NCBI GenBank assembly: GCA_009733575.1
Contig: ML769537.1
Span: forward strand, 101,893 to 165,892
Direction: 5' to 3'
Length of the DNA: 64,000 nt
From: Gymnopus androsaceus JB14
Lineage: Eukaryota; Basidiomycota; Agaricomycetes; Agaricales; Omphalotaceae
A program made the translations under genes and the position numbers. This document shows, one piece after another, positions 1 through 64,000 of the stretch (the first letter of the stretch is position 1; every line of letters begins with the position of its first letter). Below the pieces are notes generated by a model. The model was not told the DNA's origin. It saw only the letters and a program-made list of their open reading frames with translations, and searched no databases.

Positions 1-1015
1 CAGCAAATAAGGACATCGGCGCCGGCTGCGCGTGCCTGGCGAGCGACGAGGAGATACCAAAGGCTAGCGTCGATTTAAATCCATCGTCCGACGCAGGAGT
101 TGTAAGAGTCGCAGAAGTGGCCGCTTTATCCGTTAGCGTCTTTTCCGCTGGAATGCGTACTGACTCGGACTCGGAGGGTGGAGCTGCGGTTGATGCCTGA
201 GAGACTTTCTGATGCCGCTTGCCTGCGATATGGCTGGTTTTGCTGCTGATGTTCATCTTCAAGGTACAGACAGTGCAGTACCACTCAGACGTCAACGTCG
301 ATGCAGACCCCGTGACTGGTGAAGCACTGGTACCTTGGAGGTGCACATCAGACTCGGAGGGTATAGTAGGTCCTGGAACTGCGGTTAACGCCTGAGAGGC
401 TTTCTGATGTCGCTTTCCTGCGATATGGCTTAGTTTGCTACTGATGTTCATCTTCAGGGTACAGACAGTGCAGTACCACTCAGTCGGGCGATGAGTCGTC
501 GGTGTCGATGTCGATGTCGATGCCGTCACCGACGAAACCGCCACTGTTGTGCTGGGATGGCGAGCACTGGTACCCTGGACGTGCACATCACACTAGGTCA
601 TAGTATGGCCAAACGATTTCAACCAACATACCTTGTTTTGTTGAGTTGGAGACTCCGGACTGATGTTCCGATCTGTTTGAGCAGAGGCATCGGTTTATAA
701 AACATAGACATTATAGCAACACTAACCTCTTAACAACAACGTCTTCAATCGGTGCAGGAGCGCACAAATCGCTCTTTGCCTCTCTTGCTCGTTTCGGCAT
801 GGTAGTGGTAGATGATGAACTGCGTTTGTGGGAAGGATAAGCTTTAAGGTTACGTCTTGTCTTTGAATGCAGGTCACGATCTCAGTATAAATTGGTCTTG
901 ACGAGGGTATTGTGATTTTGCAGGCTTTCGATGTTGCTGAACATTCACTCAAAGCTTCGACGATTATGCCCACATCCGTCATGGATTTCGCGATGCTTGC
1001 TCGACCCTGTACCAA
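1..1015 (-). CDS. Protein with two U1/matrin-type zinc fingers, partial (C-terminus beyond left edge)
   Basis: Not visible as one ORF; assembled from three exons on the minus strand: about 1015-727, 672-632 and 592-1. The introns 726-673 (GTTAGT..CAG, 54 bp) and 631-593 (GTATGT..TAG, 39 bp) join in one frame. The last exon holds two copies of a zinc finger, C-x2-C-x11-H-x5-H (WYCTVCTLKMNISSK followed by SHIAGKRHQ), at about 480-410 and 283-212, separated by a Ser/Thr/Pro-rich linker. This spacing is that of U1/matrin-type fingers, which bind RNA or DNA in nuclear proteins. The frame stays open to base 1. The N-terminal exon is not recognised and its true start is uncertain: the ORF has no early ATG before MTDVGIIV, so another 5' exon may exist. 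The two finger units are nearly identical, so this is a recent internal duplication. Confidence 0.6.
170..592 (-). repeat. Internal tandem duplication of the zinc-finger unit (about 180-200 bp)
   Basis: Two diverged copies, roughly 592-360 and 345-170 on the minus strand, share the segment from 'gtgatgtgcac' through 'ggtaccagtgct' to the finger and the 'tctcaggc' stretch after it. The repeat is in frame, so it adds a complete finger to the protein. Confidence 0.75.
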
Positions 1016-1775
1016 GCTGTACCCTCGTTTTCACCAGCTGTTCAGTGTCGGCTAGTCTCCATCCACCTTCATCTCCGTGGTAGTACGTTCAAGTTCTGAA
1101 TCACATATAGGATTACTACCTGTACCTCCGCGTCTATGTTACTCGCGTCGATAATGTGCATGTGGGTAACGGTACTGCCCTTGGTAGAGATGAACGGCGG
1201 CTGGGATTACTCTGGCGAAGGCACGGAAAGATAGATAGATCAGAGTAAAGACGACCTTGCAACCAGTCGCGCAAGCCTATCAATTCCGAGTCATGGGTCT
1301 AGTTCAGTTGGTCTTGCGAAGAAGGGATGGAAGCTTGCCATTTCCTGTTCTGTCCTAGCGGTCTTTTGTTGGGAGAAAGAGAAGTCGGACACGAGCAGGA
1401 TACTTCGAATATACTGATCGTCGGGAATCATAATTTGACTGAGAAGGTGGGTTAGCAGAGCAAACAAAGCACTGAACGATGAACGATAAACAACGAAACA
1501 AAATGCAAGAGATACATAAGCACGTACATACAGATAATTGGCATAGCATACGCAAAATAACAACATTCAAGAAAGAAATACAATGATAAATGGTCGGAGA
1601 GAGAGGATTGAGATCGAAACTTCCACTTGCCACGTCTAGTCTTCTTCTTCTTCTTCCTCATCCCCTCCACATGTTCTCTCCTTTCGTTCCCTATCTCCAA
1701 ACCTATAGGCGTCGGCGAACCGTATAGTCCAAAAATGCGCGCACGAAAGACATTCGTAAAGTCATCAAAAGTCGC
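1016..1775. other. Intergenic region, no supported gene
   Basis: Several overlapping minus-strand ORFs of 82-92 codons lie between 1291 and 1700, but they are low-complexity (a CTT/TTC run at about 1640-1665) and have no recognisable domain. The stretch next to 1776 is probably the 3' untranslated part of the DUF6699 gene. Confidence 0.4.
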
Positions 1776-2563
1776 CTAGGCCATCAAATCCATAACAAAA
1801 ATATTGGGAGCCTTGTAACCCAGCCTAGAGATGGTGTAGGTGTCTTTCTTCTTGAGAGAGTCAAAGAAGGTGCGTTCGCGGAGCCAGTCTAAGGGTAAAG
1901 TGAGAAATGGAACCTTGGAGGCGAACACAGAGGCAACAGTAACACCGACCATATCTCTTAAATCTCGAAGGTGTCGCCTGGGGAGTATAATACTGTGCCC
2001 AGTTTCCTCCTGCTCCTGCGCCACGCATCGTCGACATGCGTTTGACTTGGTCCTGGAGTCTAGGCGGAAGGGAGGCGAATTCTGCGTCTGTTACATTGTG
2101 TTCTGCGTAGCTTAAGAGCGAGAGAGATGAGCGACGTATCCGATGCATTGAGTAGGAGGATGCCCACTCACTCCTTCCAAATCTGCGTACAAACATCACC
2201 CAAATTAACCCCCCTCTCATTCTTCACTATCGTACACCAAGGTGATATCTCGGTGATTATGATCAGTTGGGTTACGCGCGGAAGCGTGGCGGGCTCGTCT
2301 TTTGCGGTAAAAGCAAGGTCGCGGTCGCGTGAGTCCGGGTTGAAGCCGCCTGTTTGACCAGTAGCGATATTGAAAAGCAAATGGAAATCCCCGTGCGTCC
2401 CTTCCAGGATCGGGTTGAGTTGGAGTTCAGATTGGAGGAGGTAGAGGTCGGTTTGAGAGAGGACTGGGCCATCTGTAACCGTAATGTTAGCGTTAGCATG
2501 ACCAATATAGGATTAGAGGAACGCACAAGCAGACCCAGGAGCCCATTTGTTGACTGAATCCAT
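1776..2563 (-). CDS. DUF6699 family protein
   Basis: A complete minus-strand gene assembled from four exons. It starts with ATG at 2563 (MDSVNKWAPGSAY) and ends with the TAG at 1778-1776 (..NIFVMDLMA). Introns are GTGCGT..ACAG near 2526-2475, GTGAGT..AAG near 2171-2119, and GTCGGT..TAG at 1949-1889. The protein follows the DUF6699 pattern: the 'EPATLPRVTQLIII' strand, the 'SPWCTIVKN' core, 'GVNLGDVCTQIWKDYAE', 'TDAEFASLPPRLQDQVKR' and the C-terminal 'DWLRERTFFDSLKKK'. DUF6699 is a domain of unknown function that is expanded in Agaricomycetes. No signal peptide or membrane segment is seen. A degraded copy lies at 16.2-16.8 kb and a fragment at 3.2 kb. Confidence 0.8.
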
Positions 2564-3215
2564 CGTTGCTTCGCTTTAGTTTAGTTTATGCGTCTTCGTA
2601 GAGCTGGTTGAACTGAAGGAATGAAGGTAAATGGCCAAGAAGCAAGCACGAGGAGGATTCGATGCAGTGCTTGTTCAAGACGCGATCGATTGAACTGCCT
2701 CCGTCGGTCCGCCACAGATGAGATAAGATGAGCTGATAAGATAACGAGTGTCAAAGTCACTCCAACGAGTCCAACCAAATCTCTCCTCATCCTCCGAAAA
2801 AACAAGTCTCTGTCTCTTAATTCGGTCTCGGTCTCAGCACCTCAACTTTTAAATACAAGAAACTGCTTCTGCGAGTCTGCCTGGAGATCTACGGTCCAGC
2901 ACTGTGCATCGATTTAATTAATATGGTGTGATGGTTTCTCTCGTCGCCTTTGTGAGCTCGGCTCAAGCTCTATCGCTTCTCCGCTCTTATCCCCCTTCCT
3001 CGATCCAAACTCTACACCAATTCATTTGCCTCAAAGGCTTCGTCGATATGGCTTGGTCCGCCCTTGAGCCCATACTCCTACTCCTCCCTCCTCAATCTAA
3101 CAGCTTCACCCTTCGCTCCCCAATGGTTAGCAAACTCGAACGCCAATATGCGGCTCAATTTGACTCTGCCCAACGAATAACATAACTAGCTTGCGGTCAC
3201 GTCTGCTCTGCTCAC
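2564..3215. other. Upstream region of the DUF6699 gene; no supported gene
   Basis: The 60 bases next to the DUF6699 start (TTCGCTTTAGTTTAGTTTATGCG) are also found next to the 16.8-kb pseudogene, so they belong to the duplicated unit. The plus-strand ORF 2928-3185 has no recognisable similarity. Confidence 0.4.
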
Positions 3216-3302
3216 GAGACTGGCTCCCCGAACGCACCTTCTATGACACGCTCAAGACAAAAGGAATCTGGACCGTGTCTAGGTTTAGATACAGGTTTTT
3301 GT
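3216..3302 (+). pseudogene. DUF6699 C-terminal fragment
   Basis: The plus strand encodes DWLPERTFYDTLKTKGIW followed by TVSRFRYRF and a stop. This matches the last exon of the DUF6699 gene at 1.8 kb (DWLRERTFFDSLKKK..YTISRLGY). No upstream domain sequence is visible, so it is a relic in inverted orientation to the intact gene. Confidence 0.7.
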
Positions 3303-4017
3303 GATGGGAGACCAACCGAACCAGACCCAGTAATAAACCATTCTCATCCTTACGATCCCGATTGCTTGGCTCTAGCTGCCTTGAAGTAGTCTTTGAGATT
3401 ATTATGGCTGTCCATTAGGTGTCTCGGACGATCATATCCATTTCCTACTAGTTATTACGAATCTCAAACACGTCCGTCTTCGATACGGGGAAGAGATGAG
3501 GTATGTCTGCGTTTTTCATCTCTCTCTGCATGTGTTTCGTCGACTGACTTAGTCCCTCTCTCTACGATTGGTATTACCTCAGCCTCAGATACGCAGAAAC
3601 ACGCCGCATACACATACAAAGACACCGAATTCGAGCCATAAATTGAGCGACCTCAAGAGATTGAGGTGTAGTTGGCTCTTGCATCTTTCTAGATCGATTT
3701 TGAGGTAGGATTCAAAGAAAGTTGGAAAGGGAAAGGATGAATCGCAGGAAAAACGATTATAAGGAGGCCTTTAAACGGTGCGTCTCAGAACTTGAAGAGT
3801 TGCCATAATCATCAGGTGAAGCCCCAGCCTGATCCTTGCTTTACATTAACTCACCGGTAGTAACTTTACGTTAGACCTCACTCTCCAGCTGCAAAATTCC
3901 CATTAAGCTCTACGATTCTTCAAGAAGGCGTTTCCCAAAGTCAAGCGCGGGTAGTAGTTCAGGCATCAGATTATCAAGCTGTAGTGTAAAGGACGGAAGG
4001 AAACAGTCGAACACTAG
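3303..4017. other. Intergenic region, nothing recognised
   Basis: Only short ORFs without similarity (for example 3393-3641 plus). No element ends or RNA gene seen. Confidence 0.4.
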
Positions 4018-4305
4018 TTAATGGGATGGTATACGAAGAACTATGACTTGCCCAAGTCGGTCCTACGCACCAGTCATACTGGGCGACTCTGACGAATTAT
4101 ATTTTCGCGGCTCTCCGCTTCATCCTCTTCTGTCCTAATTTTAACTTGCTCGGGACTCGTTAATGGGATGGTACTGTATACGAAGAACTATGACTTGCCC
4201 AAGAACTGGTCGGTCTTACGTACCGGTCATACTGGGCGACTCTGACGAATCATTTTTTGGCGGCTCTCCGCTTCATCCTCCTCTGTTCCGATTTTAACTT
4301 GCTCA
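4018..4305 (+). repeat. Tandem duplication of about 140 bp
   Basis: Two copies, 4018-4152 and 4159-4305, start with GTTAATGGGATGGTA and end with TTTTAACTTGCTC. They differ by small indels (an extra CTGT and an extra AACTGG in the second) and scattered substitutions. Non-coding; lies about 330 bp upstream of the Old Yellow Enzyme gene. Confidence 0.85.
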
Positions 4306-4632
4306 GCCTCTTAGTCAGTGACTATCGGAGTCGACCCCGGGAGACCCCACGCCTCAGGGTGTGCTTGCAGTGATTCCTAATACAAGTATAGGTAAACGGT
4401 CTCCTCTGCTATGTCAGAACGGACAGAAGAAGATGAGTCATTGGTTCAATTTGCTCGCCATCTTCTCTCATCCGAGTCATCAGTATCGCTGCTCACCAAT
4501 GTGACTGCATAGGCAAACTACTAGCTGCTCCTTGCGGACCTACGATATTTCCGGAGTATCGTTGTGGGTTATAAGCCCACTTCTACAAGTCTCCCAGTCT
4601 CCAATCGTCAACTTCAACTGCCAGCTCAAACA

Positions 4633-5977
4633 ATGTCTTCCAATACTCCTGCCCTTTTTCAGCCGGTCAAGATTGGAGCACTTACACTCCAGCATCGCAT
4701 TGTCCATGCTCCCCTTACTCGATTTCGAAACACCAAAGATAATGTTCCACAGACGGTGATGACCGAGTACTACTCTCAGAGAGCGGGTATTCCGGGAACG
4801 CTAATCATTGCTGAGTCGACTTTCATTGCCCAGAAAGCGGGTCTTTACTATAATGCGCCTGGCATCTGGAACGATGCTCAAATTGCCGGATGGAAGGAGG
4901 TAAATCCTGACAGAGCTGAACGTAATTTTACCAGAGCAGCCTCTGATCAAGTTGTCCCTTCTAGATCACCGATGCAATCCATTCCAAAGGCTCAGTTGTA
5001 TATCTTCAACTCTGGGCTCTAGGACGCTCAGCGGATGTCGAAGCTCTCCATGCTGCAGACCCCAAATATCCTTTCGTCTCTGCCTCTGATCTCCCATTGT
5101 CGCCGGATGCAGAGATCAAGCCACGTCCTCTATCAAAGGACGAGATTCAGGAGTACGTCTCCCTTTACTCTACTGCCGCATCCAACGCAGTGAACAAAGC
5201 TGGATTCGATGGCGTGGAGATCCTCTGCTCTAGCGGATACTTGCTTGATCAGTTCTTGCAGGACATGAGCAATAACCGTACGGATGAGTACGGCGGAAGC
5301 GTAGAGAATAGGTGCAGATTTCCTCTGGAGGTCACCCAGGGAATTGTAAAGGCCATAGGAGAGGAGAGAACCGGGGTCAGAGTTTCCCCCTGGAGTCCAT
5401 ACCAAGGTATACGTACAATGCTTGCTCCCGGCTGTATCAGCACTAACGTTCGCTGAAAATCAATAGGCATGGGGATGAAAGATCCAGTCCCGACCTTTTC
5501 CTACTTTGTCTCGCGAACTCAAGGCCCTTTATCCCAAACTCGCGTTTCTACATGCGGTTGAACCTGGTGCTTCTGGAGGCGACTACGCTGATGTGACGCC
5601 TTCGATGTCTAATGAATTCATCCGGGACATCTGGCTCCCTCGACTTCTGATAACTACAGGTCGCTACCAACGTGATACCGCGCTCAAAGCTGCAGAGAAG
5701 GCTTTGAGTAGAGTCAAAGATGCAGGTCAGGCAGCAGACGTCGTAGGTGAACTTATTGGGTTTGGAAGGAACTTTTTGGCAAATGTGAGCTGCGAGATCT
5801 GAATGATATACGACAAGTTGACTGATTGTCATCATTGGCAAGCCCGATCTTCCTGCTCGTTACAAGCTAGATCTTCCTCTCAACAAATACGACCGGAGCT
5901 CTTTTTACCTTCACGGAGACACGACCGGCAAAGGCTTCACTGATTATCCATCGTATAGTGACAAACTTGATGTTTGA
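4633..5977 (+). pseudogene. Old Yellow Enzyme-like flavin oxidoreductase, frameshifted and lacking the catalytic pair
   Basis: Four exons: 4633-4899, 4965-5406, 5467-5784 and 5843-5977, with canonical introns. The roughly 387-residue product has the usual size and order of NADH:flavin oxidoreductases (FMN-binding TIM barrel reducing activated C=C bonds): HAPLTRFRNT near the start, YYSQRAG.PGTLIIAEST, GYLLDQFL and SNNRTDEYGGSVENR in the middle, LHAVEPGASGG, then IGFGRNFLANPDLP and a C-terminal FTDYPSYSD. Two defects are visible. Near 5504-5512 the frame must change between ..TFSYFV and SRELKALYP, consistent with loss of two bases from a CTCT run. The HxxN (or HxxH) pair that binds the substrate carbonyl is replaced: the stretch at 5220-5240 reads I-L-C-S-S-G-Y instead of I-H-G-A-N-G-Y. 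I therefore infer a non-catalytic relic unless the indel is a sequencing error. Confidence 0.75.
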
Positions 5978-6348
5978 GATACGAATTTACGTTTACTTGT
6001 GATAGTGTTGTATCTGCTATCTCGTTAGGATATTGCGAAAGTTTTCAACACGACCTTCAACAGATCGTTGGAATAGATAGCGCATTTCTTTCTTGTACAT
6101 AATCTTCAACAGATTTTCAATGGATATCTAAACTTCACAATCGCTTCCATGGTGTGAATCAAGCACTCAAAGCTGAGAGGCATTGCCTAGTAACAACATC
6201 TAGCCAACATCTTGAAAAAAAAATCCATCTGGCGCTCTGAGAAACTTATTTTAACCATGTGTGCCATCTGTTTGATTTCCCATGTTACCAATTTCTCTGG
6301 TGTAACCCACACAAATCCAAGCTGGTCCCCATCCTTTGAGACTTCTTC
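5978..6348. other. Intergenic region, nothing recognised
   Basis: Downstream of the oxidoreductase gene the base composition becomes AT-rich and transposon-like; no gene supported. Confidence 0.35.
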
Positions 6349-6515
6349 AAGAGATGGGTGGGACAACAGAGTGGAACTATACATGATTTCAGGAACATTT
6401 CAAAAGATGAATATGCATAAGCAGTGGATCCTTCAAGAGACGGGTGGGACAACAGAGTGGAACTATACATGATTTCAGGAACATTTCAAAAGATGAATAC
6501 GCATAAGTAGTGGAT
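6349..6515 (+). repeat. Two tandem copies of an 86-bp unit
   Basis: The unit runs from AGAGAYGGGTGGGACAAC to AAGCAGTGGATC and repeats with a period of 86 bp and only a few substitutions. It is almost perfect, so it is recent. Confidence 0.85.
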
Positions 6516-7355
6516 CAGAGATCACTGAGGGCATGGGACGCCAAGACAGGAAGAACTCTGCTCAAGTACTCATTCATGATGTCTGCTTGACCAGTACCAG
6601 CAATCAGGACCTTGCTTGAACGCATCAACCCCCGAGTCAGTAAGATCAAGAAGGTTCAGAAAGTTAATGGCACCAGGATACATACTATACAGTGAGGATA
6701 GGAACATACGAGAGCTTCGCTTAAGTGCCTCCCTGCCGTTAATAAGTGCACGTGTTGATTCCGCTCCAGTAGCCTTTCCTGGGTGACTTGTTCAATTGAC
6801 AATCCTGTGTGTATAGCCATGAGGGGAGTAAAAATTTGACATTGTTTCCTTTCCTCATCATTGCAAGTACATAGTATAAGCATGAGCTTCAGAGTATGTA
6901 TGAACACATAACTATTCTGCCTAGGATGCGCAAACAAGCACCCTGACACTCCTGGCACTAAACTAGAATCTAACAGCAGCGCATCCCCTGAGCCCCATCC
7001 ACACATCCCTCCCAGAAAAACACTTCTTCGGAAGCTCCACCGCTCTGGGGTGGTTCCAGAACTGAGTGAGCATTCATGTCCGAGTCAATTCACTAGCCAC
7101 CTAATCCTGCTTCCAAATTTTTTGAATACAGACAGAAAGAGGACTGGTACTGTGGCAGTGGCCCAGGAGTGCTAGGGATATGTGCACTTCACCTCTCTGC
7201 CATATTGCCAGCTACTCAGAACCATTGTAAACAATGTGCTGAGAACAGATGTCCTGAGACAGTAAAGACTGCTCAGGATCAGATGCTTTGATTTAATTCT
7301 CAGCTTTATTTTAGTACTCCTCTCATGCAAATGCTGCCCTATGAACCTCCCTCAG
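6516..7355. other. AT-rich region without a supported gene
   Basis: Minus-strand ORF 6656-7006 has no similarity that I recognise. Likely transposon-derived or decayed sequence. Confidence 0.35.
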
Positions 7356-8238
7356 ATCAGCAAAAACTGTTTTGAGCCCAGGAGGATCTGAAGTCTCCTA
7401 GGCCTCTTAGGCAGCCTGAGGCATCCTAGTTGGCCCAGGAAAAGGGGTAAAACTTTGGACACCTCAAGTATCCTCTACAAAAGTATTAGTTTTCTCTAAA
7501 CATGTAAGAATTGTCCAGCATTATTTAAACACATCTAAACAGAGTCATATTGTTTAAACATAATTAAACGAAACTAAATATTTACATAGAGCCTGAACAG
7601 GGCATCGTAGGTAAAAAACTGACACCTCCCCCCTGCCCCGTATGTTGGACTACTATCTCACTCCATTCTTTCCCAGGCCCTTAGTAGTCATCCTGAGACT
7701 GCACAGCTTCATTAACAGTGGGCAAGCCCCGCACCCCAGACTTCATCCTTACCACTAACCCTAAACACCTAATCCCTAACCTCCTAACCCACCTACACCT
7801 AGGTCATGTGTGGACCTTAACTTTTCCACAATCACATGACTATATCTCACAGCATATTATTGACATGTTTGATTTTTTTCTTTGATATTACTAGTGAGTC
7901 ATTGGATATTAGCTAGTGAGTCATAGTCATGTGATTGGTCACATGATTAATCACATGACCAGACTCTCCTCCCCTCTAATATGTGAAGAAAATTGTTATT
8001 TAAACAGAGTGTTTAAATGTGTTTAAAAAATAATGGACAGTCCTCATCTGTTTAGATAAAACTAAGCTTAATTCTTGTATCCTAGTCATCCTAGGTGTCC
8101 CAGGACACTGCGGATGACTAGGATACCTGAGGTGTCCAAAGTTTTGCCCTTTTTCCTGGGCCAACTAGGATGCCTCAGGTTGCCTAGGAGGACTAGGTGA
8201 CCTTGGATCCTCCTGGGCCCAAAACAGTTTTTTCTGAT
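7356..8238. mobile_element. Non-autonomous DNA element with terminal inverted repeats of about 120 bp
   Basis: The left end (ATCAGCAAAAACTGTTTTG.., 7356 onwards) and the reverse complement of the right end (..CAAAACAGTTTTTTCTGAT, to 8238) match over at least 115 bp, including the CCTGAGGCATCCTAGTTGG and AAACTTTGGACACCTC segments. The centre is AT-rich with GTTTAAAC-like repeats and has no coding potential. No clear target-site duplication was found. I read it as a MITE-like element of about 880 bp. Confidence 0.7.
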
Positions 8239-8281
8239 GGCCTGCTGAGCTAGCCACTGAGAGAATGAATCCCTCCATACT

Positions 8282-9073
8282 CATCAGCAAAACCTGTATT
8301 TTTGCTGGAGCTGCTGGAGCATCCAGAGAATTGAATAAGTCTCCAGAGAGCTCTGGAGAACTCTGGAGACTCTGGAGAGAACAAAGCTTTAGTTGCTGAT
8401 TGATGGTACTTTGAGAATGATTGAACTTTCCTTTTTTGGAGCTAGTCTGGCTGTCAGCCAGAGTAGCACCAAAAATGATGGCCTTGAGTGCCCTCAACAT
8501 AATGATGGTTGCCATCAGCAACTCCTTGTGTCATCAACAATGCTGTAAACTATCAGGAAGTGATATAAAATGCATGGGCTTTCAACTTTTGCCGAAGATG
8601 AACTTGTATTTTTTTTTCCCCTTCTCCCACTGTTGCAACGTTCGTTCCTTTCACCGTAAGTTTCACTTTCACATAATGTTGCTTTTTAGAGGTGATTTCC
8701 AGAAATGCAGAAGGGTTTGTGCAATGGAGGCAGAAATTGAGAAGAGCACTATGGAAACATTGGGAGGGGAAAAACAGAACACTCATCCAGTACTTGCCAC
8801 TTATTACTACTACATAATAATAACTGCTGCAGTACACCTAAATATTGTCACAGTACATAAAAATGATGAATATAAAATTTCTATTATTAATGCATGGTTA
8901 CACAACATGGAAGCTTGATTGAATAGCCCTCTGGAGGTCTCCAGAGGTCTCCAGAGGTTTATATTGGTCTCTGGAATAGGTAACCTTGCTCCAGCTGCTC
9001 CAGAAGCTACAGGTGCTCTGGAGATCTCTAGAGATCACCCAGGTTTTGGCAAAACCAAACTGTTTTGCTGATG
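8282..9073. mobile_element. Non-autonomous element ending in CATCAGCAAAAC
   Basis: The left end CATCAGCAAAACCTG at 8282 and right end GTTTTGCTGATG at 9073 form a short inverted repeat, and both ends are rich in short CTCCAGAG/CTCTGGAG palindromes. The ends belong to the same family as the nested pair at 11.8-12.7 kb. Interior ORFs (for example 8421-8918) show no domain. Confidence 0.6.
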
Positions 9074-9963
9074 CTATGTGACCACTTGTTCCTACTAAGT
9101 CCACTTTCTATCAAATCTTCTATCTATATACTAATAAATGCAACTGCAACACTTGCCTGATGCTTTGTTGCTTCATATCTGACCCATTGTGGCTCCACTG
9201 TGACTCCTGGTGTTACAGTAATATTTTGGGGATGTTGATGGGGTTGTTTTGTGACAACAGAGTTGTCAAACAGAATAATCCAAACTTGCGAGCCATAGTA
9301 ATACTCACTGGCAATGGTCAAGAACAGGACACTTTGCCAGAGAAACTTGAAGTTAGTAGGAGATGCCAGTGGGTGAATGATCAGTTGGTGCAGAACAAAT
9401 AAGGGTAGGCAATGTAATTTTTTAAGTAGCCATCTTGTTATTGATGGTGAAACAAGACAAGAGATAGTGGAATTTGCCCTTGAGATTGCACTGAGCATTA
9501 GCTCTAGAGAAACCTCAGATTTTATGTCAAAAAAAAGAGCGAGATTGAACCAATATTAACACTAAACTACCATGCATCATAAAACTCAATCCCAACATGC
9601 CTCAAATCTAATTTTATTCTACCGTCGAGTTCAGTTTCCGCTAAAGTAATAGAGATCCCCACCGTATGATTTACGGTGCTTTACGGGTACCTCCCGGACC
9701 GTACCCGTAACTGTAAGGAATATTTCAAGAGTATGGTATGGGTACTTTTATTGATTTCATTGTCCGATTTAAAGATGCTGTTCTTTGGAATTATCTCATC
9801 CGAAAAAAAAATCAGATAGGCTATATTGCTAAAATAGGATAAACTGTTACAAAGGTCACATCACTTGATGAGGCAGAGACTCTTTAATTATAATCTAATG
9901 CACAGTACCAAAATTGTAAATATTAAGCACAAGGTACAGCAGACTGCCTATTCCTCAGTGCAC
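9074..9963. other. AT-rich region with a small hairpin, no supported gene
   Basis: A short hairpin (TACGGGTAC / GTACCCGTA) lies at 9682-9709. ORFs at 9124-9559 on both strands have no recognisable similarity. Confidence 0.35.
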
Positions 9964-11369
9964 TCAGCCTGAGATATGAGCAGGAGTAAATTCCTGGGGG
10001 AGTTGTTGTATGGTGGGTGTTTCAACTTCTGAAGAGTGAAAGCTTTGCGGATATGTATTTCCTGTTTGGACCAAGATAAGGAGAGCAACTGGATTCAGTG
10101 CCTGTGAAGTACAGGGAAAAAAAAACAAAGCCTGATCAGTGATGGAAATTGGAAGTATATATAATATCACACTTACAGAACAGTATTGGAAAAGAATTGT
10201 AATCAATGAATTGGCATTGTCAACAGGGGAAAGTTCAGTTGCATGCATATCCAATATTATGAAAATGATGCTACATATCTGTTAATCTAAGTGTGAACAT
10301 ATTTGGTTTCAAAGTGATCAAGAAGATCACAGACCTGAGCCACACCAAGGATTGCACCAGACTCGACAAAGAGTAGAAGGATTGTTTCTACGGGTGTTTT
10401 TTTATTAAGTGAGATTGTCTGGATTGACTTGTGATGTGTCCTGAATGACTTAGGGTGAGTATTGTCAATAATAATATACAAATTAATTGTGTGCACCATG
10501 CCCGATAAGCTATTAACATTGTTGCAATTGTATTGACTGTCAGGCTCAGCACAATGCACACCCAATCTAATGTGACAAGACTTCCTGTGCCTGGATTGAT
10601 GTTTGCTTCACTATCCCGAATGGCATCAGCAAGGCTGATACCTGCCACATTTCTGTCAGTGAAACAACCAAGGATAACCATTGAAAAATCACACCTATGT
10701 CCAGCAGAAGGAATATTATTAGAGTCCATTTAATAACCCTGTTGTCTGCCCAAATTGCCCAAACTCTCCAGACAACAACTCCATCCCCCATCAAAATCTA
10801 TGTATTAAAACAATGTATCTGTTTTTTTTATCTAAGTATTATGTTGAAATTTGAAACTCACAAGAAGAGTGTAACAGTTTTCCCCCACAATGTTGCCCCA
10901 GATTTCTGTTGATTGTGAGTTTGCAGCCATCTCTTGCGCAGCAAGCCCTCCTGGAAGTGACAACACGAAACCAAACTTGACAAGGATCAAGATTTCTATG
11001 ATTTCTATGCAAATGTTAAGAACGGTCATAACAAATCCTGCCAGGAAAACTATGATCATTGTTTTATGTGACCATCCATTATTTTCTCTATGTCTGAAAT
11101 GTGGATCAGAATACCCTAGCATATGGCAGGTCTAAGATACAGTACTTAGTTGGAGTGTGATACTTACAGAAGAATGTGTATACCAAAGACAAAAGCCAGT
11201 AAATAAACACCTATAACAGGTCAAACAAGACAAGAGTTCTGTGTAAGTATCAAACTGTATGTATAATATATGCCTTACCAAACAGTGCGCACTCAAAAAT
11301 GAGACAACAAAAGTTCTCAAAGTTAACAAGTGCAGCAAATGCAATTTGTTGTGCCTCCTCTGGTGTCAT
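9964..11369 (-). CDS. Seven-transmembrane protein of a basidiomycete-specific family
   Basis: A minus-strand gene with about eight exons, starting with ATG at 11369 (MTPEEAQQIAFAALVNFEN). Features in order: FCCLIFECALFG; exon GVYLLAFVFGIHIL; FGFVLSLPGGLAAQEMAAN at about 10950; the helix GDGVVVWRVWAIWADNR; KWTLIIFLLLDIG; LDWVCIVLSLTVNTIATML; YRAW; ETILLLFVESGAILGV; and LNPVALLILVQTGNTYPQS before the stop at 9964. These are hydrophobic helices with the conserved motifs of an orphan Agaricomycete membrane family whose function is unknown; I cannot give a Pfam name. Most junctions are canonical (GTAAGT..TAG, GTGAGT..CATAG). The join of exon 2 to exon 3 near 11165-11120 does not keep frame with the obvious sites, so a small indel or an unseen exon is possible. 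The gene sits between transposon remnants. Confidence 0.7.
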
Positions 11370-11771
11370 TGTGCAAATGGTAATGAGGGAAGAATCGGAA
11401 GATGGTACAGTTGATATTCAGGACTCATCCAATTTATAGACTTCAGGTTAAAAAATACTTTCAATGGAATTCAGTCCTTCAACGTGTATTTACCCCAAAA
11501 CTTTGAGTATATTTGGACAAAAGACTCCAATCAGTGTATGAAACACATGATTGGAATGATTCAGTGACATTTCAAATGTATGAAGTACGAGTTGCTCTAT
11601 CATCCGGATTCTAATCATAATGGAGTTGAACAGATGACAGGGAGATCACAAAGCTCCACAGAATGGAGAGAAATTGGCCTTGCACAAAATCTACCAGTAA
11701 ATTTTACACATGGTTGAGATGCCATCTAAATTGAAAGTTCACACCTAGTTTCACAGCTGCAGCAAGTCGCC
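11370..11771. other. Upstream region of the 7TM gene, no supported gene
   Basis: AT-rich; no element ends or coding stretch recognised. Confidence 0.35.
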
Positions 11772-11905
11772 TATCAGCAAAACCTGTATTTTTGCTGGAT
11801 GTCTCCAGAGGTCTCCGGAGATCTCTAGAGCTCTGACAGCTATCAAACAAGCTGTCAAACATCTCCAGGATTTCTAGAGCATCAGCAAAACCTGGATAAT
11901 GGTCA

Positions 11906-11981
11906 TAGCAGACCATAGCAGGCCATAGCAGCCATAGTTCTGTCAAGAACTATGGCTGCTATGGCCTGCTATGGCCTGCTA
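11906..11981. repeat. Long hairpin, 36-bp arms, 4-base loop
   Basis: Arms 11906-11941 and 11946-11981 pair with a single mismatch around the loop GTCA. The arms are built from repeated CATAGCAG/CTGCTATG units. Confidence 0.9.
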
Positions 11982-12074
11982 AGAGGTTCTGTGGGATCAC
12001 TGACTTGTATCGCCGTTTGACAGCCATCTGACAGCCATCTGACAGCTGCTCGACACTTGTCATTCTCTCCCGCC

Positions 12075-12180
12075 AACAGTATATAAGAAATGCGGAACCA
12101 TCTGCGTTGGAACTTCAACTTCGTCTCAATCCTCAGTCACCTAAGCTCATTGGATAGTATTCACAGTACGTCTCATTAAA
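12075..12180 (+). promoter_or_regulatory. Promoter-like segment inside the nested element
   Basis: A TATA box (AGTATATAAG, about 12078-12087) is followed 50-90 bases later by a pyrimidine-rich stretch (CTTCGTCTCAATCCTCAG) typical of fungal start regions and 5' leaders. No start codon with an open frame follows. It could be a host promoter captured by the element or part of an untranslated RNA gene. Confidence 0.35.
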
Positions 12181-12664
12181 TTCTTCAGTTTCGAAGTCTT
12201 TATTTACTGTGTGCACAGAAGGGTTATCACTTACAGAGTAGTATGGTCTCGTTATATGACTTATAAGTTATAGCTACGTAGTTTTAATACATTATCATTG
12301 TCCTAGTACTACTATGAACATGAAGACATACAGTAAATGATTTTATTTCGGCATCGTTCGATTTTATGATTCTCCAAACAATTCAAACAATTAATATATT
12401 TAGTATTGAATGGAATGACAACTGACATCAAGTCTCGACATTCCGGTGAATCCATAGCAATCCATAGCAATCCATAGCTCTGGATAGATGGGGACCTTGC
12501 TATGGGTGCTATGGGTGCTATGGGTGCTGGACAGCGCTGTCCAGCACTGTCCAGTACACCCAGGTTTTGCTGATGAGGCCTCTAGAATGGGTACCCTTTC
12601 TCCACAGAGGCTCCAATTATATTTATATTGGTTTCCTCCAGTGAAAACACAGGTTTTGCTGATG

Positions 12665-14965
12665 AGAATTCAGGGATTTGATATCTGGTTGTCGGTCAGT
12701 GTACTCATAGTTCCATGTGCTACTCGAGTCACTCAAGTCCCTTCACAATCCAAACTCAATCCCTTTTCAGATTCCTTGATGGCACATCATAAAAAGCGCC
12801 ATAATGATTGACCAGCTTGACCAAGTTGCCAAGTTGCCCACAAGTATGTACTATATAAAGTGCATGATATATATGTTCTGATATAGATAATCTCCATGCT
12901 GAGCTGCGAAGCAATGTGAATTAGCTTGTCGATTGAGTGGCGGCGGCTTGAGATTGTCGAGCTGAAGCCTGAATTGACCTGCTTGTTTGGGCTGAACAAG
13001 CCGACAAGCTGGTCAATCACCACAGCCTTTTTTTTACAATGCAATGTTTGTTGTACCACTAATCTAAAAAGGATGTTCGAGCGATGTTTGAGCGCTGTGG
13101 ATATTGATAGTGGCAGGCATTGGTGGTGCATGGAAATCACACTACATATAGTGACAAGAGACGAAATCAATGTCTTGAAACAAGGTAATAACACTTTGAA
13201 CAAGATGAATCAGATCTTCCCATATCTTGAAACCATTGTACATAACCATTATATGCAAACATCAACTTCATTAATCCTGGGTCCAGATTCCAAATTCCAA
13301 ATTGTATAAGTTGCATCAAAGCTGAATGGATGGATGCGATTTAATCATTAAAGATAGAGTTGATTGAATGCACGCTCCAAAAAATTAAATAAAAAAATTA
13401 AATTAAATTAAATTAAAAAAAGAGCTATGGAATCAAAATCGCGGTTTCCAAAAGCAAAGGTGATAATGTTGGATCAAGTTTGAGATTCAACCTGTATATT
13501 GAATGGCCCTTCCCACTGTCTCTTCAGATTCTAAGTAGATTTTTTCTATGTATATGGCACATCAAAAAGACATTGGTCTGAACAGTCTGGGGATCATATG
13601 GTAGCCAGAGTTAGAGGAGATAGCATTGGTATTGAATGAAGGCCCAAAACTGTGATGTACCATACCCAATGCTTCCCGAACCACCGGAAGGGGAGGAAGT
13701 TGCACATCAGAATGGCCAACTAGTAAGACATGATGTGACCATTGCCAAGGACTCAGTGCTAGGGTTTCTGATCAAAACATGTGGTATTGAATGTGATAGA
13801 CGCAGCAAAAGAATTGCAAAAATAGAGTACAAAGTCTCTAACTGAAAGTGCTTTTGTCCAAGACCCTGTAGACTGTGATTAGATTGAGGAATTAACCCAA
13901 GAATGAAATTTAACATACCTCTCTTCTTCTCCTACATACTATCTTTCTCTCCTTCAGCCTATTTTTAACATCTTAGCTCTACAGAATGGCTATCGTGGTG
14001 AGACGAACAGCAGAAGGACAACGGAAAGAGGAAGGAAGATCAATGAGCAGAGTGATCGGGAAGGACCCAGCAACAATGTTGCATCACTATCACTTTCGAT
14101 CCCAGCTGAGGCTTCCAATGTTTCCATTCCTTCAAGTTGAAGGAATGGATGAGGTTCAAGAGATCATTGAATGATTACACAAGGATACGGATGCACCAAA
14201 TGTTGAAAGGATCTGACGCTTACAATAGTGACATCATTGATTGACTCAACATGAGTCTTTCGTCCCATTAAATACTCCTTGAAACACCTTTATATCTGTG
14301 CTACATAAGGCAACAGCACTGTCTTTGTATTTGCTCAATAAGCATACTAGATGCTGTAATTATGCCATTCACTAATTCTATAAATATGATACATACGCTT
14401 ATGAAGCATATGAACTGTTCAATACAATAGTAGTCGAACATAGTCGTAATTACTTGATCTTACACCATACTTACATGCTGTTGAACCATTATGATCATAC
14501 CCTATGCCCTAAGCCACCTTACTATGATACTGTATAGTTGTAGTTGTACTTAGTATAAATACTGTAGGTACTTACCGTATTCCTTAGCACACTCAGTTGT
14601 ACTACTACTTGTCTATACAAGAACTCTTCGCTCTCCAACTAGTCCTCCAGACCAGTCTACTAGCTACATATCCAGGTGAGTATTGCATCTCACCATTTGT
14701 TGATCACATGTCTGCTTCAACACCAAATATATCAACAGGTCATCCAGACCTTAATCCCAGGAGTCCCATTGGCATATTACACAAGCACCAAAGATTCCAC
14801 TTCTCGGAGAAGAACGAATGCAGCGAAAATGCCTAGAGTATAGCTGTAATCGTTCTAGCGGCGGCATAGGCTGTAGGATCGCGAGTCGGAGTCGGAGTCT
14901 AGGAGGGGATAATGCGAACCGGGCTTCTGGATAGCGAAGCCGTAAGAACCCGCGCGAGGTAGTTA
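12665..14965. other. AT-rich, transposon-derived region without a supported gene
   Basis: Contains a short palindromic repeat (TTGACCTGCTT..AAGCTGGTCAA, 12976-13016), a run of AAATT repeats at 13386-13420, and an LTR-like stretch near 14.48-14.66 kb (TGTTGAACC.., TATA-like AGTATAAATA at about 14552). No second LTR or polyprotein is adjacent. ORFs at 12787-13309, 13636-13845 and 13986-14174 are not recognised. Confidence 0.35.
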
Positions 14966-15250
14966 CTAGATACGAGTAAAACGGAAACCTTTTGAGGCCA
15001 CATACTCACGAATCCAATGAATTGTGTTCGACAAACCGTAGAGCACTACCCCAAAGACAGCAGCAAAGAAACGAGCTACCGACGGCCCCAGTAAGGATTT
15101 GAAAGTACAGGCTAATATTTTCGACATACATCGGGCGTTGGTTGATCCCGAATAATCCATCAATCACTGTTAGTTATTGAGATGGACAGAAACGACATCC
15201 TTGAAAGCAGCAGCGAGGGTAAGGCTATAATAAATGAACTGTAAAATGTA
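14966..15250 (-). pseudogene. RTA1-like fragment (exons 1-3)
   Basis: On the minus strand YSLTLAAAFKDVVS (about 15230-15190) resembles RTA1 exon 1 of the 33.8-45 kb copies (YGLTLAAAS..DV). VFGVVLYGLSNTIHWI (about 15060-15012) matches their exon 3 (IIGIVLYGLSGAIHWI), followed by the same GTGAGT donor. The rest of the gene is missing. It is a fourth, degraded copy. Confidence 0.75.
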
Positions 15251-16229
15251 ATTGCATGTTCAGAAAAAGTAACGAGGGGTTCTTGAAAGCAGCGAGGAAG
15301 TATTGTAATACATAGTACCGGCAGACGCGGTCTTAGTGAGAATCAACGCCTTGCTTGTTCTAACCCAAGCACATGCTTACAAAGTACAGTGTGCAGCAAA
15401 GCACAACTGTAGGTAAGTTTTTAATATTCTCCCATCGCTGCGTCGTGGCGGGAAAGAGCACTGAGCGCGAGCGCTGGCTGAGCAGCCAGGGGTGAAATAT
15501 TGAAAAATCGGACTTGTTTCTGTCTGAATCCGGTAATGAGCAAATGGAGGTCATTCATTGCATTTTACTCTATTGATCAACATGTGTCGCAAGAAACGCT
15601 TGGAAGCTAGAAACGGAGGTACATAAGCTGGCGTCGCCGAGGATTTCAGTGATCAACGATAAGCTTGAGCACATAGAAGGGTCTATCATCAAGAAATCGC
15701 ATGCGGAGCCGGTGCTATGATAACGCTGCTTCCTTTCCACTGGTGAAAAACAGCGACTTCGATTCCAGTCTCGGCTGATATGAGGGAACCAGCGAGATAC
15801 ATACTTGAGCCATGGAGCCCAACATCATGAAAAAGCAGACCATCAACCGGGACAGCCATTGGACGTTTGGCGTAAATGAGGTTGAACGACGAGACTATAG
15901 AGCACGAAACCAGCCTGTTAGATAGCCTGGTAGATGTAAAACGGTAGCTGCACCAATGAGACTGAGAGGCACGGTTCTCAAAGGGAGACGTTGTCGAATC
16001 GGCATAAGAAGGAAGAAGCCAGACCAGTTGGGGAGTAGGAGTTGGTGCTGGATGGCCTCGTAAGGGAGGAGGGTACGGGGAAGCGATGGAGATGGAGATG
16101 GGGTAAGGGGATGGGTATTGAGGAGAGGATTTGAGGGATTTTGAGTTCGGAAACGCGGCTGATAGTAGACGACGACTGGATGATTCGTCGAGCCTCCGGA
16201 ACGTCTTCCCTTGTCCGTCGACAGACCCA
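15251..16229. other. Intergenic region, no supported gene
   Basis: A short stretch near 15260-15300 resembles the region upstream of the other RTA1 copies. ORFs are short and unrecognised. The 263-codon minus ORF reaching down to 15978 is a mixed-frame reading of the DUF6699 pseudogene and its flank. Confidence 0.4.
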
Positions 16230-16806
16230 TAACGTCGCTACGCCATCAAATCCACTGACGGAAGATATTGGGAGCCTTGTATCCCAACCTAGACACGGTG
16301 TATGTGTCTTTTTTCGATGAGAGTCGAAGGTGCGCTCACGGAGCCAGTGCGAGGGAGAAATCAGCGGTAAGTACAGATGTAGCATCATGGAACACCGACC
16401 ATATCCTGCCTGTGGCGTATAATACTGTGCCCAATTTCCTCCTGTTCCTGTGCCACACATCGTCGACATGAGTTTGACTTGGTCTTCGAGTCTAGGCGAT
16501 AGGGAGGCGGTTTGCGCGCGGGAGTATGGCGGGCTCGCCCTTTGCAGTGAGTGCGACGTCGTGGTAGCGTGCCTCGGAGTTGAAGCTGCCAGTTTCGACC
16601 AGTAGCTATGTTGAAAAGCAGATGAAAATCCCCGTGTGTCCCTGCGAGGATCGGGTTGGACTGGAATTCGGATTGGAGGAGGTAGAGGTCGATTTGCGAG
16701 AGAACTTGGGCCGTCTGTAACTATGAATGATAGCTTTAGCATAACCAATGTAGGATTAGAGGAACGCACAGTCAGACCCAGCAGCCTGTTTGTTAACTGA
16801 ATCCAT
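16230..16806 (-). pseudogene. DUF6699 pseudogene
   Basis: Starts with MDSVNK at 16806 and aligns with the intact gene at 1.8-2.6 kb, including 5' flank and intron 1. The centre of the domain (the SPWCTIV to AEHN part) is deleted; RLEDQVKLMSTM and GNWAQYYTPQ survive. The acceptor of the last intron is mutated (CTCGC instead of CTTAG), and the stop codon equivalent is changed to GTA GCG. Several indels shift the frame. Confidence 0.8.
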
Positions 16807-17116
16807 CGTTGCTTCGCTTTATGATTAGTTTAGTTTATGCGTCTTCTCCACATCGAATATCTCGGCCCAAATAAAACAAGACACAATACGCTTCAACGTC
16901 TGTCTGTCGCGCTGGCGAAGTATGGATGTTCAAAGATCTTTGAAACCATATTAGTAGGCTATAAAATCATAGCAAATAATATTTATCACGCCTCCGAAAG
17001 CAATATCTTGTGACGCTGCCTCAATGAAGTCGGAAGAGTTAAGTAAGTACATAACATGATGGCTGAAAGTGCCGGCCGAAAATCGGCATATTGCTTCTTC
17101 TCCTCGGACTACCAGT
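16807..17116. other. Region between DUF6699 pseudogene and regulator gene
   Basis: Divergent spacing; no gene supported. Presumably holds the promoter of the Zn2Cys6 gene. Confidence 0.35.
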
Positions 17117-20100
17117 ATGGACAATAAGAAACGGCGTTCAGCCAATTCTTGCGACCTTTGCAGGTGCGTTTCCTGTAAGTAGGGCTATTTAATCCTTCCG
17201 TGTCTCACGACTACTATTTTTGTAGGAAGAGGAAAGGTAAATCTTTCCGAAGCTCGCCCAAACCAGAACTAACTGACTGATGGCTCTAATGATCGCAAGT
17301 GCGCTGTGAGTCTGTCGAATCCTCTCTTACAAGCCCTGCTTATAAGACCAGGCGATAGCGCGACAAGACCTGGAAACACGTGTTACAATTGTTTAAAGGC
17401 ATGTTATCTGGCAATCCAAGTAATCACTAACATCCGTATGCAGGAATCTATCGAATGTACTCATACCGCCCAGAAAAAGGTCTGAATATACAGTCCACTC
17501 CAGCTCTTAGTTGACTTTTTCGATTTTCCAGAAACGTGGACCTAAACCATACAGGACAACATCAGGAATGGGCTCCTCTTCCATTAGATCCATTATCAAC
17601 GATGTTATAGCGGAACCAGAGACATACGCAGTGCCCGAAGATCCAAAGGCTGTTCGCAAAATTCTTCTTGATTTAGCACATTACATCCGCTCTCTGGAGA
17701 GGCAAGTGTCCGGGTGGCGGCAAGTTGCTACGCAGCTTGAGTTATCCACAATCAACTTTGAAAGTGACGCTTCTTCCGATGGGGCAGATTCAGACTCTGA
17801 TTCGTCCAGACCTGATACCGTAGAAATGGACCTTACTGGTACCTTCACGGACCTCACGCTCAGTAACGATGGTCCAGACAACATGTATCATCAGAGACAT
17901 TTTGGCAAATCCAGCAACATGATGCTCATGAAGACAGCAGTACTGATCAAGGAAGAGATTCTGGGTGAACGACTCCATATCCATTCTGGTAATGCGACTC
18001 GTAGGATGGAGTTCTGGACTTTACATCCTGTCAGTTTCTATAACTTCTCTATTCCAGTGTTTCTCAATGTCTGCATGTGATAGTGGCAACGTGAGCCGAC
18101 GCATCTGCAAAGACCTCTAACCTTTCCCGAGGATGATCTGCTCCAAAGGTCTGTATCAGTAAATGTCAATGCAAGAGAAATTTACATGGAATTGCATAGC
18201 CTCTGTACTCTCTATTTTATTCATGTCCACCCTTACATCCCGCTAATTCATCAAGTTCAATTTGAGAGGGCAATGTCCGAAGGCTTGCATCTCCAGGACC
18301 GCAGGTTTGGACTAGTTGCCCTGGGTGTATGTGCTGTTGGGTCTAGATTCTCCAACGATCCCCGTAACCTTGTCGATGGCACAAGCAACGAACATTCATT
18401 GGGATGGCGATGGTACGAGCAAACGTCGTTCCTGCGAGGCTCTTTCCTAGAGCCCCCCTCTTTGTATGACTTGCAGTCGTGCTGTGTAGGTTCCAACTCG
18501 CTTTATCCAGGTACCATGGCTGATCTTTGTGTCTAGCTCTCAGCACTGTATCTCATGGGAGCATGCATTTCAGATTCATCAATGTGGGCAATTGTGGGGC
18601 TTGGAATACGCCTTGCACAAGACATGGGATTGCATAGGAAGAAACAACGAAGGCCTGGTCCGGAGTGCCCGGCCGCTCAAAGAACGGTGCAAAGTGAACT
18701 CTGCACACGCGCGTTTTGGGTACTTTTGAACTTCGGTGAGCTTTCTTCCGGGTTCATTTCAACCTTCCAACCTCTATTCCTCCACTTAGATATAGTTCTA
18801 AGTGTTGCTTTCGGTCGTCCCAGAGCTACCACGAGTGATGAGTAAGCCAAGGTTTCTGAACACCTCCTGATAAATTGCTTATTCTTTCCTGCTTCGTTGA
18901 CATTGCAGCTTCGACCTAGAAGTTACCCATCGAGTGCGACGAAATTTACTGGGAGACCGAGGATCCAGAGAAGGCTTTTGTACAGCCTCCTGGTGTCCCT
19001 TCTAGACTATCCTTTTTCATATTTTATTGCAAGCTTTTAGAGATTGCTGGGTATGCACAACGTGCACTTGTGAGTTCTTCCAAACTGGCGGCTGCACTAT
19101 CTTCACGGGAATTAACTGCGTGGTTCAAAACTAGTTTTCCGTCAACAGATCCAAGTTTTGGAAGAAGATAGACAATATACCTGCAGATTGGGAACAGAAA
19201 GCAGTGATAGAGCTCGATTCTGCTCTTAATGAGTGGTTTTCATCTGTCCCTGAGCATTGTGAGTATACTTAGCTTTCATATCCGCCTTTGTAACTAGCGA
19301 GTACATCAGTGAAATGGGACCCGAACAAGGAAAACAACCTTTTCTTCCACCAATCTTCAATCTTGCACACTGCCTTCTACTGGGCACAGCTGCAGGTGCA
19401 TCGTCTGTTCGTCCATGCACGACCAGGCCAAAGCAACTGCTATACCTCTACATCCTAGCACCTCTCCCTCTCTTGCGATTTGTTGCAATGCTGCCAGGTG
19501 CATCACCAGAATTATCGACATTCAGCACCGCCTTCATATGCAGCATCCCATCCTTTTCTTAGTGAGTTTGTTCTGCGCAGCACAAGCTTCTCATTAATCT
19601 TCTGAATCATTTATGCTTAGACTCCGGCGTTCTCCAGCACAATTACCCTCTACATACAGGCTGCACGACAAAAGCAATCCACAGACTGTGAACAAGGACC
19701 TGCAAGATGTATACCGTTGCCTGGAGATTATCTCATCTTATGGTAAAAGGTGTGCCCATTCAATAAGCATTTTTTTGAGCTCTGGATCTGAACTCTTATA
19801 TAGATATCAAGCTGCAGGTCGACTATAGTAAGTCACCAGTCTACGCTTCTTTTATGGTGGTTGTCAGTGTTCTAAATACGTGTTCCATTTCCAGCGACAT
19901 CCTCAGTTCAATCATCTCTTTAGGCGATCAACATTTTCAACCCAACAAAAATGGCCAGGGCCTGTTCAATTCGACACCCGAATCACGACAACGTGAACAT
20001 TCCAGATCAGGTGAAACTCCAACAATACACGCGGACGGGGTTGATTACAGTTTAATGACTGCTGGTTTCGACCCCAGTGTTAGCTATTCAGATAGTAGCG

Positions 20101-20456
20101 GTAATACACCGTTCTCGTTTGATTCAACTTCGTTCTACGGTCCGGCTGACATGGGCTCCAATGGCACTACCTTCGCAGAGGGTTCCGACGAGCCTACACC
20201 ATCCAATGTCGGTTCGAGTAGTAATCTTCACTCGGACTTGGAGTTATTCAACTTGGCGAACTTGACTGGTGAATGCTGGCGCATTCGGTTTTTTGATGTT
20301 TGATTGATTGAAATGATTTTTTGCATAGATCCTCAGTACTGGCCAATGGATTCAGCGCCCTCTGGTTTGGCATCAGAGTCAGGAGACGATTGGACGTCTT
20401 TCATGGCGCATGTAGACGAGATGCTGCATTCTGTGGGGAACGATATAGAGATGTAA
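17117..20456 (+). pseudogene. Zn2Cys6 transcription factor with fungal-specific TF domain; frame broken in three places
   Basis: Starts MDNKKRRSANSCDLC at 17117. Six short exons, one of only six bases (TGCGCT near 17299), build the binuclear cluster CDLCRKRKVRC..CYNCLKESIEC (C-x2-C-x6-C-x9-C-x2-C-x6-C), followed by KKKRGPKPY and a linker. The fungal TF (Zn2Cys6 middle homology) domain follows: YFIHVHPYIPLIHQVQFE, LVALGVCAVGSRFSND, LYDLQSCC|LSALYLMGAC, GLGIRLAQDMGLHRKK, FGRPRATTSD. An acidic/Ser-rich tail ends ..EMLHSVGNDIEM at 20456. The frame is broken by apparent one-base changes near 18928 (extra A before PIECDEIYWE), 19430 (extra A in CCAAAGC) and 19670-19680. Such proteins are nuclear regulators; no metabolic cluster around it hints at a target. 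It is a pseudogene or a gene with sequence errors. Confidence 0.8.
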
Positions 20457-20939
20457 TGAGCCGATGCTGTAGACTGCTAAATCACCATAATCACACTAAG
20501 AGGTTATCTCGCTGAAGCGGTTTTGGTAAGAAAAGGCAGAGAGTGAGAGCCTGAGAATTTCGGCTTAGGAGATGGCTCGACTAGTCCTATCAAGGACCAA
20601 GGCATGCATCTTTGTCTTCTGCGACTTACGAGCGTGTCGAACTAAATCTGTGAAGGTGAAAGTGCGGAAGCTGCGTCCACTCACTCAAAGCTGATGGAGT
20701 CAACTTCATTCATACTACTTAAACCGGCGACATACATACCTCGGGCTTGGTCACCGACTCGCCATAAAGACTCCTACTACTTGGCTGTACTCTTAGCACC
20801 AATCTCCGAATCCGTGACGCGTCCTCTGCGTCCGAGTCTGTATAACGCAGGCCACCCTCGAGCCGACTCTCTCGCTCTTCCTCCCCTCCCCGCATCTGGT
20901 ATTCGCATAGCGCTGCCCATCCAAATCTGAATCTCGAGG
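20457..20939. other. Intergenic region, nothing recognised
   Basis: No supported gene; lies between the regulator gene and the CCDC124 relic. Confidence 0.35.
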
Positions 20940-21060
20940 CCAGTAAATATATAGATAGAGCCTGAACGTCTGAACGTTGAAAACGGAGCCCCTCAGCCTC
21001 AATACTCCCTAGGCCTCTCTCCTCAACATGTGTCTTCTTGGCATTCAGCGCCTGGATCGT
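20940..21060 (-). pseudogene. CCDC124/Lso2 last-exon fragment
   Basis: On the minus strand IQALNAKKTHVEER followed by GAGGCCTAGGGAGTATTGAG matches the end of the CCDC124 gene at 36.8 kb (IQALNAKKAQVEER..REY stop) and some 60-90 bases of its 3' flank (CTATCTATATATTTAC). One glutamate/arginine block is deleted. The surrounding 175-codon ORF (20719-21246) is therefore not a gene. Confidence 0.75.
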
Positions 21061-21669
21061 TTGGGCTCCGTGCCTGGTGTTCCGTCGAATGGAAGTGACA
21101 GCATATGCCTTGGCAGCGCGCAGACGGTGAAGCTGGTTCCGTATGGTGGTATAAAGACACGAATCGGAGATATACCGACCATTATGATCTAGCGGATTGT
21201 TCAGTTTTCCTATTGCAAATGAGACCAACGAATCGAAGAATTTCAAGTATTTATGATGTACACCTGTAACCGTTTATGAAGATGATGTTGATTAGTTTGT
21301 GCTAAAAAGGACTGAAGAATCGGGCGGATCGTGAACACGACTCTGTACTAAAGGGCTCCGACAATGATACCAAATGATACATCGGCTTAGTACACTGAGG
21401 GTACATGGTATTCGAGATCAACTGGAATTTTGAGGTTGAATGATTAGCACTGAGTGGCTAAATCGATAGACCAGCGTATTGTACTGAACATAGTAGCTTC
21501 GGAACGAGCCCCTGCGCCTGTTTCTGCCAAGCCTGATCCACAGGATCGAATCATCGCTGCTTGAATCTCCTCTTTCTTTCTTTTTTGGGATCTGGGGTGT
21601 AGCAAACTTGAAGGGTTGGAGAGAGGGCAAGGAGGCCAAGCACTACCATATGCAAATCATTTCAAACAT
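21061..21669. other. Intergenic region, nothing recognised
   Basis: Short ORFs only. Confidence 0.35.
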
Positions 21670-21754
21670 GGTTCAATGGCGGAACTGGTTAGGACCTCCA
21701 ACTTCCAAGGAACAAGGGTTTAGAGAGCCCGCAGTTCAAGCCTGCGTCGAATCA
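21670..21754 (+). repeat. tRNA-like unit 1 (SINE-like head)
   Basis: An A box-like TGGCGGAACTGG and a perfect T-arm (CGCAG-TTCAAGC-CTGCG) lie between paired ends GGTTC../..GAATC. The anticodon arm does not fold clearly. A T-rich tail (TTTTTACTTTTTT) begins about 55 bases after it. A diverged second copy with the same downstream body follows 340 bp later, which argues for a tRNA-derived SINE rather than a functional tRNA. Confidence 0.5.
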
Positions 21755-22013
21755 CTACTGTCCCTGGAGAATTTTCACTGCTTGCATATGCGGTATTATG
21801 CGCATTTGTGTTTTTACTTTTTTGCGCACTTACTCTTACAGTTATACTACATAGAATCTCCAATATTATTCTTCTGTCACTTGCCTCCGCTTCTGCCAAG
21901 ACTGTTGGCATATATATCATTGTATCGATAGATGTCCGAGATGTACTACATACAAGTTCAATTACATGATAGCAGGTATGTCACTAGCCTAGGAACTACA
22001 TCCACAACACCAT

Positions 22014-22100
22014 GGTTCGATGGCGTAGCTGGTTAATGCATTCAAATAACAAATATGGAGTGTTTGCCGGAAGGGCGCAGCTCGAGTCTGCGCCGAATCA
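22014..22100 (+). repeat. tRNA-like unit 2 (SINE-like head)
   Basis: Same architecture as the unit at 21670: GGTTCGA at the 5' end, A box TGGCGTAGCTGG, T-arm CGCAG-CTCGAGT-CTGCG, and 3' CCGAATCA. Followed by a similar T-rich body (TATGTTTTTACTTTTTTTG) and ATATTCTTCTG. About 60-70% similar to unit 1 by eye. Confidence 0.5.
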
Positions 22101-22885
22101 TCATCATCTAGGTAGGAGCTTTATGTTTTTACTTTTTTTGTGTTCGTTTCTTTTTTGTTCTGCACTAATTACTTTATCACATATACTCACTAATACTAGT
22201 AATAACATATTCTTCTGCTTCCGTTTCTGCATAAGCATTGCGCTTAGTTGGAGATGGAATGTACGCATACATGCGTACAAGCATCGAACTGAGATGAGAT
22301 TATATTACTCCTCAGAGTCTGAACGGGATCCCTATGTGCCCTGCAGCCCAATACGGCATTACCTTGACCTGTAGAGCTAAATTTCGCTACCGAAAGTACA
22401 AGCCCATACTGAAGAGATGTATGGAGAAATTTTGATCAAATTGTTGCTTTATGGTATGGAAGGTATGGCGGCTATGCACTCATGCTCTCATAAATTTCCC
22501 AACTTGCTGATGTTGTAGCAGTATCTTGTAACCACAAGCTCACGATCAATTATCAATCATCATCGTAGACTACTCGAACACATGTCTCTAGTCCAAAGGT
22601 AACTTGTAGATAAAAGAATATAATCCAGGCGGATGACTTAACGAAGGTCAAAGCGGGAGATTTCGACACTGCAAACGCTGGTTCGGCGCTGGTCTCCATT
22701 TTGAGATATCTAAGTACAAACTCTCGAGTAGACGCTAATAACAAACTGTAAGCAACTAAAGTAACCAAACTGGTAATAAAAGTACCAGTAAGTCTATATA
22801 AATTGCCAATCAGTAAACAATTGACAAACGTGGAGGCGGGCAGTCCATCCGAGTCAAGTACACTAGAGAAACTACAGTCTACACA
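22101..22885. other. SINE-like body and intergenic sequence; no gene
   Basis: The first 200 bases resemble the stretch after unit 1. No coding region supported. Confidence 0.35.
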
Positions 22886-24475
22886 TCATACATTGGGCTT
22901 GTCGCTGAGAGGATCTAAGTCTACATCCCCCCCTCTGTATTCAGAGAGACTCTCTCTGCTGGTCTCACGATCATTGTCAGTTGGACGACTGTTCACTACA
23001 GGATTGGGTAGAAGATAATCACATTGAGGAGAGAGAGAAGAGAGGATAAACGTACAGGAAACAAGTAGAGAGAATGTATAAACTTTGGTAAACGTCATGT
23101 CCGTAGTGACTACCAAAGCAAGGTGAGCCTGAGGTTAAATATCATTCAACCCTAAGGATGGACTGGACATACTATAGTAAAACCCGACGCTTCTCTGGAT
23201 GAACAGGCCAACAGAGATGACTTGAGCCAAAAGGGACAGAAGGTTGCATTCTACGGTGCGGACAATGATTCGACGGAAGCGTCTGATGAAAAGGAAAGTT
23301 AGCAAAGACGTCCGACGGATATTCCGAACCTACTGCGGGGCATGGTAATCATTTGGGTGCTCGATTCGGAAACGGAGGTCAAGGTAGTAGATCATTGAGC
23401 CTGTGATTAAAACATCTGCGCCTCTATTGAACATTTAGCTCGAGTACTTGTAGATTTTAATAAAGAACAACTTACGCGCAACATCCCAACCATATGTACG
23501 TCACAGGTCTGACGACCAGCAAGAACTTAGCGGTTAAGGTAGTTCGTTACAGATAAAGTACATACAGAACAAGGGAGAAATCCGTGATGAGATGGTGTGT
23601 TGTTAGAACGTGAACTTCCCAAACGATAGTGGCTGTGAAGGTTCAAATATATTTACGTTAGATGATGAGAAGCGAAATCGCTTACACCAGCTCAATATGG
23701 AGAGACATCCAACTACTGTGGGCAAAATCCAGTTCCTTTTCAAAGAAATTACCCAAAGGCGCCATGCATAGAAAATTTGCACAATGAGGCCACACATTGA
23801 GCTGCGAGGAAAAAATAAGCAACCAGTTAATCGTTAGCGTAGCTCAGCAGTGATAGTACATAACAAATGCAGCCTCTATCTCACAAGAAGCAAGCTCCAG
23901 CGGGGATCGCCCAGTGGATGTACTCCAATGCAGCGGAACCTGAAGAGCAAGATTATTTAGTAAGTTACCAATAGAATGGCTCCTGAGACTCACTCCCGTA
24001 ATTTGTGACAGCCCAGTCATAGTTCCAGATACCTGCGAAAATATCAGTAGGCTCGAAGCTCAGATTACTAGTACAACGATGACGCTGACCATGTGCAACA
24101 GTGTCAGCAATGCACAAGATGACACACAGAATAACTATGGCTTTGAACCACCATGGATCAGCAGGGAACTTTGAGAAATAGGACCATGCTGGTGAAAGGC
24201 TTCGCGTAAGTAGTACAGCGAATGTGAGCGTCAATGTTGGTTACACTGACCGACAGCAAGCACGATACCCATCGTTAGTTCCTGTAATAACGGTACTTAA
24301 GCCCTATCCCTGCGGGATTAGAGACTGGTACGAACCGAAAGGTAGTTTCCCACAACCTTAGGCCAGTGTTAACCGTCATTAGCTTCTACAAATTAAGATC
24401 CACTTCAAAGAGACTCACCACTGCTCCCAGTGAAAGATTAATCTGGGCCTGTTCTGCTGCAGAGAGGCCTGACAT
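22886..24475 (-). CDS. DUF6534-type seven-transmembrane protein
   Basis: A minus-strand gene with about ten exons, ATG at 24475 (MSGLSAAEQAQINLSLGAV) and stop at 22886 (..DPLSDKPNV). Order: ELTMGIVLAV; SYFSKFPADPWWFKAIVIL; IWNYDWAVTNYG; CGLIVQIFYAWRLWVIS; TIVWEVHVLTTHH; the DUF6534 stretch DVLITGSMIYYLDLRFR then RRIIVRTVECNLLSLLAQ and ISVGLFIQRSVGFYYSM; and the cytoplasmic tail TTDMTFTKVYTFSLLVS|NSRPTDNDRETSRESL. Most introns have GTRNGT donors. This Agaricomycete family is of unknown function; membrane topology and the acidic Ser-rich tail fit the usual members. It appears intact as far as I could follow, though the two central exon joins (about 23950-23860 and 23640-23480) are less certain. 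Confidence 0.75.
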
Positions 24476-25084
24476 GGTGAAGTTCGATCAATTCTACCTA
24501 TGTTGGGAAGAACGGTGAGTGGTCTGGGTGGGCACCGGGGTGCGAAAAACATCACTGGCATATATAGGCCGTGATTTATACGCATACGGTGAAGGTAAAT
24601 TAGTAATCACACGACGCTGTCGCTACGACTTTCTAAGTTTCTTAGGGTCGCCACCGGAAGAGTCGCCAACCAGTCCGGTTTCAGCGCGGAATCAATGCCA
24701 AGTAAGTCGAAACTGAGTTGACTGTTCACTCAACCTGGAAGCTTGATGGCTATGTACTCACACAAGGGGGGACATTGGTCGATTTCCAACTCTAGGGATA
24801 TTGAAAGCACCCTAGATCCAGATGTATAGCTCTCAGATTCCAGACAGCGAAAATGGTACAATGCGAATCTGGAACTTACCGTTACTGGACATATATATTT
24901 CAAGATTTACGCTTCATATGCTCTACGACGTTGCGACAATCAGCTGAGTGCGGGATGAGTGGGAGTACGATTGGGATTACTGGGTTAAAGTAATGAATGA
25001 GGTTTAGATAAGATTTTTCTACCAGGTCAGAATTGAGCTTGGTATGCAAAAGAAGGAAAAGGTCGTAGTAGTACATACAAATCC
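24476..25084. other. Upstream region of the DUF6534 gene, no supported gene
   Basis: Only short ORFs; presumably promoter and spacer. Confidence 0.35.
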
Positions 25085-25830
25085 TCATTTGAAGTATGAA
25101 TTATCATCAACCTCGAACTCGGCCAGAGTGAAAAGAACCCACGGCGGCGTAATCATTCCCCTAGACCGCCAAGGACGGGGTTGGAAGGATGAGTGAGTGA
25201 ATACAAACTCCGTCGCTCGTATTCCCTCTACGCCTAACATCGCACTCGAACCCGACCTGTAGCCATCATCAACAGCGACGTTCCAGCGTAGAGGCGAGAG
25301 TATGAGTTGAGAAGGGTAGATAAAGAAAGGCCGGTTAAACCACGCATCGTGCCCACTGTACGATGGTGAGAGCAAAGTTGGTGTAAGTGTTGGTTGGAGC
25401 GATGATCACTGCAAGTATACAGAATAATGTTACTTGATGGAACGGAAGGAAGGGCCATTGGCGAATCCTCCGTCATTAAATGTGCTGCTATTTTCAACGG
25501 GAAGCATCAGGTGGCTTTTTCCATTGGACGAGCATTACTGTCTTTTTCCGATGATCATATCCGCTCCAACTAGATACCGAAGCTTCCTGAATGAAAGAGA
25601 GAAGTTGTTTTCGAGGCAGAAGGGGTGGTTGTTGGGTGAAGAAGTCGGAGATATGGGAACAGAGGGCGGAGACGAGGAGCCGTTGGAACGTCGTGGGCAC
25701 AGCGCGTGAGTTGGTGAGGAAATTCTACTGCAGCAAAGGAGTGGCGTTGAGGACCCTGTGGTTGGCGTTGAGGCGCAACTAGACGTCGTTTAGGAACACG
25801 TAAACGTCTGTAAACGTGCAAATCTTTGCG
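25085..25830 (-). CDS. Unrecognised coding-like region, probably multi-exon
   Basis: Two minus-strand exon-like stretches have balanced amino-acid composition. At 25700-25494 the reading includes TFQRLLVSALCSHISDFFTQ and KKTVMLVQWKKPPDASR. At 25375-25085 it includes YRSGSSAMLGVEGIRATEF and MITPPWVLFTLAEFEVDDN. A further stretch upstream (about 25800-25740) reads LRLNANHRVLNAT. The 'VMLVQWKKP' ending weakly recalls winged-helix subunits, but I would not assign a family. Exon borders are not fixed. Confidence 0.35.
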
Positions 25831-26329
25831 GGATCACCGGCGCTTTCAAATTAGCGCCTATCTGTTCTCATCGACAAGCTTGAACAGAAAACCTCAATCT
25901 CACAGTTGTAACTCAGTTAAATCCCAGCCTCTCAGTGTCTCGATCTCAGCTCAAGAATGATTTCTAGTAACTTCTACCTTAGTTTCTTTACACTGAGACA
26001 AGGCTTGAGTCAATGATGGACAAACTTATATCTTTCGACTTCATGCACTGGTTTGTTTGTAGAGAAAGACCTAGAAGTCATTCATAGAAAATGCTGAAGC
26101 GAAGGATTTGTGAGTGCTTGACTTTCCTTGCTTTCCATTCTGCTCTGTTTTTAATTATCTAATTCTGTTTCTTCACTTTCCAGTGTCCCAACAATCTTTC
26201 TTGCCGTGAACGACCTTGTGAGTAGATTTTTTGGTCGCAGCGTTAACGAGGTCACGGAGGAGATATAAAGCGTCGTGTTCTGAAACGGACTGAGAGAATC
26301 TGAGTGCATGCCGTTTGCGATCATCGCGC
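25831..26329. other. Intergenic region, nothing recognised
   Basis: No supported gene; several intron-like GT..AG stretches but no domain. Confidence 0.3.
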
Positions 26330-27000
26330 TTTCCCTACATCATGATCATCCTTTGTTGTCGCCTCGAACTCTACCTCGTTCTCTTCCGGGTCCACTTGAT
26401 TGGCAATGCATGGCTTGATAATTCTAAACGCAAGGGAAGCGTTAGTTAAATGCATGGTAATCTCATTAACATGAATACTCCCTGCTTTTCGCTCCTCCCA
26501 ACAGTCCCTACTTCTACACCTCCCGTACGGCAACTAACGCCTTCAACGCAAAAAGTCCGCATAACAACAATCGATCTGGATTTGGAGATCTTGACGGCTG
26601 TAGATTTCAGTATATCTTGCATATCTTGCTCACCGGTTCTGCCCAATAAAGTTCGGGACACAATGTCAAAATTCCTATCTCTTTACGTCCAAGGTCTATC
26701 AAAGCCAGTACCATGCCATCACAATAAAATTATCTATGCGTTCTCGCTCGGATCTTCTCCATACGTCCGTCTGGCGCTTGACTTTCATACGTTGCACTGT
26801 TGCATCATGATATAACTCCATAACTCACTTTGTGTCTTCCATCCACTAGCGGTCCAAGCCATGAAGGAAACACAGAAGTCGGGCGACTCTCCTTCAACTT
26901 TGGCGTCATTCTGAATTTGCGTGATGACGGTCATGAATCCACGATGATTGACCGTGTGTAGCAGACCCCGCCTGCTGTTAATTGATTCCATTAAAGGGCG
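26330..27000 (+). pseudogene. Unknown gene, copy 1 of an inverted duplicate (decayed)
   Basis: The plus strand aligns in pieces with the minus strand of 38720-37940. Shared segments are SPH..NNNRSGF-type exon ends near 26560, CSPVLPNK near 26635, SLYVQGLSKPVP near 26690, and LSFNFGVILNLRDDG near 26890-26935, where this copy then hits a stop (..STMIDRV). The other copy continues with RVQRTLLAVLEGVG. The family is not recognised. The copy is broken by stops and indels. Confidence 0.6.
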
Positions 27001-27507
27001 TTTGACTCCCTCCTAGTCCTGCTCCAAATCTACTTTCTCTATCAGATGCAGCGGTGACCTTCTCATTACTCCGAGACGGGCAAGTTTTTTTTTCAACCTA
27101 TCTGTCTAATTCAACGGAATCGGCGTATTCATCGAATCGTAACTTTTTCGAATACACGGTACTCTCCGACTTGCTGTGCAAGATTTTCAGCTTGTTTGTG
27201 CTTGCAATCACTGCGACGTCAAAGGAAATTTACTTCAATTCTACTTGAGCCATTACGCATATCTCGGATCATCCCTTTTTCGCTTACCACCTACTTAGAA
27301 ATCCTACGCAGCACACTGGAGCTGTGCTAGCTATATAGTATGTATCGAATTTGTCGACGCTACTGAGACTGCAGTAGATCTAATAGTGCTACTATTCAAT
27401 ACGGCGATGGAGGAATACGTTAATCAAGACTCGACTCTATACACACATCGACGATCGCCCAGTGTGCATATGAGTCCCTCTAGGGAGACTAATGGATTGA
27501 ACTTTGC
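27001..27507. other. Intergenic region, nothing recognised
   Basis: ORF 27054-27248 (plus) is unrecognised. Confidence 0.3.
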
Positions 27508-27706
27508 TGCACAGGTCGATTCTGCTGCTTCTATTTGGATTGGAGAGGAGAACATGTACAATATATCATTGTGTTTGTCAACGTGAATCTAGGTGACGCC
27601 TCTCCTAGTAGTTGCACAGGTCGATTCTGCTGCTTCTATCTGGCTTGGATAGAGAATGTATCATTGTGTTTGTCAATACAGGTGACGCCTCTCTTAGTTG
27701 GTCTCT
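27508..27706 (+). repeat. Tandem duplication, period about 100 bp
   Basis: TGCACAGGTCGATTCTGCTG at about 27509 recurs at about 27613, with the rest of the unit (ATCATTGTGTTTGTCAA.., AGGTGACGCCTCTC) also repeated. The second copy has lost a few bases. Confidence 0.85.
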
Positions 27707-27828
27707 AGGAATCAACATTAATCCAAGTGCTAATCCATACAAATGGCTCCTGACATCAAAAAGCATATAAGCGCAGGTCCAATAGGTCTTATTCAGGCAC
27801 CGCAGATAGATAGGCACTTTTCAGAAGG

Positions 27829-28894
27829 ATGATTTTTTTTGGCGGAAGCGAGCAATATCCTTTATATGTTGTACGTGCTTTGCTGTGGCTGAAAATAAAG
27901 TCACTCCCAGATTCCCTTACATCGCTCTTACCTTTGCCTCTGCTCCCGATGTGCTTGGCCGTTAACAACGACAGCTCGCAGGAGCGGTACAACTATACCA
28001 AGAACTTTCTTAAGACAGATTCCTTCGATAATCACGCGATTGCAAAATTGGGGGGGAAATGTTTGAAAATTTTCGAGGTACGTATAGTAGCTATGGCTCT
28101 GAATGCCAACTTATATGAAATCTCTTTCAAGGAAAAATTCTCTCGGTCGAAAGACGGGACCCTCGACCAACCCAACAAAGATTTCGAAGATCGCGACGCG
28201 TACTTGGATTACGCGACTATTGCTAGTTTGCCGGTTCTAGCTGCTGATGCGGCACATTTGTACTTGTGGGCCATGCCCGACCGAGATGATGGTTGGCGAT
28301 TAATCCTTTATCATGACATGGAGCTTGGAGTGAAATGCGACTACCTAACACTTGAACAGTAAGTTTAATTCCAAGAAAGTTATTCGACTCAAGGTCGACT
28401 TTTCTTCGCTTCCCTTGCGACTGATAAATGTACTAATATCTCTGTTGGTTTCAGGACTCTGCAGGAAATCGTCAAGTTTCTTGGAGAAGTTGATGTAAAC
28501 ACCTTCGGGAATGAAATTCAAGTCCTTGGCAAACAGGCAGTTGCGCTTCAAATGAAATTAAATGGGGCATTTACTACGCGTTTACTGGTATGAAGCATTC
28601 ACATACCGCATACATGATAGCTTACAAGTTAGGAAGACTAAGGATATTGCTGGACCAATTTTGAACGCCCATCGCGTTAACTCAGACGAGAAAGTCCAGA
28701 AAATCCCCTCCCTTCTAGCCGACATTTCGACCGAAACACGCGCGAATCCAGCGTCCTCCTCCCACTCACTTGCAGCGTCTGCAACTTCAACTCTTTCCAG
28801 TCCTACTGTCGAAATGCCTAACCCATCTTTGTCTGGCAAAGTATCGCATCTGTTTCGATCACTTTCAAATCGGAAGAAGATCGTGAAGAGTTAA
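27829..28894 (+). CDS. Hypothetical protein, lineage-specific
   Basis: The first exon-like stretch is open from 27829 to about 28358 and contains EDRDAYLDYATIASLPVLAA and YLWAMPDRDDGWRLILYHDM. A GTAAGT..TTCAG intron (28359-28454) joins in frame to TLQEIVKFLGEVDVN and NEIQVLGKQAVALQMKLNGA. A last exon probably carries NAHRVNSDEKVQKIPSLLAD, a Ser/Thr-rich stretch and a basic tail (SNRKKIVKS, stop at 28894). The join near 28585-28625 is not in frame with the obvious splice sites, so either the site differs or an indel is present. The true start may lie upstream. No family recognised and no transmembrane segment seen. Confidence 0.5.
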
Positions 28895-30032
28895 GGGAAA
28901 CGGGATGCATTATTCATACTTATCTTGTGGCTCAGTTGTGGCTAGTTCGGAAACTGCTTCCCCGCTTCCCGTAGACATTCCGCGATGTACTTAATCATCA
29001 GGCTTGTCAAGAGCTAGAGATTTTTGCATCCCCAACGCTAGTCCAATGCCCCATCTTTTTAATATCTACATCCCCAGTCACTCCGATACTCAAATTTGTC
29101 AGCTGTTACTCTGAAACTCACCTATAGCTACAAAAATTTCGATGCAATTATTGCAATTATTGCTTGTATCAATTGTTAGAAGTGGTTCATCATGAAGGAA
29201 ACTTATGATTGTTTTTCGGAGAGGGAAAATACGTACCCTGTAATATACCGTACCATAGCTAGAGTACACAAGGCACCTGTCATTAGTATTATTCAGCTTC
29301 ATCACGTTTACGGTTTAACTCTGTGTCAGTAACAACGGTGGTGTATCAAGGAGTGGTGAAAAATATAGTAGAAAATATTGGCACATTGTTTGCAATTTGG
29401 GCTGCAAGAATGATGCGAACGAGGAGACGAGTATACTGGCTAAGGCTCAGAAGCACTAACATCACATTCTGACGGTGTTTGACGCGTCGGAAGCCGAGTT
29501 TTTCCCAAACCATTCGCTGCTTCCTTGCTGGCTCCAAACTCGATGCAGACTCTGACGTAGCAAAGACGTGTTCTTGAAGCGTCCAAGACACATCACTACA
29601 TCTTAGATATTCACATTTCATTACGTTCAAGTGGAAATGTTCGCGCTCAAAGCGACTCGAATGTGTCGCACTGGGGCCGAGATGCTAGCTATTTAGATCC
29701 AAAAAGCTCCCGACTTGGACCGGGCAACAACCCAGTGAATTCTCTATTTTCGTAGATCGTGACAGTAAGTGAACATCGAACGCATAGTACAGTCGACTAC
29801 CTTGAGTACTTCAACCAATCAAGTCAAGGGTCTTGGACGAAAATGCCGGAAGTTAGTCAGAATCACGAAGACATCCAAACAAGTGTTTGGATGTCCATGT
29901 TGATCGCAATGTAGTTGTATGAACTTCACTGGGTCTAGATAATACACTAAAATACTGATATGGAAATTTGCCGCGTGTTCAGATGAAACTTTATGATAAG
30001 AACATGGTGTTGGGAAGCCTCTCGAATGCGGC
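28895..30032. other. Intergenic region, nothing recognised
   Basis: Minus-strand ORFs at 29099-29630 and 29819-30091 have no similarity. The last may overlap the antisense of the following gene. Confidence 0.3.
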
Positions 30033-30900
30033 ATGTCTTCCCCTCTTGACTTTATTCTCAACATCGACGATGTTTTGAGGTTGAGCACCAAGGCAAGGCA
30101 GGAAAATGATCCGCTTGCGTCTTGTGCATTAATGACGCTAGTGATAGGAATGTCCTACGAGGTATGCCCCAGATCTTCGTGCTTATGGCCTCACATTGAT
30201 TACTCGACCCAGCGCTGTCCGAACAGCATCAAACCTCTCATTGCAGTGGTGTATAAATTTGGACTAGAAAAAATCCGAAGAAACGATTTAATCAATCAAA
30301 GGTATGGTGTGTCAATTCATACGTTTCCTAACGGCTTTGAACATGTTTTTCCATGGATATAGCGAGCTCCAAGGACTCGAGCACATTCGATGTAGTATCC
30401 ACACGGGAGATTGGGAGCAGCTTGCTCAAAGTGTTGACTCGTATATCATTTTCTTTGGCCAGACAAGCTCAGCGCCTGTTGAAGGGAATATAGTACGTAC
30501 TAGAATCTCGAGTAAATTCATAATTTAGAGGCGAGATTTTATCATTCGCCACCCATGCAGCTAGTAAGTGTTCAAGAGTCACCAGAACTGCACAATTCGG
30601 CCCCGCCGGAGAATAGTACAAATCGAAAGATACCTCAGACGAGTGAGACCCATCGAGGTCTTCTTGACATCCTTGGACAAAGGTTTAAGCTGAATGTAAG
30701 GTGGGTCCTTCGTGATTTAGTTTAAACACTCGGAAGATTCGATTTATCAGTCACAGAGCATTTGTTTTACGGTGCAAAAGAATTTATCAGAGAGGTTGAG
30801 GGCGACATTATCAATCCTGTAAGGACGTATACTCAGCTAGTAAAACTGTTTAATAAGAAACTTATGTAGATCATGATTGTTGTTTCTTCACGCATATAGT
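30033..30900 (+). CDS. Hypothetical gene, copy 1 of a tandem unknown family
   Basis: Starts MSSPLDFILNIDDVLRLSTK and continues ENDPLASCALMTLVIGMSYE, CPNSIKPLIAVVYKFGLEK. An intron at about 30300-30360 (GTATGG..ATATAG) is followed by ELQGLEHIRCSIHTGDWEQL. Later exons are unclear (GLLDILGQRFKLN near 30660-30690). A related, degraded copy lies 2.4 kb downstream. No known domain. Confidence 0.45.
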
Positions 30901-32399
30901 AGAATTCAGCCGTACACTGTGCTGTAAAAATATACAGAGGAAAAGGTCCAGAAGAGGATGCGAACGGTAAAAGATACCATCACTACATCAGCTACAACTT
31001 CGCCCTTAATGGTCTAAGTGCAAAGACCATGATTCTCGCCTAAGTATTTTCCAGGCCAAAAGGGTGTTCTGAAACAAGCTTGGATAGTTTGAGCTCGACG
31101 AGATCATGCAAGCCTATGATGTATATGCTCAACGCCAATAACACTCGCACTGGCAACGGGACCTACTATAATGGGAGGGACATCACATCGCACTAGGTTC
31201 CATCGGCGTACTACAAGATTTAGCACCAGTCCAAGCCCAGATTGCCACATAGAGATTAAAGGGCTAAACGGTGATACTTACAGATACTTACCACCTGTCG
31301 AGTAGGCGCCCTCGCAAACATCAAACAATTTAAATTCTCTAAACGATCCCATACTTGTCCCATACACAAGCGGACCGCCCTCTTTTCCGTATTCATTGCG
31401 ATATTTCGGTCCTCTCCCCTCTAGTTATGCTTCTTTCGTTATTCCATAATTTCGTTGACGATTTTCCCGCTCTACCTCTATATTCTTCAAAATCCGACGC
31501 TTTGAAATGAGTTTGTCTGGCTGCAGACTCCAGAGAAATATCTTGGATACCCGCTCTCAATTCTGAGAGTCGATAACGCTCCGAAACTAATCTTTAGCAA
31601 ATTCGAAGCTTACTGCCAGTAAGCTTCGAATCAAGAAGGTTATCACTTATTGAAGTTATGGAAACCTTGCTGTGGTTCCGGTTATTATGAGCATGAGGAC
31701 GCACAGGACTTGCTTCTCGCGCGTGATATGAGGCTCTAGATTCTACGTTGCTCGTGTGCGCTTGTCCCTCCATTGACCTCGACACGATGGACGTGCACTT
31801 TACGAGTACCGAAAGGAATGAGTTGAGAATGAGGCTCGTCCTTTTTGCCTTTACGTTATTGCCTTTTAGGTGATTTCATTTACTGTGATTTCCATTTCAC
31901 GCCGTCGCTCGGCTATCAGCTGTGCTTCCCTCCCGTTTCGGTGCTCTGTTGCTTAAGCTTGCTGCGTGTCCCCTGCTGGAATTGCAGCTAAGCAGCACTG
32001 TAGTTGCAAGTAGTAAAGACAAGTTTATTGAAGCAAAGCATCTCATAAGGTGCTGGCATCTCAAATGATGCGCCGATATAGCCGTTTTGCAGTTATCGGA
32101 AACTCGTCGGGAACGATAACTGGTCAAAAAACCAAGTTCGAATATCTACTACTTTGTATATTTGCCACTCTATTGCAGCCAGCCTCACTTGACAGGAAGT
32201 CATCCACTTGAAGGTAGGCCGAAACGTGTGAGTAATTCCAAAACACAGACAACATCGTGATCATGATGTTTTCAACGTGTCTGAATATCGATAAGTACGA
32301 CAAACACAACGCGGTTATGGTGCTTTGAACTCTGTACCCAGATAATAAGAATCGAGTCCTTTGGGACTTTTACAGCGCTCGCCCAATGGCCTTCTCTGT
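30901..32399. other. Region between the two unknown copies; one palindrome
   Basis: No supported gene. Contains the palindrome at 31601-31631 and short unrecognised ORFs on the minus strand (31594-32127). Confidence 0.35.
31601..31631. repeat. Perfect 31-base palindrome (15-base arms, one-base centre)
   Basis: ATTCGAAGCTTACTG and CAGTAAGCTTCGAAT flank a single C. It could be a protein-binding site, a cruciform-forming sequence or a relic of an inverted insertion end. It is not followed by a T-run on either side. Confidence 0.95.
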
Positions 32400-33268
32400 C
32401 TCCCCTGTAACACATTGAAGATGTACTGAAAGTTGATTCGGAGGGACAAAGCAAATGACATGTCGTTGTCTTCAACAATATTGGCCATTGGATTGGCATA
32501 CAACTCGAAGGTATATATACAGCTTAATCTGACTTGATACAGGGATGATTGACTGCTTGCTCGCATAGTGCTGTCCCGATGACATTCAGCCCCTCATTCT
32601 AGTGATGTATCAATTTGGACTAGAAAGGATTAATAGGAATGAGTCATTGGACGAAGAGTACGCACATCAGCGTACTCATATCCTTCATAAATGGTTCTAA
32701 ATATTATTTTTCAACGCGGCAGCGAGCTGAGCAAACTTGATGACATCAAGAATATCATACGAGAAAAGGATTGGAAGCAGCTGGCTGCTCATTATATTGA
32801 TTTATTCGTACGTAACATGGCAGTTGTCCTTTTCATATGCATATGTGAAGTTGAAGTTATCACTCCAGCCGCGGGATCATAGTGACACGTCCGCCACAAG
32901 AGGAATGTTCAAAAGACAAATCAGCTTCTCCGCCACCTATAAAAGAATGGTCACAGGATCAGAGGAGATCGTCGTTGCCTTCCCCGGCAAACCAAAGAAG
33001 AGGATATCTAAAAACTATCATTAATCGCTTCACAGGGTAAGCTCGTTTAATCTTCGTCACTAACATTCAAGTTCTTTACCTTCAATTGTTTGGTTATAGG
33101 ACATTCTTTGATCGTGCAACAAACTTTAGTGTATATGGAGGGATTTTCTTTAGTGGTTTTATTAATTTTATCATCAGTAAGTGTCCAGCAGACTTCGAAC
33201 CGAGGAAATTGATTTATTTCCTTGAAAGTTCAACCGAACAGAAGAATGATCTGAGCAGGCAGGTGTAG
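32400..33268 (+). pseudogene. Hypothetical gene, copy 2 of the unknown family (frameshifted)
   Basis: IEDVLK at about 32415, then after a frame change RRDKANDMSLSSTILAIGLA, CPDDIQPLILVMYQFGLER (32578-32634) and ELSKLDDIKNIIREKDWKQL (32713-32775) align with copy 1 (IDDVLR, CPNSIKPLIAVVYKFGLEK, ELQGLEHIRCSIHTGDWEQL). Later exons give QRRGYLKTIINRFTG and TFFDRATNFSVYGGIFFSG, ending at 33268. The 'NFSVYGGIF' segment resembles a short motif (NFSI.GGTF) that I know from Agaricomycete NACHT-associated proteins. That is a weak hint only. Confidence 0.45.
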
Positions 33269-33822
33269 GCGGGTCCTCACCATCACTATAGTCTCTTGAA
33301 GGGATACTAGACAATCGGGAATAGTTATTCTCTTGCTAGGTATGAATAATACTTCTTGTTCTCCCACCGGCTTGAACATTAATGATGCTTCATTATCCAG
33401 AATTGGGGCCTGGTATAGGTCCTAGTCATTTCGGTCGGAAGGTAGATATTGCCTGAGTATCAAGTGCTAGCACTACTAGAGGAGAGGAGGAATATTAAGC
33501 TTTTCTCGCAACCTCTATTCCAGTATTTCACTTATTCCGGCTCCAAGGTTCCACGCCGGTCGATTCGGAAACCTGCAAAGCACCAAGAAATAATGACTTC
33601 ATATCCTGTGCGTCGTGCGAATGGGCAATGGATGACGAGAGCGCGATAGGCATGAGAAGAACTGGTGCGCTTCTACAATGCCCCATGATTACTTATAGTT
33701 TTATTACTACAGTACATGAGTATCTTTACTTAATGTTCAATGCTACATAATATTATTAGAAATCCCCTACGCCCACCTGATTCTAAATCTAAATCTATCC
33801 CTACTCGCAACGTCACTCCTTC
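33269..33822. other. Possible terminal exon and spacer
   Basis: An open stretch at 33449-33649 (YQVLALLEERRNIKLFSQPL.., ending QWMTRAR) could be a last exon of the unknown gene. Not supported further. Confidence 0.3.
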
Positions 33823-35338
33823 CTACTCTTTCGTAGTCGCATAAGGACCTTGATCTCCGGCAGTTTCAACCAACTCGGCATCTACATCTTGTCTAGTAAT
33901 GAACCTACTGGGCCAGACGAAGCAATACAGCGTCATAGGCAATCCATAGAGGAAGCGCATCGAGGAGGTAGAAGTATCCTTCGTGTGTAGCGAGGAAACC
34001 GAAGTATCTGCAAAGGGATTCAGAGTAGTTCGGACTAAAGATGCAGTAAACAGGATGCTTGCTTACCCTCCAGCAAACTCGGCGATACGGAAGGCACATC
34101 GGATGCAGAATACCTATGCACGTCATGCACATAGTAAAATAAAGTATCTTCCAATTCGATATGTCTTGATATCTTGAAGGGGCCCACCACGGAGCTCAAA
34201 GATTCGCTAGTACGAGAGCTGGTACTGATGTTCCAAGCTTTGGGATATTTCGCGCGACTGTGAAGGCGTGCCAGTCAGTACATATATCCCAATTCATCAT
34301 AATTATAACAAAATCAAACAACACGAACACTCTGAATCCAAACGCGATTAACATGGTAGTAAACAGACCGAAAGAGACTAGCTGCAGAATCAATCCAATC
34401 AACGAGATCTAGTGAGATGTACAAGATGTTGAGCAATGCAGCCCGGAGGGGCAGGGGGTTCATTAGCTCACCTTGATTCCAACCGAAGACGACTTTTGGT
34501 TAACTGAAAGTCCTCCACCGCTCGCTTGAATCAAAAACGTGATAACGTCACTCCAGACAAAGAGTTTTGTAATACGGCGGGCGGGAATCAATAAACAGTC
34601 GTCGGCGATGTCTTGTCCGAGGCTGGTGGCTAATCGAGAGAGAAGCATGTAGTCGGTTGCAAGGAAGGCGCAAGGCGAGAGAAGGACAAGCTGAGTAGGA
34701 TAATAGATAGAAGTTGCTTAGCATTAGTAATGGTAGGGCGCTGATGAAGAAAAGGATTTGAGCGAAGGTATTTACATACCAAATCTTCTACGATGTATAC
34801 TCCAAGTGAATAGGGTAAATGAGAGTCGACGATTCGCATTATCAATCCTAGCGTGAAGCCTGTCGAACGAACATGGTTTATTAGTTACCGGTTTTGAAAA
34901 GCATAGGGAGCTAACGCACAAGTCATCCCAATGGTCAAGGTAAGCATGTATCGCTGTCCAATGCGAAAGAAGTCTAAATAATGTGAATATCAGTAAAATG
35001 GAGCGTTTTTGAGGTCGTATAGACTCACGAATCCAATGAATTATGCCGGACAAACCGTAGAGTACTATGCCGATAATAGCAGGCCATATTTTCATAATGA
35101 AACCAGCACTATTGACAGCCACGGTCAGTATTCACATTGTCAGACTAATAATCTATTCGACATACATTGGTTGGTTGAAGTTGGATGCATCCTGAGCGTC
35201 GAGATTCTATGAATCTGTTAGTCATTGAGATTAATTGAAGAATCGCCAAACTCACTGAATAACATCTAAGTCCTTGGAAGTAGCAGCGAGGGTAAAGCCA
35301 TAAAATAAGACCGATAGAAAAAAAATACGTTTGTACAT
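33823..35338 (-). pseudogene. RTA1-like membrane protein, copy A, two frameshifts near the C-terminus
   Basis: Minus strand, ATG at 35338 (MYKRIFFLSVLFYGFTLAA, a signal-like hydrophobic start), about nine exons. RTA1 signatures: PAIIGIVLYGLSGIIHW, IGQRYMLTLTIGMTC, MRIVDSHLPYSLGVYIVED, LATDYMLLSRLATSLGQD, PARRITKLFVWSDVITF, QASGGGLSVNQ, IGLILQLVSFGLFTTML, then YFGFLATHEGYFYLLDALPL. RTA1/RTM1 proteins are 7TM lipid-translocating exporters or sterol-responsive proteins. Against copies B and C, an extra C follows ATTCTG (about 34095) and another occurs in ATTGCCTATG (about 33945), so the last two helices are out of frame. The intact frame would end at 33823 (..YATTKE). It is divergent from CCDC124 with 333 bp between the start codons. 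Confidence 0.8.
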
Positions 35339-35671
35339 GGTAGTTGCAGAGCGACTTGGATATATAGGGGGTTGAATGAATAGGGCAATACAAAAGCTCG
35401 GTTGCCGACTTTTATAATCATTCTACAGAAAGTAGCGAGCTCTTGAAAGAGCTGTGGAACTGCGAGGCAATTTTCCAGTGCATTTTTGAGCTGTGGAAAA
35501 GTAGGGGAAAATTGGCGAGCTCGAGGGTTTGAAGCAGCAGGAGAACATACGAGGCGCAGTCCCGGCCCGCCGCGGATGCAGATGAGATAAGATCAGATCA
35601 GATGTGGATCAGATAACGAGTCAACCTCTTTTGACTCGCGACCACCACCACTGAATTTTGAACAGATAATA
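35339..35671. promoter_or_regulatory. Divergent promoter region shared by RTA1-A and CCDC124
   Basis: The region contains TTATAAA-like boxes for the RTA1 side (GATTATAAAAGTCGG on the minus strand near 35425) that are conserved upstream of copies B and C. The elements CTCGCTACTTTC and GCTCAAAAATGCACTGGAAA also recur there. This conservation marks the probable regulatory part. Confidence 0.55.
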
Positions 35672-36866
35672 ATGGCACCCAAAGGAGGAAACGCAAAGAA
35701 AGAAAGCGGCCGAGCCAAAAAGGCAGAAAACGAGGCCAAGAAGCAGGAGGCTGCGAATGCTGATAAGGTGTGCGCTTTTCCTTGCCTTTCATTCCCTTTA
35801 ATCCTCATTCTACTCGTAGGAAAAGAAAGAATCTCAAGCGTGGGACTCCGGTTCCAAATCCAAGCAATCTGCAGCGGAAGCCAAGGAAGAAAAACGCAAA
35901 GCAGAGTTGGCGCGAAAGGCAGAGAATGCAAGGATTTTGGCAGAGGAGGAGGCTGCTGCGCCTCCAAAGGTCAAGCCTGCACCCAAAGCCGCAGCCAAAA
36001 AAGTCTACTGCTAAAGAGAGCAAACCTGCTGGTCCTGGCGCCCTCGCTGCCGGCGGTGGTCTTGCTGCTAAAGCCGATGATGAGGAAAAGGAAAAGGATG
36101 CTGCTCAAAGCCGAAGAACCTGCAGTCGTCGAAAGCTTCTCCAGCAACGGGCATCGACAACATGCTCGATCTCCTCGATGTCGTAACCGCAAAAGCCGAC
36201 AAGGCCAGTGTGGGGAGTCAGGCAGCGGGTATTGAGAGGCATCCTGAGGTGCGTACTCTACCTACCAAGTATTCTTCTACGTGCTAATCCTGCTCTGTAG
36301 CGCCGATTCAAGGTAAGCTTCACTGTGTAGGGCGTCCCCAGATGTCTGATCTTACCCGATAGGCTGCCTTTGAAGCATATCAAGAACGCGAGCTTCCTAA
36401 TGCTAGGAAGGAGGTATGTTTCGAATCCTGATACATATACCCGATACTAACTTTGGGTTTAGCACCCGGGCCTTAGGTTACAGCAATACAAGGTCCGTAT
36501 TCACTTTTTAGCCGACTGGTGTTGACTGACCGTGATAATAGGACTTGTTGTACAAGCAATTCCAAAAGTCGCCTGAGAATCCGTACGTCTGTTCTTTGCC
36601 TTGTCTTTTCTTTTTGCATTCCTGTTCCTTTCGATTCACCTCATTTCTCTCAATGCCCCTCCCTCGTTTCTGCTTGGGCTTTGGTTTGGTTTCCCTTGGC
36701 TTCGTTTCGCGTGTGCAACCTACGGATACAACCCTAACTTTCCTTACATAGATTCAACCAGACAACCATTTCCTACGATGCCTCCAAGGACGACAAGATC
36801 CAGGCGCTGAATGCCAAGAAGGCACAGGTTGAGGAGAGGTTGAGAGAGAGGCCTAGGGAATATTGA
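35672..36866 (+). pseudogene. CCDC124/Lso2-type ribosome-associated coiled-coil protein with apparent one-base insertions
   Basis: Seven exons from ATG 35672 (MAPKGGNAKKESGRAKKAEN) to TGA 36866. The N-terminal half is a Lys/Ala/Glu-rich coiled coil. The conserved C-terminal domain reads GIDNMLDLLDVVTA, RHPE|RRFK|AAFEAYQERELP, HPGLRLQQYK|DLLYKQFQKSPENP|FNQTTISYDASKDDKIQALN and ..REY. This is the CCDC124/Lso2 family, which binds ribosomes during recovery from quiescence in yeast and mammals and is normally single-copy. Introns are short and canonical. In exon 2 the frame needs correction at three places: six A instead of five at about 35995-36000 (AAAKKS), CAAAGCC at about 36108, and AGCAACGGG at about 36150. 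All three look like one extra A. Either the locus is dead or the assembly has homopolymer errors. Confidence 0.8.
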
Positions 36867-37939
36867 AGAGCTCCAAGGGCGATTCGGACTTCTTTGGTCT
36901 TCGACGCAGGCTATCTATATATTTACGGGACCCATGCATACGACGGTGCATCAGACTCGAGACTCTGGGGATGCGAGGGAGATGGATCGCCGAAGCAGCT
37001 GCAGGGATTCGGATTCGGACTTGGACTCAGACTTGGAGGCAGAGAATGCAATGGTGCGGGCAATGGGTCATTTGGCATGCGCGGGCGGCACACACTGAGC
37101 AGTATCTTGTAATGGCAGATGGCGGACGCTATATCGCGGGATGGTTTTGGCTGGAGCATGGCATCCTCGGGTGAGGGAAAGGCTCTGCAGACTCGGAGGG
37201 TGGTCATTGGTATGGGGATTGGGATTTGTGTCAAGAGGCATTGCTGTGGAAATCAAAACCGAAACCTTACATGTGTATTTACTACTAAGTAGTCCGAATG
37301 GAGTGGTTCAAGTGTAACAGGGCGCTTAATCCAACGATTAACTCCTCGAATAGCGGTGAGTTTTGCGGACTCGCTATCTTCTGCTTCTCAGGTCATTCTG
37401 TTGAGCAGTGGGCCGGATGGAAGGAAAGGATTGAGCTAAATAAAGGAATGAATATGTATAATCTCAGTGGACGTAGAACATTCACGAATATACCTAAATA
37501 AAGGAATGAATATGTATACTAAGGTATAATCAGTAAAAGAAGTAACAAAGTGAAAAGAATACTCACATCTCAGTACTAGTGGACGTAGAACACTGAGATG
37601 TGCTGGCATCGAAAAGTATCAAAGTAACTATTGGATTAAGTAGTAATGCGAATGGAAAGGAAGCAAAATAGTATGTACATAGGTCAAAGCTGTAAGTAAA
37701 TGACCGTATATGGAACGATACTTCTAACACACTCCGACTGCGATACTATGATACTCATCTCCTCAAGACCGTCTCCGCCTCTGCGACTTGCCCTCAGCTT
37801 GAAGTTAATTTACTTTGACGTCGTGCTGACCGCACATCCAGAGCTGTCAGAGTAAGCTGAAAATCTTACACAGGAAGTCAGAGTACCGTATATTCGAAAA
37901 ACTAGATATTACGATGATGAATCGTCGGGTTCCGTTTAA
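36867..37939. other. Downstream flank of CCDC124; no supported gene
   Basis: The first 150 bases are GA-rich (GGATTCGGATTCGGACTTGG) and are partly shared with the 20.9-kb relic. A short duplicated phrase (AATAAAGGAATGAATATGTATA) occurs at 37439 and 37498. Confidence 0.4.
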
Positions 37940-38720
37940 TTGCCACTGAGTCTGAACAGCCTGCACGATCTTCGAGCGGGCTTAGGAGGAGGTCCAACAC
38001 CCTCTAATACAGCAAGCAGGGTTCGCTGCACACGGATAATCATCGTAGCGTCATCACGCAAATTCAGAATGACGCCAAAGTCGAAGGTGAGTCACCCGAT
38101 TTCTGTGAGCCAGTGGATGCAAGAACAACACACAAGAGAATGTATTAACAGGGACGGTCAATATGTGTATTATGAGACCATATCATGATACAACAGCGCA
38201 GCGTGAGGCCAAGGAAAGTAAAGGTACCAGATCGACGGAAGTAGAGCGAAAAAATGGGGAGTTCTATTGTCTGGTACAAAAATGGTTAAGCCCATTGGGC
38301 ACTGGCTTTGATAAACCTTGGACGTAAATAGATATGAATTTTCGACAGTACGCCGGAACTACAAGCCTGTTATTGGGCAGAACCGGTGAGCAAGATATAC
38401 TGGGCAGTGGGAGCACCAGAAAGCATGATGGACTTACCCATTGTGGCGCAATTGAACATCCTCTTATCGATTGGGTGATTGCCCTTTCACCCGTCAAACC
38501 TTCAACCCAGAAAGATGATTAGCCATGCGGACTTTTCTTGAAGGCGTTAAATGCCTTACGGTAGGTGTAACGACCGTTGGGAGGAAGGACTTCGATGAGA
38601 TGCGAAGAGCAGGAATGAATAAATGAATATTTGATTATCAAGCCACCAATAAGTGGACCTAGAAGAGAGCGAGGCACTCAGTTTCCATGAGGTCATGATG
38701 ATGAATACGGAGCCATTCCA
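37940..38720 (-). pseudogene. Unknown gene, copy 2 of an inverted duplicate
   Basis: Minus-strand pieces: LIEVLPPNGRYTYRKAFNAF then KKSPH (38600-38527), CSPVLPN.. and KFISIYVQGLSKPVP (38400-38300), LTFDFGVILNLRDDATMI and RVQRTLLAVLEGVGPPP with a stop at 37938-37940. It matches 26330-27000 in opposite orientation and is the better preserved copy. It ends with a basic tail, KPARRSCRLFRLSGN. Family not recognised; exon borders uncertain. Confidence 0.55.
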
Positions 38721-38878
38721 AATTTCCAGTAGCTGTCTAATAATAAGACAGCTACGTAGAGCTATATGCAGATGACGCAAACGGACACTGGCAGTATTTA
38801 AGCAAGAACGGAGGCGTCTTTTCTATCCAACATCCAAAGCCACCAACCAACCAACCACTACCTTTATACATCATCACT
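38721..38878 (+). promoter_or_regulatory. Promoter of the small 70-residue gene
   Basis: A TATA-like AGTATTTAAGC at about 38793 and a CCAACCAACCAACCAC pyrimidine/CA-rich leader at 38840-38860 precede the ATG at 38879. This is a usual layout for strongly expressed small fungal genes. Confidence 0.45.
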
Positions 38879-39191
38879 ATGGGTCTCGAGAATGATTTCA
38901 AGAGTGCTGAGGGTGCCATTGACGGTCAGAGGTAGAAATTATTCCTTGGAAGGCATGTGCAGAGCGCTGACCACAACCAGTTCCAATCAGGAAACTCAAA
39001 GCAACCCTGGCGGGGACGCAAAGAAGGACACTTTTGTAGACTCTGGTAAGTTTGTATTGCTTGAAGCATTGACTGCAACTCATCTGGTGTAATGTGAAGC
39101 CGTCGATCAGTTTGCAAGCAAAGAGGGAGCTCCTGCCGGTGCTGATCCTGAGATAAACAACGTTGTTAATGACGAGGTCAACAAGTTTTAA
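38879..39191 (+). CDS. Small acidic conserved fungal protein (about 70 aa)
   Basis: Three exons: MGLENDFKSAEGAIDGQ (from 38879), intron GTAGAA..CCAG, SSNQETQSNPGGDAKKD and TFVDS, intron GTAAGT..GAAG, AVDQFASKEGAPAGADPEIN and NVVNDEVNKF with stop at 39191. All phases agree. No signal peptide and no cysteine. The pattern (repeated 'VxxxVNxF' and 'KEGxPxxADxxINxVV') is that of small basidiomycete proteins of unknown role. Missed by single-frame ORF calling because no exon exceeds 110 bases. Confidence 0.7.
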
Positions 39192-39524
39192 GCTTGGACA
39201 TTTACTGTACTCGAATTTGTAAAGCTCACTCAGAAAACTTAAAATACTGTATGAATTTTAAATCCCCTTCAATCGCAGCTTGTCCAACAGACTCAGATGG
39301 TTACACCAGATTGAAAGACCCTTTGGACAGACCTGGCAAGTAGAAGTGTTACTGTGTAAATAATGGGGTCAAGTGCTTTTCGTTCCGTACTTGTTCCTAC
39401 ACCATTCCGACAACTGTTTTTTTGCAACCGTAGGGCTGGTGCAGTTACTAGTTTCATATGTTTATCCAGTTTACCTTCTTCCTCTTCCTAACTAGGCATA
39501 GCACGCTCATAGACTCGGAATTGG
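39192..39524. other. Spacer before the tandem array
   Basis: No gene or repeat recognised. Confidence 0.35.
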
Positions 39525-39690
39525 TCAAATGCAAATCACAAATTCGAATGTGTGGCCTTTCGGAACAGGACCACCGTCCGCTGGCGACTTGCCAAATTCT
39601 TCAGATGTGACATTGGTCATATATTGTGGCAAACTGTGGAGGACGATCTGAGGCGAGTCAGTATGGCGTTGATTATTCGGATATGAGTTG
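39525..39690 (-). pseudogene. APH-like kinase, 5' fragment
   Basis: The minus strand reads SPQIVLHSLPQYMTNVTSEE, related to the starts of the APH copies at 42.6 and 45.5 kb (MTGSPQIPVLLQS.., MAVSPQISVLPHS..). The start codon is ATA here. Nothing of the kinase core remains. Confidence 0.65.
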
Positions 39691-39694
39691 AAGT

Positions 39695-39890
39695 CTAGTT
39701 TATGCGAGGGATTCTTTCTTTTCCTATGAGTAGAATAAAGATTAAAGGGAATAAAAGGCAAGAAAGATCCCATAGACCTTTTCAGCATTCGGAGCTTCCC
39801 TCGTTTTCAGCATTTCTAGCTCGCCTGGTTTCTTTCTTTGCGGTGGATTCCATTATTATCTTTGCAAAAAGATTGAGTGGTCAAGTAATC
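39695..39890 (-). pseudogene. CCDC124 exon 1-2 relic in array unit 1
   Basis: The reverse complement contains the stretch around the first CCDC124 intron (GCTCCGAATGCTGAAAAGG.., TTTCTTGCCTTTTATTCCCT, CTACTCATAGGAAAAGAAAG), aligning with 35700-35835. The start codon and most of exon 1 are degraded. Confidence 0.75.
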
Positions 39891-40123
39891 TTATCCACAT
39901 CGTATCTCATCCATTTGAAACTCCGCGCCTCATCTCTGCTTCAACACCACCTCGCTACTTTTCGCTACTTTTCTCCGCAGCTCAAAAATGCACTGGAAAC
40001 GCACCTCGCTGCTCAAGTTCCACAGCTCTTCCAAGAGCTCGCTACTTTCTATACGATGATTATAAAAAGTCGGCGACCGAGCTTTGTATTGCCTTATTCA
40101 CTCTTCAACCCCTTATATCCGCC

Positions 40124-41662
40124 ATGTTCAAACGAATTTCCTTTTTATCGGTCTTGTTGTATGGCCTTACCCTCGCTGCTGCCTCCAATGGCTCAGATGT
40201 CATTTCAGTGAGTTTGGCGATTCTTCAATTCATCTCAATAATTGATTGCTTTACTAGAATCTCGATGCTCGGGATACAACCAACACCAAGAACCAACGCC
40301 CGGTGTATGTCGAAAAGATCAGTCAGTCTGTAATGCGAATACTAACTGGAGCTGTCGATAGTGCTGGTTTCATTATGAAAACATGGCCTGCCATTATCGG
40401 GATAGTACTCTACGGCTTGTCCGGTGCAATCCATTGGATTCGTGAGTATGAGTATGACCTCCAAAACGCTCCGTTTTACTCATTCATTCTCTAGACTTCT
40501 TTCGCATCGGGCAGCGGTACATGCTTACCTTGACTATTGGCATGACCTGTGGGTTAGTTTCCTGTGCTTTTTGAAATGGGTAGCTAAACTATGTTATCCA
40601 ACAGGCTTCACGTTCGGATTGATCATGCGCGTCGTCGACTCTCATTCACCCTATTCACTTGGAATATACATCGTAGAAGATTTCGTATGTACCCTCCTTC
40701 CTTCCTTCCTTTCCCTTTACTTCAACCGCACCCCGCTAAACACTTCTTCTCATCTAGTTTGTCCTGCTCTCACCCTGTGCCTTCCTCGCTACCGAGTACA
40801 TGCTCCTCTCTCGATTAGCCACCAGCCTCGGCCAAGACATCGCTGACGACTGTTTATTAATTCCTGCCCGCCGCATCACAAAACTCTTTGTCTGGAGTGA
40901 TGTTATCACGTTTTGGATTCAAGCGAGCGGTGGAGGACTTTCTGTGAACCAGAAGTTGTCTTCGGTTGGAACCAAGGTAAGACCTTGATTCTGCCTCCTG
41001 CCCTCCCAGTTGTGTTTACTCAACATCTACAACTCACTACATAGATCGCGATGGTTGGATTGATTCTGCAACTAGTCTCTTTCGCCCTTTTTACTATCAT
41101 GCTCATCGCGTTTGGGTTCAGAGTGTTCGTGTTGTTTGATTCTTGTAATATTACGGTGACTGACGCGCTTTCATCAGTCGCGCAAAATATCCCTCCACTT
41201 GGAACATCCGTGCAAGCTCACGTACTAGCGAATCTTTGACCTCCGTAGTGGGCCCCTTCAAGATATCAAGCATATCGAATTGGAAAATCTTATACTTTAC
41301 TATGTGCTTGACGTGCATAGGTGTTCTGATTCGATGCGTCTTTCGTATTGCTGAGTTTGCTGGAGGGTAAGCAAGCATCCTTTTCACTTACTGTAACTGT
41401 TTGTCCTACGCTTATACTAATCTACAGATACTTTGGGTTCCTGGCTACGCACGAAGGATACTTCTACCTCCTCGATGCACTTCCTCTGTGGATCGCTATG
41501 ACGCTGTATTGCTTCGTCTGGCCGAGTCGGTTCATTAATAGACCAGAAGCAGACTTTACGGCGAGTCGTGGTACAGTGGTTGGAGTACCGTTGATTGAAC
41601 AAGGAAAAAACCAGGAAGGTCGTATGCGAGACAGTAGGTACCTGGCTCGCTATAAACATTGA
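40124..41662 (+). CDS. RTA1-like seven-transmembrane protein, copy B
   Basis: Plus strand. Exon 1 is 40124-40207 (MFKRISFLSVLLYGLTLAAA, hydrophobic leader), exon 2 40258-40304 (NLDARDTTNTKNQRP), exon 3 40362-40441 (AGFIMKTWPAIIGIVLYG..), exon 4 from 40495 (FFRIGQRYMLTLTIGMTC). Then come FTFGLIMRVVDSHSPYSLGI, FVLLSPCAFLATEYMLLSRL, PARRITKLFVWSDVITFWIQ, GLILQLVSFALFTIML, FGFRVFVFRAKYPSTWN, ILYFTMCLTCIGVLIRCVFR, IAEFAGGYFGFLATHEG and LPLWIAMTLYCFVWPSR. The C-terminal tail (..EQGKNQEGRMRDSRYLARYKH) differs from copies A and C because the tail was replaced. The intron after MTC lacks a GT donor that keeps frame in any copy. Expected role: plasma-membrane lipid-translocating or stress-response protein. 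Confidence 0.8.
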
Positions 41663-41689
41663 TACAAGTGATGTATCATATCGTGGATC

Positions 41690-42604
41690 GAATTGATCTC
41701 CTCTTGGCGTCGTTTCACCGGGAAGACACAGTCGAGAATCATTGACCACCCAGGCGTCATAAAATCTGGATCATGCATGCGCGAATATTCCCTGAACGAG
41801 GATAAAATCGAGAGTTTTCCCAGTCAGGGATAGCTGTGATTCTGTTATTATCATCTGGGTCAACCACGATATCCTTGGGTAGGAGGTCGCCGTGTGTAAA
41901 GCAAATACCACTATCGCAGCAAAGGTGAGTGAGCAGGAGTTTGCGCGTGACTAACGTACTCTATCTCTACACATATAGAGCTGAAGAGGAGATCGCGAAA
42001 AAAAATCGTGAAATTCTGTGGGCCCCTTGCACACGTTTGTTGGCTGAAGATACGGAGGCACCAGCAAGGAGCGAAGTGCTTCTCCAGTTACGGAACAAAC
42101 AATATCCGATGGTATTTTTCTCATGCACTGTATCAGATCCTTGAGGTTTGCACCAACGGCTGCTAGGGTCTCGGACTGAGCTGATCAACGACAGTTGCGA
42201 CTCGAGGGACACCTTTGGCTCTTCCGTGCAGATATACTACACTTCGGGGGTGGGGTGGCATCACCCAGGGACTCCCTAGAGCAAAGAAAAAAGAAAAAGA
42301 AGTCGGATTCGAATAGGAAATTACCGGAACGATGAGGAAGTCAACACTGACCTATGATGTGGGTTTTCCGGAAAGCAATGACTTTCGGCAGAGGGAGGCC
42401 TTTTCCCCCGAAAATGACATGCATAAAACCTCTTCCGCAAGACACCTACCCCCGCACTTCAGGACTATACCTGGTCCAATTCAAACCACCGTCCGCAGAC
42501 GACCTTTGCGAATCTTCTCAGGAATCACAGGGGAAATTGGCGATATATTGTGGCAAGTCGAGATGAGACTGTAGAAGGACAGGAATCTGTGGCGAGCCAG
42601 TCAT
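41690..42604 (-). pseudogene. Aminoglycoside phosphotransferase (APH)-like kinase, decayed, array unit 1
   Basis: Minus strand, possible start at 42604 (MTGSPQIPVLLQSHLD). Recognisable pieces: VVYLHGRAKGVPRVATVV, PSDIVCSVTGEALRSLLVPP, the Brenner-type catalytic motif THGDLLPKDIVVD at about 41905-41865, and the metal-binding ITAIPDWENSRFYP (DWE) at about 41835-41795. Stops and indels occur, for example a one-base deletion turning SPKTLAA into SPRP-stop near 42160. APH-like proteins of fungi phosphorylate small hydroxylated substrates; substrate unknown here. Confidence 0.75.
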
Positions 42605-42639
42605 CGCGTTGGTTACAACTTCAAGACAGATGTGGGGGT

Positions 42640-42795
42640 AAGTCAAGTTTATGCGAGGGACTCTTTCTTTTTCTACGAATAGAATGAAGATTAAAGGGAA
42701 TGAAAGGCAAGAAAGATCGCAAACACCTTTTCAGCATTCGCAGCTTCCCTCGTTTTCTGCCTTTTTAGCTCGCCCGCTTTCTTGCTTCGAGACCA
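42640..42795 (-). pseudogene. CCDC124 exon 1-2 relic in array unit 2
   Basis: The reverse complement contains GCGAGCTAAAAAGGCAGAAA, AGCTGCGAATGCTGAAAAGG and the intron and exon 2 start (TTCATTCCCTTTAATCTTCA, AGAAAAAGAAAGAG). It is closer to the intact locus (35700-35835) than the unit 1 relic. Confidence 0.75.
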
Positions 42796-43117
42796 CCTCG
42801 CTACTTTTCGCTACTTTTCTCCGCAGCTCAAAAACGCACTGGAAAAAGCACCTCGCTGCTCAAGTTCCACATCTCTTTCAATAGCTCTCTACTTCCGCCT
42901 CTAGGATGATTATAAAAGTCGCCGGTCAGCAATAGTGCTTTGTATTGCTACTTTTCTCCGCAGCTCAAAATGCACCGGAAAAGCACCTCGCTGCTCAAGT
43001 TCCACAGTAGTTCTTTCAAGAGCTCGCTACTTTCGCCTCTAGGATGATTATAAAAGTCGGAAACCGAGCTTTACATTCCTTTGTTCACTTCCACCCTCTA
43101 TGTATCTGAGTCGCTCC

Positions 43118-44618
43118 ATGTTCAAACGAATTTCTTTTTTATCGGTCTTGTTGTATGGCCTTACCCTCGCTGCTGCCTCCAAGGGCTTGGATGTCACTTC
43201 AGTGAGTTTGGCGATTCCTCAATTCATCTCAATAGCCAGAATTGATTGCTTTACTAGAATCTCGATGCTCGGGATACAACCAACGCCGAGAACCAACGCC
43301 CGATGTATGTCGAAAAGATCAGTTAGTCTGTAATGTGAATACTAACTGGGACTGTCGATAGTGCTGGTTTCATTATGAAAATATGGCCTGCTGTTATTGG
43401 GATAATACTCTACGGCTTGTCCGGTGCAATTCATTGGATTCGTGAGTATAAGTATATGTCCTCAAAAACACTTCGTTTTATTTATTCATTTCTAGACTTC
43501 TTTCGCACTGGGCAGCGGTACATGCTTACCTTGACTATTGGCATGACTTGTGCGCTGGTTTCTTTCCCTCTTCAAAACGAGTAGCTAAATCATGTTGTTC
43601 AACGGGCTTCACGTTCGGATTGATCATGCGAATTGTCGACTCTCATTCACCCTATTCAGTCGCAGTATATGTCATAGAACTTGCAGTATGTACATTCCTT
43701 CCTTAATTCTTTCCTTTCCCTTTACTTCAACCGCGCCCTGCTAAGCACTTTCTATTATTTAGTTTGTCCTCCTCTCACCTTGCGCCTTCCTTGCTACCGA
43801 GTACATGCTCCTCTCTCGATTAGCCACCAGCCTCGGCCAAGACATCGCTGATGACTGTTTATTGATTCCTGCCCGCCGTATCACAAAATTCTTTGTCTGG
43901 AGCGACGTTATCACGTTTTGGATTCAAGCGGGCGGTGGAGCACTTTCTGTCAACCTAAAGTTGTCTTTGGTCGGAACAAAGGTAAGACTTTGATTCTGCC
44001 TCCTGCCCCTCCCAGTTGCGTTGCTCAACATCTATAACTCACTTCATAGATCGTGATAGTTGGATTGATTCTACAACTAGTCTCTTTCGCCCTTTTTACT
44101 ATCATGCTTATCGTGTTTGGGTTCAGAGTGTTTGTGTTGTTTGATTCTTGTAATAATTACGGCGACTGACGTGCTTTCATCAGTCGCGCAAAACATCCCT
44201 CCGCTTGGAACATCCGTACCAGCTCTCGTACTAGCGAATCTTTGACCTCCGTAGTGGGCCCCTTCAAAATATCAAGCATATCGAATTGGAAGATCCTCTA
44301 CTTTACTATGTGCTTGACATGCATAGGTGTTCTGATTCGATGTGCCTTTCGTATTGCTGAGTTTACTGGAGGGTGAGCAAACATCCTTTTCACTTACTGC
44401 AACTGTTTGGCTTACGCTTATACGTACTCCACAGATACTTTGGGTTCCTGGCTACACACGAAGGATACTTCTACCTCCTCGATGCACTTCCTCTGTGGAT
44501 CGCTATGACGCTGTATTGCTTTGTCTGGCCGAGTCGGTTCATTAATAGACAAGATTTAGATGCTGAGTTGGTTGAACAAGCGGGTGCTCAAGGTCTCTAT
44601 GCGAATACGAAAGAGTAG
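43118..44618 (+). CDS. RTA1-like seven-transmembrane protein, copy C
   Basis: Same architecture as copy B: MFKRISFLSVLLYGLTLAAA (43118), NLDARDTTNAENQRPM, GIILYGLSGAIHWI, TGQRYMLTLTIGMTC, LIMRIVDSHSPYSVAVYVIE, ATEYMLLSRLATSLGQD, RRITKFFVWSDVITFWIQ, FVFRAKHPSAWNIR, IRCAFRIAEFTGG, LPLWIAMTLYCFVWPSR, ending ELVEQAGAQGLYANTKE at 44618, the same tail as copy A. The C-terminal exons are in frame. The acceptor before FTFGLIMR reads CAACGGG and has lost its AG, so splicing at this intron (about 43560-43605) may fail. It is otherwise the most complete copy. Confidence 0.75.
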
Positions 44619-44921
44619 AAAGGGGCAAGGAAGGGGTGAGGTTGCGAGTAGAGATAGATTTAGATTTAGATTCAGGTAGGGGTAGGGGTTTCTACTAATA
44701 TTATGTAGCATCGGACAATATTGCTGTTTTCATAAAAGTTAGCCGCCCTTGACATTTCACTCTCATGGACTTTTTTTTGTGCTCCGAGCATTTAACACTC
44801 TTTGGTCATATCTCAGTGAATACTGTAGCTATTACCTTTTAATATAGTGCATTGTAGTCATCTAGTCAAGCCTGAGGTGCAACTCTAAAAACATTGAAGA
44901 TCCGAGCATGTTAATTTTTTT
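44619..44921. other. RTA1-C 3' flank
   Basis: The first 80 bases (GATTTAGATTTAGATTCAGG) are shared in reverse with the 3' flank of copy A near 33780. No gene. Confidence 0.5.
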
Positions 44922-45505
44922 TTACAGTAAATGAAATTCTGTGGGCCCCTTAAACACATTTTTTGGCTGAAGATACGGAGGTACCAGTAACGAGCGAAGT
45001 GGTTTTCCAGTCATGGAACAAACAACATCAGATGGTATTTCGCTCATGTACTGTATCAGAGCCTTGAGGTTTGTGCCAATGGCTGCTAGGGTTTTGGGAC
45101 TGAGCTGCTCAACAACAGTTGCGAGAGGGACGCCCCGGCTTCTCCCATGCAGATATACCACACTTCGGGGGGCGGGTTGGCAACACCCAGGGCTCTCTAG
45201 AGTAAAAAAAAAATAAGTCAGATTCGAATGGGACATTACCGGAACGATGAGGAAGTCGGCACTGACCTATGAAGTGGGCTTCCCGGGAAAGCAATGACTT
45301 TTGGCACTGGCAGGCCTTTTTCCCTCGCAAATGACATGCGTAAAACCTCTTCCGCGACACACCTACCTCCAAAATTCAGGACTACAGTCTACACTTGGTC
45401 CAATTCGAACCACCGTCCGCAGACGACCTTTGCGAAACTCTTCGGGAACGACAAAGGGGAAATCGGTGAGTGTGGAAGGACAGAAATCTGAGGCGAGACA
45501 GCCAT
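44922..45505 (-). pseudogene. APH-like kinase N-terminal half, array unit 2
   Basis: ATG at 45505 (MAVSPQISVLPHSPIS). Then EEFRKGRLRTVVRIGPSVDC, VAEEVLRMSFAREKGLPVPK and VIAFPGSPLHR, the usual N-lobe pattern of APH kinases. After an intron comes VYLHGRSRGVPLATVVEQLS, PKTLAAIGTNLKALIQYMSE and LQPKNVFKGPTEFH. The sequence then stops, and the catalytic HGDL and DWE region is absent. The N-lobe also needs a frame change near 45395. It is a truncated relic. Confidence 0.75.
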
Positions 45506-45900
45506 GGCGTTGAGCAAGAGGAATGCAGAATCAAAATCGAACAGGACCGATCAAACGATTCCCGTTTTTAGTAGGGCAAACACTGCACTATGGTCTATAG
45601 GAGCCCTTCGGTACTCATCTGTGACACCTAGCTTACCTTGGATGATAGGGGCGAAGACTAGGTACAAACGTCGAGAACATATTTACTCACGTACGAAAAG
45701 GAAGCCGTTCGAGAACTTTCTGACTGATTCTCTTGCTCCGCTGCTGTAATTACAGTACATAATTTGGTTCGTCTTTGTTGTTGTTTCTTGGACCGCTTAT
45801 AGGACTGATCGTTTACTGCTTGTTATCCGGTTCATGATCACAAATCAAGCAAGTTTTATTTCGAGAAATAAAAGGTACAAATACTATATTATGGAAATGT

Positions 45901-46577
45901 TCAGAAGACGATGTTGAAGAGCTGCTCATTCGAACCATCACAGTTGACGACTTTCAATGCATCTTGAGCGGTAGCACCAACCGCCACACAAAGACCGTCG
46001 TTGCTGTGAGGAGAGATGGTGCAGGAGGAACCAGCAGAATTTCCAGGAGTGGTGTTCGTCCCGCAAGTCTGGCAGGCGATATCGAAGAGTTGAGCTCTGT
46101 AACAGATGGTTAATGCATAAGACCAGGTATGATATAAGCAAGTAGAACTGACGCTTCGTTTCCACTATTCGAGGCAGTTTCGAAGACAAGCTCGTTTCCA
46201 ACGGTAGTAACGGCCAAATTATCGTTGTCGACATCCCTACAAAGCAAAACGGTATTACTGTCAGTTGACCCGCCACCTTCGCAAAAGCGAACAAAATTAT
46301 AGCAAACGCACCTGATGGTAAAGCTAGTCGGGACTTGACCGTTCTGCTGGACGTGGAAGTCAGGAGCAGCGAGTCCACGGAAAGACTCTCCGATGAGAAC
46401 GTCACCAATTTGAGGTGTGTTCTCGACTCCCCACTCCAAGCCGGACACCAGGCTCTCGATAGAAACACCGGCACCTTGGGCATTCGGAGTGCAAGTTGCA
46501 CGACGGAAAGGGGTAGCAGATACGCCAGAACTGGCGAGCATGACTGCAACAGAGACGACGGTGAACAAGGAAAACAT
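45901..46577 (-). CDS. Small secreted protein
   Basis: Minus strand, ATG at 46577. The signal peptide MFSLFTVVSVAVMLASSGVS is followed by TPFRRATC. The mature part reads GAGVSIESLVSGLEWGVEN, PDFHVQQNGQVPTSFTIR, intron GTGCGT..TGTAG, DVDNDNLAVTTVGNELVFET, a short intron, QLFDIACQTCGTNTTPGN, SSCTISPHSNDGLCVAVGAT, and ..VNCDGSNEQLFNIVF with stop at 45901. It is one of a set of extracellular basidiomycete proteins with regularly spaced short repeats and cysteine pairs that may form a beta-trefoil. No catalytic motif. The second intron starts CGTCAG rather than GT, so that border is uncertain. Confidence 0.75.
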
Positions 46578-47690
46578 TTCGGTATAGAAAATTAGGACGC
46601 GAAGAGGTCTTTCCGGCTGAACAATCGATCTGAAGGTTCTGGGACACGGAAAACTGAAGAAAAGCTCTAGCTTTTATACGGGCTCAAGCATCGCATTGTG
46701 ACCGAAAGAAATGGGCTTTCGAGTTCTCCGCTTCCTGTGGACGCCCTTAGGCTAGGGTTCTCAGAAAAGCTTAGGCGAAACTGCACAATAGCAGCCATCG
46801 GTTTCAATGAGCTTAGAACCCGACCGGTGAATCGTGAGTAGCGTTAAAACGTTCGGGAGTTCGAATATCAATTCTGAGGTGCGGGATTTAATCCAGCTAG
46901 TAAGACAAAAGGAGCATATAGAAATTTGCCAAACTAGGATTAGTTTGAACATCGAGGAGAACCCGGAAGACGCTATACTGGACGTAGGCGGGTGCCCTAT
47001 TCTTCCGTCATCCCGAGTCAGCTTGAAGTGTATGTGGTATTTGAGAGTATCCGGGCCAAGGAACTGGTGATGGACGTCTTCACCTAAAATGGCTAGAATG
47101 GCTGGCAGTGGACTCTTCGTGACCGCGACGTCGATGCAGAATTGTTTAACTATAGCACTGAACATCGACTCGAAGTTTCCTGAGCGTATGAGACCAAATA
47201 TACAAAAAGAGATGACCATGAACAATCCGAACTATGCGGTCCATAATGGTTAGATTAATACTTAGCCCGGTATTGTCACTGCATTTACAGAAAGAACGAG
47301 CGTCTCGTCAATGACGTGTATTTGAGTACTACGCGCAGTGTCCGGAACATGTGCCACCACAAAGCTCAGCAAGTACTATTAGCGGCAATCCAAGCCCGCT
47401 TTTCCTCGACCAAGAGCTGGGTTGACCTGGGTCAGCTGATTGAATATCATATCCAAATGAAGCCCACGGCAGGTTCTTCCAGTTGCAACTCCATGGGTAA
47501 CGCGAAATAAAAATGGCGGGTAAAGTACCGCCCATCCACCAAGCTGTTCAGAAGAAGAGTAGATCCGTCTGGCAGTGTTGTGTCTCAATGACATTCAGAA
47601 CCGACAAATACGCCAACTCTACGTGAAGTGTTCTATTACCCCGGCCGTAGCGGAATCGGCGAAAATGAAGTTTCGTTTGGGATGGGGGTG
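46578..47690. other. Possible coding remnants, not recognised
   Basis: The minus ORF 47225-46761 (first ATG 47219) reads FCIFGLIRSGNFESMFSAIV, LGPDTLKYHIHFKLTRDDG and ends CYCAVSPKLF. Its composition is plausible for a protein but no family is recognised. ORFs at 47594-47329 are equally unknown. No splice model was convincing. Confidence 0.3.
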
Positions 47691-49752
47691 AGGTGCCCAG
47701 CTGAATGTGATGGATATTTCGTTGAGATTAGGTTGAGATGATGATGAAGGCTGCAGAGAAGAAATAAGTAATGACTAGGCTCGGTGTCGTATGGCATAGC
47801 TTGCTTTGGCATTGCCTTTTCTAAACTAACTTCTCTGATTCGATCAACTTGTACATTTGCTTTTTCTCTTGATCTCTCTCTCTCTCCAGATATTAGTAGA
47901 GAAATAATGACTTAATTGTAGAGAATTTGCATCACCTGTCTTCAAAATCAGGAAGACTCAAGGCAAGTGCAATTCGACTGATTCAAGTTGAAGTTTCAGC
48001 ACCAATCCTCATGTGCATTAGTAATTACAAATATCTGGTATCTAAGCCAATTGATCTAAGGATCAATTTGCATTCTCAGTCTAACTTCGGCCCAAATATT
48101 TGAATTTCATGCCACATTCAATATGCTAGTACTGCATGTATCTGGCAAGAGCCAAGAGTGTTGGAATGTGACCTCATAATGGGTCATCCAGATGTAGCAT
48201 TACTGTTTCTGGTAGTTAACCCCTAATTGTATCTTTGCCTTCTACCACATCAGCACTCATCCAAACATCACCACCCATTAACTTTGACAAAGAGGCTACG
48301 AGTGTTGAGTATAGATGTAGTAGTAGTTCATCCACTGTGTGATCTATAGCAACCATCTGTCCTGTCAAATTCTTTCCTTCCAGTAATCATGAATGTGGTT
48401 TACAATGTTATAAGTAATGTAGTTTTCCAGCGCTCTTTGGGCACTCCTACAAGCATCTACTTACTTGATTCCATAACATTCGAGCAATTGTAGATTCAAC
48501 ATGCTGCTTGCTTCTTACTATACATAATGTTGTGAGTTGTCATCTTGCTTGTAAGGTTTTTCCTCTGGCATAATTATTTTTCCCACACTTGTCCCACACT
48601 TGTCCCACACGCTTTTTGCAAATATAGCCAAACACCTTGCTCATCAGTAATGGGCAAATCAACCCTGGGTTTATTTTCCTGCTTTCCAGTTTGACACTTC
48701 AAAGCAACCACATACTTCCAAATTTTATTGCTGCTGTTTATTACATTCTTACTTCCTTCCTTCCTTTGCCTTTTTGACTTTTAAAACTATCTCTCAATGC
48801 TATGATGCCAGGTGAGCTTGTGTCATAAGGAAAAAAATCAACTCAATTTTTGGATTCTTAGTGAGCTCTTTTCCTTCTTGGATCTCCAGTGCTGAACCAC
48901 CTTCATCTATCTCATTCAGCTCATTTGTAGGCAGTGGATACTTGGCAACCTTTCTGACCATATTATTCCCAACACAGCTTCATTTCAGCACTAGCATCTG
49001 AGCTCCTGTTCAGCAACATGCTCAATAACAATTGCCACACTACCAGCATTCCTTCACTCTCCAATAAATAATGCAATGAGTCTTTCTTTGGATGATTCTT
49101 TGGCTTCCTCCAACAGTGTTCCGGGCATTGCAACATGAACATGGGGATAAATCTGTAAACTGGGTCTTTGTTGGGTAATTGTTGCACCAGACTATGGGTT
49201 GGCTATTGAGATCTACTGAACATGAACAATCACATTGGATGAGCAGCGGTCACAGTGAACATTGTCAATTGTCCAGTCTTTCCAGTAATTACCGTAAGTC
49301 TATCTCTGATACTGATTTCCAAAGCATCAGCAGGTGTATGCAATTCACTTTTCATTGCCTCGCAAAAAAAAAAACACACTTGATTTGTTCTATACTATCC
49401 CTATCCTATATTACCTTTCCTTTGTTGTTCTTGTTCCTCATTCTTTTTGGCTATTATTTACTGATTCTTAGTGCACTCCTTCAATTTTTCTACTGGATAT
49501 ACTACCTCATGTCTAATTTTATTGCCACTTGCATAATAGTTGGCCAAGCCAATCCCTGTTATATCCATGCAAACTGAGGCATTGGCTTGGTAACTATCAG
49601 CCAAATACATTTTGTTCATACTCAGTCTATGTCTTGCTTTATTGTTTCTCTACCATATGGCTCTTTCGTCTTTTATTTATATTAGTTATACTTGCTGGCA
49701 GACTTGGCGCCACTTCTTATGGTTTCTACTTACTTGGGTCTGACAGGCTCTA
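47691..49752. other. AT-rich transposon-derived region without a supported gene
   Basis: Contains a CT run at about 47870-47890, three tandem copies of TCCCACACTTG near 48585-48612, and an A-run at 49363-49374. No polyprotein fragment was recognised. Confidence 0.35.
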
Positions 49753-50227
49753 AAGTATATAAGTAGTCATACCTGCACTGTTGAACCTTAGTTTAAATAT
49801 CATCTTGGATAGACTATTTTCTCCAGAATATTCTGTCAGAGCAGACATTCTACGGACTATAAGCGCTTTACTTGGCTTTATATATATTACATAATCCAAC
49901 TACTCTTATCCTGTTACTATGACATTGCCCTATACATACTGCTCTACTAGCCTATCCTGTCAGGTTATGGGCCCCAAGATGCCTTAATTCACCACTTCTG
50001 GCTCCATAAAATCACATCCTGCTACCAATCTCACATGCCGCCACTCATCTACACTCTAACTGACCAGCCTACCTACCAACCTACCAACTGACCGATCAAC
50101 CTACCAAGTGACCAAATACCAATCAACTACTGATATTATGGGAAACGGCAACAAAAAGAATCTCCTAAAAGGAAAATTGAACTACCAATCTTGGAAAATC
50201 CATACCCAGGCAACTGCCTACTCTTGA
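49753..50227 (+). mobile_element. Ty1/copia retrotransposon 1: LTR 3' end, primer-binding site and gag start
   Basis: A TATA-containing LTR end (AGTATATAAG near 49754, ending ..CCTGTCA at 49962) is followed at once by GGTTATGGGCCC. This is the reverse complement of the anticodon arm of initiator tRNA-Met and is the half-tRNA primer-binding site known from Drosophila copia. The leader leads to ATG 50138: MGNGNKKNLLKGKLNYQSWK then IHTQATAYS and a stop at 50227, the usual copia gag start (LxGxNYxxWK). The rest is missing; a minisatellite-bearing element follows at 50249. The left LTR border is not resolved. Confidence 0.7.
49963..49974 (+). other. Primer-binding site of copia element 1
   Basis: GGTTATGGGCCC, complementary to the initiator tRNA-Met anticodon stem-loop. 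Confidence 0.75.
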
Positions 50228-50248
50228 AATTTGCTGGATACACTTAAC

Positions 50249-50497
50249 ATCAGCAAAAATGGTCTGGGCCTTGGATAACCTGAGGACACCTAAGGACTAC
50301 CTAGGTCTCCTAGGGCACCCAGGCTTTCATAAGTCCACCCCCTTATTCCTGGGCTTTTTGAAGGAGTCCTGAGGGAGCCTGAGGGAACCTGAGGAAACCC
50401 GAGGAAACCTGAGGAAGCCTGAGTAAGCCTGAGGAAGCCTAGGGAAGCCTGGGAAGCCTGAGGCAACTTGAGGTAACCTAGGGATGCTTCTGCTGAG
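50249..50497. mobile_element. Short element with a 10-bp minisatellite
   Basis: Starts ATCAGCAAAAATGG (like the 7.3- and 8.3-kb elements) and ends near TTCTGCTGAG. Its interior from about 50368 to 50480 consists of about eleven copies of CCTGAGGAAN with small variations. It interrupts copia element 1 just after the gag start. Confidence 0.55.
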
Positions 50498-50690
50498 TCA
50501 TACAACCCAAAAAATAATTCTCATACTTTATTATTTAGCTTTATCTTTTTGCTCAATTTCCACATTTATCTTACTGAAACCTTATTACCTCATTAAACTC
50601 ATGGATATGACTTATTTCAAAGTGAACTTATGTTTTGAGACTCATTAATGTTTTACTAGCCTTAACTTATGACTCGGAACTGTTGGAATA
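50498..50690. other. Spacer between two transposon remnants
   Basis: AT-rich, nothing recognised. Confidence 0.3.
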
Positions 50691-51043
50691 TCAAAGGTAA
50701 ATATATCTTATCGAACTATACATGGAACACTTTCTTGTAGTCTCCACTTGTTTGTATCACTATCCCATGCACTCCACTGTTATTGTCTCGCAGACTCCAC
50801 TCAGTCTCTCACCGTATCCACCTACTCTCTTGTAGTACCCACTTTACCATATGGACAGTAGCCACACATATTCATGCAGTAGCCACTTGCCCGATATATT
50901 GTTTGTACATAGGACTGTATATAAAGCCTAGTACTATACCCTGTAATAACACCGTTGTCCCCCATCGATCTGTGTGATTGCTACTACTAAGTCCTGTGTG
51001 GACTTACTGCTGCTACTTCCTATTTAGGAATATAACTCTAATA
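50691..51043 (+). repeat. 5' LTR of copia element 2
   Basis: 353 bp, beginning TGTTGGAATA and directly followed by the PBS. Contains a TATA box about 120 bases before its end. The 3' end reads ..CTCTAATA rather than ..CA. Confidence 0.65.
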
Positions 51044-51055
51044 GGTTATGGGCCC
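51044..51055 (+). other. Primer-binding site of copia element 2
   Basis: GGTTATGGGCCC, identical to element 1; complementary to initiator tRNA-Met anticodon arm (copia-type half-tRNA priming). Confidence 0.75.
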
Positions 51056-51233
51056 CGGCCTTAACCATTGACACATCATATTGCTGTAACTCTTGTTCAT
51101 GCCACCCAGGCCAAATACTCCACCACTACGAACTTGACAGGAGATAAAGTCATCAGAACAAGCACCACCACCAGTAACTTGACAACTTTCCATTGCATTG
51201 GAACAAGCCAGCTCATCGAGTAGCAAAGCTGTA

Positions 51234-52613
51234 ATGCCACAGCAGAGATCAGCACTATTACCTCCCACAGACAACACTGTTCCTTGTAAAGGACACCCAC
51301 ACATCTTTGATATCAACGAATTAGTTGATAGGTACGAAAGCCAAACCACTGGAAGGTGGAGCCAGTGCAATAAACAACATTTCTTAAATCGATACGACGT
51401 ACTTTGGACAGGTAAATTAGCAGATTTTGCGAAACCCATTGTGAAAGAACAGGAGGAAATTATCAGAAGTCACCTACGACACACTGCTGACAACGAAGAG
51501 GATACTGAAGCACCAGCTCCTCAGCCTATAGCATCATCCTCCCAACAGCATACTCCCACTCCATCCCAATCACCTGCACCAAAACACGAACCAACCCCAC
51601 CTACACCTCCACAACCATCTCCACAGGGCACTGCACCCCAATTTCCATATTCAAATACGGAACCACCTTCCCCACACAGATCCCCATCGCCATCAGATCC
51701 CAGATCACCAGGCGCTTTAATTGCTGATTCTGATGACGACAATGAAATGTCTAAAGCAAACAAAGCCTTTGACAAGGTTACAACCTTAAAGCCGGACGGA
51801 TCAAATTGGGACACATGGAAAACTCGAGTGGAATTTGCAGCCAGATCTATTGGCTATCAGCGTTATTTGGAATGGAATCCACAACCTGATCTTGCTCAAG
51901 GATCAAATGAGGAGCATAGGGGAAAGGATAGTGATTTGCTTAATGCGATCATTGGCAGGTTATCGGATGGAATATTCCACAGGTATAGGCACTACAACAA
52001 CACGAAGCAGTTGTGGGAAAATTTACTCACTGATTATGATTCTAAAAACGCGCTTACTGAATCATTTTTACAACGGCTCCACACGATGCGATGCATGGAC
52101 CCATCCAAGGTCAATAAACATTTGGACAACATGATCAGCATCCGCGACGACCTCACGACTAGGGGAATCAATATCAACAATGATATATCCGTCAACACCA
52201 TTATGTCCTCTGTCCCCGACACCTTCAAAGCTATGATAAACACATTGGCTGTTTTCTCCGCTAAATCAGACAAGAAGCTCAACCCTGCGGAGCTCATCTC
52301 TACCATTCATGCTGAATCAATGGTACACCAAATGCAACATGATCACAAGAAGGAATTGGCAAACTACGCCGGTAATAGGGGAAGAGGAGGTTTCCGAGGT
52401 TGTGGAAATTCCTTTAGGGGAAATTCCTGAGGCAGAGGCAGAGGCTGTGGAGGATCGACGAGTTGTCAGGACTCCATTTGTTACAACTGCGGAGGAAAAG
52501 GTCACTTTGGAAATCAATGTCCATTGGAGAAACGCAGTCAGGCCAACGAGGCCAAGGAGACGAAAGCTCCTAAAGAGAAGCAGAAGAAGAAGTCCAAACT
52601 CAATACGGCATAA
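51234..52613 (+). pseudogene. copia gag with CCHC zinc knuckle, one internal stop
   Basis: First ATG 51234 (MPQQRSALLPPTDNTVP). A Pro/Ser-rich linker (51500-51720) precedes the UBN2-type gag core: LKPDGSNWDTWKTRVEFAA, RHYNNTKQLWENLLTDYDSK, FLQRLHTMRCMDPSKVNKHL, IMSSVPDTFKAMINTLAVF. Then come a Gly/Arg-rich stretch, a TGA at 52428-52430 and, still in frame, the zinc knuckle CYNCGGKGHFGNQC (about 52470-52512) and a Lys-rich end before TAA at 52611-52613. The stop is the kind produced by CGA to TGA. Confidence 0.85.
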
Positions 52614-54807
52614 CTGTTAAAGTTCTCCACTCTGATCGAGGGGGAGAATTTCTCAGTAACGAATTCGACTCCCGAAATGGCTTTGGGGATTCATGATGAA
52701 ATATGCGGTATATGTTTGGAACAGGATGCCAAAGAAAGCCATTGGAATGGCTACTCCATACGAGAAATGGTTTGGTATTAAACTGGATATTACTAATCTT
52801 CGAATCTTCAGCAGTATTGTTTATGTCAAACAAGAAAAGGAACCCGGCAAATTGGAACCACAGGCCCAGGAAGGATGCTGGATAGGACTTGAACCCGAAT
52901 CAAATGGTCACTACATCTACTGGCCAACATGTCACACTGTCACGACAGAGAGGAACGTAGTTTTCTCTGACAGGCAGATACAACCCGTTGAAGGGGAGGA
53001 TGGAAATTTGGGAAATTTAGAAACATCAGTCACCGAGTTAGAACAGCCTGTCATACCAGTTCCAGAAGAAATCGCCAAACCAATTGCACCAGACGAAGTA
53101 TCTGGCAAACAAGTCAGACGACCCACCAAGAAGATCAGGGACGTCATTGAAGGACTTGGAGAAGGAAGTGATGAGTTGCGACATCTTACTGCATCTCTAG
53201 GTCAGGTAACATCAGAAATTGAATCTGATCCTTTATCTGTTGCAGAAGCTATGCGACAACCTGACAGCTCCAAATGGTACAATGCCATGAAGGACGAAAT
53301 CTCCAGACTCCAGGAGCGTGGAACCTATACAATTGTCACTCCACCTCCAGATGCAAATATTCTCACATCCAAATGGGTCTATTGGACCAAGAAGGATGAA
53401 TGAAGTCACATTACAGGACACCGAGCTTGTCTTGTTGTACGTGGATTTAATCAGATCCCAGACGTTGACTACTTCCCAGACGAAATCTTCACATCTGTTG
53501 CAAAACTTGCATCAGCCCGTGCTATACTCAGCATTGGAGCTGAGAAGAGCATGATTATTCACCAAATGGATGTGAAATCAGCTTACCTTTATGGGACATT
53601 GGATGTCAACGAGCGCATTTTTATGAAGGCACCTCCAGGCATAGATATAGGGGTAAAACCAGGTCAAACTTTACGGCTTAAACTCGCACTTTACGGACTT
53701 AAACAAGCCGGTCGACGATGGTACATGCGATTCAGGGAAATCATGACCCAACTGGGGTTTAAATGGTCTGATTTTGATCACGCTGTTTTCTATCGCACTA
53801 ATCCCTTTACCATCATTTTCATACATGTTGATGACATGACATTGGTTACCGAAACCCTGGCCATCATGGAGAAACTAAAGAAAGATATTGGGGCTATAAT
53901 CGAAGTTGTTGATTCCAGAGAAATCCATTGGCTACTTGGGATCAAGATCCGAAGATCTCTCCATAATAGGATGATTCACCTATCCCAGTGGTCATACATT
54001 GACGCCATACTCTCTTGCTATGGATTCTCGGATATAACGCCACTCTCTATTCCCTTCGATCCCCACATTCACCTCACCAAAGACCAGTCACCCAAAACGG
54101 TCAAGGATATTGCTTTCATGCGCGACAAACCCTACAGAGAGGCCCTTGGCACTCTCCAGTACTTATCTGTCGCTACGAGACCCAACATCACGTATGCAGT
54201 CTCTATCCTTGCTCGCTTTTCACAAAACCCCGGCATCACTCATTGGAATGGTGTACGCCGTGTCTACGCCTATCTCAAATACACTCGAGACTTTTGGCTC
54301 AGCACAAGCAACCAGGAGACAGTCCAAGGCTATACGGATGCGGATGGTATGTCCCAAGAGGATTGACATGCTATTTCCGGGTACATTTTTATGTTGAATG
54401 GCGGAGCAGTATCTTGGTCGTCGAAACGACAGGATACCATTTCTTTATCCACCACGGAAGCCGAATATATCGCTTTGACCCATGCAGCAAAGGAAGCAAT
54501 CTGGCTTAGGAATCTCTTATCAGAAATCTTTGGTCCAATTACTCATGCAATTCCTATCAAGTCAGACAATCAGTCCGCCATCGCATTGGCAAAGGATGAT
54601 CATTTTCATGCCAGGACCAAACACATCAATATCCGATACCACTTCATCCGCTATGTCATTGAGGAAGGTAAAATTTGTCTTACATACTGCCCTACCAAAA
54701 ACATGACGGCAGACATCTTCACCAAAGCCTTACCTTCAATGAAAGCCAAACACTTTTTTATTTCCAGCCATCTGAGTAGTATTTCAAGAGATCCATGGAG
54801 CAGTTAA
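52585..54807 (+). pseudogene. copia pol: integrase end, reverse transcriptase and RNase H, two internal stops
   Basis: TQYGITVKVLHSDRGGEFLS (integrase core, catalytic D) starts in another frame inside the gag end, so protease and most of the integrase are deleted. A second deletion joins to GFMMKYAVYVWNRMPKK and the C-terminal integrase region (TPYEKWFG). RT follows: WYNAMKDEISRLQERGTY, a TGA at 53401-53403, HRACLVVRGFNQIPDVDYF, MDVKSAYLYGTLDVNE, LYGLKQAGRRWY, and the catalytic FIHVDDMTLV. RNase H: DADGMSQED, a TGA at 54364-54366, HAISGYIFMLNGGAVSWSSK, LSTTEAEYIAL, KHINIRYHFIR, ending ..SRDPWSS at 54807. Not mobile on its own. Confidence 0.9.
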
Positions 54808-54930
54808 GCCACAACATAAGTGGAACATTTTCTACAGTATTTTCAAAGAGAATTTGCCCGCATTTGGCATTGTGACACCAGTGTTACCAAAAGCACGTGA
54901 CGTTGGCGGGACTTGCCTGCTCTCTACCTA

Positions 54931-55015
54931 CAGTGGCTGCAAAAATTGATGTCCCCCCAATTCAGTAGCCTATTCAGTAGGTCACGTGGGGTGACATCAA
55001 TTTCCGCAGCCACTG
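54931..55015. mobile_element. 85-bp palindromic MITE with TA target sites (Tc1/mariner-like)
   Basis: Ends CAGTGGCTGC and GCAGCCACTG are perfect inverted repeats. The inner parts (ATTGATGTC / GACATCAAT, then AGTAGCCTATT / AGTAGG) continue the pairing. TA flanks both ends (54929-54930 and 55016-55017). Confidence 0.85.
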
Positions 55016-55017
55016 TA

Positions 55018-55346
55018 AGTTTAAGGGGACTACCAAATGTGGTTTAAGGGTTAAACCAAATCAGGTTTCCCATCATTCCAGCCATGCTTCAATGGCCTTT
55101 GCTGATGCACTCAAGGTGTCTGTGTCTGTGTGGGTCTGTGTGGATCTGTTTCGGTTACTCGGTTTACAGCTACCGCCGTCTGCTTCCAGTTTGCTTCCGT
55201 GCCCATGCCGAGATAATCCGGAGTCAGATGTTCACTGCAATATAATCATGGATAATCATGCTTACAGTCCTCAATATAAAATTTTCTGTGAAACCGAAAA
55301 CTCGGCATTCATTTCATTACAGGTACGTTACTTTGGTGACAAAATA
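55018..55346. other. Spacer, nothing recognised
   Basis: AT-rich with TGTGTCTGTGTGGG repeats near 55120-55145. Confidence 0.3.
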
Positions 55347-55435
55347 GGGAGTTGTGGCACGGCGGATATTTTGTCAACTTTCTCGCGTGGAGCCCCGCCA
55401 AAAATATGACGAAATTTCGCCGTGCCACAACTCCC
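55347..55435. mobile_element. Hairpin MITE, 89 bp
   Basis: GGGAGTTGTGGCACGGCG at 55347 and CGCCGTGCCACAACTCCC at 55418-55435 are perfect inverted repeats. Pairing continues as AAAATAT.. / ..ATTTTGTCA with mismatches. Flanked by TA on the left and TTA on the right. Confidence 0.8.
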
Positions 55436-55489
55436 TTATGTATGTACAGTGTGCGAAGAAAAATGCGATAAATTGCGGCTTGGCAATTG

Positions 55490-55543
55490 ACCTGCTTTTT
55501 GGGGTTGCACAAGCTGAAACAAGCCGAAAAAAGCCGGTCAATC
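55490..55543. repeat. Short palindromic repeat (TTGACC ends)
   Basis: TTGACCTGCTTTTTGG.. and ..GAAAAAAGCCGGTCAA have inverted ends. A related repeat lies at 12976-13016 (TTGACCTGCTTGTTTGG..ACAAGCTGGTCAA). Confidence 0.55.
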
Positions 55544-55688
55544 AATACTCGGCTAGTTACGATGCTTGCAATTCCTTGTAAGGAAATGCCGGCCGCCAGG
55601 ACGGTATATAATGCCACCACAGTGTCGCCATGTGTTTATATTCAGACAGATTGCCCATTTCCTCCCTTGCTTCTTCTCTCCCATCTTC

Positions 55689-57462
55689 ATGAATGAGCAA
55701 GCAAACAATCCTAAGTAAGTTGTCTTTATCCCTCAGCTACATTGCTAAATTCAACTAGTCTCTTCAATCAGAGTTCCCATTTCAGTGCAAATGGTGGTCT
55801 CTTTATCTCATACAACAACCAGCCTCAAATTTCAACATCTCCCTTGCCCACTACATCTCCTCCACCCACTACATCACCTCAGGCTATACCAATTCCTGCC
55901 ACAGCTTTGGAAATGAATTGCACACAGCAATTGAATCCAATTGAGGTATATTCATCATTACTACTTCCTCAAGGGAGAGGATATCCACTGTGGAAACCAA
56001 AATCAGACAGCTCACACCTTCCAAAAGAATACAGAAGAGATGGTATCCACATTGGTGATGTTGGGTTTCTAAATGACTTCGGAGGATTTGAATTTCTATT
56101 CAATGTCTGTCACCCGGCGAATCATCCATTAAATATCGGAGGTGTTCCTTCAGATTTTGAAATTCTGGAACTGGACCAAAATCAGATTTCAGAAAGTTTG
56201 CATGAATTTAAACCAGGATCCCGGATAGCTAGTGCATCATGTCATATCTGCCAGGTAAGACTCCCTTTTCCTGATGGACAACCCCCAATTCCGTAAGTTT
56301 CAGCTTGTGTATCATTACATTATCATTCATAAATTTATAGTCAAGTACCAGAGGAAGTTGGTGCTGGACTATCATTTAGCTCATCAGCTACTAAAGGTGC
56401 TTTGCTTATATTACCTGAAGGAGCAAAAAGAAGTGATCACCGCCAGTATGAAAAATTTGAGGCATATGCTGCAAAGTATGCCCATTCCTGGTACAGCTAC
56501 ATCAATGGGACCTTGGCTTGCGGAGTATCCAATGGTGCAATCTATCTCATAAATGGCTTTGATAAAGCTCGTGCATGGGGGGTAGCCTCTTTCAAAGATG
56601 CTCAAAGAAATGTTTGCCTTGAATTTGTACCCAAAATGCCTGCCAATATGAAAGGAGCCCCAAATTACTGGTTCCGCAGATATGACTTTGCTGATTGTGA
56701 TGCTGATGATGACGATGAATATCAAAACCAGTCTGGATCTGTCTTTTTACGTGGCTTCAGAATTGCTATAAAGAAAACCCGCAACCCTTTTAATCCACTA
56801 GCCGCCGCAGTGGAAAGAATCCAAGAAGTGGATGGCAACATACTACTGAATCAAAGGGCAGCAAGCATTCCATATCACCGGTCTGCTGGATTGCAACAAG
56901 CATATCCAGTTACTAGGAGCCTTACAAATCTCACCGTGCATGGCAATGGTGCTTTGCCCAACAATGGTGACCTCAGTGTACCATTTAATCATGCCACAAG
57001 GTATCAGGTATGTCTCTAATAACCCTAAGTATTCAGACAACCGGCACTTACTGTAGGTCCACAGCCATACCATCCTTCTGATGTAATCAACAGATGGATT
57101 TTAGGCAAGGTGAGCTTAATGTAGCTGTATTTCTTTTCTTAAGTTTTATTGTGGTTGTAAATAGCATAAAGAGGTAGATGTTGCAATCACACATGACAAC
57201 ATCTGGGCATCTACTATCCAAAAGGTGAGTCACTTTATTGGTTAATGAAAGCACTGAACTGATTTGTGGATCGTCTAAATCAGCATGAAGAGGAGATGCC
57301 AGCAGATCAAGATATAATTGATCAGATTGGAAAGCATATCAAATTTGGCATATCTGGCGGTAACTCCACTTTTCATTGAAAATCTCATGAAAACATAAGC
57401 TGAAGAATTTATGATTAGGTTTAAATTATGCCTTCTTTGATTTTCCTAAAGAATCAGCAAAT
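55689..57462 (+). CDS. Agaricomycete-specific 'GYPLW..GDVG' family protein
   Basis: Start ATG 55689 (MNEQANNPN); exon 2 from about 55762 (LFNQSSHFSANGGLFISYNN). A Pro/Thr-rich stretch and then the family pattern follow: LLPQGRGYPLWKPKSD, LPKEYRRDGIHIGDVGFL, GGFEFLFNVCHPANHPLNIG, FKPGSRIASASCHICQ, intron GTAAGA..TATAG, VPEEVGAGLSFSSSATKGAL and LILPEGAKRSDHRQYEKFEA, YAAKYAHSWYSYINGTL, NGAIYLINGFDKARAWGVAS, NYWFRRYDFAD, FLRGFRIAIKK. Short exons follow (PYHPSDVINRWILGK; HKEVDVAITHDNIWASTIQK; HEEEMPADQDIIDQIGKHIK and FGISG; GLNYAFFDFPKESAN). Function unknown; the family is abundant in mushroom genomes. The join near 57005-57058 is off by one base. The coding sequence is AT-rich, unlike the G-alpha gene it runs into without a stop. 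Confidence 0.65.
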
Positions 57463-59744
57463 ATGAGTTCAATTTGCTCAGTTTATTCACTGCCTCATAC
57501 GCCTTCGCCAAAGGAAACTCCAGAGGAAAGAGAGCCACAAATGCAACGCGAGAATGACGCCAAAAACATCAGCGATAAAATTGATGAAATGATGGGGCAA
57601 GAAAGGATAGAGCGTCAGAAGTCGCGCGCCGAGGTTAACGTGCTTCTTTTGGGTCAGTCGGAAAGTGGGAAGAGTACAACTTTGAAGCGTAAGTTGCGCG
57701 TTTACTACGGTCCTTTTCATTGAAACAATCCACTGCCTTACTTGAGGAAGGTAAGTATAAAATTCATCTTGCAAAAAATACGTAGAAATAGCTACCTCTT
57801 AGCCTCTGGGATGTGTTCATTCGACGGTGTTTTCACTCTCCGTTCTATTGGACCAGGTTACGACTACCGCTGTTTCGCTGACCATTTTCTTCAACAGAAT
57901 TCCAATTGCTTCACACACCGTTTGCATTTCACACGGAACGTATTGCGTGGAGAGCAGTCATCTATCTAAATCTACTGCGATCAGTGAGACGGTATGGGCA
58001 CTACTAATGTCTCTGCATTTATCTTAACCTCACTGTTTGAATTCCAGAATCCTCGACGCCTTATCACCGGAAAGAGATGTTGATGACCATGAAGACGAAT
58101 CTGTTGAGGATTCGGCCAGTGTTATCATACCTTCCAATGACCATCCACCCTCCGCTATATCAGGCACCAGAGTACCCAACTACGATATGTATCGTCAACG
58201 TCTAGAACCGCTCGTACATTGGGAGGAGAGATTAACTCGTCTTCTTACTGCACCCGGCGAAGACGAGCCAACGCATCTTCCTCTTTCTTGGCAAGAATCC
58301 GGTACAATTAATGGGTCTTTTCGACTAACTCCCACAATGACGGGAGGCAATCGACCCAAGAGTCTGAAAAGTGCGCATTTCGAGGAGATTGAAGGCTGGT
58401 GGGAAGATCCGGACGATCTAGTACATGCTTTGAATGCCTGCGCGCCTGCCATGCTGGACCTATGGAAAGATCCCTGTGTACGTCAACGACTCGAAGAAAA
58501 AAGGCTGAGACTGAAAGAAAGCGCTGGATTGTATGTTCTTCGTCCTCACTGCGGTGACGCCTGTTAATGGTCCATTTTTTAGCTATTTGAATGATATACC
58601 TCGTATCACAGCCAAGAAATACATCCCAACCGATGGTCTGTATTATCCTCGCTGACATTTTTTTTGTACTAATGTTTCCGATAGCTGATGTTCTCAAAGC
58701 GAGGCTAAAGACAATCGGAGTCATCGAGCATTCGTTTCACATCTCTTCTGGCACCAACCGGGGTGTACAATGGAAAATTTACGATGTTGGTGGAGCTCGG
58801 AACCAACGACACGCCTGGGCGCCCTATTTTGAAGGTAAGTGGATTGAGAGTTATATGATTTACGCTAACACCGATGTCAACAGATGGTGAGCGCAGTTTT
58901 CCCGTCTCCGCAATCTGTCCGCGGGCTCAGGGAATTATATGTCTTACTCCAACTTTTAATAGTGAACGCCATCATATTTTTGGCTCCGATATCAGCTTTT
59001 GACCAAGTGTTGACGGAAGTAAGTGGAGCGAGGAGATAGATGACTTGTATTTCTTCTAACTTTCTTGCTCTCCTAGGACCACCGTGTCAACAGGCTAGAA
59101 GACTCTCTTTTGCTCTGGAAGGGAGTAACTTCAAATAAACTTTTGGCCAATGTGAATATTGTGCTATTCTTGAACGTAAGCTTCAGCTTTTTCCTGTCAT
59201 GGCCTTTACTGATGGAAATTATTCCAGAAATGTGACCTTTTACAGGTATGTTGTTCTCGTTCTGTCCCAGTCCTTGTACCCGCGACATAGAATCATTCTG
59301 ACTTGTTTATACACAGGATAAGCTAGATGCCGGTGTCCGGTTAAACCACCACATGGTGTCATATGGGGACAGGCCCAACGATTACGACTCTGTATCAAAA
59401 TGTATGTCAATCCTTGTGTTTTCTCTTCCTAATGATACCTAATATAGAATATCTTCTATATAGACTTTCGCAACAAGTTTGGCGCTATTCACCAATCTGT
59501 TACGCCTAACAAAGAGCGGGAGCTATACAGTAAGAACCGTGGGCCCTTTTTTTCTTGCCTACCGCTAATTCAGAATATTCTCTCTTCCAGTTCATTTGAC
59601 AGCTGTTACTGATACAAGTCGTACGGTGACTATCATTGCTGATGGTACGTCTCATCCATCTATGTCGCTTGTGAAGCTTAATCTTTCCTTGCAGTACGGG
59701 ATATCATTATTAGGGGGAACCTCCGATCCCTCAGATTAGTATAA
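57463..59744 (+). CDS. Heterotrimeric G-protein alpha subunit-like GTPase (divergent Agaricomycete clade)
   Basis: If separate, starts MSSICSVYSLPHTPSPKETP. The N-terminal coiled part (ETPEEREPQMQRENDAKNIS) leads to the P-loop VNVLLLGQSESGKSTTLK (57640-57690). A long intron (about 57690-57897) precedes FQLLHTPFAFHTERIAWRAV. The helical domain has an acidic insertion near 58070-58140, then PLVHWEERLTRLL, WWEDPDDLVHALNACAPAML, YLNDIPRITAKKYIPTD. Switch I is VLKARLKTIGVIEHSF (Arg kept). Switch II is KIYDVGGARNQRHAWAPYF, with Ala where the GTPase Gln normally sits. NIVLFLNKCDLLQ (NKxD) and HLTAVTDTSRTV complete the fold, and the end is VRDIIIRGNLRSLRLV at 59744. Introns are canonical. Such proteins signal downstream of membrane receptors; loss of the Gln predicts slow GTP hydrolysis, by inference from classical G-alpha. 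Confidence 0.85.
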
Positions 59745-60534
59745 CCACCTTCTAAGATTCTCGACTATTTCTTCTCTCTATTTTATTAAGTGTATATATA
59801 TATATGCTTCCTCTTCATTTTATGAATTGAATCATCGCAAACCATATATCTTTGTTGTTCTAATAATCTGCAAATCTTTTTCCATTTATACTGGCTATCT
59901 GTATCATTTGTCGTATGGGATCTTTCTTTCAATATGTGCCTTTTCCATTGCAACACTGTATGTAAGTTACAATCTGAAAAGTACCGTTCTGAAACATGAG
60001 CTCTGGGGATTGATGCGACCGCTGTGCATATGATTAATGGTGATTAGTGCATACAAGTGCATATACACACAAAACACTGCATATATGCATTGACTTCATC
60101 TCAAGTACCATTAAAAGGTGATTTTCAACAAGAGACAATGAATGTCTATAATATATTTATCATTCTATGCGCTTAGTATCGAAATGGGAGTAAAAACAGC
60201 GTCGCGATTCGGCTTAGAGAGCCTAAGATCTAAACACGGAGGTCAAAGCGTATTTTATTGATGGGCAGAAACACATCGAAACCAAGGGAAATAAAGATGT
60301 TCCGAGAAGAAAGGAGCCCGACGGATGTGAGATCAAGTCCGACAGACCTTGAAACAAGTCGGGATGACTTAGGTTTAGCCAGGGAACGTATTGGAAAGGA
60401 GATCCGAGGCAGGGAAAGCTTTTAGGCCGAATTAGGAAAGATAGGGCAAACGGAGGCTTTTTACAGCCTTCGGGGCATCGGAAACGGAGAAAAAGAGACC
60501 CGAGGGATAAACCGAAGATGACTGCGGATAGGCA
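59745..60534. other. Intergenic region after the G-alpha gene
   Basis: A (TA)n run lies at about 59792-59803. The minus ORF 60573-60223 is unrecognised and crosses the insertion border at 60551, so it is not a single gene. Confidence 0.35.
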
Positions 60535-61910
60535 GGTTGAACACCCCTTGTGAAAATCACACACACATGACACAAAAAAAATGCATTTGATATGTTGTGC
60601 ATTGTTTCATTTACTGTATAATTAGAATCATTAGCTCAGTCATGCATCATCCTCAGAAGAATTGGAAATTCCTATTGTATACATGACATCATTGGAAGAC
60701 CAAATACTGAAGAGAGGCATGTCATCCAATGGGAGTCAGATGCTGCAACTACAATGACCTCAACCATAATCCCTTCTAAACTACTTCATCCCCTGGTATT
60801 GACACACAGATGAGACAAGCCAGTGATATTCATTTGCAGATGGAATCTAGAGGTGCAAGTTGAGGTATATATTGTAGAGCAATGATTAGATATGCTGCAT
60901 CCAACATGTGTACCCATGCTATCTACATAAGTGACTGGACATACTGTGCTGGCCAAATATGATCACTTTTCAAGCTCACAAATTGTTGTTTTTGCATACA
61001 AAAAAATGTAACTACATGGCCAAACCTTTGTATGCACTATGTCTATCCAGCTACGGATAAACTGAGGACTGTTTCAGATTTTCAACTGAGGCTCAAATTT
61101 TTGTACCTGGTTTCAATTTCTGTAGATTGTACTGTGTTGCACTTTTATTTTGATTTCTTGCTCCAATAAGTCCAGATTATATCTGGAAAGACAAACTGAG
61201 TTTATCTGCTGCCGATTTCAACTGAGACTTACCTTTTTGTACCCGGTTTCAAACTCCTAAGTAGACCCTGTTTACTTTCCTTCACCATCACTTTGCTTTG
61301 ACCGTTATGTCATATAGAGGAGCTGCAAGGCCTGCAGAATTTGATGACCCTCAAGACAAGCTCATAGCTCATCCAAAGTATCCCTTCATTAAATGCACAT
61401 ATACTAGTTTGGGAAGTTACTTTTAATCAAGTCGAATGGCTTGTCAGCTGCAAAATTTGTCAGTCGGAATGTCAAACTGTCTACGATGCTAGATGGCATG
61501 CCAAAACAACAAAGCATATCATTAAAGCTTTTGTACTGTCAAGGCTCTGGGTGGTGTTCTAGGTCAATTCAACTACAAAAATAAAGCTGTAAAAACCATT
61601 TAGAGTACTCAGCATCTCAAATCTCCCTGAAAAACATGGATTTTATAGGGTATGATGCAATTTAGTACCAATTTAGCACCTCCATCAAAAAGTATTGTCA
61701 ATGCAAGTCCACCTACACCAGGTTGAATTGAACTTAGATGAGCTGCTTAGTATTAAATTACCTCTGGAAATGTTGTTCAAAGGTGCAAAGGAGGAAAAAT
61801 TGCTATGTAATGCAAATTTGAAGTTGAAATCCTCCAAAGTGTGGGAAAATTTTTCTATTAAGACCCAAAAACAAGGTCATGTCGGGACTTAATGGGTTGA
61901 ACACCCCTTG
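60535..61910. mobile_element. 1.34-kb insertion flanked by 16-bp direct repeats
   Basis: GGTTGAACACCCCTTG occurs at 60535-60550 and again at 61895-61910; everything between (60551-61894) is AT-rich. The interior has a diverged direct repeat (TTTTTGTACCTGGTTTCAA near 61096 and TTTTTGTACCCGGTTTCAA near 61228). A coding trace near 61430-61520 reads NQVEWLVSCKICQSECQ then ARWHAKTTKHI, a C-x2-C-x12-H-x5-H finger. A 16-bp target-site duplication is longer than most DNA transposons leave; a retroelement-type insertion is possible. Confidence 0.6.
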
Positions 61911-62609
61911 AAGCTGACTCTTTCCATTGCCAATCAACTCCCTCCACTTCGTTGGCCCCCCAAACTTCTCCTGCCATTCCCTTCACCTTTGCTACCAATG
62001 CCAATGTCATAACTACTCAACTCCCTCAGGCTTTGAGTGATCCCAGTTCAGAGCGGAAACCATTACCTCCCATTGATAGCTTCCCAGATTACTCTGAAGA
62101 TCAATATGAACCAATCCAGAAAATTGACCGGACTGAAATTGATGCCTTGAATCCCGAGCTCTCTGGTTCACATGAAGCTGAGAATATACAGACTTTGGAT
62201 GACTATGCTTCATATGTACCAATTCGGACCAGACAACATTGATTCCAAGGATGATTTGGATGAACAGGATATTCCTAGTGATTCTGAGTTGGACTCAGAC
62301 ACCTTCAGTCAGAATCAAGGTACGTGCACCCAGAATTTTCTTTATCTCAATTTCAACTATCATGATTGTAGGTGACAATGCATTTGACCCATTTGATGGT
62401 CTTGCTAACAAATGCTCTCGCAAAAATGAGTCCGATAAGTCCTTGGAATGGTTCCCTTGGGACAATCAAATGGTAGGTCACAAAATCTCATATGCAGGAT
62501 CTGTACTAATAGTTTATACATCATCAGAGTCTGGATTCTCGAGACTATATTATTGATCTTATTAGGTCTGCTTCCAAGAACCAACGGAATAATTTGCACA
62601 TATGTGTAT
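61911..62609 (+). pseudogene. Unknown coding fragment, possibly transposase N-terminus
   Basis: The plus strand reads LPPIDSFPDYSEDQYEPIQK, TEIDALNPELSGSHEAENIQ, then in another frame FGPDNIDSKDDLDEQDIPSD. After a GTACGT..GTAG intron come GDNAFDPFDGLANKCSRK and SLEWFPWDNQM. The acidic run followed by a 'WFPW' segment recalls the start of large basidiomycete transposases (KDZ-like), but I cannot confirm this. Confidence 0.35.
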
Positions 62610-62975
62610 CTCCAAATCTTCAAACTACTTACAGCAAAATAATCACATACACCTCTGCCCCATACACCGATCTTTGAAATCCATCAGTGTCACGAGATCG
62701 TGAAGGAAACGTTTGTCAATGCACCAATCGAACACACTTTCAGCGCAATTGGAGATGACGGTTCTCGAGCTGCTTGCTTCGACTCTTCCCTTGCTCAATG
62801 TTGGATTTTTTACCGATGTGAGCCCACAAGCTAAGGATAAAGATGGAAAGAAAGTGCTATTCATTATCTTTGGATCTGCACATCGATCCCAGAAGAGAGA
62901 GGTCGACCGTAGTGTATGGAAGCACTTGCCTATGATGATACAAGAAGGAACAATCGTGAGGAGCCATGCTTAATT
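62610..62975 (+). pseudogene. Medium-chain reductase, 3' fragment
   Basis: LQIFKLL at about 62615 and the following TCACATACACCTCTGCCCCA match the right-edge exon of the next gene (LQIFRLLGFSTIITYASARH). Then APIEHTFSAIGDDGSRAACF, after an indel FTDVSPQAKDKDGKKVLFII, FGSAHRSQKREVDRSVWKHL. Stops precede the usual end. It is a tandem relic of the downstream gene; the 5' two thirds are missing. Confidence 0.75.
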
Positions 62976-63215
62976 TTGCATGATGATGCATCGGTTTACA
63001 GCGTCTGCAGAACACGTGTCTCCTCGGTCGCTCAGGAGTCAGCTCTTTCCCGGGCCGACTCGGAATGTGAAGTATTTAGTACGCTTTGTCACTGGGATAC
63101 GTGGCTGAGTAAGTTCCAATTGTGATTTATCATCCTTGGCCAAGTTACGAGGTAATGGGGGACTCTATATATATATATTATATATGACGATCGAAAAAGA
63201 AGCCACTGTTTCAGC

Positions 63216-64000
63216 ATGTCTCAAAAAGTTCTTTTTCTAGAGAAAGCCTTGGGCTCATTCATGGTGGCCAATGCCCCCATCCCGAAGCCAGGTCCCGGAA
63301 AGGTCTCTATCAAAGTTATCAGTAGCGCTCTGAACCCAGTTGATTGGAAGATTCAAGCATTCGACTTTGGCGTGAAATATCCTGCAATTATCGGAGTAGA
63401 CATTGCTGGTGATGTGGAAGAAATCGGCGAGGGTGTTCAAGGCTTCTCCAAAGGCGATAAAGTGTAAGTACGTTTGCTTTGGATTTCGGAACCGTTCTCT
63501 GAGCTCTCTGGCTGGATGAATGTTGTGCTGATATATGCTGGCCTACTAGCTTCTGCCAGGGTACGTTCGTAAGCGAAATGGGTGGCTTCCAGCAATACGC
63601 GTTGAATCCCGCTGAAATTGTTGGCAAGGTCAGTGATTTAAAATAATAGTGCGCATCAAGTCCCCATTAGACCTCGATTTACCATTTAGATCCCTTCCAA
63701 CATCGACTATGCGCAGGCTTCGTCAATTCCTGTTGGATTCACCACTGCCGCTATTGGTATCATGTCCAAAAACGGATTAGCTCTCAATCCTTCCTTCGAC
63801 TCCAATGTCAGCTTTTCCGGGAAACCCGCGTTCGTTTTTGGTGGCAGCACGTCAGTTGGCCAATATGGTTCGTAATTTCTTGTCAATCTCAGCCGTGGTA
63901 AGTATTCTCACCGACTTACATAGCTCTCCAAATCTTCAGACTTCTTGGATTCAGTACTATCATCACATACGCCTCTGCCCGACACACAGATTTCTTGAAA
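63216..64000 (+). CDS. Medium-chain (zinc-type) alcohol dehydrogenase/quinone oxidoreductase-like, partial
   Basis: Starts ATG 63216 (MSQKVLFLEKALGSFMVANA) and leaves the window on the right. Exon 1 (63216-63463) has PKPGPGKVSIKVISSALNPV and the GVDIAGDVEEIGEGVQGFSK then GDKV stretch. Exon 2 (about 63550-63628): FCQGTFVSEMGGFQQYALNP. Exon 3 (63690-63868): ASSIPVGFTTAAIGIMSKNG and the nucleotide-binding VFGGSTSVGQYA. Exon 4 (from about 63932): LQIFRLLGFSTIITYASARH. Introns are canonical. The GroES-like half and Rossmann motif fit the MDR superfamily, NAD(P)H-dependent reduction; the position of catalytic zinc ligands (GHE/C) is not conserved, as in enoyl-reductase/quinone-reductase branches. 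Substrate unknown. A TATATATATATTATATAT run lies 25-45 bases upstream of the start. Confidence 0.85.

What the first reader, a model, noticed from the sequence alone, without database searches (positions are those of the whole stretch)
33823..45510. Divergent RTA1/CCDC124 pair copied into a tandem RTA1-promoter-APH array while the CCDC124 half decays
The parent locus has RTA1 (minus) and CCDC124 (plus) 333 bp apart. Two further units, 39.7-42.6 and 42.6-45.5 kb, repeat the RTA1 gene, the shared promoter and only the beginning of CCDC124, and add a convergent APH-like gene. In every unit RTA1 is the best preserved part and the conserved housekeeping partner is cut off after its second exon. This suggests selection for extra RTA1 dosage (lipid or sterol stress, drug export), or passive array growth with the boundary fixed inside CCDC124.
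Basis: partly seen in the sequence, partly recalled or inferred. Interest (0 to 1): 0.75.

Follow-up and report, generated by a model that had tools for sequence, protein, structure and literature searches.

The report
Old RTA1 gene array in mushroom
A litter-rotting mushroom carries three neighbouring copies of a membrane-protein gene linked in other fungi to chemical tolerance; the extra copies dragged along a dead scrap of the next gene, and the RTA1 copies look selectively constrained, a real but fairly ordinary case of gene-family growth.

Summary
The array is real. By the names of its public proteins the window is from the mushroom Gymnopus androsaceus JB14. RTA1 copy A (minus) and CCDC124 (plus) start 333 bp apart. 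Two inverted units of about 2.9-3.0 kb carry RTA1 copies B and C, RTA1's own promoter, and a CCDC124 scrap ending about 14-24 bp into exon 2. A second contig, apparently the other haplotype, carries both units at 98% identity, so an assembly artefact is unlikely.

RTA1 is constrained (lineage dN/dS: A 0.17, B 0.18, C 0.42, the last with an upper bound of 1.01). Between units, RTA1 exons (92%) outlast introns and flanks (85%). The 'APH gene' is only a relic. C is a mosaic: B-like body, A-like 3' end; it lacks the AG acceptor of intron 4 on both contigs. A shows four one-base frame changes, possibly assembly noise.

CCDC124 looks like a passenger: in three close relatives the best RTA1 and CCDC124 hits lie on different contigs. 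Best reading: old segmental duplication, exchange and gene conversion, with RTA1 kept by purifying selection. Dosage selection is possible but unshown. The layout resembles Candida parapsilosis RTA3 arrays, but these copies are diverged.

The parts
33823..35338 (-). RTA1 copy A (9 exons); frame disturbed by four one-base differences relative to B; public model P0017 (299 aa) avoids them
35339..35671 (.). 333-bp divergent intergenic region of the A locus, holding the RTA1 proximal promoter element
35672..36866 (+). CCDC124; no other copy found at DNA level in the genome apart from the scraps described here; conserved ends, frame shifts in the exon-2 linker (public model P0121, 216 aa, PF22048 + PF06244)
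39570..39680 (-). scrap of the APH-relic 5' side left of unit B (trace of a lost unit or of the founding junction)
39710..39842 (-). CCDC124 scrap of unit B: first bases of exon 2, intron 1, part of exon 1, with an 11-bp deletion shared with C
39964..40123 (+). RTA1-B promoter with the element CTCTTYCAAGAGCTCGCTACT and a TATA-like box
40124..41662 (+). RTA1 copy B, open frame (355 aa with the donor that homologues support), C-terminal tail of the kind seen in outside relatives
41758..42611 (-). APH-like relic of unit B, convergent with RTA1-B; only the frame 41758-41960 is recognised by Pfam (20.8 bits, below cut-off), 42009-42611 is the part repeated in unit C
42659..42787 (-). CCDC124 scrap of unit C, start codon region gone
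42810..43059 (+). RTA1-C promoter, internally duplicated (period 138, 1.8 copies), so the promoter element occurs twice (the second with 2 mismatches)
43118..44618 (+). RTA1 copy C, 9 exons; intron 4 ends in GG instead of AG on both contigs; A-like C-terminal tail
44554..44719 (+). stretch of C with A-type sequence: shared 30-nt deletion in the tail plus 3' UTR
44720..44919 (.). single terminal repeat of a dispersed element whose copies often lie in inverted pairs; occupies the place of the APH-relic 3' half
44932..45512 (-). truncated counterpart of the APH-like relic, identified only by its similarity to unit B

Best explanation
This is an old, lineage-specific expansion of one RTA1 (lipid-translocating-exporter family, PF04479) gene. 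Step 1 (inferred from the scraps): a segment holding RTA1, its own promoter and the 5' end of the neighbouring CCDC124 gene was copied in inverted orientation a few kb away, beside an APH-like gene. The break fell just inside CCDC124 exon 2. Step 2 (supported by shared junctions): that composite unit was doubled head to tail, probably by unequal exchange, giving units B and C, after the CCDC124 scrap had already lost 11 bp. Step 3 (supported by site patterns): the 3' end of C was overwritten by sequence of A's type, by gene conversion or exchange, and a transposon end now sits where half of the APH relic was. Step 4 (shown for sequence, inferred for function): RTA1 coding sequence stayed under purifying selection while the passengers decayed. 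The copies most likely add membrane capacity for tolerating lipid-like or sterol-like toxins met in litter and in contact with grazers or competitors. That function is carried over from the family and was not tested here.
For: Anatomy and junctions. Open frames and family. Purifying selection: pairwise dN/dS A-B 0.17, A-C 0.22, B-C 0.29; lineage values A 0.17 (bootstrap 0.09-0.30), B 0.18 (0.06-0.44), C 0.42 (0.20-1.01) over 309 of 322 codons (counting method, not maximum likelihood). Exons 92.3% identical between B and C against introns 85.1%, CCDC124 scrap 85.3%, APH relic 84.9%. Both units on a second contig, 98.2% over window 37727-45000. Mosaic of C: 43 sites group B+C against A, all up to 41479. 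Of 22 sites grouping A+C against B, 10 lie in 41558-41623, Fisher p 3.6e-6. Promoter element: all 7 genome-wide matches (up to 2 mismatches) lie at RTA1 copies of this clade, control 0. Published role of the family: an RTA1-like gene 20.4-fold up under nematode grazing in Coprinopsis (table in PMC4704728; the order of a sentence there would give 28); RTA3 copy number and miltefosine tolerance in C. parapsilosis (PMC9600344).
Against: A carries four one-base frame changes and C has a GG acceptor at intron 4, so only B is free of visible damage on this contig, and B's counterpart on C139 has two one-base losses in the coding body. The bootstrap range of C's dN/dS just reaches 1. A protein tree of public gene models groups A with C rather than B with C (97/95), against the DNA tree of the body (B+C 100/99). 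The models differ where frames are disturbed and share the A/C tail. Twelve A+C sites lie outside the tail. No expression, no reads and no other strain were available.
Confidence: 0.66

Rival explanations
1. Passive birth-and-death array: the copies arose by chance recombination and are on their way out; low dN/dS reflects mainly the time before damage, and no benefit of extra RTA1 exists.
For: A frame changes and C splice-acceptor loss; C's lineage dN/dS is the highest, upper bootstrap bound 1.01; two of three RTA1 copies on C147 look broken; a further RTA1 relic lies at 14975-15244.
Against: C and its counterpart on C139 show 7 synonymous to 4 non-synonymous differences over 322 codons; B is open and constrained (0.18); exons outlast introns and flanks.
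Confidence: 0.22
2. Selection for dosage: the array is an adaptive amplification of RTA1 like the RTA3 arrays of Candida parapsilosis, kept because more transporter is useful.
For: Unit size 2.9-3.0 kb and a break inside the upstream neighbour match that case (2.3-4.5 kb units where the RTA3 ORF is included; 4 of 16 patterns enter MAK16; PMC9600344); promoter element duplicated again in front of C; RTA1 exons conserved.
Against: Copies are diverged (B-C dS 0.18), not near-identical; both contigs carry the same two units, so no copy-number variation was seen; C and A carry damage.
Confidence: 0.2
3. Different history: A and C are true sisters and the body of B was later homogenised with C, so B would be the older unit and A and C the younger pair.
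For: A and C share the 30-nt tail deletion and similar 3' UTR (138 of 164 aligned sites against 320 of 435 in introns, p 0.007); the protein tree groups A with C (97/95).
Against: B and C share the CCDC124 11-bp deletion, the APH junction and 43 body sites against 12 outside the tail for A+C; DNA tree of 304 of 319 body codons groups B with C 100/99.
Confidence: 0.15
4. Assembly artefact: haplotypes or repeats wrongly joined in tandem.
For: A second, diverged contig of the same region is held, and the frame noise at locus A lies where no second contig was found.
Against: C139 carries the same two units and junctions at 98.2%; B and C differ by 11%, far more than the two contigs; the passenger scraps are internally consistent.
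Confidence: 0.03

Closest known systems
RTA3 copy-number arrays of Candida parapsilosis (PMC9600344, 12 of 43 passages seen)
   Same: [quoted passage not shown]
   Different: There the copies vary between isolates from about 4 to about 50 and correlate with miltefosine tolerance. Here there are two diverged units (dS 0.18), seen on both available contigs, with no phenotype known.
RTA1 / lipid-translocating exporter family (PF04479) in mushrooms
   Same: B and C score far above the Pfam cut-off; the best matches outside Gymnopus are Lentinula, Rhodocollybia and Collybiopsis proteins and two unnamed metagenome proteins (64-70% identity).
   Different: A local expansion, so far seen only in Gymnopus, with a mosaic copy and passenger gene scraps.
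Birth-and-death tandem gene families with gene conversion (general knowledge)
   Same: Head-to-tail duplication, relics, signs of conversion between copies, other RTA1-domain sets in the same genome (C147, C165).
   Different: The founding copy was inverted and kept the 5' end of an unrelated gene as a marker of origin.

Membership tests
RTA1 family (PF04479) | Pfam RTA1 profile above its cut-off | tested here: met
   B 164.1 bits, C 157.2 bits, cut-off 24; exon stretches of A are over the cut-off in the genome scan
RTA1 family (PF04479) | seven membrane helices | tested here: met
   AlphaFold2 model of P0001, mean pLDDT 81.4, seven long helices between residues 51 and 307; a prediction, not an experiment
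RTA1 family (PF04479) | tolerance to 7-aminocholesterol or related lipids | not testable with these tools
   needs an assay
CCDC124 (PF06244 + PF22048) | both domains present at locus A | tested here: met
   P0121: PF06244 84.9 bits (cut-off 24), PF22048 52.4 bits (cut-off 27)
CCDC124 (PF06244 + PF22048) | C-terminal domain present in units B and C | tested here: not met
   only part of exon 1, intron 1 and the first bases of exon 2 align
APH phosphotransferase (PF01636) | profile score above cut-off | tested here: not met
   best frame 20.8 bits against 23.2, E 0.00037; seven other frames of the two relics no match
RTA3-type adaptive copy-number array | tandem units of 2.3-4.5 kb with breaks in the upstream neighbour | tested here: met
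   start-to-start spacing 2.85-3.0 kb, break in CCDC124; reference values from PMC9600344
RTA3-type adaptive copy-number array | near-identical recent copies | tested here: not met
   B-C 89% overall, dS 0.18
RTA3-type adaptive copy-number array | copy number varies between isolates | not testable with these tools
   one strain held; its two contigs both carry two units
microbial rhodopsin (considered because of the fold match) | retinal-binding lysine in the last helix (recalled as defining) | tested here: not met
   helix-7 span lacks lysine in 37 of 38 aligned RTA1 proteins; the one lysine is at the helix start

The most novel reading that the evidence does not exclude
RTA-family genes are a recurrent target of adaptive tandem amplification across fungi. 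This array would be a long-settled basidiomycete counterpart of the Candida RTA3 arrays, in which amplification was followed by promoter duplication in front of C and by RTA1-to-RTA1 exchange that swaps C-terminal tails between copies, giving a small set of differently tailed, co-regulated 7-helix proteins.
Probability: 0.2. Interest if true: 0.5.

Novelty: new member of a known kind. Interest (0 to 1): 0.3.

Why it matters
If RTA-family genes are repeatedly amplified with breaks inside the upstream neighbour in such distant fungi, the family may be a general dosage knob for membrane toxin tolerance. This locus gives an older example with a built-in marker (the CCDC124 scrap) of where the copy came from. 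It is also a good case of likely conversion between inverted paralogues. Otherwise it is ordinary gene-family turnover.

Tried and rejected
Considered and rejected or set aside: (a) assembly artefact (C139 carries both units). (b) A conserved bidirectional RTA1/CCDC124 promoter. In Lentinula aciculospora, Collybiopsis luxurians and Collybiopsis confluens, whose best RTA1 and CCDC124 hits are single-member clusters on one contig each, the contigs have different lengths. For Rhodocollybia butyracea RTA1 is listed on two contigs with only the longest shown, so it is undecided. The other Lentinula hits are multi-member clusters and were not used. The lists show the best 120 only, and a paralogue next to CCDC124 is not excluded. 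The C113 paralogue shares about 120-140 bp upstream of RTA1, but no CCDC124 similarity was found there. (c) A functional APH partner. (d) Another source for the divergent intron 4-exon 5 patch of C: a DNA search of the genome found only A, B, C, the C139 copies of B and C, and C113 (6 matches). (e) A PF06244 genome scan found nothing, but it also missed the known A gene, whose exons are tiny, so it says nothing. (f) Relatives by sequence in the PDB: none at E up to 1. Foldseek: no PDB match at E <= 0.001, best E 0.036 to a GPCR. A claim that this locus is undescribed rests only in an open-licence library; none of the papers listed was about it by title or abstract start.

Results against my reading: the protein tree of public models puts A with C; C's dN/dS range reaches 1. 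The exon-7 donor used lies 9 nt downstream of the one that homologues support; this was corrected for the tree but not for the dN/dS figures (3 codons). In the tail, B becomes hard to align after about 41614, so the last few A+C sites there are less sure, and indel counts there are not interpreted beyond the shared 30-nt gap. The colinearity of C139 at its far end rests on a multi-copy stretch. A tblastn of RTA1-B and the C147 protein against the C165 stretch found nothing; that pair is RTA1 only by the Pfam scan.

Full report
WHAT AND WHERE. A protein search with RTA1-B returned public proteins of Gymnopus androsaceus JB14 on a contig of 165,892 bases, which is where the window ends. The genome held here has 83.3 Mb in 934 contigs and the window is C155:101893-165892. 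RTA1-A, B and C correspond to public models P0017, P0001 and P0002; CCDC124 is P0121.

OBSERVATION. Self-comparison gives B to C 89.0% (1613 columns), C to A inverted 78.9% (1845) and B to A inverted 76.7% (2003). The A-locus start codons are 333 bp apart. B and C read as nine exons with open frames and score 164.1 and 157.2 bits on PF04479. With the exon-7 donor that homologues support, B is 355 aa. All introns of B are GT-AG. In C, intron 4 ends in GG both here and on C139; its other introns are GT-AG. The public C model needs a GT-GG intron there, and the public model of the C139 copy skips part of exon 5 instead (read). Which splice is used is unknown.

NOT AN ARTEFACT. C139:1-7268 matches window 37727-45000 at 98.2%, including both units. 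The first 1,874 bases of C139 are identical to C155 in the genome search. C139 stays in order up to about window 49.8 kb, with an extra copy of the 45.0-48.7 kb block. Further on, C139:44699-45674 matches window 63003-64000 at 96%, but that stretch has several copies in the genome, so it is weak evidence. I read C139 as the other haplotype of a dikaryon, which is an inference. It starts right of locus A, so A and CCDC124 have no second copy in hand. B and its C139 counterpart differ by 0 synonymous and 1 non-synonymous change in 320 codons; C and its counterpart by 7 and 4 in 322.

FRAMES. Relative to B, A has four one-base differences in coding exons (one in exon 1, two in exon 8, one in exon 9) and one in-frame loss of 6 bases; the C139 copy of B has two one-base losses; C and its counterpart have none in the body. 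CCDC124-A has no other DNA-level copy in the genome apart from the array scraps and a short last-exon relic at 21.0 kb. Its ends are conserved but its linker changes frame: the linker motif seen in four relatives is present in another frame. Since CCDC124 is widely conserved (1308 proteins at E <= 0.001 among 2777 candidates), local consensus errors are a plausible cause for both genes. Recent decay is not excluded. A shows no in-frame stop in the 316 codons compared with B, and its lineage dN/dS is 0.17.

SELECTION. Over the 309 of 322 body codons shared by A, B, C, the C139 copy of C, and C113, dN/dS is A-B 0.17, A-C 0.22, B-C 0.29; lineage values are A 0.17 (0.09-0.30), B 0.18 (0.06-0.44), C 0.42 (0.20-1.01) (NG86-type counts with 400 codon bootstraps). 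Between B and C, exons keep 885 of 959 sites (92.3%), introns 400 of 470 (85.1%), the CCDC124 scrap 139 of 163 (85.3%) and the APH relic 484 of 570 (84.9%). So RTA1 coding sequence was conserved while passengers drifted.

PASSENGERS. The CCDC124 homology in B and C covers the first 14-24 bp of exon 2, intron 1 and part of exon 1, with an 11-bp exon-1 deletion shared by both. The scrap was therefore probably already broken before B and C parted. The APH-like relic is recognised only in one 67-residue frame of unit B (20.8 bits, cut-off 23.2), and seven other frames of the two relics gave nothing. In unit C the counterpart of that half is missing and a 200-bp terminal repeat of a dispersed element sits there; 31 of the 48 rows are matches to that repeat, often in inverted pairs. 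Left of unit B there is another scrap of the APH-relic 5' side, a trace of a lost unit or of the founding junction.

MOSAIC. With C113 as outgroup, 43 sites group B+C, 22 group A+C and 13 group A+B. The B+C sites run from 40002 to 41479; 10 of the 22 A+C sites lie in 41558-41623 (Fisher p 3.6e-6). A and C share a 30-nt deletion in the tail, while B, C113 and outside relatives have the longer tail. A and C agree at 138 of 164 tail plus 3' UTR sites against 320 of 435 intron sites (p 0.007). I read this as A-type sequence copied into C. The DNA tree of 304 of 319 codons groups B with C (100/99); the protein tree of 19 public models groups A with C (97/95), which I put down to the shared tail and to models bent around frame changes.

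PROMOTER AND NEIGHBOUR. The element CTCTTYCAAGAGCTCGCTACT with up to 2 mismatches has 7 matches in the genome: A, B, the C139 copy of B, C (two, from a 138-bp promoter duplication), the C139 copy of C, and C113; the reversed-pattern control gave 0. It lies just upstream of RTA1 and occurs at C113, where no CCDC124 similarity was found. In three close relatives with single-contig hits (L. aciculospora, C. luxurians, C. confluens) RTA1 and CCDC124 are on different contigs; Rhodocollybia is undecided. The close pairing with CCDC124 is thus probably special to this lineage, and CCDC124 a passenger of the copying.

FUNCTION. The RTA1-B model has seven helices. The family is described as lipid-translocating exporters or regulators (passages of PMC9600344; abstract of PMC9697666). 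In Coprinopsis cinerea an RTA1-like gene is 20.4-fold up under nematode grazing (three passages of PMC4704728), and T. reesei RTA1-domain genes rise in mixed culture with A. niger (one passage of PMC5476202). A role in toxin tolerance is therefore the most likely reason for retention, but it is inference.

COMPARISON. The nearest published case I saw is the RTA3 array set of Candida parapsilosis: 16 patterns, units 2.3-4.5 kb where the ORF is included, 4 running into MAK16, one promoter-only, correlated with miltefosine tolerance (12 of 43 passages of PMC9600344). The present array looks alike in layout but is old and diverged. The same genome has other RTA1-domain sets: three copies on C147, two of which look broken, and a pair on C165 lying in blocks 91% identical.

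VERDICT. A real, old RTA1 expansion by segmental duplication, exchange and conversion, with purifying selection on the coding copies. Dosage selection is possible and untested. Interest 0.3.

Noticed in passing
window 14975-15244 (-) and 21002-21057 (-): An older RTA1 relic and a relic of the last CCDC124 exon lie upstream in the same window, so this neighbourhood may have shed such copies before.
   Followed up: partly
L009/L010 (C139) 7711-11588 and 12935-16624, matching window 45018-48679: C139 carries the 45.0-48.7 kb block twice, so the two contigs differ structurally just downstream of the array.
   Followed up: partly
window 44720-44919: A 200-bp terminal repeat of a dispersed element; copies elsewhere often lie in inverted pairs 0.5-13 kb apart, as expected for long terminal inverted repeats.
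   Followed up: partly
[not shown]
   Followed up: partly
L012 (C147:127500-137499) and L017 (C165:14000-23999): Two further RTA1-domain sets: three copies of which two look broken, and a pair in blocks 91% identical about 3.36 kb apart.
   Followed up: partly
window 42810-43059: The RTA1-C promoter is internally duplicated (period 138), doubling the promoter element in front of C; the C139 copy of C also has the repeat by BLAST.
   Followed up: partly
public proteins P0003 and P0004: They look like the C139 copies of B and C but are listed on a contig of 173,428 bases, while C139 here has 169,426; the held copy may be trimmed.
   Followed up: no
window 26515-27238 (-) and 37799-38569 (+): A second diverged inverted repeat pair (65-76% identity in pieces) of unknown content flanks the A locus.
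   Followed up: no
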